Shown here piece after piece: positions 1 to 41,239 of a stretch of DNA of 41,239 nucleotides. Source of the stretch: a virus; IMG/VR virus record IMGVR_UViG_3300032046_000072, positions 1-41,239 of that record. One strand, written 5' to 3'. Position 1 is the first letter of the stretch, and each line of letters starts with the position of its first letter. The notes under the pieces were generated by a model. It did no database searches. It was not told the origin of the DNA and saw only the letters and a program-made list of their open reading frames with translations. Made by a program: the position numbers and the translations under genes.

Positions 1-397
1 CCTCTTCAACCTCAGTGCGCCTGGCCGAGGTCCCCAACCTCATTCGCGCCTGTTTCAATCGCCCGGCCCGGCAAGAACACGGCGAGGCACCACCCCTGGC
101 ATTCATATACCAGCCCCGGTTTTCACACCGTTGACAATACTCTCGCGCCTCGAAGTCGAAAGCGCCCGCACTTGGCTTCTCCCGTTCAACCTCATCGAGT
201 GCAGTGTGTATCTCGGCAACCAGGGGGAACCCATAGCGGTCATCCCGGATTTCGATGATCCTCCTCACCGCCCGGCTGAAGGCCCATGTGGAAACGTTCT
301 CGAGTTGACGGAAGTAGAACTGTCGTCTCTCCGCGCCCTGTTCCCCGAAGGCACTTTCCAGAGATTCAAAGTTGCGCCCGAATTCATCCCGCGTCAT
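1..397 (-). CDS. Helicase-loader-like zinc-binding replication protein (3' end outside window)
   Basis: The reading frame starts at ATG 397 and is still open after 132 codons at the window edge, so the C-terminus is missing. The N-terminal ~75 residues are predicted helical with conserved-looking aromatics (FYFRQLENVSTWAF), followed by four cysteines at 88, 91, 107 and 109 (CQRC and CSC), a likely zinc site. The start overlaps the stop of the upstream replication gene by ATGA. Small helical proteins placed just after a winged-helix replication protein are often helicase loaders or loader-inhibitors (G39P-like). The role is inferred from position and fold type, not from a diagnostic motif. A replicative helicase would be expected next, outside the window. 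Confidence 0.6.
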   Translation of the reverse strand, partial: MTRDEFGRNFESLESAFGEQGAERRQFYFRQLENVSTWAFSRAVRRIIEIRDDRYGFPLVAEIHTALDEVEREKPSAGAFDFEAREYCQRCENRGWYMNARGGASPCSCRAGRLKQARMRLGTSARRTEVEE

Positions 398-1065
398 TTC
401 TTCCCCTCTTTTATCCATTCTTCCATTGATTGACGCCCCTTCTTTGTCCCGCCGCGATCCTGAGTCCGGCTCAACCAGTTCACGATGAAGCGCCGCCAGT
501 TCGACTTCTTTTTGGTGGGGTTTGCTTTTATCCACTCGACCATCCGGTTAAGTTCGATCTGAATATCACAGGCCGGATATGCGGCTCCCCATGCCTGTTT
601 ATCCTTGTCGGTTATCCCCCCCCATTCCCCCTCTTTAAGAGAAATAGACATAGAAGAAGATACAGAAGCAGAAGCAGAGACGTCCGGACGATCGCGGACG
701 ATGTCCGGACAACCCTTCTTTTCCCTCCTATAAAGTCTTTTTCTCTCGGCTTCAGCATCCCTTAAAGACATATCCCGGTAAATCACATAATTGATTATTT
801 CGTACCCGCCATCGACACGACGGATACGCCGGCCATCATCGGCCAAGGACCGTGAATGTGGGTCAGGACCTTCCAGGCGTTCAAGGGCACCTTCAACCCG
901 CGATTGGGGCAGATGACAGATTGACGACAAATATATTGCTGACACATAGGCGATGCCATTCGATTCACAGGCAGCCAGGAGGGTGATCCATATCTTGAAG
1001 GTGACGGCGGATTCGGCCATGATGGATGATTGCAGGATATGTTCGTCTAATTTAGTGAAGCCCAA
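394..1065 (-). CDS. Phage replication initiator-like winged-helix protein
   Basis: A 223-residue protein. The first ~100 residues (FTKLDEHILQSSI, then LERLEGPDPHSRS and GRRIRRVDGGYEIINY) match a widespread phage replication-protein N-terminus that resembles a GntR-like or replisome-organizer winged helix. A low-complexity Ser-rich linker (about 130-145) leads to a C-terminal block with WIKANPTKKKSNWRRFIVNWL, a basic amphipathic motif common at the end of phage O/DnaD-type proteins. The start is TTG at 1065, chosen because the family begins at FTKLDE and AGGGG lies about 8 nt upstream. It probably binds origin DNA and recruits the downstream loader. A lambda-O-like role is inferred. Confidence 0.7.
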   Translation of the reverse strand: MGFTKLDEHILQSSIMAESAVTFKIWITLLAACESNGIAYVSAIYLSSICHLPQSRVEGALERLEGPDPHSRSLADDGRRIRRVDGGYEIINYVIYRDMSLRDAEAERKRLYRREKKGCPDIVRDRPDVSASASVSSSMSISLKEGEWGGITDKDKQAWGAAYPACDIQIELNRMVEWIKANPTKKKSNWRRFIVNWLSRTQDRGGTKKGRQSMEEWIKEGKK

Positions 1066-1069
1066 GGAA

Positions 1070-1738
1070 TTACCCCTTCGCCTGTTCTGGATTCATGATT
1101 TTTGCACCTTTGCTCAAGTTGTCTTTTTTCCAAAGTGGACGTAGATTTGAAAAGTGACAGGCAGCTGATAACTGCTTCGGATCTTCCAGGTTAAATGAAG
1201 CCAGCGGAATTATGTGATCGATATGCCACTTCCCGTGGTTTTGCCAAGACATCCCTGGGGAAAAAAGGCTTTCAATGTGAATTCGGAGCTCTTTGATAGA
1301 ACAACCAAGTTCCTTAATATGAGACCCAACCTTCTTTGTGCCTTTTAACCTAAGGGAACCATTTAGTCTTGTTCGGAGGAGGCACGGAAGAAAGTTTTTT
1401 TTGTTATATGTCTTCCCATATGCAGCCTTTTCCTGCCTATGGGAATCGCGCCAACTGCTGTTATACGAGATCCTTTCTTCCCTATTGAGAAAATAGTATT
1501 GTCGAAAGTAATCCGACCTATCCTTCGGATGTGCTTTTCTATATGCGGCCATATATCCGGCAATCTCTTCCTTGTGCTTTTTCTTGTATTCGGCGACCAT
1601 TTCTTTATTGGCGTGATACCACCGTAGGCCAGCCGCTCGTTTCCGAAAAAGTCGCCCTTGATAAGAGGGGCCGGGCGCGTTGAAAGGAGGGTGGGGGGAT
1701 AACCCAAAGAAAAGACCGGCCCGGCCCCGTGTGTTCAT
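1070..1738 (-). CDS. HNH endonuclease with N-terminal Tyr/His repeat arm
   Basis: The C-terminal part carries an HNH core: HIDHIIPLASF (His172, Asp174, His175 counted from this start), then SNLRPLWKKDNLSKG with the expected Asn198. Residues ~48-115 hold degenerate ~14-residue repeats (AEYKKKHKEE, AAYRKAHPKD, and similar) like those of the second repeat-bearing endonuclease at 27.2-28.0 kb. ATG 1738 overlaps the upstream stop by ATGA; an in-frame GTG/TTG-type start at 1762 is less likely. It separates two early genes and looks like a free-standing homing-type insertion. A nicking or cutting role in phage DNA spread is inferred from the family. Confidence 0.75.
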   Translation of the reverse strand: MNTRGRAGLFFGLSPHPPFNAPGPSYQGRLFRKRAAGLRWYHANKEMVAEYKKKHKEEIAGYMAAYRKAHPKDRSDYFRQYYFLNREERISYNSSWRDSHRQEKAAYGKTYNKKNFLPCLLRTRLNGSLRLKGTKKVGSHIKELGCSIKELRIHIESLFSPGMSWQNHGKWHIDHIIPLASFNLEDPKQLSAACHFSNLRPLWKKDNLSKGAKIMNPEQAKG

Positions 1739-2067
1739 GCTTTCTTGGCCCACTTCTGACACATCTTCATGTGGCCCTTGAGTGCTTCACCGGCCGTGTT
1801 ATAACCATCGAAATCCAATTCGCTTCCGTCAATCTTTGGCTGACCACACATGCAGGAGGATTCCTTACAGGATTCGCCGGCCTTGAAAACCATCGTCTCT
1901 AAATAACGATTAGACCCGATCATTTCCCTTTTGTTTTCACGGAAATATTCGCCTACGGTCGATATCAAATATTTTCCGACCTGAGTGCAGAGGCGGAAAT
2001 GACAGGAATCTGCGGCAATGAAATGCCCGGCATAACCAAACCATTGCCATTTTGTTTGTGGAATCAT
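1735..2067 (-). CDS. Conserved phage hypothetical protein (FGYAGHFI family)
   Basis: A 110-residue protein. It resembles a family common in environmental phage genomes, recognised by FGYAGHFIAADSCHFRLCTQ and ETMVFKAGESC, SELDFDGYNTAGEA and HMKMCQKW. Six or more Cys/His residues (HFRLC, CKESSCMC, HMKMC) suggest metal binding. The start is ATG 2067, five bases after AGGAGG and overlapping the upstream stop by 1 nt (TGATG). The function is unknown; the context is the early replication/recombination operon. Confidence 0.65.
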   Translation of the reverse strand: MIPQTKWQWFGYAGHFIAADSCHFRLCTQVGKYLISTVGEYFRENKREMIGSNRYLETMVFKAGESCKESSCMCGQPKIDGSELDFDGYNTAGEALKGHMKMCQKWAKKA

Positions 2068-2264
2068 CACACCCTCCTTTCTCTCCGCCCCCGGGCCGCA
2101 ACCTCACCGACCCGCGTCCCCGGATCGGCCAGGTCATGGAGGTCGCCGCAACCCAGGCACTTCATCCACTGGGCGTCCTGGGCCATGTGCCAAGAAAACG
2201 CGCCACACTTTTTGCAGAAAATCATGAGGTCGTGGTTAGTATGATTTGCTAACGACTGTTTCAT
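2067..2264 (-). CDS. Small zinc-ribbon protein
   Basis: A 65-residue protein with two CxxC knuckles (CKKCG at about 17 and CLGCGDL at about 36) separated by 17 residues, typical of a zinc ribbon, and a basic Arg-rich C-terminus. ATG 2264 has GAGGTG 7-8 nt upstream but lies inside the 3' end of the upstream coiled-coil gene. An internal ATG at 2225 would give a shorter form starting at MIFCKKCG, without a good ribosome site. The role is unknown; nucleic-acid binding is plausible. Confidence 0.55.
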   Translation of the reverse strand: MKQSLANHTNHDLMIFCKKCGAFSWHMAQDAQWMKCLGCGDLHDLADPGTRVGEVAARGRRERRV

Positions 2265-2898
2265 CGAAGTACACCTCGATTCCGGGGATGCTCATCTTCT
2301 CGCGTTGGACCCGGAAGACCTGCTCAACCCTGGCACGGTCAAGTGCCAGGAATTCTCGGGGGACGGCATTGAGGTCAACGACCCGCCATTTGGTTTCCTT
2401 CCTCAAGAACGTGCCCTGGGCCTTGACTGGATCAGGGATGATCGGCTTCGGGGCCTCTATCGCCACCGCCTCCTCGAAGTGCTTCTCCGCCTCCTCTGCC
2501 TTCCCCGCGTTCTCAGCGTCGATCGCCGCCTGCATCGCGGCCAGTCGCTTGCGCTCAGCTTCGACAGCCTCCCGCTTGGCCTTTTCCTCGGCCTCCTTGC
2601 GGATATCCGCCTGTTCGCTCAGGTAGCGGCCCATCTCGGTTTTGATAATCCGCTCGGCCTGCAATAGCGGTTCCTCGTGTTTTTTTCTTTGCTCGATGGC
2701 CAGCCTGTGTGCCTCATGGGCTTGCTTAATGATCGGGTCGAATGTGTCGGCGATCTTCGAGAGAAGCCCCTTAATCCCCCGAAGGAACGCATTGGCCGTG
2801 TCGAGGGACACCTGATCATAGACTTTGATTTCCTTGGCCTTGGCCGGATAGGTCAGGGCCTCAGATGAAATTGCCTCAATCAAATTTTCGGTTGCCAT
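2236..2898 (-). CDS. Coiled-coil phage protein of the recombination cassette
   Basis: A 220-residue protein. Residues ~60-150 are rich in Glu, Lys, Ala and Arg with heptad character (long coiled coil). The C-terminal ~55 residues form a small domain (KWRVVDLNAVPREFLALDRARV, cut short here) ending in IPGIEVYFDETVV. This combination, with ALTYPAKAKEIKV at the N-terminus, recurs in phage genomes next to recombination exonuclease or ssDNA-binding genes. ATG 2898 is chosen because AGGAG lies 6 nt upstream; ATG 2901 is too close. It sits 8 nt downstream of the Gp3-like gene. The precise biochemical role is unknown. Confidence 0.65.
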   Translation of the reverse strand: MATENLIEAISSEALTYPAKAKEIKVYDQVSLDTANAFLRGIKGLLSKIADTFDPIIKQAHEAHRLAIEQRKKHEEPLLQAERIIKTEMGRYLSEQADIRKEAEEKAKREAVEAERKRLAAMQAAIDAENAGKAEEAEKHFEEAVAIEAPKPIIPDPVKAQGTFLRKETKWRVVDLNAVPREFLALDRARVEQVFRVQREKMSIPGIEVYFDETVVSKSY

Positions 2899-2908
2899 CA
2901 TCGTCTCC

Positions 2909-3949
2909 TTAAAAGGGAATCTCCCCGTCTCCAGCCTGCCTCTCGAGGGCCTCCTTTTTGAGTGTGAAAAATTCGACGGCCTTATCGATCTCGGCTTTGG
3001 TTTTGAGTTCGGTAATCCGCTCAGCCTGTTTCTTCATGATTTTTCCGCCGAGGTCCTGGTAGCTTTTGAGGAGCGCCTCAAGGTCGTGGCCAGCCTTTAC
3101 GAGCTCCGCCTTCTCGAAGGCCTCCTTCTCCTTGGCCCTTTTCTTTTCCTCGGCCTGCTCTTTTGCTAAGGTGGCTCGCGGGTCCGGCGTCGCGTCCTTC
3201 GGTTTCTCTTTCGCCTCCTCGGGTTTTTCTTCCTCCTCTTCCGGCTTAAAGCCATTCGGGGGATAGAAGAGGTCGTCCTTGTCTTCATCGGCTGGCGGGA
3301 GCAATATTTGCTCCGGCGGGATCTGTGCCGCCATTTGAAGTTGCCGGAGGTTGACGTTATCGAGATCGATCCGGAGCGTGTAGTGAGAGCTTTTCTTGGG
3401 CTTCCCGTCCTCGATCCGCTGCATCTCCATCTTCTCGCGGCGCAAGATGAGCGGGATCATTCGGACCCGACCGCAAAGACTCCGTATCAGCTCGATCGAA
3501 CTATTGATGTCGATAATGGAATTCTTCGAGCCCGTCGTTATCTGCCAGATTCCGGCGCCGTCGACATCGGGCAAGAGGAATTGGAGAATGGCGCACTCTT
3601 TGCAGTCACCCTTCTCGAGCTTTTCGCACGGGCAGGGGATCTCTTTGAGCCCACCCTTCTCCTCATCCCACGTCCAGGCCGTCTTTCCGTCGCCTTTGCA
3701 CTTGAGAAGGTTGTAGCCATAGCACTTGTAATGTTGGCTGAAGAAGATTTCCTCACTCTCAACAGGAAACATGATTCGCAATTCTTTCGGTTTCTCGCCG
3801 AAAATCTTTGCCACCTTCTCCGGGACGACAAAGTGCTCAACCTCTGTCGGGTACTCCTTGCCCGTCTTCTTGCTGATTTCCTTGACGCCGAGATGGATCT
3901 TCCCCAACCGGGGCATCCGGCGCTTTTCAGATAGTCCCTGGATCGGCAT
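2909..3949 (-). CDS. Gp3-like (recombination-directionality-factor-like) protein with SSB-type C-terminal tail
   Basis: A 346-residue protein. The N-terminus (MPIQGLSEKRRMPRLGKIHLG, FVVPEKVAKIFGEKPKELRIM) matches the family annotated as recombination directionality factor-like (phiC31 Gp3-like). A Cys cluster (CPCEKLEKGDCKEC) suggests a zinc site near residues 105-120. Residues ~230-290 are a charged Glu/Lys/Pro linker, then a helical segment, and the protein ends DGEIPF, very like the DDDIPF tip of bacterial SSB. The start at 3949 has AGGAGG 6 nt upstream and overlaps the exonuclease gene by 23 nt. No integrase is present, so an ssDNA-binding or recombination-mediator role beside the exonuclease is more likely than excision control. 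Confidence 0.7.
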   Translation of the reverse strand: MPIQGLSEKRRMPRLGKIHLGVKEISKKTGKEYPTEVEHFVVPEKVAKIFGEKPKELRIMFPVESEEIFFSQHYKCYGYNLLKCKGDGKTAWTWDEEKGGLKEIPCPCEKLEKGDCKECAILQFLLPDVDGAGIWQITTGSKNSIIDINSSIELIRSLCGRVRMIPLILRREKMEMQRIEDGKPKKSSHYTLRIDLDNVNLRQLQMAAQIPPEQILLPPADEDKDDLFYPPNGFKPEEEEEKPEEAKEKPKDATPDPRATLAKEQAEEKKRAKEKEAFEKAELVKAGHDLEALLKSYQDLGGKIMKKQAERITELKTKAEIDKAVEFFTLKKEALERQAGDGEIPF

Positions 3950-5105
3950 TTTTCCCTCCTTTGATTCTCAGAACATCCGTAAAGGTTGTAATCCTTGCCT
4001 GTTCCAAAACTCCGGCGTCAATCATCCCGTCCTTGATGGCCACTTGAATTTTCTTGAGATCCGGTTTTGCAATCAGCAACCACTTGTCGCCGAGCTGTTC
4101 GAGCAGGTAGTCCTCGTCCAGGATCGACTTTTTCATCGTGCCGTGGACGATCGCCTGGCCGTTTACGTCGATCTGCTCCAGCCCGGTCGCTTTGAAATAC
4201 CGCATTAGCACGGCGCGGAGGCGGTCGATTTCGTCCTCGACTTTCTTTTCCTCCGCTTTGAGCTCGATGTACCGGGCCGACGCACTTTCAAGTAATTCCT
4301 GCTCCGGCTTCTCAACCGTCTCATCGGCGATGAAGGCCGGGGCCTCCGCTTTGGGGATGCCCTCCCAACAATGGGCCTCATAGCGACAGTAGGAGCACTT
4401 GACCGAATCCCGCTCATGGGGACGCATGGGGCACTCGCCGGCCTGGATAGCCTTGTCGAGCGCCGTGAACCGCGCCTTGATCACGGCTACACGCTCAGCG
4501 TCGTAGTCCACGCGCCAGCCGCAAAGGGGCAGGGGGTCGGCTATCATGGCCCGGTCGGCATAGAGGATGAAACCGTAGTCGAGGACTTCCGATTGCCGGA
4601 CGCTCTTGGCCGAGCTTTCCTTGAGCCGGTCGATGTACCAGAGAATCTGATCGACCTCGTCCTGGGTCGGCTCCTCACTACCGAAATTGTAGGGATTCTT
4701 CGTCTTGATCTCGACGACGGCTATCCCCTTCTCCGTCTCGATGAAGCGATAGACGGCTGCGATGAAGTCGAGGCGGCCCGTTGCTTTGTGCGCCCAATCC
4801 TCGACGCCCATTTCGATATCGCGCCCCGCCTCAAGCATCCCCCTCCGCCGGGCCCTATCCTGGATATCATCATGGAGAAGGTTCCCCGCGCTGAACATCA
4901 TCAGCGTCTTGGCCGTGATCGGCCGCTTTTTCTCCGGGCAGGTGAAATCGTAGAAGGTCGTCCGGTCGCACTTCGAAACGTCGCTCATGTAGAAGTAGCC
5001 GCGTTTTTGATGATCTCGTTGGCCGGACCGGATTTTGAAATCATTCAGATAACTCTCGGTGATTTCCTGGATGAGAAAGTGATCGCTGTTTAATTTCTCA
5101 ATCAT
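3927..5105 (-). CDS. Cas4/RecB-like PD-(D/E)XK exonuclease with Fe-S cysteines
   Basis: A 392-residue protein. The motifs appear in the Cas4/AddB-type order: SDVSKCDR with Cys46, GNLLHD with His78, GRLDFI with Asp113, VVEIKTK with Glu132 and Lys134, and CSYCRYEAHC with Cys237, 240 and 246. One N-terminal plus three C-terminal cysteines is the arrangement that binds a 4Fe-4S cluster. After residue ~270 a coiled coil and a C-terminal domain follow, longer than minimal Cas4. ATG 5105 is chosen (GGAGAGG 5-6 nt upstream). A 5'-3' or ssDNA exonuclease role in phage recombination with the Gp3-like and coiled-coil neighbours is inferred. Confidence 0.85.
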   Translation of the reverse strand: MIEKLNSDHFLIQEITESYLNDFKIRSGQRDHQKRGYFYMSDVSKCDRTTFYDFTCPEKKRPITAKTLMMFSAGNLLHDDIQDRARRRGMLEAGRDIEMGVEDWAHKATGRLDFIAAVYRFIETEKGIAVVEIKTKNPYNFGSEEPTQDEVDQILWYIDRLKESSAKSVRQSEVLDYGFILYADRAMIADPLPLCGWRVDYDAERVAVIKARFTALDKAIQAGECPMRPHERDSVKCSYCRYEAHCWEGIPKAEAPAFIADETVEKPEQELLESASARYIELKAEEKKVEDEIDRLRAVLMRYFKATGLEQIDVNGQAIVHGTMKKSILDEDYLLEQLGDKWLLIAKPDLKKIQVAIKDGMIDAGVLEQARITTFTDVLRIKGGKNADPGTI

Positions 5106-5325
5106 GGAACCTCTCCCCCGCCTTGGCCTGCGCGTCAAATACGATCACCCCGACCTGGCCGTTGAACACGCTGTCGATGAAGGGCAAGACTTCGCCCGGT
5201 TTCTTGACTTCGTGTTCCCACTTGGTTAGAATGTCGATGAACTCGGGGCGGGTAAACGATACCCGCTTTTCTTCTTGCGTCCCTCGCGCTTCCCCCGAAG
5301 CCGGGGACGCTTCTGTTTTGTTCAT
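5098..5325 (-). CDS. Small hypothetical protein
   Basis: A 75-residue protein, acidic to neutral, without cysteines or membrane segments. The N-terminal ~20 residues are low complexity; the rest (FTRPEFIDILTKWEHEV, then PFIDSVFNGQVGVIVFDAQ) looks like a small alpha/beta fold. A good ribosome site (GGGAGAGGC) precedes ATG 5325, which overlaps the upstream stop by ATGA, and its own 3' end overlaps the exonuclease start. It is not recognised. Its tight coupling suggests it is co-expressed with the exonuclease. Confidence 0.5.
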   Translation of the reverse strand: MNKTEASPASGEARGTQEEKRVSFTRPEFIDILTKWEHEVKKPGEVLPFIDSVFNGQVGVIVFDAQAKAGERFHD

Positions 5326-5672
5326 GCCTCTCCCCCCCGAGAATAGTTGCTCGAATTGATTTTGTCATAATCAATCCGGGGATAACCCGCCAATCTTCGA
5401 TTCCGTGCCCTTCTCCGTTCCCGCTTCTCCTCGGCGAGCCTGAGCATCATCTCTTTGCCGCCTGGAATAATGTTCCTTGGGTAGTCATTGGAATTGAGCA
5501 GCCAAGCGGCGAAGCCCCGCCGTGGTTCGAGCAATTGCTCAATCGACTTAGGAAGAACCACGGGTTCGGGCGGCTGAGGTCTTTGATGTTCGATGGGCCT
5601 TCTATTTTTATGCCTGAAGGCCGCAGCGATTTTCCCAAACAAACCCTGGAATGGGAATCTAACCGTGTTCAT
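5322..5672 (-). CDS. Small basic hypothetical protein
   Basis: A 116-residue protein, strongly basic, with an Arg-rich segment (EEKRERRRARNRR) near residues 82-94 and a proline-rich stretch (RPQPPEPVVLP). No known domain is recognised. A strong AGGGAGGGG site precedes ATG 5672, and the end overlaps the next start by ATGA. The basic composition fits nucleic-acid binding, but that is only an inference from charge. Confidence 0.5.
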   Translation of the reverse strand: MNTVRFPFQGLFGKIAAAFRHKNRRPIEHQRPQPPEPVVLPKSIEQLLEPRRGFAAWLLNSNDYPRNIIPGGKEMMLRLAEEKRERRRARNRRLAGYPRIDYDKINSSNYSRGGEA

Positions 5673-5685
5673 TTTTCCCCTCCCT

Positions 5686-5919
5686 TCAAAAAAGTTTTAG
5701 TTGCTCTGCTGAAGTAGTGAGGAGGGCGTCGCCGCCCCCCTCGTTTCCAGCGCCTGTGCCCGTATCCTTGGATGAGCTTCTCTTTTTGCTTTGGCACCTC
5801 CTTGCATGAATTTCGGGCCCCACATCGACGGGCCGGGTGTTGCATGATAAGCAGCGCCCACGGCGGAATACTTGGTCATAACCGCAGCGTGGACAATAGG
5901 CGTGGTAGAGGGTTGTCAT
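5686..5919 (-). CDS. Small zinc-ribbon protein ending in a sliding-clamp-type peptide
   Basis: A 77-residue protein. CPRCGY at residues 9-14 and CLSC at 23-26 make a CxxC...CxxC zinc ribbon. A long, Ser/Gly-rich, probably disordered linker follows, and the chain ends exactly at EQLKLF. QLKLF fits the bacterial beta-clamp-binding pentapeptide (QL[S/D]LF type). It is the first well-supported gene after the promoter at 6091-6120. The ribosome site is weak (AAGAAAG), but ATG 5919 overlaps the stop of a 48-codon frame by ATGA, so translation may be coupled. Clamp targeting is inferred from the motif and its exposed terminal position. Confidence 0.55.
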   Translation of the reverse strand: MTTLYHAYCPRCGYDQVFRRGRCLSCNTRPVDVGPEIHARRCQSKKRSSSKDTGTGAGNEGGGDALLTTSAEQLKLF

Positions 5920-6062
5920 TGTTTCTTTCTTAAAAACTTCTCCGACTCATTCCCCGTCGCCGAAATAAAAGAGACCCCTCCTCCTACCACACCGAGCAGA
6001 CGTATGGATGTCGCCGTTAAGCGACAGGTAGAAATCGGGGTCGTATTATTTCCGTTGCTCAT
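5916..6062 (-). CDS. Possible 48-residue leader ORF
   Basis: An open frame from ATG 6062 to TGA 5916-5918 encodes 48 residues beginning MSNGNNTTPI, with a short hydrophobic stretch (IRLLGVVGGGVSFISA). Its stop overlaps the start of the zinc-ribbon gene by ATGA, the junction used all over this genome, and a strong promoter begins the transcript about 20 nt upstream. Against it: the ribosome site is poor, and the frame lies across an inverted repeat that may instead be a structured leader. It may be a true small gene, a coupling leader or chance. Confidence 0.3.
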   Translation of the reverse strand: MSNGNNTTPISTCRLTATSIRLLGVVGGGVSFISATGNESEKFLRKKQ

Positions 6063-6076
6063 TGTGTCTGCTCGGT
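5991..6076 (-). promoter_or_regulatory. Long inverted repeat in the 5' leader of the early operon
   Basis: Perfect 11-bp arms, ACCGAGCAGAC at 5991-6001 and its complement at 6066-6076, enclose 64 nt that contain a second perfect hairpin (TGTCGC/GCGACA, 6009-6026, 6-nt loop). It begins about 8 nt after the predicted transcription start, so the RNA could fold into a closed multi-branch structure upstream of the zinc-ribbon gene. It could be an RNA leader, an attenuator-like element or paired operator half-sites. There is no U-tract, so it is not a standard terminator. Confidence 0.5.
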
Positions 6077-6090
6077 CTCATTCTGCCCTA

Positions 6091-6120
6091 ATCATAAATC
6101 GGCATTATAACGCTTGTCAA
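6091..6120 (-). promoter_or_regulatory. Strong sigma70-type promoter for the replication/recombination operon
   Basis: On the minus strand a perfect TTGACA (6115-6120) and TATGAT (6091-6096, one mismatch to TATAAT) are separated by 18 nt. Transcription would start near 6084 and read leftward through the zinc-ribbon, exonuclease, Gp3-like and replication genes. It lies in the longest non-coding gap of the window (5920-6169). Confidence 0.8.
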
Positions 6121-6169
6121 TACCTTTTGAGGAATATTTTTTGGGGACGGAAATTGGCACAGTTTTGCA

Positions 6170-6628
6170 TTAGTAGGCTTCCCTTTGGATCTCTTTGGCA
6201 ATTCCATGCGCAATTAAATCCCTCCACGGGACCGCCGCATTTGTTGTCTTTCCCCAACCTTTCGTTGATATCTTCAACGGATAGCCCCCGCCCTGCTTTC
6301 GCATGAAATCTTTTAGCTTGTGAAAATTCACCGCATAAAAACAAGTCGGGGTGCTATACAGAATATAATCAGCCTCACAATAATAGAGCCAGCCGGGGCT
6401 TTGCGTTTCCGTATCCTGCACAAGCTCAACAAGGAAATCCCCGTAGTCGCTACTTCTCGCCTTTTCTTCAAACTTGAATTTCTTTCCCGCAATCTCTACC
6501 AGGGAATTATAGCGTTTATTTTCCGGCCCGCTTATGCGCTTGAACGGCCAATTCTTTTTCTTGTAATAGGAATCGAAGAAATTTCGTTTCTTTTTCTCAA
6601 ATTCAAAAAATTCTTCTTTCGTTCTCAT
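6170..6628 (-). CDS. PD-(D/E)XK nuclease-like phage protein
   Basis: A 152-residue protein. The centre (FKFEEKARSSDYGDFLVEL at about 51-69, then PGWLYYCEADYILY) resembles a phage family usually placed in the PD-(D/E)XK nuclease superfamily, with E54/E55-x-K56 as candidate catalytic residues and nearby D64 and E68. The N-terminus is very rich in Lys, Phe and Glu. ATG 6628 overlaps the methyltransferase stop by ATGA. A nuclease activity is inferred; the substrate is unknown. Confidence 0.5.
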   Translation of the reverse strand: MRTKEEFFEFEKKKRNFFDSYYKKKNWPFKRISGPENKRYNSLVEIAGKKFKFEEKARSSDYGDFLVELVQDTETQSPGWLYYCEADYILYSTPTCFYAVNFHKLKDFMRKQGGGYPLKISTKGWGKTTNAAVPWRDLIAHGIAKEIQREAY

Positions 6629-7584
6629 TCATTGCCCCATGTATCCCAGCCGGACTTAATCTCTCCGCGATGGAATAGCTCTATCCTGTTTCCTTGAGTG
6701 TATAACTCATCTATGAGATCACGAAAATAAGGCGGCTTTTCTGAGTGCTTGGATGTACGCTCGATTGAAACGACAGAATCAATAAGCTTTTTGGAATCCG
6801 GGGTGCTCTGGCCACGTCCTGCAATCAAAAGGAATTCGTGCCGGACGGAATTATAATAGCCGAAATTGTGCTTGATTTTATCCCAGACAAAAGAGGTTTT
6901 ATATTCAAATCCCCATGCCCGGATAACATCGAAGGCTCGCTCCAGCTTGGGAGACGGAACCCAAAGAAATAAAACGGCATCCTTCTCGGCCATGCTCTGG
7001 ATTGGAAGGGCGCACAACGTCTCTATGGACATATTCGCATAGTGCTTTTCTATGTCGCCATATTGATGGGGAAGCCATTGGTCATATTCCCAGGGAGGGT
7101 CGGCGTAAATAATTCGGTATTGCTTGTCTCCCGGAAGGGCCGGGGCTTCTTTTGATTCCGTCCGGCGCTTATTCCTTCGGGCCTCATTGACGGCGGCCTT
7201 TTTTGACTTGCGACCCTCCTTGACTTCCTGGAAATCATCCTCGGGAAGGTCGGCTAATACCTGTGCCTCCGAGCTTTCCCGCTTCGTCAGCCCGAGGTCA
7301 GAGAGTGTAGGCTCAACCGGTTCCCCTGGAGTACCAGTTGGGAGATTTGGATTACCACCCTTCGCCCTCTCCGTCTCCTTCAGCATCTCCCCCAGCTTGC
7401 GCTCGGCCAGGAGCGCATAAGACTGAGCGCGTTGGACGGTTTCCTTGCCGAGTCCTTTTCTCTTGGCCCAGTCTGCCGCAGTTAGGGCCAGGTCTTTGAA
7501 TTCCTTAATTTCCTGGATCGTATTTGCCTTGGCCAGCATCTCCGAAGCGCGACTGATTATAGCAAGAGATGTTTCTTCAATCAT
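6625..7584 (-). CDS. MT-A70 family DNA N6-adenine methyltransferase
   Basis: A 319-residue protein. Catalytic motif DPPW is at residues 162-165 (IIYADPPWEYD), followed by FLWVPSPKLERAFDVIRAWGFEYKT-type downstream strands (motif continues past 20 residues) and LIAGRG, all typical of the MT-A70 fold. The N-terminal ~140 residues are helical and charged (SLAIISRASEMLAKANTI, ERKLGEML), an extension often seen on phage members and possibly used for DNA recognition. It probably methylates adenine in phage DNA to resist host restriction. Its start overlaps the small zinc gene by ATGA. Confidence 0.85.
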   Translation of the reverse strand: MIEETSLAIISRASEMLAKANTIQEIKEFKDLALTAADWAKRKGLGKETVQRAQSYALLAERKLGEMLKETERAKGGNPNLPTGTPGEPVEPTLSDLGLTKRESSEAQVLADLPEDDFQEVKEGRKSKKAAVNEARRNKRRTESKEAPALPGDKQYRIIYADPPWEYDQWLPHQYGDIEKHYANMSIETLCALPIQSMAEKDAVLFLWVPSPKLERAFDVIRAWGFEYKTSFVWDKIKHNFGYYNSVRHEFLLIAGRGQSTPDSKKLIDSVVSIERTSKHSEKPPYFRDLIDELYTQGNRIELFHRGEIKSGWDTWGNE

Positions 7585-7775
7585 CCGTCTATCCCCAATT
7601 TCTGTTCAACGACCCGCAGCCGATGTTCAATCTCTGAAATCTTTTGTGGATCGGAATAACTTTTGCGCCAGGAATCCAGACGGCAATGATCGGAACAGAA
7701 ACGTTGATGATTGCGTATTGCCGTAAAAGTCTTCCCGCAATTTTTGCATTTTCTTTCTTCGGGCTTGAATTTCAT
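7581..7775 (-). CDS. Small zinc-finger protein
   Basis: A 64-residue protein. CKNCGKTF and FCSDHCR form a CxxC...CxxxC zinc motif, as in small bacterial zinc-ribbon proteins of the DUF2116 type, followed by a short C-terminal coiled coil (SEIEHRLRVVEQKLG). ATG 7775 is chosen: AGGAGA lies 8 nt upstream, and longer frames would start before the promoter at 7843-7871. It is the first gene of the transcript that also carries the methyltransferase. Confidence 0.6.
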   Translation of the reverse strand: MKFKPEERKCKNCGKTFTAIRNHQRFCSDHCRLDSWRKSYSDPQKISEIEHRLRVVEQKLGIDG

Positions 7776-7842
7776 GCCTTGATCTCCTTTATTCGTTCTA
7801 ACGGAACCCCGTGGTTGGCACAGTAGGTTCAACATCATATCC

Positions 7843-7871
7843 ATTGTAACGCGTACTAAAACAGAAGTCAA
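7843..7871 (-). promoter_or_regulatory. Strong sigma70-type promoter for the methyltransferase operon
   Basis: On the minus strand TTGACT (7866-7871) and TACAAT (7843-7848) are separated by an ideal 17 nt. The predicted start is near 7836, about 60 nt before ATG 7775. It lies in a 178-nt gap after the last virion-module gene, so it divides the late region from the early region. Confidence 0.8.
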
Positions 7872-7928
7872 GGCTGATTTTGGGGCATTTCCGATTGTCG
7901 GCCTATCTTGGACACAATGCGACAATGG

Positions 7929-7955
7929 AATTGCTCGGAATGCACGCGAGCAATT
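7929..7955 (-). terminator. Perfect 9-bp hairpin at the end of the late operon
   Basis: Arms AATTGCTCG and CGAGCAATT flank a 9-nt loop, and the stem covers the stop codon of the membrane-protein gene. The position, between the last late gene and the next promoter, fits termination. No U-tract follows in the minus direction, so it is not a canonical intrinsic terminator; a protein-binding palindrome is the alternative. Confidence 0.35.
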
Positions 7956-8190
7956 ATCGGCCCGCCCGAATACTGAGGTTTGTCCCCACGGTCTCGCCCA
8001 AGACGTAACCCCCTATCATCCACAAGTTTCTATCCCAAGCCATTTTTGCCAAAACGAATAAGTCCAATAGCGATATCCCCAACGTGAGCACCGATCCCCG
8101 CCAAGCCCACCGTTTTTGGATAGAGCGATAATACCAAACCACGCCGAACTCCCGCATAAGGCCGAGCAAAAAGCCGATGAAGAAAAACAT
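7954..8190 (-). CDS. Small integral membrane protein (DUF5698-like pattern)
   Basis: A 78-residue protein with about three hydrophobic segments: residues 1-20, 33-50 and 57-72 (LWMIGGYVLGETVGTNL). The charged turn YYRSIQKRWAWRG and the ending GETVGTNLSIR resemble the small DUF5698/DUF2179-type membrane domain found in some phages. AGGAG lies 5 nt before ATG 8190. It is the last gene of the tail module. A lysis or superinfection-exclusion role is possible but not shown. Confidence 0.55.
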   Translation of the reverse strand: MFFFIGFLLGLMREFGVVWYYRSIQKRWAWRGSVLTLGISLLDLFVLAKMAWDRNLWMIGGYVLGETVGTNLSIRAGR

Positions 8191-8217
8191 GGACGCTCCT
8201 AAGTGGAGGTTCGGTAT

Positions 8218-9363
8218 CTAAAAAAGGCATCGAATAAACTTTCCTATCTGCCATTTCCATACGGGCCTACCGGCGATGAACTTCTTATGGCAGGATTCCT
8301 CTTCGGGAGGAGGCGGCGGATCCGGTGGCGTAGGGGGTTCGGGCGGTACAGGCGGCTCAACCCAATCATCGGGATACTTGCCCCAATTTTCGGGCCACTC
8401 TCCGAATTTCGCCTTATACAATTCGCTTACTGCTATGATCGGCAAGGCCCCGCAAGCGTCGTTGTTCCAGACCTTACTGATGAACTCAAAGGCGAACTTG
8501 GGTTGGCCTGTGCTTAATGTGAATTTAGGATGTAGACCCGCGCTGACATAATCGAGAACATATTTGACCGCACTCAGCCATTGCGCGGGAGAGGGGCGTA
8601 CCTGATCTTGGTAGAAGTCGCATTGGCTTGCCCCGTTCTTGACCCCATCGACTGAAAAGAATGTACACATCCGATGCCTGGCCCACCACACAACGGCCTG
8701 GATCAGGCTTTCGCTATTCGAATCCCGGACCCCATGTACCTGCTTGTAGATTGCGAACGAGATATCGTCCCCCCACTTTTTTGATGCTTCTTGTTTATGG
8801 TCAACAATGAGTTCGGGACCGTCTTTGAACGAGTAGGACGGGCCATAGGAAAAGGGGAGTTTCCCTACCTTATCGAATTCCGGAATGATGACATCGCGGA
8901 ATAAGGCGGTTGATTCCGATCTGTTCAGCTCATTCCCCGCTCCGAAGTCAACGAAGTCCAGGTCGGCAAGTTGAGCAAAGAAAATTTGGCAGAGATTCCT
9001 TGCCTTGGGATAATTGGCGGGGTCATACATCCATTTCTCGGAGCAATTATCAAATAGCTCAAGGACGATCCTTGCGCCCTGGCCCGTGGGAGTACCTTGG
9101 CATGGTTGATGAAGGATTGCGAGATAGTTCCGAAGTATTTGGAAGTAACCTTCGTCTTCCCAATCAAATTCCTTCTCGACGGTCCAGGGAGCACTACGCA
9201 GGATACGGAAATAGTTGGCTCCCGAATTCAAGGCAAGGCGTGCTCTATTATAAGCCTTTTCCTTATTTAATATAATCCTATCATCAATAAGCTTCAAAAT
9301 CCCCCACGGAGCCGTGGAAAAATCCGCGAGTCCCGATTGTAGGATTAAGATTCTGTCTTTCAT
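8218..9363 (-). CDS. Clan GH-A-like glycoside hydrolase (virion-associated, predicted)
   Basis: A 381-residue protein. The length and strand/helix pattern fit a TIM barrel, and VDFGAGNELNRSE contains the Asn144-Glu145 pair that marks the acid/base on strand 4 of clan GH-A glycosidases. The nucleophile is not obvious. Residues ~337-353 are a proline-rich linker (PPVPPEPPTPPDPPPPP), followed by a ~25-residue basic and aromatic tail. No signal peptide is seen. ATG 9363 overlaps the upstream stop as TAATG, with GGTGG before it. Coming right after the fibre-type gene, it may be a tail-borne enzyme that cuts host capsule or matrix glycan. Confidence 0.6.
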   Translation of the reverse strand: MKDRILILQSGLADFSTAPWGILKLIDDRIILNKEKAYNRARLALNSGANYFRILRSAPWTVEKEFDWEDEGYFQILRNYLAILHQPCQGTPTGQGARIVLELFDNCSEKWMYDPANYPKARNLCQIFFAQLADLDFVDFGAGNELNRSESTALFRDVIIPEFDKVGKLPFSYGPSYSFKDGPELIVDHKQEASKKWGDDISFAIYKQVHGVRDSNSESLIQAVVWWARHRMCTFFSVDGVKNGASQCDFYQDQVRPSPAQWLSAVKYVLDYVSAGLHPKFTLSTGQPKFAFEFISKVWNNDACGALPIIAVSELYKAKFGEWPENWGKYPDDWVEPPVPPEPPTPPDPPPPPEEESCHKKFIAGRPVWKWQIGKFIRCLF

Positions 9364-9896
9364 TATTTCCACCACATCCCGTGTGATCCGGCGTATATCG
9401 TCACCGTCTGAGAGGCGGCCTCACACCTAAATTGTAACTGCACCGTCCCGGAATTAGCCCCATTCACCAAAAATCCATGTATCGGTATGAAGCTCCTCGT
9501 ACCACAGAGAAATGAATTGGATGCAGTGTCGGTATTGAATGCCGTCACCTCCTGGTCAAGCGGGTATGCGGTGCCTACCTCGAGCATATCCAGGTTAAAC
9601 CAAAACGCCGTCGGGCTACCCGGTCCCGTAAACCGGAACCAGGGTGCACAGGTTGCCGCCGTTGACCATCCCCTAAGACTGAACTCGAATCCGTAAATCG
9701 TATTAGCCTCTGCCCAAAATGAAAGCCCCGTCACGTTTGCGGGGGTCTGCGTGGAATTGGTCACGTCGCTTGCAACTTTCATCGCGCCGGATTTTCCTAC
9801 TAGACCGGCGATGTTCGGCCAGATGTCGTGGACAGTCCGCCAGTCTTCCTTGAGATGGTTTTCAAGCGCCGTTTTCTTTGCCGCTTCGTCGCCCAT
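9363..9896 (-). CDS. Tail fibre-type structural protein
   Basis: A 177-residue protein. A short helical N-terminus (about 1-35) is followed by a Ser/Thr/Gly-rich beta domain with TGLSFWAEANTIYGFEFSL and APWFRFTGPGSPTAFWFN, a pattern shared by many phage tail-fibre or receptor-binding proteins, ending in FRCEAASQTVTIYAGS. It lies between the hub protein and the glycosidase with 1-nt TAATG overlaps on both sides. A role in adsorption is inferred. Confidence 0.55.
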   Translation of the reverse strand: MGDEAAKKTALENHLKEDWRTVHDIWPNIAGLVGKSGAMKVASDVTNSTQTPANVTGLSFWAEANTIYGFEFSLRGWSTAATCAPWFRFTGPGSPTAFWFNLDMLEVGTAYPLDQEVTAFNTDTASNSFLCGTRSFIPIHGFLVNGANSGTVQLQFRCEAASQTVTIYAGSHGMWWK

Positions 9897-12800
9897 TACA
9901 TTATCTCCGCCCTGAAGTTAGTCTTTGCCGCCGCAGGGGACTTGGTTATGCCCAGAATTCTCAGGTCCACTTCCGAGGCCGCGCCCGACACACTGAAAAA
10001 ACGGTCCCGACTATATTTGATAATATCCCCCGGCATAACGCCGAGTAGCAGGAGCGAAACCTCGGCCTCGATTATCTCCTTATCCAGATCGTTGATGAGC
10101 GAATTGATGAGTGCCTGGGCGTCGGATTCAGACGTCAGGAACGTATAAAGGGGAAGTTCCTTGGCTGTGCGATATTTCCATCCGGCCTCATTCCGCAAAA
10201 CAGTGAGATAGGAATAATCCCCCGTCTGTGGGTTCTGACCATAATAAACCGTCACCTTATAAAAGACATCATCGAAGCGCTTATCCTGCCGGTGTGAAAA
10301 GATGTGATGATTGCGGACATACCGCGCCGAGGCCGTTGCTGCCGTCGCCTTGGGCTTCAGCCCGATCCGGCCCTCAGCGTCCTGGAAGCTATACGCCTGC
10401 AGGGTCTGTTCGATCTGCCGGATAAGATCGCCCGAGCTTATGTCCTGATAGATCGGCACACTGATTGCGGTTGTCTTATCTATCTTCGTATGGTAGAGCC
10501 AATCTAGGTTGAGCTCTGAATCTGCCAGGCCGAGGAAGTTGTTGCAAATATACTTGAAAATGTCCGCGCCATTGGTCAATGTTTCATCAGCCGAGTTGAC
10601 CGCCCCGGTGAATTCGACGAGCAAGAAGTCTGAGTCCTCCCAGCCATATCCCCGTGCCAATATAATGACGCCGTTCTGATAATCGATGAAATAGTCGGTG
10701 TCTGCAGTGAGCGTTATCTCGCCCTTCTTCTTTACGGACGTAACACTCTTTATCCGCCCATCGTGAAGTTTGAATTTCTTGGCGACGGTATCGATACAGA
10801 CCGGGACGACATTGGCCTTTGTCCCAAAATAGAATGGAACCTTGGTGTCCTTTTGGGCGCTCTCGATGAGGTTGGGGTAGGTCTCAATCGAGTACGAGTT
10901 GAGCGGCAGGCCCCGCTCGCAACCCTCCCGGAGGTCCCGAAGGTCGAGGCTGAAACTACTGTCATCAATCCCCCGGTCCTTGACGATACCGGTGTAGATC
11001 GTCTCAAACTGCGCATAGGTGAAGTCAATGCCCCCAACCTTGAGCATGAGTCGGGCATTCTCCCAAACATAAAGCGCGTAGCGCCTGTCGAAATACCATT
11101 CGTCCCCAACCCTGCCGTTGATGAACGATACCCGCCCCGACGATACCATGTAGGTTGACTCATAGTAGCGGCTTATCTCATGGGTTATGTCCGGAATTCC
11201 CTCGCGTTGGAGGAGGCCGAGATAATTGTTGCCGTTGTAAATGGCCGGGTCAGCGGCCGTTTTGTAGTCAGTGAAGTAAAGCCAGAACCCGGCCAGGATC
11301 TGAAAGTCAACCGGATCATCGCCGGTCGAGCTGTGGATATAGAGCATGCGGCCCCAATAGTCAAAATAGAACGTGGAGGCGGTTGCCTCTACTTCAGCCG
11401 TAGATGCCTTCTCTGCATATCCTTCGCCGTTTTCAAGGACGGAATCGATATCGATGCCGCGCTCGCCGATAATCACTTCGTAGGTATAGGTTTTACCGCC
11501 GGTCAGCGTAAAACCGGCTACCTCCATTTTAGGGTTTATTTCGCACAGGTATATAAGCTCCGGGGATGGGGTTCGGAGCAGGGTTTCCAGGGCCGTCTCA
11601 GCATGTTGCGCCAGCGTATAATCATCGTCCGCCGCCGTGTAGGCGGAGTTCCCGGCGGCATTGTAGGCCCTAATCTTAAACCAGTAGTGCGTTGAAGGCG
11701 TCAGGTCGAACACCTTAAACCGCGCAAGCCCGGTGCCGATGACGCAGATTTCGGTGTAGTCGGAGCCGTTCAAAGACTTCTCGATCTTGTATCCCGTCTC
11801 GTTCGTAGTCGCCGTCCAGGTTAAGACCATGTAATCGGCGCCAATTTCGGAGACAGAAAATCCCGTAGGGGCCGCCGGTTCACTGATCGTCGTCGCCGTC
11901 GCCTCATTGGAATAATATGAATATGACGGGTCTTGGAACGCTCGCACTTTATAGGTATAGGTGCTTCCTTTGACCAGCGCCGTGTCGCGGTAGAAAGTCA
12001 CATTCGGGGCCAGGGTCGTGACCTCACTATAAGCTCCCGCGCCGAGTTTGCGCTCAACCCGGTGGTTATCCTCCTCATCGGAATTGTCTTGGAATGTTAT
12101 CTCAATCTTGGTATCCGAGAAGGCCGTCGCCGTGAGGTTCGAGGGTGTTGCTATGGCGGCGTATGTATAACAATTAGCGACATTGGAGTAGAGCGAATTG
12201 CCGTCGCCGTTATAGGCTCGGACTTTATACCAGTATTGCGTCGCCGATGATCGGCCGGTACGGAGATACGTCTTGACGTTGGCGCCGACCGTAGCAACCT
12301 GAGAGAATCCCGAACTCGGCCCGGTCGAACTTTCCTCGATCTTGAATCCTGTTTCATTATTTGAATTGTCTGTCCAATTCAGCCGGATTGTGGAGGAGCT
12401 CTCGGCCTGAGCGGTGAGCCCGGTCGGCTTGGACGGCGGGTTGCTCATGTAGACCGTTGCCGTATTCGACCAGAGACTATCGGTTAGGGCATTGTAAGCC
12501 TTGACCTTGAACGCGTACGTCGCCCCGGGAGTAAGGCCGTCCTTCGTGTATTCCTTCACGTTCTGTCCGACGGTCACCATGTAGGCGCCGTCTTTATAAA
12601 TCTTAAAACCGCTTTCGTTTTGGGAGTTATCCTCCCAAGTTATGAACGCCGAGTCTGCATCGATGCAGGTAGCATCACAGCCGGACGGGGCAGGAAGACC
12701 CGTGATGGCGTCATCCTCGTTGGAAAAAGGCGAGAATTCCGCGCCTATGTATGCTTCTAATTTGTAATAATATTGCGTACCATCAGCAAGCCCGGAATTC

Positions 12801-12970
12801 AGCCAGGAAGTAACGCCGGAACCGACGGTATGAACGACAGCATAAGAACCGCCTGCCGGTTTCCTGTAAACTAAGATACCGTCATAAGCGGCATTGTTGG
12901 TCCAGGCCAACTGAATTTTTGTTACTTGTGTAACTGAAGCAATTAAAGAGGACGGGGCTGGTACTGCCAC
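9896..12970 (-). CDS. Tail hub/tip protein with five N-terminal fibronectin type III domains
   Basis: A 1024-residue protein. Five FN3 domains at about 4-90, 92-176, 179-270, 274-361 and 365-452 are each marked by the conserved Trp (for example LAWTNN, ITWEDNS, LNWTDNS) and YYYKLEAY/YWYKVRAY strands. The remaining ~560 residues, with IIGERGIDIDSVLENG, DRRYALYVWENARLML and SSGDLIRQIEQTLQAYSF, look like a tail-associated hub protein of the J type. The start is GTG 12970, right after the upstream stop (TAAGTG), with GGAGAAG ahead of it. FN3 modules at the N-terminus are unusual and may bind cell-surface carbohydrate. Confidence 0.75.
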   Translation of the reverse strand: MAVPAPSSLIASVTQVTKIQLAWTNNAAYDGILVYRKPAGGSYAVVHTVGSGVTSWLNSGLADGTQYYYKLEAYIGAEFSPFSNEDDAITGLPAPSGCDATCIDADSAFITWEDNSQNESGFKIYKDGAYMVTVGQNVKEYTKDGLTPGATYAFKVKAYNALTDSLWSNTATVYMSNPPSKPTGLTAQAESSSTIRLNWTDNSNNETGFKIEESSTGPSSGFSQVATVGANVKTYLRTGRSSATQYWYKVRAYNGDGNSLYSNVANCYTYAAIATPSNLTATAFSDTKIEITFQDNSDEEDNHRVERKLGAGAYSEVTTLAPNVTFYRDTALVKGSTYTYKVRAFQDPSYSYYSNEATATTISEPAAPTGFSVSEIGADYMVLTWTATTNETGYKIEKSLNGSDYTEICVIGTGLARFKVFDLTPSTHYWFKIRAYNAAGNSAYTAADDDYTLAQHAETALETLLRTPSPELIYLCEINPKMEVAGFTLTGGKTYTYEVIIGERGIDIDSVLENGEGYAEKASTAEVEATASTFYFDYWGRMLYIHSSTGDDPVDFQILAGFWLYFTDYKTAADPAIYNGNNYLGLLQREGIPDITHEISRYYESTYMVSSGRVSFINGRVGDEWYFDRRYALYVWENARLMLKVGGIDFTYAQFETIYTGIVKDRGIDDSSFSLDLRDLREGCERGLPLNSYSIETYPNLIESAQKDTKVPFYFGTKANVVPVCIDTVAKKFKLHDGRIKSVTSVKKKGEITLTADTDYFIDYQNGVIILARGYGWEDSDFLLVEFTGAVNSADETLTNGADIFKYICNNFLGLADSELNLDWLYHTKIDKTTAISVPIYQDISSGDLIRQIEQTLQAYSFQDAEGRIGLKPKATAATASARYVRNHHIFSHRQDKRFDDVFYKVTVYYGQNPQTGDYSYLTVLRNEAGWKYRTAKELPLYTFLTSESDAQALINSLINDLDKEIIEAEVSLLLLGVMPGDIIKYSRDRFFSVSGAASEVDLRILGITKSPAAAKTNFRAEIM

Positions 12971-13741
12971 TTATAACTTCTCCCGGATGTTGAGTCCCCA
13001 TGACCAGGAATTATAGTGATCCTGCGTAGGTTCTATAAGTTCCACATTCTTAACAAAATACGAGTAGGAATTAGGATTGTTATAATCCAGGCAGAGGACG
13101 AAGCCATAGGTCAGTCCCGCCTCATCAAAGAATGTCACGATGGTATCGGCATCGGTTTCGCTCAGGCCGCTGAACGGGAGCGACCATGTTTTCCTGCGCG
13201 GACGCGGTTGCCCATATTCTACGAGGGCGTGACTTTCGTCGATTATCGAATCATCCGCCCGCGCCTTCCCATACTGGCTTTTGATGGCCCGTGCCGGTTC
13301 CCAATATGTGCCCATGACCACCGGCCCGACCTGGATATAGTTGCTCGGATTATTAGCATCCTGGATTTGAAGCTGGACATACCGCCGCGTCGTGGAATTG
13401 TTCGCTCCGAAGAAATGAAAAATATTTGTCGGGTTATGAGTGATGGATATGTTGGCGGCATTGTTGGCGAAATTGGCATCGTCCGCGCCGCGCCATGTGA
13501 TCGTCGCATTGGCCGAAATGTCATGGTTCAGAATGGCGATGAAATCAACGGCCTGGGCGGTGAGCAAATCAATCGAGATATACGCATTTTCACAACTGTT
13601 ATTGCTCGAAAGGGTCCGCCAGAACTGGCTCGGCGTATCGCCCTGAGTGTCCGTGGATGGGAATTGTGGATGCTCAGAACTCTCGCCCAGGATCGTTCCT
13701 TTGCGCCAGAGGTTGTTGAAAATCAGGCGTGTATTTGTCAT
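12971..13741 (-). CDS. Distal tail-type protein
   Basis: A 256-residue protein. The N-terminal ~150 residues are beta-rich and discoidin-like (DFIAILNHDISANATITW, RRYVQLQIQDANNPSNY), and the C-terminal part (ARAIKSQYGKARADDSIID, KTWSLPFSGLSETDADTI) resembles distal tail proteins of siphoviruses. ATG 13741 overlaps the tape-measure stop by ATGA. The place between tape measure and hub is the normal one for Dit-type proteins. Confidence 0.65.
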   Translation of the reverse strand: MTNTRLIFNNLWRKGTILGESSEHPQFPSTDTQGDTPSQFWRTLSSNNSCENAYISIDLLTAQAVDFIAILNHDISANATITWRGADDANFANNAANISITHNPTNIFHFFGANNSTTRRYVQLQIQDANNPSNYIQVGPVVMGTYWEPARAIKSQYGKARADDSIIDESHALVEYGQPRPRRKTWSLPFSGLSETDADTIVTFFDEAGLTYGFVLCLDYNNPNSYSYFVKNVELIEPTQDHYNSWSWGLNIREKL

Positions 13742-15753
13742 GTTGCGTATGCCTTTATCCGCTTGAGTCCGATGCTGCGATTTACGATCTTGATAACCCG
13801 CTCCTCGATCTTTTCGGTGCCGATGTAGATGGGGACGGTCAGATAGATGGGCGCCCCGGACCGGCCCATTCCCGGCAACTTGCTCAGCGGGGCCAGCACT
13901 TCCGGCTCTCCGCCCTCCCCGACCTCGTAGGATGCGCCCGATTGCGAGAAGAGTTTAGTCGGCTTCCTGAAGATTGCACCCTTGGCCAGGGGGATGGGCT
14001 GGGCGCGGATGAGGGCGATCTGGATCGCCCCCAGGGCGGCCGTGATCGCGGCCAGGGCGATGTTCCACGGTGGCGGTGCCGCGCTCAGGGCCTTGGCCAC
14101 ACCTTCGGCGACATTGACGATGGCCCCCATGAGGGCAACCGCCTTGGCCGATTTCGCCGCTGCCCGCTGGGCAGAAGTCCGCTTGATCTGATACTCGGCC
14201 TCCAATGCTTCGATTGCCTTCTGGCGTTCCCCCTCGTCTGTGATCGTGGCGTTTATAATTGCCAAGCGTTTCTTGTATTCATTGTCCAGGGCGATTTCTC
14301 GATTGCGTTGGGCCTGATCGAATACATTTGTCAGACCCGTATGTAGGATATCCCAGGCTCCTTTGATTTTGTCCATAGATGCCTGCCAATTTTCAACCAT
14401 GGCATCAAAGGATTTCTTTGAATATACAGAAACCAATTTGATTTCGCCGAGCACTTCTTTGAGAACCTTACTCATGTCTCGGGCGGGCGGGAGAACGGCG
14501 TTAAAATACCCCGGCATATCTTGTAGGCCTCCGAGAAAAGCCAGCAAGTTAAATCCGGCAACAACATTCTTCAAGTCGCGGAAGGGCGGAAGCAGTTGTG
14601 TCTTGATTGCTTGCCCCGCTCTTTTCCCAGCATTCCCCGTTTCATCGATTTGATCTTTTACTTTCTTTTGAGGAATCAATAAATCTTTTAACGTTAGATC
14701 ATGATTGCGCAGGTCAATATTTAGCCGAGCCAATTCTATTTCATAATCTCCGGTATCCCCACCTAAGTCTCTCAGGTTTTTAGCTATTCCCGTCAAGACC
14801 TCTTTTGAGGTTATCCCATGCCCCTTCAATATAGAGGACGTATTCTTCATCTCGTCTATTACAAACTGGACGCCCTTGGCGACAAACCCCAATCCTGGAA
14901 GGAAATCGTTTTTTATGAAATTGATGACACCCTGGAGGGCATCAATAATATTCTGCCCCATTTCGGCGGCCTTGCCGGAAGCCACAAAATCAATAAGCGC
15001 TTCTTTTATGTCGCCGATTATCTCCCGAATTTTGTCATTCTCTATAATGGCTGTGCCAACAGCCTCTTGAACCTCGCCCCACATATTTTTAAGTTGCTTA
15101 AGCGCCCCGCCGAAGGTATTTGTTTCTCCCGTTGCGGATTTATAATATTTGGCAAGTTCACTATTGACAACCGCCATTTTCTCGCTTTCTGTTTTGGCCT
15201 CCTTGAGCTTTGGCATAATACGTTGAAGGGCCTGAAAATTGCCTTCGTACGCCTTGGCAATCGTAGTCGCGGCACTTTGAAGATCGGTTTTCATGACATA
15301 GGCCAAGCCGATTGACCCTTCCGTTGCCCGATCCAGACCGTCCCGATCAAGGTTGGTTAACTGCACCAAAAGCGCTTGGGCCGACAATACTTCTTCGTCT
15401 GTGCGGGTTGTTGCCATCATCATCTTTTGTGCAAAATTCACCATCCCTGGCAACATGGCATCAACACTTCTTCCGCTTGTATCCAGCGCAACCGATAGTC
15501 TATTTTGAGCTTCCTCTGCAGCGACAGCCTCTGTGAAAATCCCGCCGATGGAACCCTTAAGAAAATCAATGCCTTTCTTCAGTTCGTCGGCAACGAGTGA
15601 ACCAATCGCAAATTGTTTCCAGAGGCTGTCCAGGGCGGGCTTCGTTTTGTTTTCGGTTGTTTTTTTAACGTCATCCAGCGCCTTGTCAAAACTCTGGATG
15701 GCCTTTATGGCACCTTTTTCATCAACGCTGATTATATATTTGATATCGGCCAT
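13738..15753 (-). CDS. Tape measure protein
   Basis: A 671-residue protein. It has alternating long amphipathic helices and hydrophobic stretches, Ala-rich segments near 560-610 (AVALMGAIVNVAEGVAKAL, IALAAITAALGAIQIALI), and the tape-measure-like block TNLDRDGLDRATEGSIGLAYV. It follows the G/GT chaperones and precedes the distal tail gene. By the usual ~0.15 nm per residue rule it would set a tail of roughly 100 nm. No peptidase or lytic domain is seen. Confidence 0.9.
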   Translation of the reverse strand: MADIKYIISVDEKGAIKAIQSFDKALDDVKKTTENKTKPALDSLWKQFAIGSLVADELKKGIDFLKGSIGGIFTEAVAAEEAQNRLSVALDTSGRSVDAMLPGMVNFAQKMMMATTRTDEEVLSAQALLVQLTNLDRDGLDRATEGSIGLAYVMKTDLQSAATTIAKAYEGNFQALQRIMPKLKEAKTESEKMAVVNSELAKYYKSATGETNTFGGALKQLKNMWGEVQEAVGTAIIENDKIREIIGDIKEALIDFVASGKAAEMGQNIIDALQGVINFIKNDFLPGLGFVAKGVQFVIDEMKNTSSILKGHGITSKEVLTGIAKNLRDLGGDTGDYEIELARLNIDLRNHDLTLKDLLIPQKKVKDQIDETGNAGKRAGQAIKTQLLPPFRDLKNVVAGFNLLAFLGGLQDMPGYFNAVLPPARDMSKVLKEVLGEIKLVSVYSKKSFDAMVENWQASMDKIKGAWDILHTGLTNVFDQAQRNREIALDNEYKKRLAIINATITDEGERQKAIEALEAEYQIKRTSAQRAAAKSAKAVALMGAIVNVAEGVAKALSAAPPPWNIALAAITAALGAIQIALIRAQPIPLAKGAIFRKPTKLFSQSGASYEVGEGGEPEVLAPLSKLPGMGRSGAPIYLTVPIYIGTEKIEERVIKIVNRSIGLKRIKAYAT

Positions 15754-15754
15754 C

Positions 15755-16383
15755 TCACTTACTCCGTCTTTCTATTTCCTCGGCCCTCATCTCCAAGACA
15801 GTCCCGTGAATCTTCGATAACTTCGCCAGGAAAACGCGGCGATCCTGACCCGATAACTGCATCTCGTCTATAAACTTAGGCATCAATCCAAACTCCTGCA
15901 CAAAGGCCGTCGCATTCTCGAAATAAAACGTCAGCGCTTGCCAATCCGAAGCCTCCAGCGGCGGTGCGTCCGTCATCTCTTTGCCCATCACCTCCGGCTT
16001 TGTCCCGCCGCTCGTACTTCTATACCAGAGGAGATGGGCGGTCAGTTTCCCAGGAAGTTGTTAATGTCGGCGGCGAATCTCGCAATATGCAATACGACAA
16101 ATTCGGGCGCCTGTCCCTCAACCACCGTTGCCTCAAGGCGAATTAAATAGGCAAGATACTTCGCCTTGGTGTCGTCGTTACAGGGAACGGCCACACCGTC
16201 CGCCTCTAAGTTCCAATCGACGACAAACTTGGCGATGGCGTCAACGGCTGTCTTGGTATCTGTGTTTTCCGGGAACAGAAAATCTGTAGCGATAGGCAGG
16301 ATTTTCAACCGCACTTCGCCGACCCTCTTATCAACTGCCTGGAGCGTCAACCATGCTCCGCAATCGATCTTTCCAATTTCCAT
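15755..16383 (-). CDS. Tail assembly chaperone GT (made by -1 frameshift)
   Basis: Reading starts at ATG 16383 in the G frame and shifts by -1 on GGGAAAC at 16045-16051, just before the G stop. The -1 frame then stays open to 15755. The fusion would be about 209 residues: 113 of G plus 96 of T. The first shifted residues are LTAHLLWYRSTSGGTKP, joined to the EMTDAPPLEASDWQAL region. G/GT proteins coat the tape measure and recruit the tail tube subunit. The T part has GTG and ATG codons near 15991 that could also allow separate starts, but the slippery site makes fusion the better reading. Confidence 0.8.
15991..16051 (-). promoter_or_regulatory. Programmed -1 frameshift site with candidate pseudoknot
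   Basis: GGGAAAC (16045-16051) is in the correct phase (G GGA AAC) and differs from the lambda G-T site GGGAAAG only in the last base. Downstream, CCGCC (16037-16041) can pair with GGCGG (16005-16009), and CCTCTGG (16025-16031) can pair with CCGGAGG (15991-15997, one G-U). Together these make a possible pseudoknot. The slippery site is clear; the stimulator is a hand-drawn candidate. Confidence 0.8.
16042..16383 (-). CDS. Tail assembly chaperone G
   Basis: A 113-residue protein (MEIGKIDCGAWLTLQ, then TAVDAIAKFVVDWNLEADG and YLAYLIRLEATVVEG) placed between tail tube and tape measure, the fixed place of the G chaperone. It ends NNFLGN with TGA at 16042-16044, the stop directly following the slippery heptamer. 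It is expected to be the major product, with GT as the minor frameshifted one. Confidence 0.8.
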   Translation of the reverse strand: MEIGKIDCGAWLTLQAVDKRVGEVRLKILPIATDFLFPENTDTKTAVDAIAKFVVDWNLEADGVAVPCNDDTKAKYLAYLIRLEATVVEGQAPEFVVLHIARFAADINNFLGN

Positions 16384-16437
16384 CTGTCCTCCTCCAAAAC
16401 GAGAATATAAAGAACTCGCAAGAGTTCTCGTTCAGGA

Positions 16438-17481
16438 TCAGGTCAGATAATTCGCGCTTGCCGTGTTCACGACCTCCAAATAGGGCCGGGTGTAATTCAT
16501 CCCATTTGCCGCAGCCGCCGCTTCCAATACCGCAAAGGTCAATTCGTTCTTGATGACCCCCTCCAGCTTCACATCCGGGGGATTGATCAACATAAGGCGC
16601 GGAAAATAGAAGGCGACGCTTTGAGTTGAGTTGTTCCCAATGGTTACCCCGGTGAACGTCAACTTTGCCTTCTTTGCCGTCATATCTTCCCAGGATGAGA
16701 AAAAGTCCACATTGTTATTGCTCGCGCGCGGGAGCGTGACCTTGAGGGTGCAGTTAGGGATATCACCCTCTACGGGCAGGGCGATATTGATTCCGCCAGC
16801 AACATGGACGTTATCGATGGACCGTTCCAGGCTGATCTCGAAGTCGGAGATTTCCACCGCGTCATTGTTGGCAGTCAGCGCCGTGTTGGCCTGGGGAGCC
16901 ATTAGGAATTGTCCATGAGAGAAATGCAGGAACGTGGTCCGGCTGATATAGCTGGTGTTCGCCATCTGGGTGTCTGTGTTGATAGCGGAATCGTCCTTCA
17001 ACGTATTCCCGCGAAGATGGACGGTTGCCCCGATCTGCGCGCCACTCGGCTTGAAGATCGCCTTGTAGGGCATGGCAGATGGGACTTCCCAGATGTGGCC
17101 CGGTCGTTCCTCGGCATAGGTAAAGAACTTCTCAACGGAGTTTGCCCAGGTGAAGATGTGCATATAAACGCCGGCCTCGACAGTCGAGTTGTTCTCTGTT
17201 CCATAAAGCGCACCGATCCAGCCCCCGATCGGCCCCATTTCGTACTGTAGATTGACCGGCGGGGTGAGCTCTACGGCATCGCTCGGCCCCAGGATTCCGT
17301 CCTGCGGGATGATCTGATCAATCGCAGGGTAGGGGTCGAACTTCTGATTGCGCTTGAGTCCGCTGTCGCCGGTGATGAGGACGCCCTGGTTGGCACCGAG
17401 CGCAACGGCGGTGCCCCAGTTCGCCCCCTGTTTTGTTCCGGCGGAATAGTACCGCTTTGAAGGTGCAGTTGGTGTGGCCAT
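16438..17481 (-). CDS. Major tail tube protein
   Basis: A 347-residue protein, rich in Thr, Asn, Ala and Gly, with a beta-rich pattern and starting MATPTAPSKRYYSAGTKQG. Blocks such as GGWIGALYGTENN, DFEISLERSIDN and FTGVTIGNNSTQSVAFYF match phage tail-tube proteins, which accept an extra Ig-like or insertion domain at this length. It lies between the tail terminator and G chaperone. Assignment is from position and composition; no short diagnostic motif exists. Confidence 0.75.
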   Translation of the reverse strand: MATPTAPSKRYYSAGTKQGANWGTAVALGANQGVLITGDSGLKRNQKFDPYPAIDQIIPQDGILGPSDAVELTPPVNLQYEMGPIGGWIGALYGTENNSTVEAGVYMHIFTWANSVEKFFTYAEERPGHIWEVPSAMPYKAIFKPSGAQIGATVHLRGNTLKDDSAINTDTQMANTSYISRTTFLHFSHGQFLMAPQANTALTANNDAVEISDFEISLERSIDNVHVAGGINIALPVEGDIPNCTLKVTLPRASNNNVDFFSSWEDMTAKKAKLTFTGVTIGNNSTQSVAFYFPRLMLINPPDVKLEGVIKNELTFAVLEAAAAANGMNYTRPYLEVVNTASANYLT

Positions 17482-17529
17482 TTATACCTCCTTTAAGGTT
17501 GGCATATTTGTAAATAATTCATTAACCAT

Positions 17530-17994
17530 CTAAATCTCTCCGAACTCTCCGGAGACTGTGATCCTGATCTTCTGCGAGAAGAATCCGAAAACTCCCGTTC
17601 CCTCGAATCCATAGTCGATCTCGGGCGGGGCATCAAAGACAATGGACGTTCCCAAAATGAGAAGCGATCCCGCGCCCGCCCCCGTGCGGCAATCAGCATC
17701 TATCGCTTTCCTGACATCGCGTAGTGCCCGCTCAAGCGGCGTCACCACGTCACCGGCGGCCTGGACAACGCCCCGGATCGACACATAGAACGTCTCGGCG
17801 AATTGTGCGTCAGAATGCATCTCGATATCGCCGCCGCTTTCAGACAGAACCATATAGACCGGATAGGCGGACGGTTCAGCGATGAATCCCTTGGCAACTT
17901 GGCGGGGGCTGTAGAAATAATCATCACCCTCTTGGATAGACTTCAGCACATCCACTATCCGGTCAATCACTTGGAGCCTCAAGGGATCATCCAT
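17530..17994 (-). CDS. Tail terminator/completion protein
   Basis: A 154-residue alpha/beta protein (LRLQVIDRIVDVLKSIQEG, YFYSPRQVAKGFI, ERALRDVRKAIDAD, FFSQKIRITVSGEFGEI). The pattern of an N-terminal helix and late beta strands fits gpU/minor-tail-type terminators that cap the tail tube. It overlaps the gp10-like gene by 8 nt and is followed by the tail tube gene. Confidence 0.65.
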   Translation of the reverse strand: MDDPLRLQVIDRIVDVLKSIQEGDDYFYSPRQVAKGFIAEPSAYPVYMVLSESGGDIEMHSDAQFAETFYVSIRGVVQAAGDVVTPLERALRDVRKAIDADCRTGAGAGSLLILGTSIVFDAPPEIDYGFEGTGVFGFFSQKIRITVSGEFGEI

Positions 17995-18547
17995 GGATGC
18001 CTCCGCTCATTTTCTGGGCCGTCTCCCAAATTATCCTGTCGTTGAGATAACGCTGATTGAGAAGCGATATCCGATATTCCCAAACATCGGTGAACCAATG
18101 TGTGGCCGGAATGCGGACGGTGAGTTTGGATTTTTTGGTAAGTGCGATTCCCTTATACATATCGTTTTGCTTCCGTGATTTGTAATACATCGCCCAGGCC
18201 CATTTCTTCATCCTGGGCGTTACCGTTGGGTGAGTCGTCCCGCCCCGGTCCTGAATCATGGCATATTTTTCGGCGCTTTTTGAGGAGCCGGTTGTCCCGA
18301 CTCCTGTGCCTATCGTGGACTGATAGTAGTCCCCCATTGTTTCAATCTTCCGCCCTATGCTTCGCATCAACGCCCCGGTGCTTTTGTTCGGCCCATGTCC
18401 TCTTACCATAGACCGTGCTGATTCCTTGAGTGCTTTAACGGTCTCATCGGAGAATACCGTGAGCTGATATCGCGTCGCCTTCGGGATATTCTTCAACGCC
18501 ATCGTCTTGGCAAAGGCACCCGTAAAATCAGCCTGAATTCCGCTCAC
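17987..18547 (-). CDS. HK97 gp10-like head-tail connector/tail completion protein
   Basis: A 186-residue protein, basic, with helical segments and GALMRSIGRKIET, YAMIQDRGGTTHPTVTPRM and IPATHWFTDVWEY, a layout typical of HK97 gp10-like proteins. ATG 18547 overlaps the gp6-like gene stop by ATGA. Its position between adaptor and terminator supports the call. Confidence 0.65.
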   Translation of the reverse strand: MSGIQADFTGAFAKTMALKNIPKATRYQLTVFSDETVKALKESARSMVRGHGPNKSTGALMRSIGRKIETMGDYYQSTIGTGVGTTGSSKSAEKYAMIQDRGGTTHPTVTPRMKKWAWAMYYKSRKQNDMYKGIALTKKSKLTVRIPATHWFTDVWEYRISLLNQRYLNDRIIWETAQKMSGGIHG

Positions 18548-19425
18548 AATGTGTATCTCCTGTACCCGTCCAGCACTTCCTCAACTTCCTTGAGCAACCC
18601 GGATTGAGTCCTCGATGTTGACCCATCGGGATAGCTGATCGAGTCAGTCCCCAAATCCTTGCGCTGGTACCGTCCGAACTCAAAAGCGATTTGCTTCAGC
18701 GCTGCCAGCCGTATCTCCGGGGGAAGTGTGATGTTCCCGCTCAGGCAGGTGTATCCGGCCGTATAGGTTATCTTCAGTTCCTTCGGGCCGTAGTACCAGG
18801 TCTTATTGACGCGATAGAGCATCCCCTGGTTGTTGTAGCAGAGATAATCGTTGTCGTTCCCGGCGGTGAGTAGAATATCGTCCTCATAGATAGCCATGTT
18901 CCCCGTGATCGGCCAATTCGGGAGATAGAAAACCTGTTTTCCGTTGCCGTCAAACTCGGCATTGTTATAGGTTGCCGTCGCCAGTGTCCGATCCGTGTAA
19001 GTATTGAACCGCGCCGATACGGAATCTATGAGCATATCGAGAATACCCGTATCCTCATCCGTCGCCTTACCGATATAGAATTTAGCCTCATCCAGCCGCA
19101 CAAGGGCGGTATTGGCATTGGCGGCGGCGGGAGTTACATCGGAGACAACCCGAATGTAATAGATTTTCTTTTTGATATTCCCGCCATCCGTTGTTCCGGT
19201 AAAGGTTATCGTGTAGTAATTCGCCGTCGTATTGGCATCCACGGTGAAGGCTTGCCGGATGACGGTATTATTGCTCCCGCCAATCGTAGGACTACCGTTT
19301 GCCGAGAGGCCGTTGGCGCAAGTAACATTAGCCGATGTAAAATATTCGTTAGAAGCCAGGTCGGAGGCGAAGTCAAGCCCGATTGTCTCTTTCTCTCCCG
19401 TCCGCATTTCTCGTATATCTGCCAT
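18544..19425 (-). CDS. Head-tail adaptor (HK97 gp6-like) with N-terminal beta domain
   Basis: A 293-residue protein. The first ~100 residues are a Thr/Asn-rich beta domain (ANYYTITFTGTTDGG, KKIYYIRVVSD). From ~105 onward VRLDEAKFYIG, DMLIDSVSARFNTYT and ITYTAGYT form the gp6-type adaptor that binds under the portal. ATG 19425 is preferred because AGAGGAG lies 6 nt upstream; ATG 19431 would be too close. The extra beta domain may decorate the neck. Confidence 0.7.
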   Translation of the reverse strand: MADIREMRTGEKETIGLDFASDLASNEYFTSANVTCANGLSANGSPTIGGSNNTVIRQAFTVDANTTANYYTITFTGTTDGGNIKKKIYYIRVVSDVTPAAANANTALVRLDEAKFYIGKATDEDTGILDMLIDSVSARFNTYTDRTLATATYNNAEFDGNGKQVFYLPNWPITGNMAIYEDDILLTAGNDNDYLCYNNQGMLYRVNKTWYYGPKELKITYTAGYTCLSGNITLPPEIRLAALKQIAFEFGRYQRKDLGTDSISYPDGSTSRTQSGLLKEVEEVLDGYRRYTL

Positions 19426-19427
19426 TG

Positions 19428-21692
19428 TCATCTCCTCTTTTCGACTTCTCGGATTGCCTGCCGCCCTTCGACGCGAATAACCTTCGCCCGCTTCTCTATT
19501 TCACGGACAAGGTGTCGATTCTCAACACGGATTATGATCGGGTGAATGATGGCGGGTGCCCAGAAAACGTCTGCATCCTGGCCGGTGAGAACGCAAAGGC
19601 CGGACTCGGGATTGAGTATCGCCGCCTTCAAGAGTACGAGTGTATTACCTGTAATACCAAGAGTCCCAGGGCTGGTTGACAAGAGGCGGCCCAAGTAGGT
19701 GCCTGCCGCCTGTCCCGTCAAAAGATGCGCCCCGGCCTCGACATTGAAAATGGTGCCCCGCAAAAGTCCCGTGGATGGGGCAGAAAGGGTATAGAGGCCC
19801 GATTCTGTGACCACCGTCCATCCGCGAGAAAGGATTGCGGCTATTCCGGTGAGGGCGTGCGTACCCGTCTCTGTCGGTAAAACCCGAGCCTTGAGCAATC
19901 CGGCGTCCTGGCCGGTGAGCGCATACGGATTCGAGTCTGCGTAAATTCGCCGCCCCAGGAGCGTTGAAACATCCTGACCATAGAGCGAGGCCGATCCCGC
20001 CCCGGCAGAGATCATGCGACTCGCAATAGGTGAGGCGTCCGGCCCCACGACGGCATAGACTCCCGGTGAGATGGATATGAGATATGCGCCGCCCAAGACG
20101 AAGTTGACATCCTGGCCGGTAGAGAGATACGTTCCTGTGTTGGCGGCAATTTTCAGGCCGCGCAAGAGCCCCGCGTCCGCGCCCGCGAGAGTGTGAGCGC
20201 CCGAACTGGGAGAAACATAGAAATCCCTGATTGAGTCTATGCCGTTCACGGTATAGGCCCCATCTGCCGCCGTAATCGTAAAGGCGGCCCCAAGCTTAGT
20301 GAGCGTTACCGCCTGTCCGGTTGAGGCGTAGGCTCCCGGCGTAGGTGCAATCGTAAGGACATATTTCAGAGTAGCGTCTTGCCCGGTAACAAAATAAGTT
20401 CCCACCGCGGCGCTGATTCCTGCCGCCGTCATCAAGGTCAGGGTTACATCTGACCCGGAAACAGCATACGAACCAAGGTCTGCTTCTGTGGCTTGCCTGA
20501 GAGTCGAACTTTGTCCGGTCAGGGCATAGATTGCAGGTTGGACGATCATCCTGTAATGCGCTTCTGCATCCAAGCCGGTGACGGCATAAGTACCCGCCTC
20601 GACAGTCAGGGGGAATGACTTGCCTATCGCAATGGCATTTCCGGTAACGCCATAGACGCCGGGACTAACCGCCATAGTGCGAACAAACGCAACGCCCTGT
20701 CCGGTTGCGCTGTAAGTCCCAGCATCGACGGGGAGGGAATAGGAGACAGTTTTGCTTAATCCGACAGCTTGGCCACTGACTGTATATGTGCCATCCGTTG
20801 CCGCGATGGGGCGGCCCCAAGAAAGGCCAACCGCTTGTCCGGTGCTGGCATACGTACCAGCGCCGGCAGAGAGGACAAATTTCAGGGTTGCCGTCTGTCC
20901 GGTGACAGCATAAGTGCCAGCATCGACAGAAAGGGGGAATCCTCTATTGAGGCCAACGGCCTGACCGGTCAGCGCATAGGTTCCGGGATCAACAACTATG
21001 CTCCTAATAAATCCTATCGCCGAACCCGTTACGGCATAGGTCGTATCATTGGCAGCAACGGTAGTATTCAGCCATTGGATATTGCCTGAAAATTCTACCC
21101 AGGGAGCGAAGGCGTTGGCGTCGCTGTCGGTGTTGGGGCAGTCGTTGGCGTTATTGTCGCCGACGTTGATTGAGATGGAGCGGTTATTTGCTCCAGCTGT
21201 GCGATAGTAGCCGAGTTCGATGACCAGATAATCTCCCGTGCTTGCGGCCTGTTCGGTAAGTGCTGGAGGGCGCGTTTCGGCTGTTGTGTGTGCCCGCCGC
21301 GTCCCGAGGGTTGTCGTGAACTCGTAGGGCGATGAGGCGGAGTCGGAATGTGTCGAGGCCAGAAGCGTCGCCCGGTTTGCTCCGTTTGCCTGGATGATGT
21401 GAACGCCGAGGTTGAGCGTCGCATTGGCCTGGCCGTTATTCTCATAACACCGGACAACGGCCTCAACCGTGCCGCTAATATTCCCGGAAGCGAGAGGCCC
21501 GGCGACATAGCGCACTACTGAATTGGCGTAGGCCGAGCTCGTTCCCGTGACCGCATCTCTATTCGCAAAGCTACTGGATATTTTTGTCGTTACGCCCGCA
21601 TAGGTATAGTTATTGGCATGCGGGGCAACGAGCCAGTTTGTCGGCGTGACCCCCGCCGCGCCGCTGGATGGAATATAAATTCTCGTGGACAC
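19428..21692 (-). CDS. Large beta-repeat structural protein (adhesin or fibre)
   Basis: A 754-residue protein. Residues ~1-205 form a Ser/Thr/Asn-rich jelly-roll-like domain (VEAVVRCYENNGQANATLNL). Residues ~209-712 hold about 23 copies of a ~22-residue unit with consensus GTYAVTGQAVGL. The last ~40 residues contain two short charged repeats (IRVENRHLVREIEKR and IRVEGRQAIREVEKR). No enzyme motif is seen. Regular short beta repeats suggest a beta-solenoid or fibrous shaft exposed on the particle. It lies between the depolymerase-type genes and the head-tail adaptor. Confidence 0.6.
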   Translation of the reverse strand: MSTRIYIPSSGAAGVTPTNWLVAPHANNYTYAGVTTKISSSFANRDAVTGTSSAYANSVVRYVAGPLASGNISGTVEAVVRCYENNGQANATLNLGVHIIQANGANRATLLASTHSDSASSPYEFTTTLGTRRAHTTAETRPPALTEQAASTGDYLVIELGYYRTAGANNRSISINVGDNNANDCPNTDSDANAFAPWVEFSGNIQWLNTTVAANDTTYAVTGSAIGFIRSIVVDPGTYALTGQAVGLNRGFPLSVDAGTYAVTGQTATLKFVLSAGAGTYASTGQAVGLSWGRPIAATDGTYTVSGQAVGLSKTVSYSLPVDAGTYSATGQGVAFVRTMAVSPGVYGVTGNAIAIGKSFPLTVEAGTYAVTGLDAEAHYRMIVQPAIYALTGQSSTLRQATEADLGSYAVSGSDVTLTLMTAAGISAAVGTYFVTGQDATLKYVLTIAPTPGAYASTGQAVTLTKLGAAFTITAADGAYTVNGIDSIRDFYVSPSSGAHTLAGADAGLLRGLKIAANTGTYLSTGQDVNFVLGGAYLISISPGVYAVVGPDASPIASRMISAGAGSASLYGQDVSTLLGRRIYADSNPYALTGQDAGLLKARVLPTETGTHALTGIAAILSRGWTVVTESGLYTLSAPSTGLLRGTIFNVEAGAHLLTGQAAGTYLGRLLSTSPGTLGITGNTLVLLKAAILNPESGLCVLTGQDADVFWAPAIIHPIIIRVENRHLVREIEKRAKVIRVEGRQAIREVEKRR
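19557..21068 (-). repeat. About 23 tandem coding repeats (~66 nt each)
   Basis: The ~22-residue unit (hydrophobic strand, then GTYAVTGQ, then a short strand such as AVGLNRG) repeats with variation across this stretch. Divergence between copies is high in both DNA and protein, so it is old and not a recent tandem expansion. Confidence 0.75.
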
Positions 21693-21696
21693 TGGT

Positions 21697-23295
21697 TTAT
21701 CTCGCCAATATCATCCTTATTTTCTGTCCCGTGTATTGATATGCCCCCATCGTCACCGGGCCCCACACCGCAGTCCCGCCATAGTCCTGGGTCAGGCCCA
21801 CATCACAGCCGGTGCTGATGCAGGGGGAGTTGGATGCCAATATATAATCTACCGGCGTTGTCCCACCCGCATTAACAAATAGCGGACTTTCCCAAAGCGA
21901 ATGAGCCTCTGCCCCAGTTAATATACCCTGAATATATGTTTTGTAGGCCGCAAAATCATCGGAATGATAAAAATTGGCATCAACATGGACATAGGCCCTT
22001 GTTCCTACGGACTGATACCAGCAGTTATTATCAAGGCTACTAATTGCAACAGAATCCTGTACTCCCAGGCAATTATCTCCACCCCCTGCTCCACTATAAA
22101 AATTCATGACAATATTATTTTTTACCACTACCCCAGTTACGCCAGTATCGCTTATGGCAATTCCCGTACTCCACAGAGTAGTATTAAGTGGATTCGTCCC
22201 ATAGCAGGTGTTGTTAAATATATTGACATTATTGCAAGTATCGTCTATTTGAATTGCAGCACAGAAAATATTGATTATTACATTGTATGAAACCTCAATG
22301 TCTTCTTGAGTAGCTGCACTGCTGGCGACATATATACCCTCACAACTGAGCAATGGATAAGCGTAATTCGATGTGGTATAGAGGAAGTTTCTTGTGACCT
22401 TATGATCTGTACTTACTCCAGTAGCATTAGCGTTGGATAAGTCGATTAAGGAATGGTAACAGTCATAAACTTCATTTTGGGAAATGGTCAGGTTCGATGT
22501 GGTTTTACCGCTGGCTGTCGAAGTCCTTATACCATGAATGCGACAATCGTGGATTGTGTTTCCGATTATCTGATGATAACTTCCCCTGATTTGAATACCT
22601 TGTCCCGCCCCGCCAACATTTTCTCCGCCATGAGATATGTGGCAATTTTGGACCGTATTATAGACAGTATCGGTATAAATCCTAATTCCATTATCAGTAA
22701 AATGTCTTATGTCGAGACCATCAATAGTGATATAAGATCGTCCGGTCGCATCAACGCAATATAACCTGGTCGGAGCCTCCACGCTGGTATATCTGCTGTC
22801 TGGGTCGGTTAGTGCATAGCAGTACATTGTCGTACCATTGGAGAAAAACTCATACTCCGCATCACAGGCATCGGCATTAGCCTGTTTGGTCCCCCATTTA
22901 ACTGACCCGTCTGTGTTTACAAAAAAGATTGATTCGTTGGGGTTAATAGCCGTTGTTGCTTGCCAAATATTGCCGCCATAAACCGTCCACCCGGTAATTT
23001 GATCTGAGCCATAAATCTTCGGCTTATCCCCAGTCCCAAATGCCCCGAAAGTGATGGGGTGGCCCGATGTGCCGGATTGTCCCACGGTCAGTGACTCGCG
23101 CCAAGTCTGTCCCTTGCGGAAGTAGATGAAATCATCAGGCACGAACGTGCAGGCATTGATATCCGCTATCGTCTTATAAACCGAATCCGACCCGCCAGTT
23201 GTCTCAAACGTCAGGTGGTTATAGGTAGTAAAATCTGGCGTCGCACTGGCAACGTAAGTGTCGGTTATGGAAGAATCAACATAGTAGGTGCTCAT
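21697..23295 (-). CDS. Right-handed parallel beta-helix protein (predicted tailspike/polysaccharide lyase-like)
   Basis: A 532-residue protein. It starts MSTYYVDSS and contains the rungs of a pectate-lyase-type beta helix: ITIDGLDIRHFTDNGIRI, NTVQNCHISHGGENV, HQIIGNTIHDCRIHGI and NLTISQNEVYD, plus the entry motif GTSGHPITFGAFGTGDKP. Such proteins bind or cut host polysaccharides as tail spikes or fibres. It starts a few bases after the second structural gene pair. There is no signal peptide. Enzyme activity is unproven; catalytic residues cannot be assigned from sequence alone. Confidence 0.75.
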   Translation of the reverse strand: MSTYYVDSSITDTYVASATPDFTTYNHLTFETTGGSDSVYKTIADINACTFVPDDFIYFRKGQTWRESLTVGQSGTSGHPITFGAFGTGDKPKIYGSDQITGWTVYGGNIWQATTAINPNESIFFVNTDGSVKWGTKQANADACDAEYEFFSNGTTMYCYALTDPDSRYTSVEAPTRLYCVDATGRSYITIDGLDIRHFTDNGIRIYTDTVYNTVQNCHISHGGENVGGAGQGIQIRGSYHQIIGNTIHDCRIHGIRTSTASGKTTSNLTISQNEVYDCYHSLIDLSNANATGVSTDHKVTRNFLYTTSNYAYPLLSCEGIYVASSAATQEDIEVSYNVIINIFCAAIQIDDTCNNVNIFNNTCYGTNPLNTTLWSTGIAISDTGVTGVVVKNNIVMNFYSGAGGGDNCLGVQDSVAISSLDNNCWYQSVGTRAYVHVDANFYHSDDFAAYKTYIQGILTGAEAHSLWESPLFVNAGGTTPVDYILASNSPCISTGCDVGLTQDYGGTAVWGPVTMGAYQYTGQKIRMILAR

Positions 23296-23296
23296 T

Positions 23297-23833
23297 TTAC
23301 CTTGTCCAGGTCAAATACATCGGTTCGCCGCCACCGGCTTCGGTGTAATTTGCATAAAGGGAATAGCGATAATCATATTGGGCCCAATTCGATGAAGGCG
23401 CTGTACCCGGAGGAAATGTATCAGGGTCATAGCTTTGTCGAACAGAAGCCCAGGCCGCCGCCCCTTCCCAAGCGGCATATTCGTCACCATATCCCTGGAA
23501 CATAAAACAAAGCCAATAATATGAATTTGCGGTTATGGTCCCAGAAATATTCATGCTGGTCCACTCACCATCAACGGTTGGTTTCGTTGCTTGTGTGATT
23601 GTGGCTTGATTATTTCCTACCAGAGTACCGGGATAAGCGCCAGAGCCGGGAGGGCTTGTTCCGGCATTGGTATATATTGCTACCTTCACCCACCGAGTTG
23701 CGTTGGCATCCCAACAACAGATTTTAACCTGTGTTAATGTTCCATTTGAATTAGCCTGATACCACGTTGCGTTCCAATATCCGGTCGGGGCATGATTGTT
23801 AGCCGCAATAGAACTATATCCAATAGTAGCCAT
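23297..23833 (-). CDS. Beta-sandwich-like surface protein
   Basis: A 178-residue protein, aromatic-rich (YWNATWYQANSNG, YYWLCFMFQGYGDEYAAW), with the spaced strands of a jelly-roll or carbohydrate-binding-like fold (VKVAIYTNAG, GEWTSMNISGTITAN). It sits between the two beta-helix genes and overlaps the second by 1 nt. A carbohydrate-binding role is inferred from composition and neighbours only. Confidence 0.5.
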   Translation of the reverse strand: MATIGYSSIAANNHAPTGYWNATWYQANSNGTLTQVKICCWDANATRWVKVAIYTNAGTSPPGSGAYPGTLVGNNQATITQATKPTVDGEWTSMNISGTITANSYYWLCFMFQGYGDEYAAWEGAAAWASVRQSYDPDTFPPGTAPSSNWAQYDYRYSLYANYTEAGGGEPMYLTWTR

Positions 23834-25146
23834 TATTTACCCCATCTCAATTTTATATAATTACTGCTCGCCTGATATTCATGTCCACCCATGTCGGGCG
23901 AGCCGCCCCTTTCGGTTTGCCAATAATCCTGAGTTACCCCAGCCAATACTTGAGCATGGTTTATTGCCGGAGAATCGGATAAAATCTTAAAATAGTTGGC
24001 TGTGAGCGTACCCGCTCCCGATGGGGGAGTCTTTGCCAATTTCGGATCGCCAACCACATCGCCGGTCCCCTGACAATTAGCCGGAGCGGTTTCTCCCCAA
24101 CAGTTATAACTAAAAGTCAATCCGCTAGTGGCCCCATTATAAATCATGGTAACGCTATCTTCTTGCAGGACAATGTTATTCTTAAATTGAGAATTAGAAG
24201 CCGCGCCCGCATAAATTAAAACATTGAAATCCCCACCGGAATCAGCATTGATAGATGTGTTATAGGCGATTAGGCAGTTAATCAGAACAGGTGGGTCAAG
24301 GGCCATATTGCGTTCCCCGCCCAAGAAGAAATTATTTACCACCGTGTTATCGGTAGATGCGGGGCTGGCTGTTTCATCTCCCATATAAAGCGCGGCCTGA
24401 GTATAATAACCCTGGATGGGATTGCCCGGAGTGAAATAACTGATGCTCCTTCTCAATGTCGAATGTTGGGTATCTGATAAATAGAAATTGATTTGATTGT
24501 TGTAGGCGATACAATCTTCTATCGTTGTATAATATGCCTCATAAGTTGAAATGCCCTCTCCCCAGTTATTCCAGGATGTACATCCTCTAATCGTAGAATT
24601 TGTTGGCGTTCGACAGATGCTTATCCCGGTACTCCATGACGATGGATGCTGGTAGTTTTCATTCACCATCGAATTACTATAGGCCCGACAGTTGTTGATT
24701 AAGCCGTAGGAGGCAGAATGGCTAATTCCCCCTTCCCAATTATGGTGTGTATAAATATTGTCAATGGTACAATAGTCAGCACCATCGGCAACTATGAGGC
24801 CATATCCACCGGAATATCTAATCTCGAGATTGCTTACCGTGTACCAATCTCCATTGATTTGCAGCAACGGATACATGTCAGCAGGGATCGCCCAATTATT
24901 CCCGTCGATAACAGGAGTTTCGGTAGGATAATTAGTTATGGTAATTGGATTGGCCTCGGTCCCATTGACCGACCATGTAGATACGGCCTGATACGTCCCA
25001 CCCCTAATTTGGACAGTATCCCCCGCCACTATGCTCGTGGCGGCATGGGCAAGGGTCAACCACGGCCCGATGGTTCCACTCACATAGGCTGGTTGAGTAC
25101 CATCCCAGGAGTTATTCCCGGCCGTAGAGACATAATAAGTTGCCAT
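23833..25146 (-). CDS. Second right-handed parallel beta-helix protein
   Basis: A 437-residue protein. It begins MATYYVSTAGNNSWDGTQ (the usual start of phage beta-helix proteins), with TVQIRGGTYQ, NPITITNYPTETPVIDGNN, CTIDNIYTHHNWEGGI, STIRGCTSWNNWGEGIST and TIEDCIAYNNQ as successive rungs, and an end SPAINHAQ...GGSPDMGGHEY typical of the family. It differs from the first beta-helix protein in sequence and may target a different glycan. Both end in a similar short basic tail (KLRWGK here, RMILAR there). Confidence 0.75.
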   Translation of the reverse strand: MATYYVSTAGNNSWDGTQPAYVSGTIGPWLTLAHAATSIVAGDTVQIRGGTYQAVSTWSVNGTEANPITITNYPTETPVIDGNNWAIPADMYPLLQINGDWYTVSNLEIRYSGGYGLIVADGADYCTIDNIYTHHNWEGGISHSASYGLINNCRAYSNSMVNENYQHPSSWSTGISICRTPTNSTIRGCTSWNNWGEGISTYEAYYTTIEDCIAYNNQINFYLSDTQHSTLRRSISYFTPGNPIQGYYTQAALYMGDETASPASTDNTVVNNFFLGGERNMALDPPVLINCLIAYNTSINADSGGDFNVLIYAGAASNSQFKNNIVLQEDSVTMIYNGATSGLTFSYNCWGETAPANCQGTGDVVGDPKLAKTPPSGAGTLTANYFKILSDSPAINHAQVLAGVTQDYWQTERGGSPDMGGHEYQASSNYIKLRWGK

Positions 25147-26064
25147 CTATTTCGCCATCTCTCCCGTGTAATAGTCGGCCAGCCGAATCAAGCCATCCTC
25201 CAGCGTCATCGTCGGCATCCACCCCAACTTGGCATTGGCCTCGCCCACCTGTGGCACAGGACGATTCTTCTTAATCTCCATCTCCCTTGCCGATCTCTCG
25301 ATTCCATTGAAGATGATCGGCGACTTGGAATGTGTCACCTTAATGACAAGCTCTGCCAAGTCCACTATAGAGATGGGATACGGGTATCCAAACTCCACCG
25401 GGCCAGGGAAGATGTCCGAATCCATGTAGGCCATAAGCCCGTCGAGCATATCGTCCACATAGCAGAACGAATCCTTCTGGAGTCCCGTCCCCACGATTTT
25501 CAGGGGATCGCCCTTGATTGCCCTCATCACAAACTGGGGTACGACCCTTGAATCATTCGTCGCCATCTTCGGCCCATAGGTGTTATAGAGCCGCGCTATC
25601 TTTACCCTTGTCCCCGCCTCATAATACCGGAGACACAATTCCTCCCCCCGGCGTTTCCCCCCGACGTAGCAGGAATGAGGACTCATTATCTCAAGCGCCT
25701 CCGTGACGCGGATTGAGGACGTGAAGAGCATGGTCGATCTCTGCTCCGTCGCCATCTTCAGCAGGTTCTCCGTCCCTGCGATATTCGCCTCAAGCGTCCC
25801 CTCCGGGTCCTTCTGGTACGCGCCCGGGGCCGTAGGCGAAGCAAGGTGATAAATCTGGTCAATGTCAATCTCCGGTATCGGCCCGCAGGATGTGTTGCCG
25901 AGAATCAGATGGAAGCGGTTATTGGAATAGAGCTCGCCTATGTTATTGGATGAGCCGGTTGAAAAGTTATCCATGCAATAGACCAGATCCCCGCGGTCAA
26001 GAAGTCTCTCGCAGAGATTAGACCCCAGGAACCCCGCTCCGCCTGTTACGAGAATCCTACTCAT
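25147..26064 (-). CDS. NAD-dependent SDR, UDP-glucuronate decarboxylase/epimerase-like
   Basis: A 305-residue protein. The Rossmann motif VTGGAGFLGSN lies at the N-terminus, catalytic Tyr-x3-Lys in SCYVGGKRRGEE, and the family blocks RLYNTYGPKM and KDSFCYVDDMLDGL. These place it with extended SDR sugar-nucleotide enzymes, closest in pattern to UDP-glucuronate decarboxylases (UDP-xylose synthesis). The usual TSTSEVYG block is altered to LFTSSIRVTEA, so the substrate may differ. ATG 26064 (overlap ATGA) is preferred to a longer start at 26094. It is the last cassette gene before the beta-helix proteins. Confidence 0.8.
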   Translation of the reverse strand: MSRILVTGGAGFLGSNLCERLLDRGDLVYCMDNFSTGSSNNIGELYSNNRFHLILGNTSCGPIPEIDIDQIYHLASPTAPGAYQKDPEGTLEANIAGTENLLKMATEQRSTMLFTSSIRVTEALEIMSPHSCYVGGKRRGEELCLRYYEAGTRVKIARLYNTYGPKMATNDSRVVPQFVMRAIKGDPLKIVGTGLQKDSFCYVDDMLDGLMAYMDSDIFPGPVEFGYPYPISIVDLAELVIKVTHSKSPIIFNGIERSAREMEIKKNRPVPQVGEANAKLGWMPTMTLEDGLIRLADYYTGEMAK

Positions 26065-26237
26065 ATCCGCATCTCCCGTCCGTCTCGATACCAAATTTCA
26101 AGAAGGTTTTTATAATCCGCACTCCATACCGAAACAGATACTTCCTTTTTCTCCTCCGGCGAAAGTGAATTCTCCCAAGATGTTACATATTTCAATTCTT
26201 CATCCGTAACTATCCGGGGCCATTCATTGAGTCTCAT
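26061..26237 (-). CDS. Small unknown cassette protein
   Basis: A 58-residue acidic protein (MRLNEWPRIVTDEELKYV ... YKNLLEIWYRDGREMRI). ATG 26237 gives an ATGA overlap with the radical SAM stop, and its own end overlaps the SDR start by ATGA. It is not recognised. Its place between radical SAM and SDR genes could make it a partner or a peptide substrate, but nothing in it proves that. Confidence 0.45.
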   Translation of the reverse strand: MRLNEWPRIVTDEELKYVTSWENSLSPEEKKEVSVSVWSADYKNLLEIWYRDGREMRI

Positions 26238-27199
26238 GTCGGCCATGTCTCCTGTATGATGTCCATGAGTCCCTTTACCGGCAGGCATTCCCCGCCTTTT
26301 TCCTTGTCCCACTTCTTGAATAGGTGAGGCGTCCAGAACCGCTGATCGTTTATGCTCAGGTGAATCCCGTAACGATGGGCGATAGCGTTCCTGTAGTCCG
26401 TGTCCTTGTACCGCCCGAGCGGAGCCTGGGCCATCCTGGTATCCGTGTTGGTGAAGTCGTAAATCTCAAATTTCCCCCGTTCGATCTTCTTCGAGAATCC
26501 CTTTAGGCGATCATAGTTTTTTGGTGAGATATCGTCTATCCCCTCGCACGATGAGCGCCGCCGTATCTCAGCCGGGAATCCACAGCGCGGGCAGAACATC
26601 TCCATCTGCTCGCCGAAGTCGGCCGGGATTCTCCACCACCAACCCGGCTCGACTGGCCAGCCCCTCCTTCCCTCCTCCTCGAATAGCATACTCATCGAAC
26701 CGGCGATCTCGCAGAACCATGCGCCGGACGGGAAAATGGACGCCGACCAGCTCATCTGTGCCCAACATTGGTCGATGGCGATCCACATGAGATCCTTATT
26801 TTCAGCAACTTCCTCGATGCCTACCAGGGGGGGGTGATGAAAGATGTCGGGCCGCGAGTGGTCATTGATGAAGATATGCTTGAACGTCCGGCAGATAGCC
26901 TCCCGGTAATGCTCCTTGCCCTCGGGGAGTGTCGTCCATAGGCCCAGGCGCTCCGGGGGGATACGTTCGTGGGCGTAGTTGCACATCTCCTCGAATTGAG
27001 GATGCAAGAGGGGATCGCCCCCCTGGAAGCCTGTCATCTTGGGATAATCTACCATCGAATCAATCGCCCGTTTAAACTCGTCCATTGTCATATAGAACGG
27101 CTTGCGGTGTCCGCAGAACCGGGTACAGTTGCTACAACTGTTGCGACAGACGTTTGTCGTCTCCACTTGGACCGTATCTTGACTAACGATGTTACGCAT
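26234..27199 (-). CDS. Radical SAM protein of unknown reaction
   Basis: A 321-residue protein. The CxxxCxxC cluster is present as CRNSCSNC (Cys18, Cys22, Cys25), then GFQGGDPLLHPQF supplies the SAM-binding GGxP-like motif. A conserved middle (CWAQMSWSASIFPSG, FCEIAGSMSML, GWPVEPGWWW) and CPRCG give further cysteines that could hold an auxiliary cluster. This subfamily is often found beside glycosyltransferases. It starts inside the end of the endonuclease VII-like gene with GGAGATG ahead of it. The reaction is unknown. Confidence 0.8.
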   Translation of the reverse strand: MRNIVSQDTVQVETTNVCRNSCSNCTRFCGHRKPFYMTMDEFKRAIDSMVDYPKMTGFQGGDPLLHPQFEEMCNYAHERIPPERLGLWTTLPEGKEHYREAICRTFKHIFINDHSRPDIFHHPPLVGIEEVAENKDLMWIAIDQCWAQMSWSASIFPSGAWFCEIAGSMSMLFEEEGRRGWPVEPGWWWRIPADFGEQMEMFCPRCGFPAEIRRRSSCEGIDDISPKNYDRLKGFSKKIERGKFEIYDFTNTDTRMAQAPLGRYKDTDYRNAIAHRYGIHLSINDQRFWTPHLFKKWDKEKGGECLPVKGLMDIIQETWPT

Positions 27200-27992
27200 T
27201 GCCCCTCATCTCCATCGCCTTCGTATGTTCTTCCTCACACATCCTGCGCAATTTTTCTGGCATCTCTGCTGACCACCCGCAAGAATATTTTGCCAAATAT
27301 TCGATCGCGGCCTCCATGACATAGGTTAGATCCCTAAAATAACCAATTCCGGAATTACAGTTATTGCACAATATTCCCCGTGTCTGCCCCGAGAAATGGT
27401 CATGGTCAACTACCGGCCCTTTGGCATTGAATTCATCGGTTTTGCAGATGGCACACCGCCCTCCCTGCTTTTCCAATAGAGTATCAAACTCGGCTTGCGT
27501 CAATCCATAAAGTTTATTTAACCGACGATTCCTAATCTCTTCTTTGTGTGCCGCATGACGGACCTTTTTTTTAGCAGAAATCATTTTTTTATTTACAATT
27601 CGATAGGCCTTCTGATAAGCCAATAACCTTTCTCTGTTGGCAAGATAGCGCGCCCTATCTTTTGCCCTCTTCTCCGGTCTATGGGCAAGACGATACGCTT
27701 TCTCTTGTTCTGAAATTTCTGGCCGATGTGCAAGGCGATAAACCCTGTCCTTAGATCTAATTTCTTCAAGATGTGCAAGGCGATAAGCCTTGTTGTTTGC
27801 CTTGATTTTTTCCTTATGGGAAACGCGATAAGCCTTTTCCTGATCCTTATGTGAGGCATAATAAGCCTTGTGCTTGGCTTTCAACTCCTCTCTATGCGCA
27901 GCACAGTAGGCCCTCCCCTTAACCCTTATTTCCTCTCGATGCGCAAGCCGATAGGCTTCATTGTAGGCCTTCCTTGCTTCTAACTTTCTCAT
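27192..27992 (-). CDS. Endonuclease VII-like HNH protein with a 10-repeat N-terminal arm
   Basis: A 266-residue protein. The C-terminal nuclease (Cys180, Cys183, DHDH 196-199, Cys209, Cys212; CNNCNSGIGYFRD) matches the recombination endonuclease VII family. Residues ~13-156 are about ten 15-residue repeats of the form AYRLAHREEIRVKGR (45-nt DNA units), likely a helical DNA-binding arm. The AT content looks higher than in its neighbours. It lies between glycosyltransferase and radical SAM genes, with ATGA to the former, and is probably a mobile-type insertion, not a packaging resolvase. Confidence 0.75.
   Translation of the reverse strand: MRKLEARKAYNEAYRLAHREEIRVKGRAYCAAHREELKAKHKAYYASHKDQEKAYRVSHKEKIKANNKAYRLAHLEEIRSKDRVYRLAHRPEISEQEKAYRLAHRPEKRAKDRARYLANRERLLAYQKAYRIVNKKMISAKKKVRHAAHKEEIRNRRLNKLYGLTQAEFDTLLEKQGGRCAICKTDEFNAKGPVVDHDHFSGQTRGILCNNCNSGIGYFRDLTYVMEAAIEYLAKYSCGWSAEMPEKLRRMCEEEHTKAMEMRGNA
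27555..27962 (-). repeat. Tandem 45-nt coding repeats
   Basis: A run of about ten 45-nt units encodes the AYRLAH-type repeats of the endonuclease. Short DNA words such as GGCGATAAGCC recur at the same phase, so the units are more alike than coding need alone would require. Confidence 0.7.
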
Positions 27993-28768
27993 TGGGCAAT
28001 TTCCGGCTCTATCTTGGGTTCTTCAACCGTCGGCGTCGGGGGCGCCAGCGCCAGCTTGACCGACTCCGGCAACTCAAAGCCCCAAACTTTGTAAATTTCT
28101 GCCATCTTGAATATCTTCTCAACCTTCGGGATCGCATAGACATGGTAGAACATCTGGGCGTTCTCCACTTCCCACTCTTTCATCACCGTCTTTATCATCT
28201 TGAACTTGAGGCCGTACTTGGCGATGTTTCTTCCGATGAGGAAATCCTCTACGAGACGTATTGGGATGACACCGCGTTTCAGCTCATCGGCGGTCGGGAA
28301 AATCATGTCCTCGACCTCAGCCGGCGTCATGTCGTGGCATGGCTCCATCATTTCGATACACCAATCGGAACAGATGCAGCACCATGTGGCCGATCCGATA
28401 TGCCGCCCATCCCGCATATAGAACCTATCCTTCTTGAACCTGAACGGAGAGAAGTCGGCCCCATTGTGAAGGCAAGTGTCCTTTGACACGATCTCCGTGA
28501 AGTCCGGCGTGTTGGGATGAATCAGAGCATCGCAGTCAAAGAAGATACTCCACTCATCCTCTCGCGCACGGGCCAAGTCATAGACCTGGAACTTCTCGTA
28601 GTTCGCGGGCCAACCTTCCGCCTCGAATTTTCTCTCTTTGATCTCGCAGAACTCGGCACCGCATTTCACGGCGTAGTGCTTTAGCAGCGGGTACGTCATG
28701 TCGGTGATTTCCCTGTAATCCTCGGGATTGAGGTTCAGGGTGTAGAGCGTTTTTTTGGGCTTAAACAT
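27989..28768 (-). CDS. GT-A-like glycosyltransferase
   Basis: A 259-residue protein. YEKFQVYDLARAREDEWSI runs into FFDCDALIHPN, which carries the D-x-D-type metal/nucleotide-sugar motif (DCDA), and later blocks (HIGSATWCCICSDW, EDFLIGRNIAKYGL) fit this class of small GT-A enzymes. The C-terminus is a Pro/Glu-rich tail. No membrane segment. It overlaps the methyltransferase gene by 8 nt and the endonuclease by ATGA. It likely moves a sugar to a virion protein or another acceptor; the acceptor is not known. Confidence 0.65.
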   Translation of the reverse strand: MFKPKKTLYTLNLNPEDYREITDMTYPLLKHYAVKCGAEFCEIKERKFEAEGWPANYEKFQVYDLARAREDEWSIFFDCDALIHPNTPDFTEIVSKDTCLHNGADFSPFRFKKDRFYMRDGRHIGSATWCCICSDWCIEMMEPCHDMTPAEVEDMIFPTADELKRGVIPIRLVEDFLIGRNIAKYGLKFKMIKTVMKEWEVENAQMFYHVYAIPKVEKIFKMAEIYKVWGFELPESVKLALAPPTPTVEEPKIEPEIAQ

Positions 28769-29279
28769 TGATTATCCAGATACCTCCATATATGGAATGA
28801 TTGTTATAGCCGAGTTCACTGAGTGCCGCCCTTACCGACCCCATCCCTTCATCATGGCCGCAAATGAGTCGCCGGCACTTGGGCTTCCAGGCCAGGATAT
28901 CCGCGATGACCGCTTCCTTGATATGGCATCCGTCGATAAAAACCATGTCTACCGAATTGTCGGCAAAGAACTGGGCCGCCTCGATGCTCCCCATCCTCAT
29001 CACCACGAGATTTCTGAAATGCCCCACATTTACCCAGAAGTCGATGAAGATATCATGGTCAAGTGCCTCTCTGTGCGCGCCGTCCAATTCATCCGGGTTG
29101 CCCTTGAAATGATCCACCGCAAACACCGGGCCGGGGCAACCGGAAAGGAGCGCATGGGTAGAGCGCCCCTTCCAGCTCCCTATTTCCACGATAGACCTCA
29201 TTTCTTGTGCCCGTTCATGGAGCCAGCGCAAGGCATCGTCGTCCATCCAGCCCTGAATATTGGGCGTCTCATAGGCCAT
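28761..29279 (-). CDS. Class I SAM-dependent methyltransferase
   Basis: A 172-residue protein. IVEIGSWKGRST is motif I of the Rossmann methyltransferase fold, VFAVDHFKG is motif II and VDMVFIDGCHIKEAV is the motif IV/post region, as in the Methyltransf_24 type. It is short and soluble. It is the first enzyme gene of the cassette, so it may methylate a sugar or protein made by its neighbours. The acceptor is inferred only from context. Confidence 0.75.
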   Translation of the reverse strand: MAYETPNIQGWMDDDALRWLHERAQEMRSIVEIGSWKGRSTHALLSGCPGPVFAVDHFKGNPDELDGAHREALDHDIFIDFWVNVGHFRNLVVMRMGSIEAAQFFADNSVDMVFIDGCHIKEAVIADILAWKPKCRRLICGHDEGMGSVRAALSELGYNNHSIYGGIWIINV

Positions 29280-29287
29280 GCGGCCTC

Positions 29288-29461
29288 CTATTTATTCGCC
29301 GAACTCAAATCGATGACTATCGGCTTAACCGTCATCCGGTAGTGATGCCTCCCGCAAATCTTACACCGCATGGATTTAACCAGCGCGGTCGTCAAATCCG
29401 AGCAGGTTTCCAAAACCAAATTCTCGGGCACCTTGCAGCAATCTCCGTTATCACTCTCCAT
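29288..29461 (-). CDS. Small cysteine-containing protein
   Basis: A 57-residue protein with CC near residue 7, ETC, and CKIC in MRCKICGRHHYR; the CxxC plus HH may bind zinc. ATG 29461 has GAGG 6-7 nt upstream; a longer frame to 29563 overlaps the decoration-type gene and has no ribosome site. Unknown function; between the head genes and the cassette. Confidence 0.45.
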   Translation of the reverse strand: MESDNGDCCKVPENLVLETCSDLTTALVKSMRCKICGRHHYRMTVKPIVIDLSSANK

Positions 29462-29469
29462 AACCTGCC

Positions 29470-29898
29470 TCAAGTGATCGAAAAGACGACTTTGTTGGCC
29501 GGGAAGTCCACGGTGAATGACTCGCCGTTGTTGCAGTTGATGGATGAACCATAATTCCACCAACCGATGAGCGCACAGTTGTTAGCGTTGGCGTCCGAGT
29601 TAGCGTTGAGCATAACGACATATTGGAACGGTCCGAAGTTTCCTCCGTTTGCCGTCCAGGTGACATCGTTATTGGCCGTCAGGGTAGCCGTACCCGTAGC
29701 GTTGGCCCAGTTTGCGAAAATCTCCGTCTGGTTATAGTTAGCAACTGGAGTCAGTGGAGCGCAATCACTCCTGATGAAGTCGGCCGTATTGCTCGGGGTC
29801 ACGGCGGTGAGATAGATGTGAATCTTATCGGTGGATAGATTGTGCTTCTCCAGCCCCAAGTCATAGACGAAACAGTCAAACTTGTTATAGGCAGCCAT
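29470..29898 (-). CDS. Capsid-associated or fibre-type structural protein
   Basis: A 142-residue protein of a family common near capsid genes: MAAYNKFDCFVYDLGLEKHN, TAVTPSNTADF, DVTWTANGGNFGPFQYVVML, GWWNYGSSINCNNGESFTVD. Beta-rich, with no enzyme motif. It follows the decoration and capsid genes, overlapping the upstream small gene by 1 nt. A head decoration or short-fibre role is likely. Confidence 0.6.
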   Translation of the reverse strand: MAAYNKFDCFVYDLGLEKHNLSTDKIHIYLTAVTPSNTADFIRSDCAPLTPVANYNQTEIFANWANATGTATLTANNDVTWTANGGNFGPFQYVVMLNANSDANANNCALIGWWNYGSSINCNNGESFTVDFPANKVVFSIT

Positions 29899-30107
29899 TA
29901 CCTTTTTCTCCTTTTTGTTTTTTGAATCGGAGCGACTTCCTTTATCTCCGGCGCCGTCTCCATGTCCTTGTCCTCGATGGCTATGCCCGCCCTGAGCAGG
30001 TCGAGCGCCAGGACTTCGGGTAGATCATATTTCTGGCCCGGTTTATAGAGATCGACGTGGATTCCGTCCGTGCTGGTCTGGAAAAATCTGACCATCCGAA
30101 CCTTCAT
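29898..30107 (-). CDS. Small conserved head-region protein
   Basis: A 69-residue protein. The N-terminal part (VDLYKPGQKYDLPEVLALDLLRAGIA) recurs in many phage head-tail regions; the C-terminus is Lys/Arg-rich. GGAGGAG precedes ATG 30107. The function is unknown. Confidence 0.55.
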   Translation of the reverse strand: MKVRMVRFFQTSTDGIHVDLYKPGQKYDLPEVLALDLLRAGIAIEDKDMETAPEIKEVAPIQKTKRRKR

Positions 30108-30125
30108 CGCTCCTCCTTGAAATCG

Positions 30126-30148
30126 GGCAGGGGAAGAAGCGCCCTGCC
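30126..30148 (-). other. GC-rich intercistronic hairpin
   Basis: GGCAGGG and CCCTGCC (7 bp) with a 9-nt loop lie in the 64-nt gap between two structural genes. A partly competing pairing, GGGGAAG/CTTCCCC, overlaps it. No U-tract follows. It may stop RNA decay or tune downstream expression after the abundant capsid messages. Confidence 0.4.
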
Positions 30149-30171
30149 TCTTCCCCGTACCCTACTGTTCA

Positions 30172-30594
30172 CTATCTAACCTGAATGGGTTTTCCTCTGA
30201 TGATCGTGGCCGTAACGGGAAGCGAGACCGCCCCTGCCGTCGCCTGGAACTCAATCCGCACATACCGCTTTGTTCCGATGTAGGAACGGACGATAGTGCA
30301 GTTGGCGTTGGCGTTGGCGTCAATCAGATAGGTGTTGTTCCCGCCGACGAGGTCCGTGTCCGCAATCGCTGTGAACGTGGAATTGTCGGATGACTCAACG
30401 AACGCGATGGTAGCCTTATTCGAGGCACCGGCCAGCCCACCACTCGCCCCAACCTGGGCAATAAGCAGTGCCTGGCGGTAACCCAGGAGGTCAGTCCCGG
30501 TGCCCGATCCATCAACGTTCGAGGAGGTCATTGTCTGCGGCTTAGCAAGAGTGTTGGCCGCTGCCTCATGATAGAAGTCTAAAATTTGCGCCAT
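30172..30594 (-). CDS. Head decoration-type protein
   Basis: A 140-residue beta-rich protein (KATIAFVESSDNSTFTAI, KRYVRIEFQATAGAVSL) directly after the major capsid gene, the usual place for decoration or stabilising proteins. It starts MAQILDFYHEAAANTLA. No catalytic motif. The call rests on position and fold type. Confidence 0.6.
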   Translation of the reverse strand: MAQILDFYHEAAANTLAKPQTMTSSNVDGSGTGTDLLGYRQALLIAQVGASGGLAGASNKATIAFVESSDNSTFTAIADTDLVGGNNTYLIDANANANCTIVRSYIGTKRYVRIEFQATAGAVSLPVTATIIRGKPIQVR

Positions 30595-30606
30595 TGTCTT
30601 TTCTCC

Positions 30607-31761
30607 TTACGCCGTCATCTTCATCTTGTAGATGGCTTCAGGCAGAACGACCTTCCCGCCGACCCGCTTACGCGCATGGAACCGGACAGCGCCGGCCAAC
30701 GATGCCGAATAAGGATCGCGCATGATCTGGAAGCCCACGCGGTCAACGATCTGATAGCCGCGCCGGAAGTCTCCGAACAGAATTGGGAATGCGGCATTCG
30801 CCATAGCGGGCATGTCATAGGCTTCCAGGACCGGCACGCCGAGGATCGTCCATCGCGGAGTGTCGCCAAGGCGCTGGAGGAGGTAATCGTTCTGGTTGTT
30901 CTTGAGCTTGGCGCAATAGGCCATCGTCGCCCGCGCCATTAAGAAGCGAGCATCCGTGATGTAGCCGGATTTTGGCGCGAAGTAAAGGGTGAGAAGTCCG
31001 TCCGCTGTCACGTTATTCGCGTCGCCTCCGGCCGTGTTGGCGATATTGCCATCTGCCAAAATGCCGATCGGTTTGTAGGTCGCATTGCCGGAGATGAAAG
31101 CGTTGGCCTCAAGAACACCGAACCGGGTAGCAAGTTCATTCTGGAAGAACGATTCGAGGTCAACCGCCGAATCCTCAAGGAGCTGCTGCGTGATGTCGAG
31201 ATAAACACGGGCTTCGTGAACCGGGATTCGTTCTACGCCGAACGTCACCTGGTTAGCCTCAGCTGCATTAGCCGTCTCACCCACCCAGTTGGCCGTTGCG
31301 TTAGCCGTCTGCGTCATAACCTGGTACGATTCGGTTCCGATTGTGATAACTGAGGCAATCTGGCGAACCGGGCTGGATTCGGTGATCTGCGTAAGAATAC
31401 CGGCTGCGATAGTCGGGGGAGCCGTGACATACCCGCCGGCCGTGTCATCGCGGACGCGATAGGCGGTTTTCTCCTCCATCTCAAGGTCTTTTGATCCGAT
31501 GCCCTTTCTGAGAAAGTCCATGAACGCCTTATGCTCGGGAGTCTTTTCCTTGGAATCGTAGCTCGGGGTCGCCATCTTCGTGACTTTGACTTCCAGCTGA
31601 TCGAGTGCCTTCTGCACTTTCTCGATGGTCGGCTTAATCTCTTTGTCGATCAATTCTTTGTCGAGCTTCTTATCCTCCAGAACCTTCTGTTGATCCCGGA
31701 TAGCGTTAATGCCTTTGGACAATTCGTCAGACAGGGTTTTGAGTGTTTCTTCGTTTGTCAA
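30607..31761 (-). CDS. HK97-fold major capsid protein
   Basis: A 384-residue protein. Residues ~1-65 are a charged coiled coil (delta/scaffold domain). Then RDDTAGGYVTAPPTIAAGI, SSPVRQIASVITIG and WVGETANAAEANQVTFG mark the HK97-fold start, and LGVPVLEAYDMP with FGDFRRGYQIVDR marks the P/A-domain end. The protease gene directly upstream fits cleavage of the delta domain. It lies in the standard order portal, protease, capsid. Confidence 0.95.
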   Translation of the reverse strand: MTNEETLKTLSDELSKGINAIRDQQKVLEDKKLDKELIDKEIKPTIEKVQKALDQLEVKVTKMATPSYDSKEKTPEHKAFMDFLRKGIGSKDLEMEEKTAYRVRDDTAGGYVTAPPTIAAGILTQITESSPVRQIASVITIGTESYQVMTQTANATANWVGETANAAEANQVTFGVERIPVHEARVYLDITQQLLEDSAVDLESFFQNELATRFGVLEANAFISGNATYKPIGILADGNIANTAGGDANNVTADGLLTLYFAPKSGYITDARFLMARATMAYCAKLKNNQNDYLLQRLGDTPRWTILGVPVLEAYDMPAMANAAFPILFGDFRRGYQIVDRVGFQIMRDPYSASLAGAVRFHARKRVGGKVVLPEAIYKMKMTA

Positions 31762-31774
31762 TGTTTTTCTCCTG

Positions 31775-32482
31775 TCATATTGATTTGAGATCCCGTACTT
31801 TTTTTTCGAGGTCGAGATACCAGCGGTTAGCCGCTATGTCCTCGACTATCGGCGGCTCGGTCTCGGAAGTGGCATTTGTGACCGGCTTCGGAGCGTCGAG
31901 TGCCTTCTCGGATATGGGATCATAAATTTCCATTACTGGTTTTCCGCATTCGCTGCAGATGACCCTTACGGTCCTATCCTTCGATACGGTATTCAATGCG
32001 TCTTCTGTTGCCTTGATAGACTGAACTGTTGCTTGATCATTCATTGGGAAAAGGGTCAGGCTTCCCTCGTAGAGCTTTATTTCAGTTATCTCCCTCACGG
32101 ATTCCCCGTCTATCTCTATTTGCTTAGAATTAATCGCTTCATATCCGATAGACAAGCCAACCTTGACCTTTCGCTCCTTGAGCGTCTTGACGGTCTCATA
32201 GGCATCCTTTCCACCGGGGAGATTAGTCAGAAAATCGGCTTCAATGAACAGGCCATGCTTATCCTGTCGTCCAGCGAATGTCCCCACTACGAGGTGTGGC
32301 TCATTGGCGGAGTGCGCCCAAAGAAGAGGGAAACTCTCGGTATCCTGGAGCGTCTGGGTAAACGAACCGGGACGAATGAGGTCTTTGCCCCGGTCCACGT
32401 TATTGAACGCGGATAGATAGCCTGTCATGTGGCCCTCATCGTTCAGCTCTTTTATTGCCATACGGAAGAATTTAGTTTCCAT
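31775..32482 (-). CDS. HK97-type prohead maturation protease
   Basis: A 235-residue protein. It has the U35-type pattern: GYLSAFNNVDRGKDLIRPG, His57 in LLWAHSANEP, and Ser111 in KVGLSIGYEA, with a C-terminal CSECG extension. ATG 32482 (GAGGT 6 nt upstream) starts METKFFRMAIKEL; a longer frame to 32674 lacks support. It removes the capsid delta domain during head maturation. Confidence 0.9.
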   Translation of the reverse strand: METKFFRMAIKELNDEGHMTGYLSAFNNVDRGKDLIRPGSFTQTLQDTESFPLLWAHSANEPHLVVGTFAGRQDKHGLFIEADFLTNLPGGKDAYETVKTLKERKVKVGLSIGYEAINSKQIEIDGESVREITEIKLYEGSLTLFPMNDQATVQSIKATEDALNTVSKDRTVRVICSECGKPVMEIYDPISEKALDAPKPVTNATSETEPPIVEDIAANRWYLDLEKKVRDLKSI

Positions 32483-32483
32483 G

Positions 32484-32693
32484 TTAAACCTCATTAAAAA
32501 CATCAGAAATTCTATTTTTAACTTTTTGTGATCCCTTCCCCTTCCCGTTTTCAATAAGATTAATCCAAGTTCGGCTGACTCCCACCCGAATGGCAAGCTG
32601 TCCCTGGCTAAGACCCCTTGTTTCTCTATCGCGCTGAAATTGGTTTTTTGGTTGATTCTTTTTTTGAGTACCACACAAAGGACAATATTCCAT
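32484..32693 (-). CDS. Small XRE-type HTH protein inside the head module
   Basis: A 69-residue protein. It begins with CPLCG and then a helix-turn-helix (ETRGLSQGQLAIRVGVSRTW, then INLIENGKGKG). ATG 32693 has AGGAG 8 nt upstream. It sits tightly between the portal-MuF and protease genes, where a DNA-binding protein is unusual. It may be a regulator, or a host gene picked up at this position. Only one CxxC is seen, so metal binding is uncertain. Confidence 0.6.
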   Translation of the reverse strand: MEYCPLCGTQKKNQPKNQFQRDRETRGLSQGQLAIRVGVSRTWINLIENGKGKGSQKVKNRISDVFNEV

Positions 32694-32695
32694 CT

Positions 32696-34828
32696 TCACA
32701 ACTCCTTTACCTGGGGATAGAGGGTACAATGACAATTCACGATCTCCCCCGCCGTGCCCTTCGGGTCGCCGGGATAGGCCAAGTGTTCACCGCCGATAAT
32801 GAAATCATCGTCAAGCGGAATCGGGTCGTCCGAATAATCCGCGTCAGCCTGAATGTGCGTCTCCCGTGAATGCTCAAGGAACGAGCACAGCCAGCCCTTG
32901 AGCTCGATAAACTCAGTCTCCCGGTAACCAGTTAATTCCCCGAAATTCTCTACCTTGGCCGCCTCCGTCATGGCTATGCGCCGTGCCCGCCAGCCCTCTA
33001 TCTCCCCCATCTTGGCCTGAACGTGCTTGGCCAATTCTGATACGGTCCAACTCTCTGTCTCAGCCTGTTCAAGCAAATCCAGCACATCCTCCATCGTTGT
33101 CTCGGCAATCTTGGTGCCGCTCTCAACGACCATCTTCCGCAACTTGGCCTCGAACTCGGGTTTGAATACCCACGCCTTCTCCTCACCATCCGATATCTCG
33201 CCCTTGCCGGCAGCCATGCCACTCCTCACGGCCTTAGTGAACGAGTCGATGTACCAGCGGATAGCAGAGTCGACAAAGAACCCCGCTTCCTTTTCCTTGT
33301 CCAAGATGAGCCATCGGTCCAGCATATTGAGACTCGGCGCCTTCTTCACTTGCTTCGCTATGCGTTCGGCCTGTTCATGTAGATGTTGAGCAGCGATTTT
33401 CTTTATCCCCGCCTCCCTGGACTGGACACGGAGGGCAAAGGCGTTCCACTTGGCCTCTTTGCGCTCTGCCTTCTGCCAGAACCCGCCCTTAATCGCGCCA
33501 GGATGCGCCAGGGCGGTCTTTTGTGCTATAACTGGTAGGATGATAGCCTTCTTGGGTTCCGGCTCCTCTACGGGCAATTTCTCATCGGGTTTAGGTTTGA
33601 CTGGCTCCTTGCCCGCCTCCCCGGAGAACGTCGGAGGCGCAGGGGGTTGATCGACCTCATCCCCGCCTTCTATTGTCTCGTAATTTAGGGCCTCACGTGC
33701 CTCATTGAGTGTAATGACCCGGTTTTTTTGTTTGGCATCACCGACCCTCCCCCATAGAAGGTCCAAATCCTCGGACAATGCCTCAACCCCCGAGGTGTCA
33801 TAGTCGAGGAAGTATTTACCCGATGCGTCAAACTTCGGGAATAGTTCCCGGTTGAAGGCCGCCTTGAACACGCCGAGGAGCGGGAGCGCCGCTTCCTGAT
33901 AAAGCGCCTTCCGCGCCTCTTTTATATTCGAGTACGTCTTGTTCTCTGAATCACCGAATAACTCAGGCGCAACCTTATAGGCCGCGCATATCTCGCGCAT
34001 GATCTTTTTGGACGATTGGAGGAAATTCAATTCCTTGGGCGTGATGGAAAATGATTTCCAGTCCCAATCGCCTTCGAGGATCAACGGTGTACCCGCATTT
34101 TCATACCCCGAGTATTCATCCTTGAGGCTTTTCTTGAGCACTTCACGTTGATCGGGCGTCAATGCCTGCTTGAGCATGAGCGCCCCACTCGGCCTGCACT
34201 CGTTCTCCAATAGACTGAGCGTCCACAGTTCCCCGAGATGGGCCATGTCTATCTTGCGGGCCAGGACCTGCACGGGCGAGAGGCCGTATAGCGGGTCCTC
34301 GGGGTTGAACGCCTTAACGTGGATAATCTCATCCTCGGCAAATTTGAACATCTGCCCCGCAACCCGGTACTCATAGTCAATCGTCTTGCGAAGCTTGTCC
34401 GGCTTAATCGTGACGTATTGCGAAGGCAAGACTTCGACCTCGCCATATTTACCCTGGGAACCGATAAGCTTATGGATATAGGCATTGCCGGACGTGAGAT
34501 AGAATCCGAACGCCCGCGTCAAAAAGATATTCCAGTCCATCCCCGGCCCGGGCTTGTCCATGAAGTCAAGGAATGGATGATTGTCAACCTCCTCCATCTC
34601 CCCGTCGGCCGTATCCCGATACACATACCAGGGCACACTGAGCGCTGCCTGGGTGATAAGGTTGATGCAGGAATAGACCGTATCGTTGAGCTTATACCCG
34701 GCGACGTAATTCTTGAGCCGTTGATTCCCGGCCGTTGATGCGCCGATAAAGTAAATGCCGGACTGGTATTGCACAAGCGAATCGGATACGGCCTTCTTCT
34801 CTATCTTTTTACCAAAGGGCCATTTCAT
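32696..34828 (-). CDS. Portal-MuF fusion protein
   Basis: A 710-residue protein. Residues ~1-400 are an HK97-type portal (DTVYSCINLITQAALSVPWY, GFYLTSGNAYIHK, YGLSPVQVLARKI, KVAPELFGDSENKTYSNI). A Pro/Glu-rich linker (~415-450) joins a helical region and a C-terminal MuF/SPP1 gp7-type minor head domain (ARRIAMTEAAKVENFGELT, and the end IVNCHCTLYP). The two proteins are normally separate genes. ATG 34828 overlaps TerL by ATGA. Confidence 0.9.
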   Translation of the reverse strand: MKWPFGKKIEKKAVSDSLVQYQSGIYFIGASTAGNQRLKNYVAGYKLNDTVYSCINLITQAALSVPWYVYRDTADGEMEEVDNHPFLDFMDKPGPGMDWNIFLTRAFGFYLTSGNAYIHKLIGSQGKYGEVEVLPSQYVTIKPDKLRKTIDYEYRVAGQMFKFAEDEIIHVKAFNPEDPLYGLSPVQVLARKIDMAHLGELWTLSLLENECRPSGALMLKQALTPDQREVLKKSLKDEYSGYENAGTPLILEGDWDWKSFSITPKELNFLQSSKKIMREICAAYKVAPELFGDSENKTYSNIKEARKALYQEAALPLLGVFKAAFNRELFPKFDASGKYFLDYDTSGVEALSEDLDLLWGRVGDAKQKNRVITLNEAREALNYETIEGGDEVDQPPAPPTFSGEAGKEPVKPKPDEKLPVEEPEPKKAIILPVIAQKTALAHPGAIKGGFWQKAERKEAKWNAFALRVQSREAGIKKIAAQHLHEQAERIAKQVKKAPSLNMLDRWLILDKEKEAGFFVDSAIRWYIDSFTKAVRSGMAAGKGEISDGEEKAWVFKPEFEAKLRKMVVESGTKIAETTMEDVLDLLEQAETESWTVSELAKHVQAKMGEIEGWRARRIAMTEAAKVENFGELTGYRETEFIELKGWLCSFLEHSRETHIQADADYSDDPIPLDDDFIIGGEHLAYPGDPKGTAGEIVNCHCTLYPQVKEL

Positions 34829-36027
34829 CTTACCCTCCAGATCATCGGCATCGGCTGACTACAATGCGTGAATATTCCGTATCGAATGGCATCCATGGCG
34901 TGATTCTTAAAAGCAACGGGTTCGGGCAGATCATTATCCAGCTTGTCCTTTTTCCAGCGATATGATCCTTGCTCTGAGACGATGTTCATTGATCCCTGCA
35001 CGACATGAATCTTTTGCGCCTTGAGGTAGTCAATCCCGGCGCGTACTGAGTCCGGCCCCTTGAGCGCTTCCCTGGCATTTATCCCGGCCTCATAGAGCTC
35101 TTGAATGGACTTCGGCTCGGCAGAATCCCAATAGGAGATATCGTTGGACGTGGTTCTCGAATCAGCCTTTATCTCAGCTGCAAGCGCCTGATTCGTCAAC
35201 CCCGTTTTGTAGATTATCTCCTCAAGCCAGAACTCGTTGGCCTTGCGGTAGATTTTGATAAGCGCGGCAGGATCGACGCTGTACCCGAAGTCTCCGCCGT
35301 AGAACACTTCATCAAATCGGATATCCGGCAGCGGTTGCACATCCCAATTGAAGATGCGCCCCGTCGGGAGCGCCCAGAGGCCAAGGCGATAGATTTTGTG
35401 GGCAGTAGTGTCATTTAGGCGATCCAGAATTTGAACGTATTTATCCCGCATCTCTTTGATGGGGTTATGCTCAACCGTCGAGACATCAACAAAACTATCG
35501 GGATGCTTCACGTCAAAGAAATCAGCCTTGATCCATGCCCCGAGTGCCTCGTCCGGGTTGAATGAGGCCATGATCTGTTGATATAGGCCCGTCTCTTCTC
35601 GCAACCGGAGGTCAACCTGCATAAAATCCTGGCGAGTGAACTCCGTCAACTCCTCCATCCAGATAGAGGTTATGCCCTTGATGGATTTTACCTTCTCGGG
35701 GTCGTCCAAGCCGTCAAATAGAATTTCGTTTGTTCGACCTGCAGGGTTAATAAAAGTGATGACGCGCTCGGATTTGTTGTAGTTGTGGACGATGTTGTTA
35801 TTGGCCAGGATTTGTCGGATGACCTCAACGCAAGACTCCTCAACCGTCTTGCGGATTTTGCGAAGCACCAAGAACCGATGCCCGCCCTCTGTCATACAAC
35901 GATAGAATATTTTTCGTCCGGCAAATTCAGACTTCCCCGATCCCGCCCCGCCGCATAGAATGAGATACCGTTCCTTGCGGTCAAGGAGGGGGAAAAAGTG
36001 ATCAGATACCAGAATATCCATTTCCAT
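34825..36027 (-). CDS. terL: Terminase large subunit
   Basis: A 400-residue protein. Walker A GGAGSGKS at 26-33, Walker B SIWMEEL (Glu125/126) and, in the nuclease domain, Asp246 (YGGDFGYSVDP), Asp301 (SYWDSAEPKS) and Asp379 (KNHAMDAIRYG) mark a PBSX/Terminase_3-type TerL. It packages DNA into the prohead through the portal. ATG 36027 has GGAAG upstream and lies within the last codons of the small subunit gene. Confidence 0.95.
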   Translation of the reverse strand: MEMDILVSDHFFPLLDRKERYLILCGGAGSGKSEFAGRKIFYRCMTEGGHRFLVLRKIRKTVEESCVEVIRQILANNNIVHNYNKSERVITFINPAGRTNEILFDGLDDPEKVKSIKGITSIWMEELTEFTRQDFMQVDLRLREETGLYQQIMASFNPDEALGAWIKADFFDVKHPDSFVDVSTVEHNPIKEMRDKYVQILDRLNDTTAHKIYRLGLWALPTGRIFNWDVQPLPDIRFDEVFYGGDFGYSVDPAALIKIYRKANEFWLEEIIYKTGLTNQALAAEIKADSRTTSNDISYWDSAEPKSIQELYEAGINAREALKGPDSVRAGIDYLKAQKIHVVQGSMNIVSEQGSYRWKKDKLDNDLPEPVAFKNHAMDAIRYGIFTHCSQPMPMIWRVR

Positions 36028-36319
36028 TTTTATCTTCCAGTTGAACCACCCTGATAGTCATGGCTACTTTCGTTGATCCCGAATGCTCCGTATTTACATC
36101 CATCGGCAGCAAACGCGGATAAACATTGGAGTAGAAATCCTCTTTGGCTTTAGGATGCTTTTCCAGAAAGGCGATATGTCCCTTTACGGAACCCATGCCA
36201 TCATAGACGGCGTTGATATTATCTTTAGCCCGACGAGTTAACTTATTTCGACAACCCTTTTCCCGGCCGGGGTTGCCCGACTTGAAAAGCGTATTCTCGC
36301 CGTTCTTTACGGATTTCAT
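36002..36319 (-). CDS. terS: Probable terminase small subunit
   Basis: A 105-residue protein. The basic N-terminus FKSGNPGREKGCRNKLTR is the GNPG-type motif seen at the start of many phage small terminase-like proteins, followed by helices (AKDNINAVYDGMGS, HIAFLEKHPKAKEDFY). It directly precedes and overlaps terL. It would select phage DNA for packaging; the HNH gene just upstream fits a common arrangement. Confidence 0.65.
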   Translation of the reverse strand: MKSVKNGENTLFKSGNPGREKGCRNKLTRRAKDNINAVYDGMGSVKGHIAFLEKHPKAKEDFYSNVYPRLLPMDVNTEHSGSTKVAMTIRVVQLEDKNGNGYSGI

Positions 36320-36343
36320 CCTTCCACCGTCACTTTTACTTCC

Positions 36344-36949
36344 TCATAAATTAGCAAAGTGTTCTTGCTTATATAAATAGGCCATTTGGGTTTCAAGCCA
36401 TTGATGATATTTCATGTCACAAATCAATAAATTCTTATTCCGATTGTCTGCCTTATTACCGTTGATGTGATGAACAACCTCATTTCGTTTTAATGGTCTT
36501 CCCAGTATTTTTTCCGCAATGAGACGGTGTTCTAATATGTATTTTGCCGGTTTATCGGAAGGACAACCAGGATGAATAACGGACGTATATCCAAAATGGT
36601 TTGTTTTCAATCCGCCCCGCCAAGCATGATGATTTTCGCGCATGACGCCGGGGTGTGGTTTACTGCATTTTTCTCGAAATTCATCAGGCATTTTTTTCCC
36701 CTTATTCCAACTGATTTGCCCGATATGAGCCAAACTAAGTTTCTCGCAATGTTCAGCAGAAAGAATCTTCCCCCGATGTGCTTTAGATAATTTTTCCCGG
36801 TGTTCCGGTGATTTAGTTTTTCCTCTTAAGGATTGACTTATTTTTAATTTCATTTCTTCTGGCATCTTTTTGCCGCTAAGCCAATTTCCCTTACGTCCCT
36901 TTAAGGCTTGGCTAATATGTTCTCTGTGTTCCTTGGTTAATACTTTCAT
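36344..36949 (-). CDS. HNH homing endonuclease with NUMOD3 repeats
   Basis: A 201-residue protein. NUMOD3-type DNA-binding repeats lead (EHREHISQALKGRKG, PEHREKLSKAHRGK, AEHCEKLSLAHIG), then an HNH_3 core with LEHRLIAEKILGRPL and VVHHINGNKADNRNKNL. It is strikingly AT-rich beside its neighbours. ATG 36949 overlaps the upstream stop by ATGA. An HNH gene next to terminase can help packaging, but NUMOD3 repeats favour a mobile homing enzyme. Confidence 0.85.
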   Translation of the reverse strand: MKVLTKEHREHISQALKGRKGNWLSGKKMPEEMKLKISQSLRGKTKSPEHREKLSKAHRGKILSAEHCEKLSLAHIGQISWNKGKKMPDEFREKCSKPHPGVMRENHHAWRGGLKTNHFGYTSVIHPGCPSDKPAKYILEHRLIAEKILGRPLKRNEVVHHINGNKADNRNKNLLICDMKYHQWLETQMAYLYKQEHFANL

Positions 36950-37125
36950 TCTGTGTCCTGCATGGTAATTTTGATTTCCGAATCAGTTTTGACCAATTTC
37001 GCCAAATCGCCAATGAGCATATCGTCGGGCAGGTTGAATTCGATCACGAGCTTTCCACCTTTATCTCCCGTAGCCAGAATGCGGGACTGCACCTGTTTAA
37101 TCTGGCCCTGGAATTTGACCTTCAC
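36946..37125 (-). CDS. Small conserved phage protein
   Basis: A 59-residue protein (MKVKFQGQIKQVQSRIL, LVIEFNLPDDMLIGDLAKL, KITMQ). GTG 37125 is chosen: it overlaps the upstream stop as GTGA with GGGGGGAAG before it; an upstream start at 37161 is possible. Similar small proteins occur near terminase genes in other phages. Function unknown. Confidence 0.55.
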   Translation of the reverse strand: MKVKFQGQIKQVQSRILATGDKGGKLVIEFNLPDDMLIGDLAKLVKTDSEIKITMQDTE

Positions 37126-37343
37126 TTCTTCCCCCCGATCCACTTCTTGAACCTGGCCCACCGTCCCCGCAACGTCCGGGCCATGAACGTATCGTAGAAA
37201 AGCTCCTGGGCCTTCTGAATCTCATCCATACCCTTGGCAAGCCGGACGATGCTCTCATTGACCGCCTTGCCGATACGCAGCGATAATTCTTCAACCCGTT
37301 CTACGCGATCATTCTTGAGTGAATATTTCAGGCGTTTAGTCAT
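37122..37343 (-). CDS. Small coiled-coil protein
   Basis: A 73-residue basic protein, mostly helical (RVERVEELSLRIGKAVNESI, RLAKGMDEIQKAQELF), ending in WARFKKWIGGKK. ATG 37343 overlaps the holin-like gene by ATGA. Function unknown; between lysis-type and packaging genes. Confidence 0.5.
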   Translation of the reverse strand: MTKRLKYSLKNDRVERVEELSLRIGKAVNESIVRLAKGMDEIQKAQELFYDTFMARTLRGRWARFKKWIGGKK

Positions 37344-37597
37344 CCAAGAGTCTCCAACTTTTGGAATATTTTCTGATGGTCTTCCCTGTTTTCCCTTATG
37401 AATGTGTCGATCGATTTTTCTCTATTCTTCTCGTTCGTCTCGACGATGGTCAGTCGATTCGCATGATCTCCACACATCTTTTTGTTTTCGCCGTTCGGCC
37501 TTTTGCTCCCGTTCTTACCCCTCCAGATAATGAGCCAGGTCGCCGCATTGGAGACCGCCGCCATCCCTACCGCTGCCCAGGTTATCGGCTCTGACAT
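37340..37597 (-). CDS. Small membrane protein, holin/XhlA-like
   Basis: An 85-residue protein. One transmembrane helix (ITWAAVGMAAVSNAATWLII, residues ~4-23) is followed by a charged, helical cytoplasmic part (DHANRLTIVETNEKNREKS, FIRENREDHQKIFQKLE), the plan of small hemolysin XhlA-like or holin-accessory proteins. ATG 37597 overlaps the lipoprotein stop as TGATG. A lysis role is inferred from fold and context. Confidence 0.55.
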   Translation of the reverse strand: MSEPITWAAVGMAAVSNAATWLIIWRGKNGSKRPNGENKKMCGDHANRLTIVETNEKNREKSIDTFIRENREDHQKIFQKLETLG

Positions 37598-37833
37598 CAC
37601 TTCTTCTCCAGCTCCCTTATCCGCGCTTCGAGCACCTGGATCCGGGCCAGGGCTTCTCCATAAGCCAGGATGAAGCCCGCCTTGACCTCCCAATTGCCAT
37701 TGGGAAGTTTCTGCACCACGACCTCCTCGACCGGTACGTAGACCTTGGCCGGCTTCTTAAAGAGACTGCAATTCGCTGAGAATGCGATTGACAGAATCAG
37801 AATCGCCAGACTCAAGCGCTTTAAGCAGTTCAC
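37597..37833 (-). CDS. Predicted lipoprotein nested in the end of the upstream gene
   Basis: A 78-residue protein from GTG 37833: MNCLKRLSLAILILSIAFS followed by ANC (Cys22), a lipoprotein-type signal with a slightly unusual -1 Asn. A short mature part ends in a coiled coil (ALARIQVLEARIRELEKK). The first 77 nt overlap the preceding gene in another frame, recalling an Rz/Rz1 layout, though the preceding gene lacks a membrane anchor. A TTG at 37860 is an alternative start. An outer-membrane spanin-like role is possible. Confidence 0.55.
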   Translation of the reverse strand: MNCLKRLSLAILILSIAFSANCSLFKKPAKVYVPVEEVVVQKLPNGNWEVKAGFILAYGEALARIQVLEARIRELEKK

Positions 37834-37993
37834 TTCTCTTTTTCTCCCATGCCTTCTCAAGCTCTTCGATCTTGTCCTTTTTCAGGGCTTTCAATCCTTC
37901 GAGGATGAGCTGGAGGATGAGGGCTAATTCGGCGGGCATCTTCTCTACCAGCCCCGGCGAATAGAATTTCCAAACCCGATCACCGAATTCCAT
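37757..37993 (-). CDS. Small helical protein
   Basis: A 78-residue protein: MEFGDRVWKFYSPGLVEKM, then a helix (LALILQLILEGLKAL) and a charged coiled coil (DKIEELEKAWEKKRSELLKA). No clear membrane helix or signal. GAGATGAC precedes ATG 37993. Its end carries the start of the lipoprotein gene. Function unknown. Confidence 0.5.
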   Translation of the reverse strand: MEFGDRVWKFYSPGLVEKMPAELALILQLILEGLKALKKDKIEELEKAWEKKRSELLKALESGDSDSVNRILSELQSL

Positions 37994-37999
37994 GTCATC

Positions 38000-39061
38000 T
38001 CATTTATCCCATTTCGATAGCTTCCACTCGGTCCGGTCAAACTCGCCATGTTGGGGATGAACCATCCAGCTCACTTGCTGAGGAGCGGCTTGACGTCCCT
38101 CTTGATGGTCATGGGCATCGGTTCCGCTGACGCTTCCTCCAACCCAAAAATATTGCGTTGTCATAGGCGCGTGCCAATGACCAAGAATCACCTTGTGAAA
38201 TTTCGTGAAATCTGGGGCATTCATGCGCTTCATGGCTTCGCGTGCAACCTTTCGCTCAATCCCATAGAACGGAAAGCCCATCCAGCCCGAAACCTCATGG
38301 CCATGACAAATGAGATAATTTCTCCCGTTGACAACAACAACCTTCTGGGGCTGCGCCCAGATATTGACGGCTACATTTTTATGCGCCGATAAAAGCATCC
38401 TGGAAATATTCGCCACTACATACATCCAGTTATTGATCCCGCCCTCTTTCGATTGGGGCTTCTTGGTCATTCGCCCATGGTTATCAAGCGTGATGATATC
38501 GATAATGACGCGTTCAAAATGCGGGGCCATCGTCGATACTTGATATGCAAGAATCTCCCCGGCCTCGACCGCTTGTTGCGGGGCGGGGAAAGCATTTGTT
38601 ACGCGGAAGTCTTGGATGTCTCCCGAGATCAAATCTCCCGTGACAAGGAATCTCGCTTCCGGAATCGAGTAGACGGTTCGATGAAGCTCCGTCCAATCCA
38701 TGATATCTTGAACAAATCCGAATTGGCGGAGCCGGGATAGTTCTGGAGAGAAAATCCCGAAACCTTCAATTTCATCCTGGGCCTGAACCGCGCCATGATG
38801 GGCGTCGGTAACATGAAGGACAACGGCGACATCCCGGTCAACGCGCTTTGTCTTAGGCGGTTTATAAATCGGAGCTTGTGGTTTGATGGCGGGGATCGCG
38901 GCCAGGACTTCGGCCATAAGCTGATCGAGTTGCCCATGCTCTTTTTTGTATTCCTTGTAAGCGGAGGAAATTTGATCTCGTTCGGCCTGGAGGGCAAGAA
39001 GGCGTTCGGGTGGTCGAAGGGCTTCTTTGACTTCGGAAAGATCAATCAGTTTTTCTGTCAT
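38000..39061 (-). CDS. Calcineurin-like metallophosphoesterase
   Basis: A 353-residue protein. Metal motifs run in order: VLHVTDAHHG (Asp86, His88), LVTGDLISGD (Gly142-Asp143), TLDNHGR (Asn194-His195), ICHGHE (His253, His255) and ILGHWHAP (His295, His297). Residues ~1-70 are a coiled-coil N-terminus. It overlaps the HTH gene by ATGA. It may be a DNA exonuclease/phosphodiesterase; the pairing with an HTH gene suggests a DNA substrate. Confidence 0.85.
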   Translation of the reverse strand: MTEKLIDLSEVKEALRPPERLLALQAERDQISSAYKEYKKEHGQLDQLMAEVLAAIPAIKPQAPIYKPPKTKRVDRDVAVVLHVTDAHHGAVQAQDEIEGFGIFSPELSRLRQFGFVQDIMDWTELHRTVYSIPEARFLVTGDLISGDIQDFRVTNAFPAPQQAVEAGEILAYQVSTMAPHFERVIIDIITLDNHGRMTKKPQSKEGGINNWMYVVANISRMLLSAHKNVAVNIWAQPQKVVVVNGRNYLICHGHEVSGWMGFPFYGIERKVAREAMKRMNAPDFTKFHKVILGHWHAPMTTQYFWVGGSVSGTDAHDHQEGRQAAPQQVSWMVHPQHGEFDRTEWKLSKWDK

Positions 39062-39531
39062 AAATCCCTAATCCTTTGGGCCGCCTCTATCGTCTCGCGG
39101 CCAGCCCAGTACCATTTCGCCTCCCCCTCATCGAGTTTGAGCCGGATCCTAAGCGGCCTGAATTCCGCCTCATTATTTTCGACCGTACGCCGGAAACGAT
39201 TCTTGTCCGTCCCCGCCGCCCGCTGGCAAAGTTCAACCTCGGAGAGAAGTTTTCCTTTGGGGACAAGGGCGAGCTCTCGCAGGATGGCGGCCCGGATATC
39301 GTATCGTTGGAGAACCTTGTCGAGTGAGATGAGGCCGGATTCAATAGCCGAGGCTGGGCTTGCCGTCGGCACAATGGGAATATCCATGCGGGCCGTCAAC
39401 GGTTTTCCCTCTCGGAAAGCAACAATGTTTCTGCTTTGAGTACCGATGGAATTGGCAATCCGAACATTGTCCCAGTCGGGATGACGTTCGATGCAGCCCT
39501 TGATTTTTTCCTCAAGCGAAATGGCTATCAT
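39058..39531 (-). CDS. HTH DNA-binding protein
   Basis: A 157-residue protein. The N-terminal ~40 residues (WDNVRIANSIGTQSRNIVAF) look like a helix-turn-helix, and residues ~78-140 form a second winged-helix-like domain (ILRELALVPKGKLLSEVELC, FRRTVENNEAEFRPLRI). ATGA overlaps link it to both the endolysin and the phosphoesterase. Function unknown; it probably acts with the phosphoesterase on DNA. Confidence 0.55.
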   Translation of the reverse strand: MIAISLEEKIKGCIERHPDWDNVRIANSIGTQSRNIVAFREGKPLTARMDIPIVPTASPASAIESGLISLDKVLQRYDIRAAILRELALVPKGKLLSEVELCQRAAGTDKNRFRRTVENNEAEFRPLRIRLKLDEGEAKWYWAGRETIEAAQRIRDL

Positions 39532-39902
39532 TCATCCTCCGCCTGAAAGTGAAAAATGTCACCCGCCGGAGATTTGAAGTTTCCTCCCCAACGACCCCCA
39601 ACTGCTTCCCATATCTCGCCCAGGCGGTCATATTCCGGCGTGCGTATCCATTGGTCGGCACCGTCCTTAATTATGAGAATGTCCACGGCAATCCAATCCT
39701 GATGTCGGGACCGGACGAGCGTTCCGTCGCAGTTGGTGATGATCTTCCCTGGCCTGGTCCGTCCCTGCTGATAGAGAAAATTCTGATCCGCCGGAGAGCG
39801 GTAGAATGTCCAGACGATGAACTCGATCCCTTCAAGCGTCGCCTTTTGGATGAGAAGGGCGAGGAGCTGGAGAAACCGGCACCTTTTCGCGGTGTTCGTC
39901 AC
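39528..39902 (-). CDS. M15-type peptidoglycan peptidase (endolysin)
   Basis: A 124-residue protein. The M15/VanY-type zinc site is complete: SRHQDWIAVD (His67, Asp74) and IFHFQ (His118), with the family block FYRSPADQNFLYQQGRTRPG. This matches single-domain phage L-Ala-D-Glu or D-Ala-D-Ala peptidases of about 125 residues. The start is GTG 39902 with GAGG 8 nt upstream. No signal peptide, so it needs a holin; candidates lie at 41.0 and 37.4 kb. Confidence 0.9.
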   Translation of the reverse strand: MTNTAKRCRFLQLLALLIQKATLEGIEFIVWTFYRSPADQNFLYQQGRTRPGKIITNCDGTLVRSRHQDWIAVDILIIKDGADQWIRTPEYDRLGEIWEAVGGRWGGNFKSPAGDIFHFQAEDE

Positions 39903-40017
39903 AAAGCCGCCTCGCCCGTATAGAGGGATAGTCCACTCATGCTAAGGCATGAAGAACAGACTTAGGCGATATGGTCAAGTCCGGCGGGGATGGGAAACTT
40001 TATATTTAAGGGGAAAA

Positions 40018-40467
40018 CTATTTTTCGGGCCGTTGAAGGGAAGTTGATTGTACCCGTATTTTTTCCTTCAGACAATCCTCGTGATAAAAGAATCCGTTGC
40101 TATGGACTTTGGCCGGGCGGGGCATTGCCTTGACTATCAATTCATACTTCTCCGCATCCCATGTCAGACCCGCAATCTGACCGCCGCACCATCGGCAAAT
40201 AATTATTTGGTACTTTTTTTTGACAAGGGACAATGGCGGAAAGGTGGATTTAGTTCTTCCAAAAATTAATCTTGGTTCAATATCAAAGATAGAAGCAATC
40301 TTAATTTGATGTTTCTTTTGGGGGAACCGTTTCCCGGAATCGATATAACTAATTGTCGTCTTGCTAAGTCCGCTCCTCTGAGCGACCTCCGCCTGGGTCA
40401 GCCCGGCACGGCACCTAAACCAACGAAGGTTGTTAACGATCCTCTCCTTCCTCTCCTTGCGGGTCAT
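40018..40467 (-). CDS. XRE-family regulator with C-terminal zinc finger
   Basis: A 149-residue protein. The HTH lies at ~12-66 (LTQAEVAQRSGLSKTTISYI). The C-terminal half has CRWCGG (Cys91, Cys94) and HEDC (His129, Cys132), a CxxC...HxxC finger. The 115-nt gap after it, before the endolysin gene, could hold its operator: an imperfect palindrome CATGCTAAGGCATG lies near 39938-39951. It may control the late genes; it reads with them, not divergently. The ribosome site is distant (AGGAGA, 13 nt). Confidence 0.75.
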   Translation of the reverse strand: MTRKERKERIVNNLRWFRCRAGLTQAEVAQRSGLSKTTISYIDSGKRFPQKKHQIKIASIFDIEPRLIFGRTKSTFPPLSLVKKKYQIIICRWCGGQIAGLTWDAEKYELIVKAMPRPAKVHSNGFFYHEDCLKEKIRVQSTSLQRPEK

Positions 40468-40470
40468 CTA

Positions 40471-40941
40471 TCAAAAGTAATCTCCTGCCCGAGTCTTGGT
40501 CCGGGCCGCAAACAAGAACAAGATTTTCTGAGACAGTTCAGCGTCCGGCCCAGGGTTTCTTTTTGGGCGCTTCTTCAGGGAGAAATAAGAGTTAGGATTA
40601 ATCCACAGCAGACCAGCCGGATCATCAACCTCTCTTGGCTGAATAATACCCTCTGGACAGACATAGTAAAACAAGTGACAATATTTCAAATAGCGCTCGC
40701 ATTTTCTAAGCGCCGGATGGACTTCACCAAACCAATATCCCCCTCTCTCAACTTCCCTTTTTTCTCGCAGAAAATCAGAATGAGAAACCTTGATCTCAAA
40801 TCCCTTGAATATCCGCCGATGTGGGGCAATCATAAAAACATCGAATATCGGGCTGCCGGGCGAAAACTCAAAAAGGCCGACCTCATTAAAGCGACCTTGG
40901 TAATGCTTGCGGAATACGTTTTTAATATCAGCGGCAGTCAT
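40471..40941 (-). CDS. MmcB-like PD-(D/E)XK nuclease
   Basis: A 156-residue protein. The catalytic pattern is PIFDVFMIAP (Asp34) then GFEIKVSHSDFLRE (Glu49, Lys51), typical of the small MmcB/VRR-like nuclease family, followed by YLKYCHLFYYVCPEG, the usual strand after the core. ATG 40941 has AGGAGAGG 8-9 nt upstream. It is probably a DNA-repair or phage-recombination nuclease; the substrate is unknown. Confidence 0.75.
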   Translation of the reverse strand: MTAADIKNVFRKHYQGRFNEVGLFEFSPGSPIFDVFMIAPHRRIFKGFEIKVSHSDFLREKREVERGGYWFGEVHPALRKCERYLKYCHLFYYVCPEGIIQPREVDDPAGLLWINPNSYFSLKKRPKRNPGPDAELSQKILFLFAARTKTRAGDYF

Positions 40942-41003
40942 TAGAAAAGGCCTCTCCTGCGGGGAGCGAGCAGTTCGAGCCGCCCGCCCCCCTTGCTGCG
41001 CCT

Positions 41004-41239
41004 TTACTTCGTGGCCTGGTAAGTAATCTGTGCGCCGGAAAAAACGCTTGTCGCGATGACCAATAAACAAGTCCAGCTGAATTGATGAACGATCACCAAA
41101 TAAGCTGCCGAGGCCACCGCACACAATACGGCCGAAAGCGCCAGGGCCGTAATGCCCGCCAGATTCAGCCACCCTTTCACAAGCGCAATCAGGCCGCGCA
41201 ATGTGACACCGCCGATCGAGAATGTCAGAATGATCTCGA
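41004..41239 (-). CDS. Holin-like small membrane protein (5' end outside window)
   Basis: The frame is open to the right edge (visible part starts EIILTFSIGGVTLRGLI) and ends at 41004, 78 residues visible. Two hydrophobic helices (NLAGITALALSAVLCAVASA and a region near WTCLLVIATSVFSGAQ) with a short loop match small phage holin-type membrane proteins. TTG 41201 or GTG 41180 could start shorter forms. Placed upstream of the endolysin region, so a holin role is plausible. Confidence 0.55.
   Translation of the reverse strand, partial: EIILTFSIGGVTLRGLIALVKGWLNLAGITALALSAVLCAVASAAYLVIVHQFSWTCLLVIATSVFSGAQITYQATK

Follow-up and report, generated by a model that had tools for sequence, protein, structure and literature searches.

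The conserved core of the putative late-region sugar cassette studied here is a pair of genes, encoding a predicted GT-A-fold glycosyltransferase (GT) and a radical SAM enzyme, rather than a five-gene pathway. Our favored reading, to which we assign a probability of roughly 0.55, is that the pair glycosylates a virion protein and that the sugar is tailored by radical chemistry, with both the acceptor and the chemistry being predictions. The pair was analyzed in a 41,239 nt stretch of viral DNA (the window) and in related viral and bacterial loci.

The cassette and its setting in the window

The minus strand from 29279 to 25147 carries six genes in a row, encoding a methyltransferase (MT), the GT, an Endonuclease VII, the radical SAM enzyme, a 58-aa orphan and a short-chain dehydrogenase/reductase (SDR) (Table 1). 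The first-pass annotation, made from the sequence alone, had described a translationally coupled run of five genes. The coupling was borne out, with consecutive overlaps of 8, 4, 8, 4 and 4 bp from MT to SDR, but the run comprises six genes because the Endonuclease VII gene between the GT and the radical SAM gene had not been listed. Its SAM methyltransferase, DxD-type glycosyltransferase and radical SAM assignments were all confirmed. The start codon of the beta-helix gene immediately follows the SDR stop codon. The GC content is 0.52–0.55 for the enzyme genes, 0.45 for Endonuclease VII and 0.42 for the 58-aa ORF, and a scan for promoters and terminators gave matches not above chance.

Table 1. 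Genes of the cassette and its flanks in the window
Feature	Position	Strand	Evidence
MT24-type SAM methyltransferase, 172 aa	28761..29279	-	Pfam Methyltransf_24 PF13578, 9e-14
GT-A-fold glycosyltransferase (predicted), 259 aa, DCD (DxD) at residues 78-80	27989..28768	-	fold model and Foldseek
Endonuclease VII-type nuclease, 266 aa	27192..27992	-	PF02945, 2e-22; PHROG endonuclease VII
Radical SAM enzyme (predicted Twitch type), 321 aa	26234..27199	-	PF04055 above cut-off
58-aa ORF	26061..26237	-	open reading frame, without family match
Extended SDR, epimerase-type, 305 aa	25147..26064	-	PF01370, 5e-37
CxxC (zinc-ribbon-like) protein, 57 aa, directly upstream of MT	29288..29461	-	relatives at the same position in 4 related phages
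Small late protein, 142 aa, adjoining the cassette	29470..29898	-	relatives in other loci
Major capsid protein (HK97 type), upstream flank	30607..31761	-	PF05065, 1e-68
Beta-helix protein (spike-like), downstream flank	23833..25146	-	PF13229

The cassette is located between the capsid gene, with the small genes downstream of it, and the beta-helix gene. It had been placed between head decoration and beta-helix genes; the capsid and beta-helix flanks stand, whereas the "head decoration" label is positional, the region 29470-30594 having yielded no noteworthy match in Pfam or PHROG. Directly upstream of the MT, the CxxC protein, whose gene was missing from the earlier annotation, has relatives in loci L003, L005/L102, L006/L101 and L014, and may belong to the locus. 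In L003, L005/L102, L006/L101, L011, L014 and L104, a relative of the 142-aa protein adjoins either the cassette or the GT.

Two members of the run appear to be extraneous. Endonuclease VII scored 79.4 bits against a PF02945 gathering score of 23.6 and is absent from this place in all other loci; it is probably a homing passenger outside the function, and its occurrence in a single locus led us to reject it as a pathway member. The 58-aa ORF, reported earlier as a 58-residue unknown, is present but has no Pfam, PHROG or NCBIfam match; because it has no relative among the fetched viral loci, its membership of the system is unsupported, and, as an orphan, it was also discarded as a candidate peptide precursor.

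Co-occurrence of the GT and radical SAM genes

Viral relatives of the radical SAM enzyme were gathered without use of the GT, and those with at least 45% identity represent 43 distinct viral loci. A GT gene lies within 4.5 kb of the radical SAM gene in 41 of these; in one of the remaining two, the GT is slightly beyond that distance, and the other begins at a contig edge. Among 20 more distant radical SAM relatives, none has the GT nearby, and counted by contig, co-occurrence was 40/40 versus 0/9. The GT-linked viral radical SAMs form one clade, and the sequence distances of the two proteins are correlated to a degree reached in none of 2000 permutations, whereas GT and MT distances show no correlation (r = 0.05). 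The first-pass annotation had named homologues scattered without co-occurrence as evidence against a joint system; for the GT and the radical SAM enzyme, we observed the opposite. The pair is flanked by head, adaptor, portal and tail genes from unrelated phages.

The gene content of the loci, including GC-rich ones, was determined by six-frame profile searches, with an MT profile built from MT domains only. Of 71 viral radical SAM loci, a count that includes near-duplicates, 20 have an SDR nearby and 19 an MT. The constant part of the five-gene run proposed earlier is the GT and radical SAM pair; the SDR and MT are optional, shuffled in order and at times fused, and the 58-mer is dispensable. 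The MT is fused to the radical SAM enzyme in L103 and to the GT in L012/L013, and a contig-edge ORF in L130, detected with the same profile, is a further possible MT fusion. All known viral carriers are uncultured contigs. A search of isolate phages gave no match, a plasmid search gave one short match, a single-sequence radical SAM search of viral contigs returned only a chance peptide match (L002), and the capsid query found no relative.

Sister-clade bacterial radical SAMs adjoin GT41-type genes, with a flagellin gene about 4.6 kb downstream in two of three cases. More generally, bacterial relatives reside in surface-glycan and flagellin islands together with GT2, epimerase, HisF/HisH and methyltransferase genes, flagellin-linked loci being a minority (4/76). 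A close radical SAM relative lies near a flagellin gene in the cultured bacterium Trichlorobacter thiogenes, and a distant GT relative occurs in a marine virus within a long run of nucleotide-sugar genes.

Predicted activities of the enzymes

The AF2 model of the GT (pLDDT 95.5, pTM 0.90; one row of the alignment, from an annotated phage record, was left out) adopts a GT-A fold, with Foldseek matches to GT-A enzymes, and the protein carries the DxD motif, so that it combines the two defining features of a GT-A glycosyltransferase. D78, D80 and H209 are invariant among 56 sequences. The best PDB matches by Foldseek were the PBCV-1 capsid glycosyltransferase, followed by glycoprotein GTs, with TM-scores that express likeness at the fold level only. 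The GT matches no Pfam or NCBIfam family and gave no PDB sequence match of note; its relation to the A064R-type and GT34 families is one of fold resemblance, with no detectable sequence homology.

Members of the radical SAM superfamily carry a CxxxCxxC cluster motif and a GGE-type SAM motif within a partial TIM barrel. The radical SAM enzyme of the window has the CxxxCxxC motif, with C18, C22 and C25 invariant among 80 sequences, and a SAM motif that reads GGDP in the window and GGEP in relatives. In the same 80 sequences, the auxiliary cysteines C145, C163, C203 and C206 are also invariant, and their CX17C and CX2C spacings are constant. A Twitch domain is defined by a cysteine on each side of a beta-hairpin and two cysteines after a helix, which together hold one auxiliary cluster (PMC6231123). 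The residue layout, with C145, a hairpin at 153-161, C163, a helix at 192-202 and then C203 and C206, conforms to this definition and predicts a cluster site. The nearest fold is SpeY (TM-score 0.37, which is low, for a model of moderate quality, pLDDT 69.7), and the nearest profile match is BtrN. Both share with the window enzyme the CxxxCxxC core and the four auxiliary cysteines, but they are only 14-18% identical to it and are antibiotic-biosynthesis enzymes rather than phage ones, and within this subfamily similarity does not give function (PMC6231123). By analogy, the enzyme is a candidate sugar dehydrogenase of the Twitch type, which offers a possible reaction for the radical step that had been left unexplained.

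The earlier description of the SDR as UDP-glucuronate-decarboxylase-like is correct insofar as UDP-glucuronate decarboxylases (UXS) are its closest solved relatives over the full length (human UXS1, 5e-56), resembling it in SDR fold and overall sequence. The UXS catalytic set includes a Glu beside Ser/Thr, Tyr and Lys. In the cassette SDR, Tyr133 and Lys137 are invariant and the Ser is kept, but the position of the catalytic Glu of the STSE motif is occupied by Arg in the window and by Arg, Lys, Asn, His or Asp among cassette relatives, whereas a bystander SDR in L150 retains the Glu (STSE). Because this expected residue is missing, a decarboxylase assignment is unsupported, and we rejected the SDR as a true UXS. 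It is an optional accessory. The MT, which scored 52.6 bits against the Methyltransf_24 gathering score of 26.3, is likewise optional and is a candidate sugar O-methyltransferase.

Proposed function and relation to known systems

The data establish which genes are present, how they co-occur, the modeled fold of the GT, the conservation of the cluster residues and the placement among structural genes; we infer a substrate, an order of steps, an acceptor and a benefit. Late in infection, the GT and the radical SAM enzyme would act in the cytoplasm to decorate a structural protein of the virion. A capsid, decoration, tail or spike protein, repeated in the virion, would receive a sugar from a nucleotide-activated donor through the GT-A enzyme, which might alternatively lengthen a sugar already present there. 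The substrate of the Twitch enzyme would be either the attached sugar or the donor; the enzyme would abstract hydrogen from one of the sugar carbons and most probably turn a hydroxyl into a ketone, the reaction that SpeY and BtrN carry out on their own substrates. In the window version, the SDR might then reduce or epimerize the product, or else supply the donor, and the MT24 enzyme might O-methylate it, with Endonuclease VII and the 58-mer as presumed passengers. The 142-aa protein, the major capsid protein and the beta-helix protein are acceptor candidates; no acceptor conserved in all loci was found. The benefit to the phage would most likely be masking or stabilization of the particle. The general idea of the first-pass annotation, in which virion proteins receive a sugar made or tailored by the phage, has the best support, although its five-gene, decarboxylase and 58-mer details do not hold.

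The same genes could instead act on the host surface, altering a glycan there (LPS, capsule, S-layer or flagellar sugar) and so blocking superinfection or changing a receptor, with the late-region position due to chance. The surface-glycan and flagellin islands of the bacterial relatives and the nucleotide-sugar neighborhood of the marine virus GT are compatible with such a role, but unrelated phages repeatedly carry the pair in the midst of their head and tail genes, and by fold the GT is closest to glycosyltransferases of proteins or capsids. Moreover, all cassette proteins are soluble by hydropathy, none having the membrane-type hydrophobic stretch sought as a sign of a serotype-conversion (gtr) cassette, and no flippase or membrane transferase is adjacent in the window. 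We therefore consider this alternative less likely. It is improbable, in our judgment, that the radical SAM enzyme changes a side chain or the backbone of a virion peptide in a RiPP-like manner, with the GT glycosylating the modified residue: Twitch/SPASM enzymes often modify peptides (PMC6231123) and the peptide epimerase YydG is among the weak profile matches, but the 321-aa protein begins at the radical SAM core, so that a separate N-terminal domain for peptide recognition would not fit, its closest relatives by fold and sequence use small cyclitol or sugar-like substrates, and no conserved precursor-like peptide accompanies it, given that the 58-mer is an orphan.

According to the part of the literature covered, some viruses encode GTs that glycosylate DNA (Pyle et al. 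2024, in PMC12619734), yet glycosylation of hypermodified phage DNA by this module seems quite improbable. It is disfavored because none of 40 pair-carrying phage records, many of them fragments, has a gene of the thymidylate-synthase/hydroxymethylase family (PF00303), compared with 9 of 14 control genomes; in addition, the genes are grouped with structural rather than replication genes, and SDR and MT accessories are typical of free-sugar pathways. If unrelated moron genes had simply come together by chance, without a shared role, this would account for the variability of the SDR, MT and endonucleases at this place and for the uncorrelated GT and MT distances, but hardly for a pair of single origin that is kept in unrelated phages with correlated distances, or for MT fusions to both core genes; for the GT and the radical SAM enzyme, chance assembly is strongly disfavored and, in our view, very improbable, but it may apply to the 58-mer and the endonuclease.

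Returning to virion glycosylation, we tentatively suggest a more specific and wider version, in which a phage clade has a self-contained system whose Twitch enzyme directly edits the virion-attached sugar installed by its partner GT. The product would be a keto sugar, or one edited by radical chemistry in another way, that stays bound to the protein and is finished by the optional SDR and MT, a chemistry possibly shared with bacterial flagellin glycosylation. The flagellin glycosylation islands of Trichlorobacter and Desulfuromonadaceae (L027, L043), with a function deduced from gene content, have sister-clade radical SAMs with protein-GT-type genes as neighbors, and L043 also contains an MT24 gene, as the window cassette does; however, their partner GTs are GT41/GT4 enzymes with TPR, whereas the phage partner is GT-A. 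The searched literature contains no description of a virus that edits the sugars of its own coat by radical chemistry, and judged against that literature such chemistry on the glycans of virions or flagella would be new. The predictions can be tested in these phages and in cultured Trichlorobacter thiogenes.

Phage virion glycosylation is known from few cases, and the present analysis adds a gene pair, so far without a name, that recurs in over 40 distinct environmental viral loci and combines a GT-A family without a Pfam entry with a radical SAM enzyme. Mycobacteriophage GTs glycosylate capsid and tail proteins (Freeman et al. 2023, in PMC12619734 and PMC11256854); the consulted portions of these sources report no radical SAM partner, and for the phages described here a virion glycan is a prediction. 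Among solved structures, the fold closest to that of the window GT belongs to A064R of the chlorovirus PBCV-1, a capsid N-glycan enzyme with two GT domains and a methyltransferase in one protein (PMC9614988). A064R comes from a eukaryotic virus, has no detectable sequence relation to the GT and, in the sections of that report consulted, is named with no radical SAM or SDR partner, but it joins a GT-A domain to a sugar methyltransferase, an arrangement comparable to the GT-MT fusion of L012/L013.

Gene content and setting of the cassette

The window is a virus record 41,239 bases long, whose minus strand carries in order the terminase, portal, prohead protease and HK97-type capsid genes, small genes, the cassette and beta-helix genes. 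The cassette comprises six genes at 29279-25147, with overlaps of 8, 4, 8, 4 and 4 bp between consecutive genes. All five genes listed in the first-pass annotation are present, but the list lacked Endonuclease VII (PF02945, 2e-22) and a 57-aa CxxC protein encoded upstream of the methyltransferase (MT), which has relatives in the same position in loci L003, L005/L102, L006/L101 and L014 (each paired identifier denotes one contig).

Features of the window and of two related loci
Feature	Locus	Coordinates
MT24 methyltransferase (MT)	window	28761-29279
GT-A-like glycosyltransferase (GT)	window	27989-28768
Endonuclease VII, between GT and radical SAM	window	27192-27992
Radical SAM enzyme (rSAM)	window	26234-27199
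58-aa ORF	window	26061-26237
SDR	window	25147-26064
754-aa protein, many short repeats around TYAVTGQ	window	19428-21692
MT-A70 methyltransferase, Gp3-like recombination-directionality-factor-type protein and PD-(D/E)XK/Gp157-like gene, well away from the cassette	window	6625-7584 and 2909-5138
ORF reading as GIY-YIG-type endonuclease, between GT and radical SAM (read from sequence, no profile match)	L126	2512-3321
Endonuclease-like fragment, between GT and radical SAM (read from sequence, no profile match)	L130	862-1119

Endonuclease VII occupies this place in the window only, and we take it to be a homing passenger; the 58-aa ORF, with no relatives among the viral loci, is taken to be dispensable. 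GC content is 0.45 and 0.42 for these two genes versus 0.52-0.55 for the four enzymes. In different phages, three dissimilar endonuclease-type genes lie between GT and radical SAM, as if the interval were a homing target. About a dozen loci have relatives of the 754-aa repeat protein close to the cassette.

Linkage of the glycosyltransferase and the radical SAM enzyme

A GT alignment of three sequences recovered 21 viral loci, nine of which also encode the radical SAM enzyme (L005-L009, L017-L020), several with SDR and MT. The radical SAM alignment, searched without using GT, yielded 70 viral loci and 76 loci in bacterial or archaeal assemblies. Among 43 distinct viral loci with a radical SAM enzyme at least 45% identical to that of the window, GT lies within 4.5 kb in 41; in the two exceptions, GT is about 5 kb upstream (L110) or the locus starts at a contig edge (L125). 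Near more distant radical SAM genes (<45% identity), GT was found in 0 of 20 viral loci, and whole contigs gave the same division (40/40 records, window included, versus 0/9 distant ones). Distances of the two proteins are correlated (Mantel r 0.56, 0/2000 permutations), and in the IQ-TREE radical SAM tree the GT-linked members form a single clade (support 96/88), in which the sole unlinked row is the truncated L125. L105 and L010 each have two GT copies, flanking radical SAM-SDR on either side in L105. A second viral radical SAM set (L144-L163, L167; 33-43% identity) is without GT and includes some ORFs of 597-998 aa.

Of 71 viral loci, near-duplicates counted, 20 have SDR and 19 have MT near radical SAM, in the orders MT-GT-rSAM-SDR (L101, L102, L104), GT-MT-rSAM-SDR (L107), GT-SDR-rSAM (L120), SDR-GT-rSAM (L109, L134) and GT-SDR-MT-rSAM (L112); MT is fused to radical SAM in L103 (489 aa). 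Matches among 148 proteins encoded beside the cassettes include P22 coat (6), SU10 adaptor (6), HK97 capsids, several families of major head proteins, prohead protease, lambda- and Mu-type portals and tail fibre assembly. The pair is thus a repeated feature of the structural gene region in dissimilar phages.

Sister to the phage clade (support 99/96) are L027 (Trichlorobacter thiogenes), L043 (Desulfuromonadaceae) and L028 (Scalindua), in all three of which radical SAM adjoins GT41-like genes of the protein O-GlcNAc-transferase type. A flagellin gene lies about 4.6 kb downstream in L027 and L043, and an MT24 methyltransferase gene directly upstream in L043. Flagellin also occurs within the more distant L038 and L045, and overall in 4 of 76 bacterial loci. 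Short bacterial forms mostly neighbour GT2, TPR, epimerase, HisF/HisH and methyltransferase genes. Longer bacterial relatives (430-620 aa; L040, L042, L049, L074 and others) combine the radical SAM domain with a C-terminal part, which in L049 weakly matches PglD_N.

Predicted activities and competing readings

Across 80 sequences of the radical SAM enzyme, three core and four auxiliary cysteines are invariant, as are the CX17C and CX2C spacings. Its structure model, of moderate confidence (pLDDT 69.7, pTM 0.75), places a hairpin between auxiliary cysteines 1 and 2 and a helix ahead of the last two, as PMC6231123 describes for Twitch domains, of which that of BtrN is fully ligated. The closest solved fold is SpeY (E 1.6e-6, TM 0.37) and the closest profile BtrN (4e-4), both dehydrogenases; this supports, rather than proves, oxidation of a sugar hydroxyl; PMC6231123 cautions that similarity does not reveal function in this subfamily. 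The SDR was initially read as UDP-glucuronate-decarboxylase-like, and its closest solved relatives are indeed the human enzymes, over the full length, with the Ser-Tyr-Lys triad retained. However, at the position of the catalytic Glu the window has Arg and its cassette relatives have Arg, Lys, Asn, His or Asp, and a decarboxylase role therefore lacks support; that the SDR acts as an epimerase or a ketoreductase is our guess. A bystander SDR in L150 retains STSE.

We favor, with a probability of about 0.55, glycosylation of virion proteins: in the late-phase cytoplasm, GT would modify a repeated virion protein, radical SAM would oxidise the sugar, and SDR and MT, where present, would adjust it. 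One candidate acceptor is the upstream 142-aa protein, absent from most loci. Modification of the host surface instead of the virion seems unlikely, and that of a peptide, improbable. We give less credence still to DNA as the target, a reading against which stands the absence of a PF00303 gene from all 40 records, and very little to a chance assembly of the genes.

Comparison with known glycosylation systems

Phage virion glycosylation is already known (Freeman et al. 2023, as cited in PMC12619734 and PMC11256854); in the literature covered on radical SAM enzymes with phage or flagellin glycosylation, outside which most subscription papers fall, no such pair is described. GT falls into neither a Pfam nor an NCBIfam family and has no significant PHROG match. 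Among isolate phages, only one uncultured marine virus (L004, AG-345-E08) has a relative of GT, a distant one (32%), within a long nucleotide-sugar gene run. Read from sequence, the genes packed into this run are GT-like, dioxygenase-like, dTDP-glucose-dehydratase-like and nucleotidyltransferase/kinase-like.

The AlphaFold2 model of GT, built from 56 sequences with invariant D78, D80 and H209, is confident (pLDDT 95.5, pTM 0.90). Its top four PDB matches are all the PBCV-1 major-capsid glycosyltransferase (best E 1.5e-6, TM 0.58 by target); collagen galactosyltransferase and UGGT come next. Among viral proteins it best matches one of 638 residues, the same length as the chlorovirus enzyme A064R. 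PMC9614988 describes domain 1 of A064R as a retaining rhamnosyltransferase that depends on Mn, and its third domain as methylating the terminal sugar; this union of glycosyltransferase and methyltransferase parallels the 413-aa phage MT-GT fusion in L012/L013.
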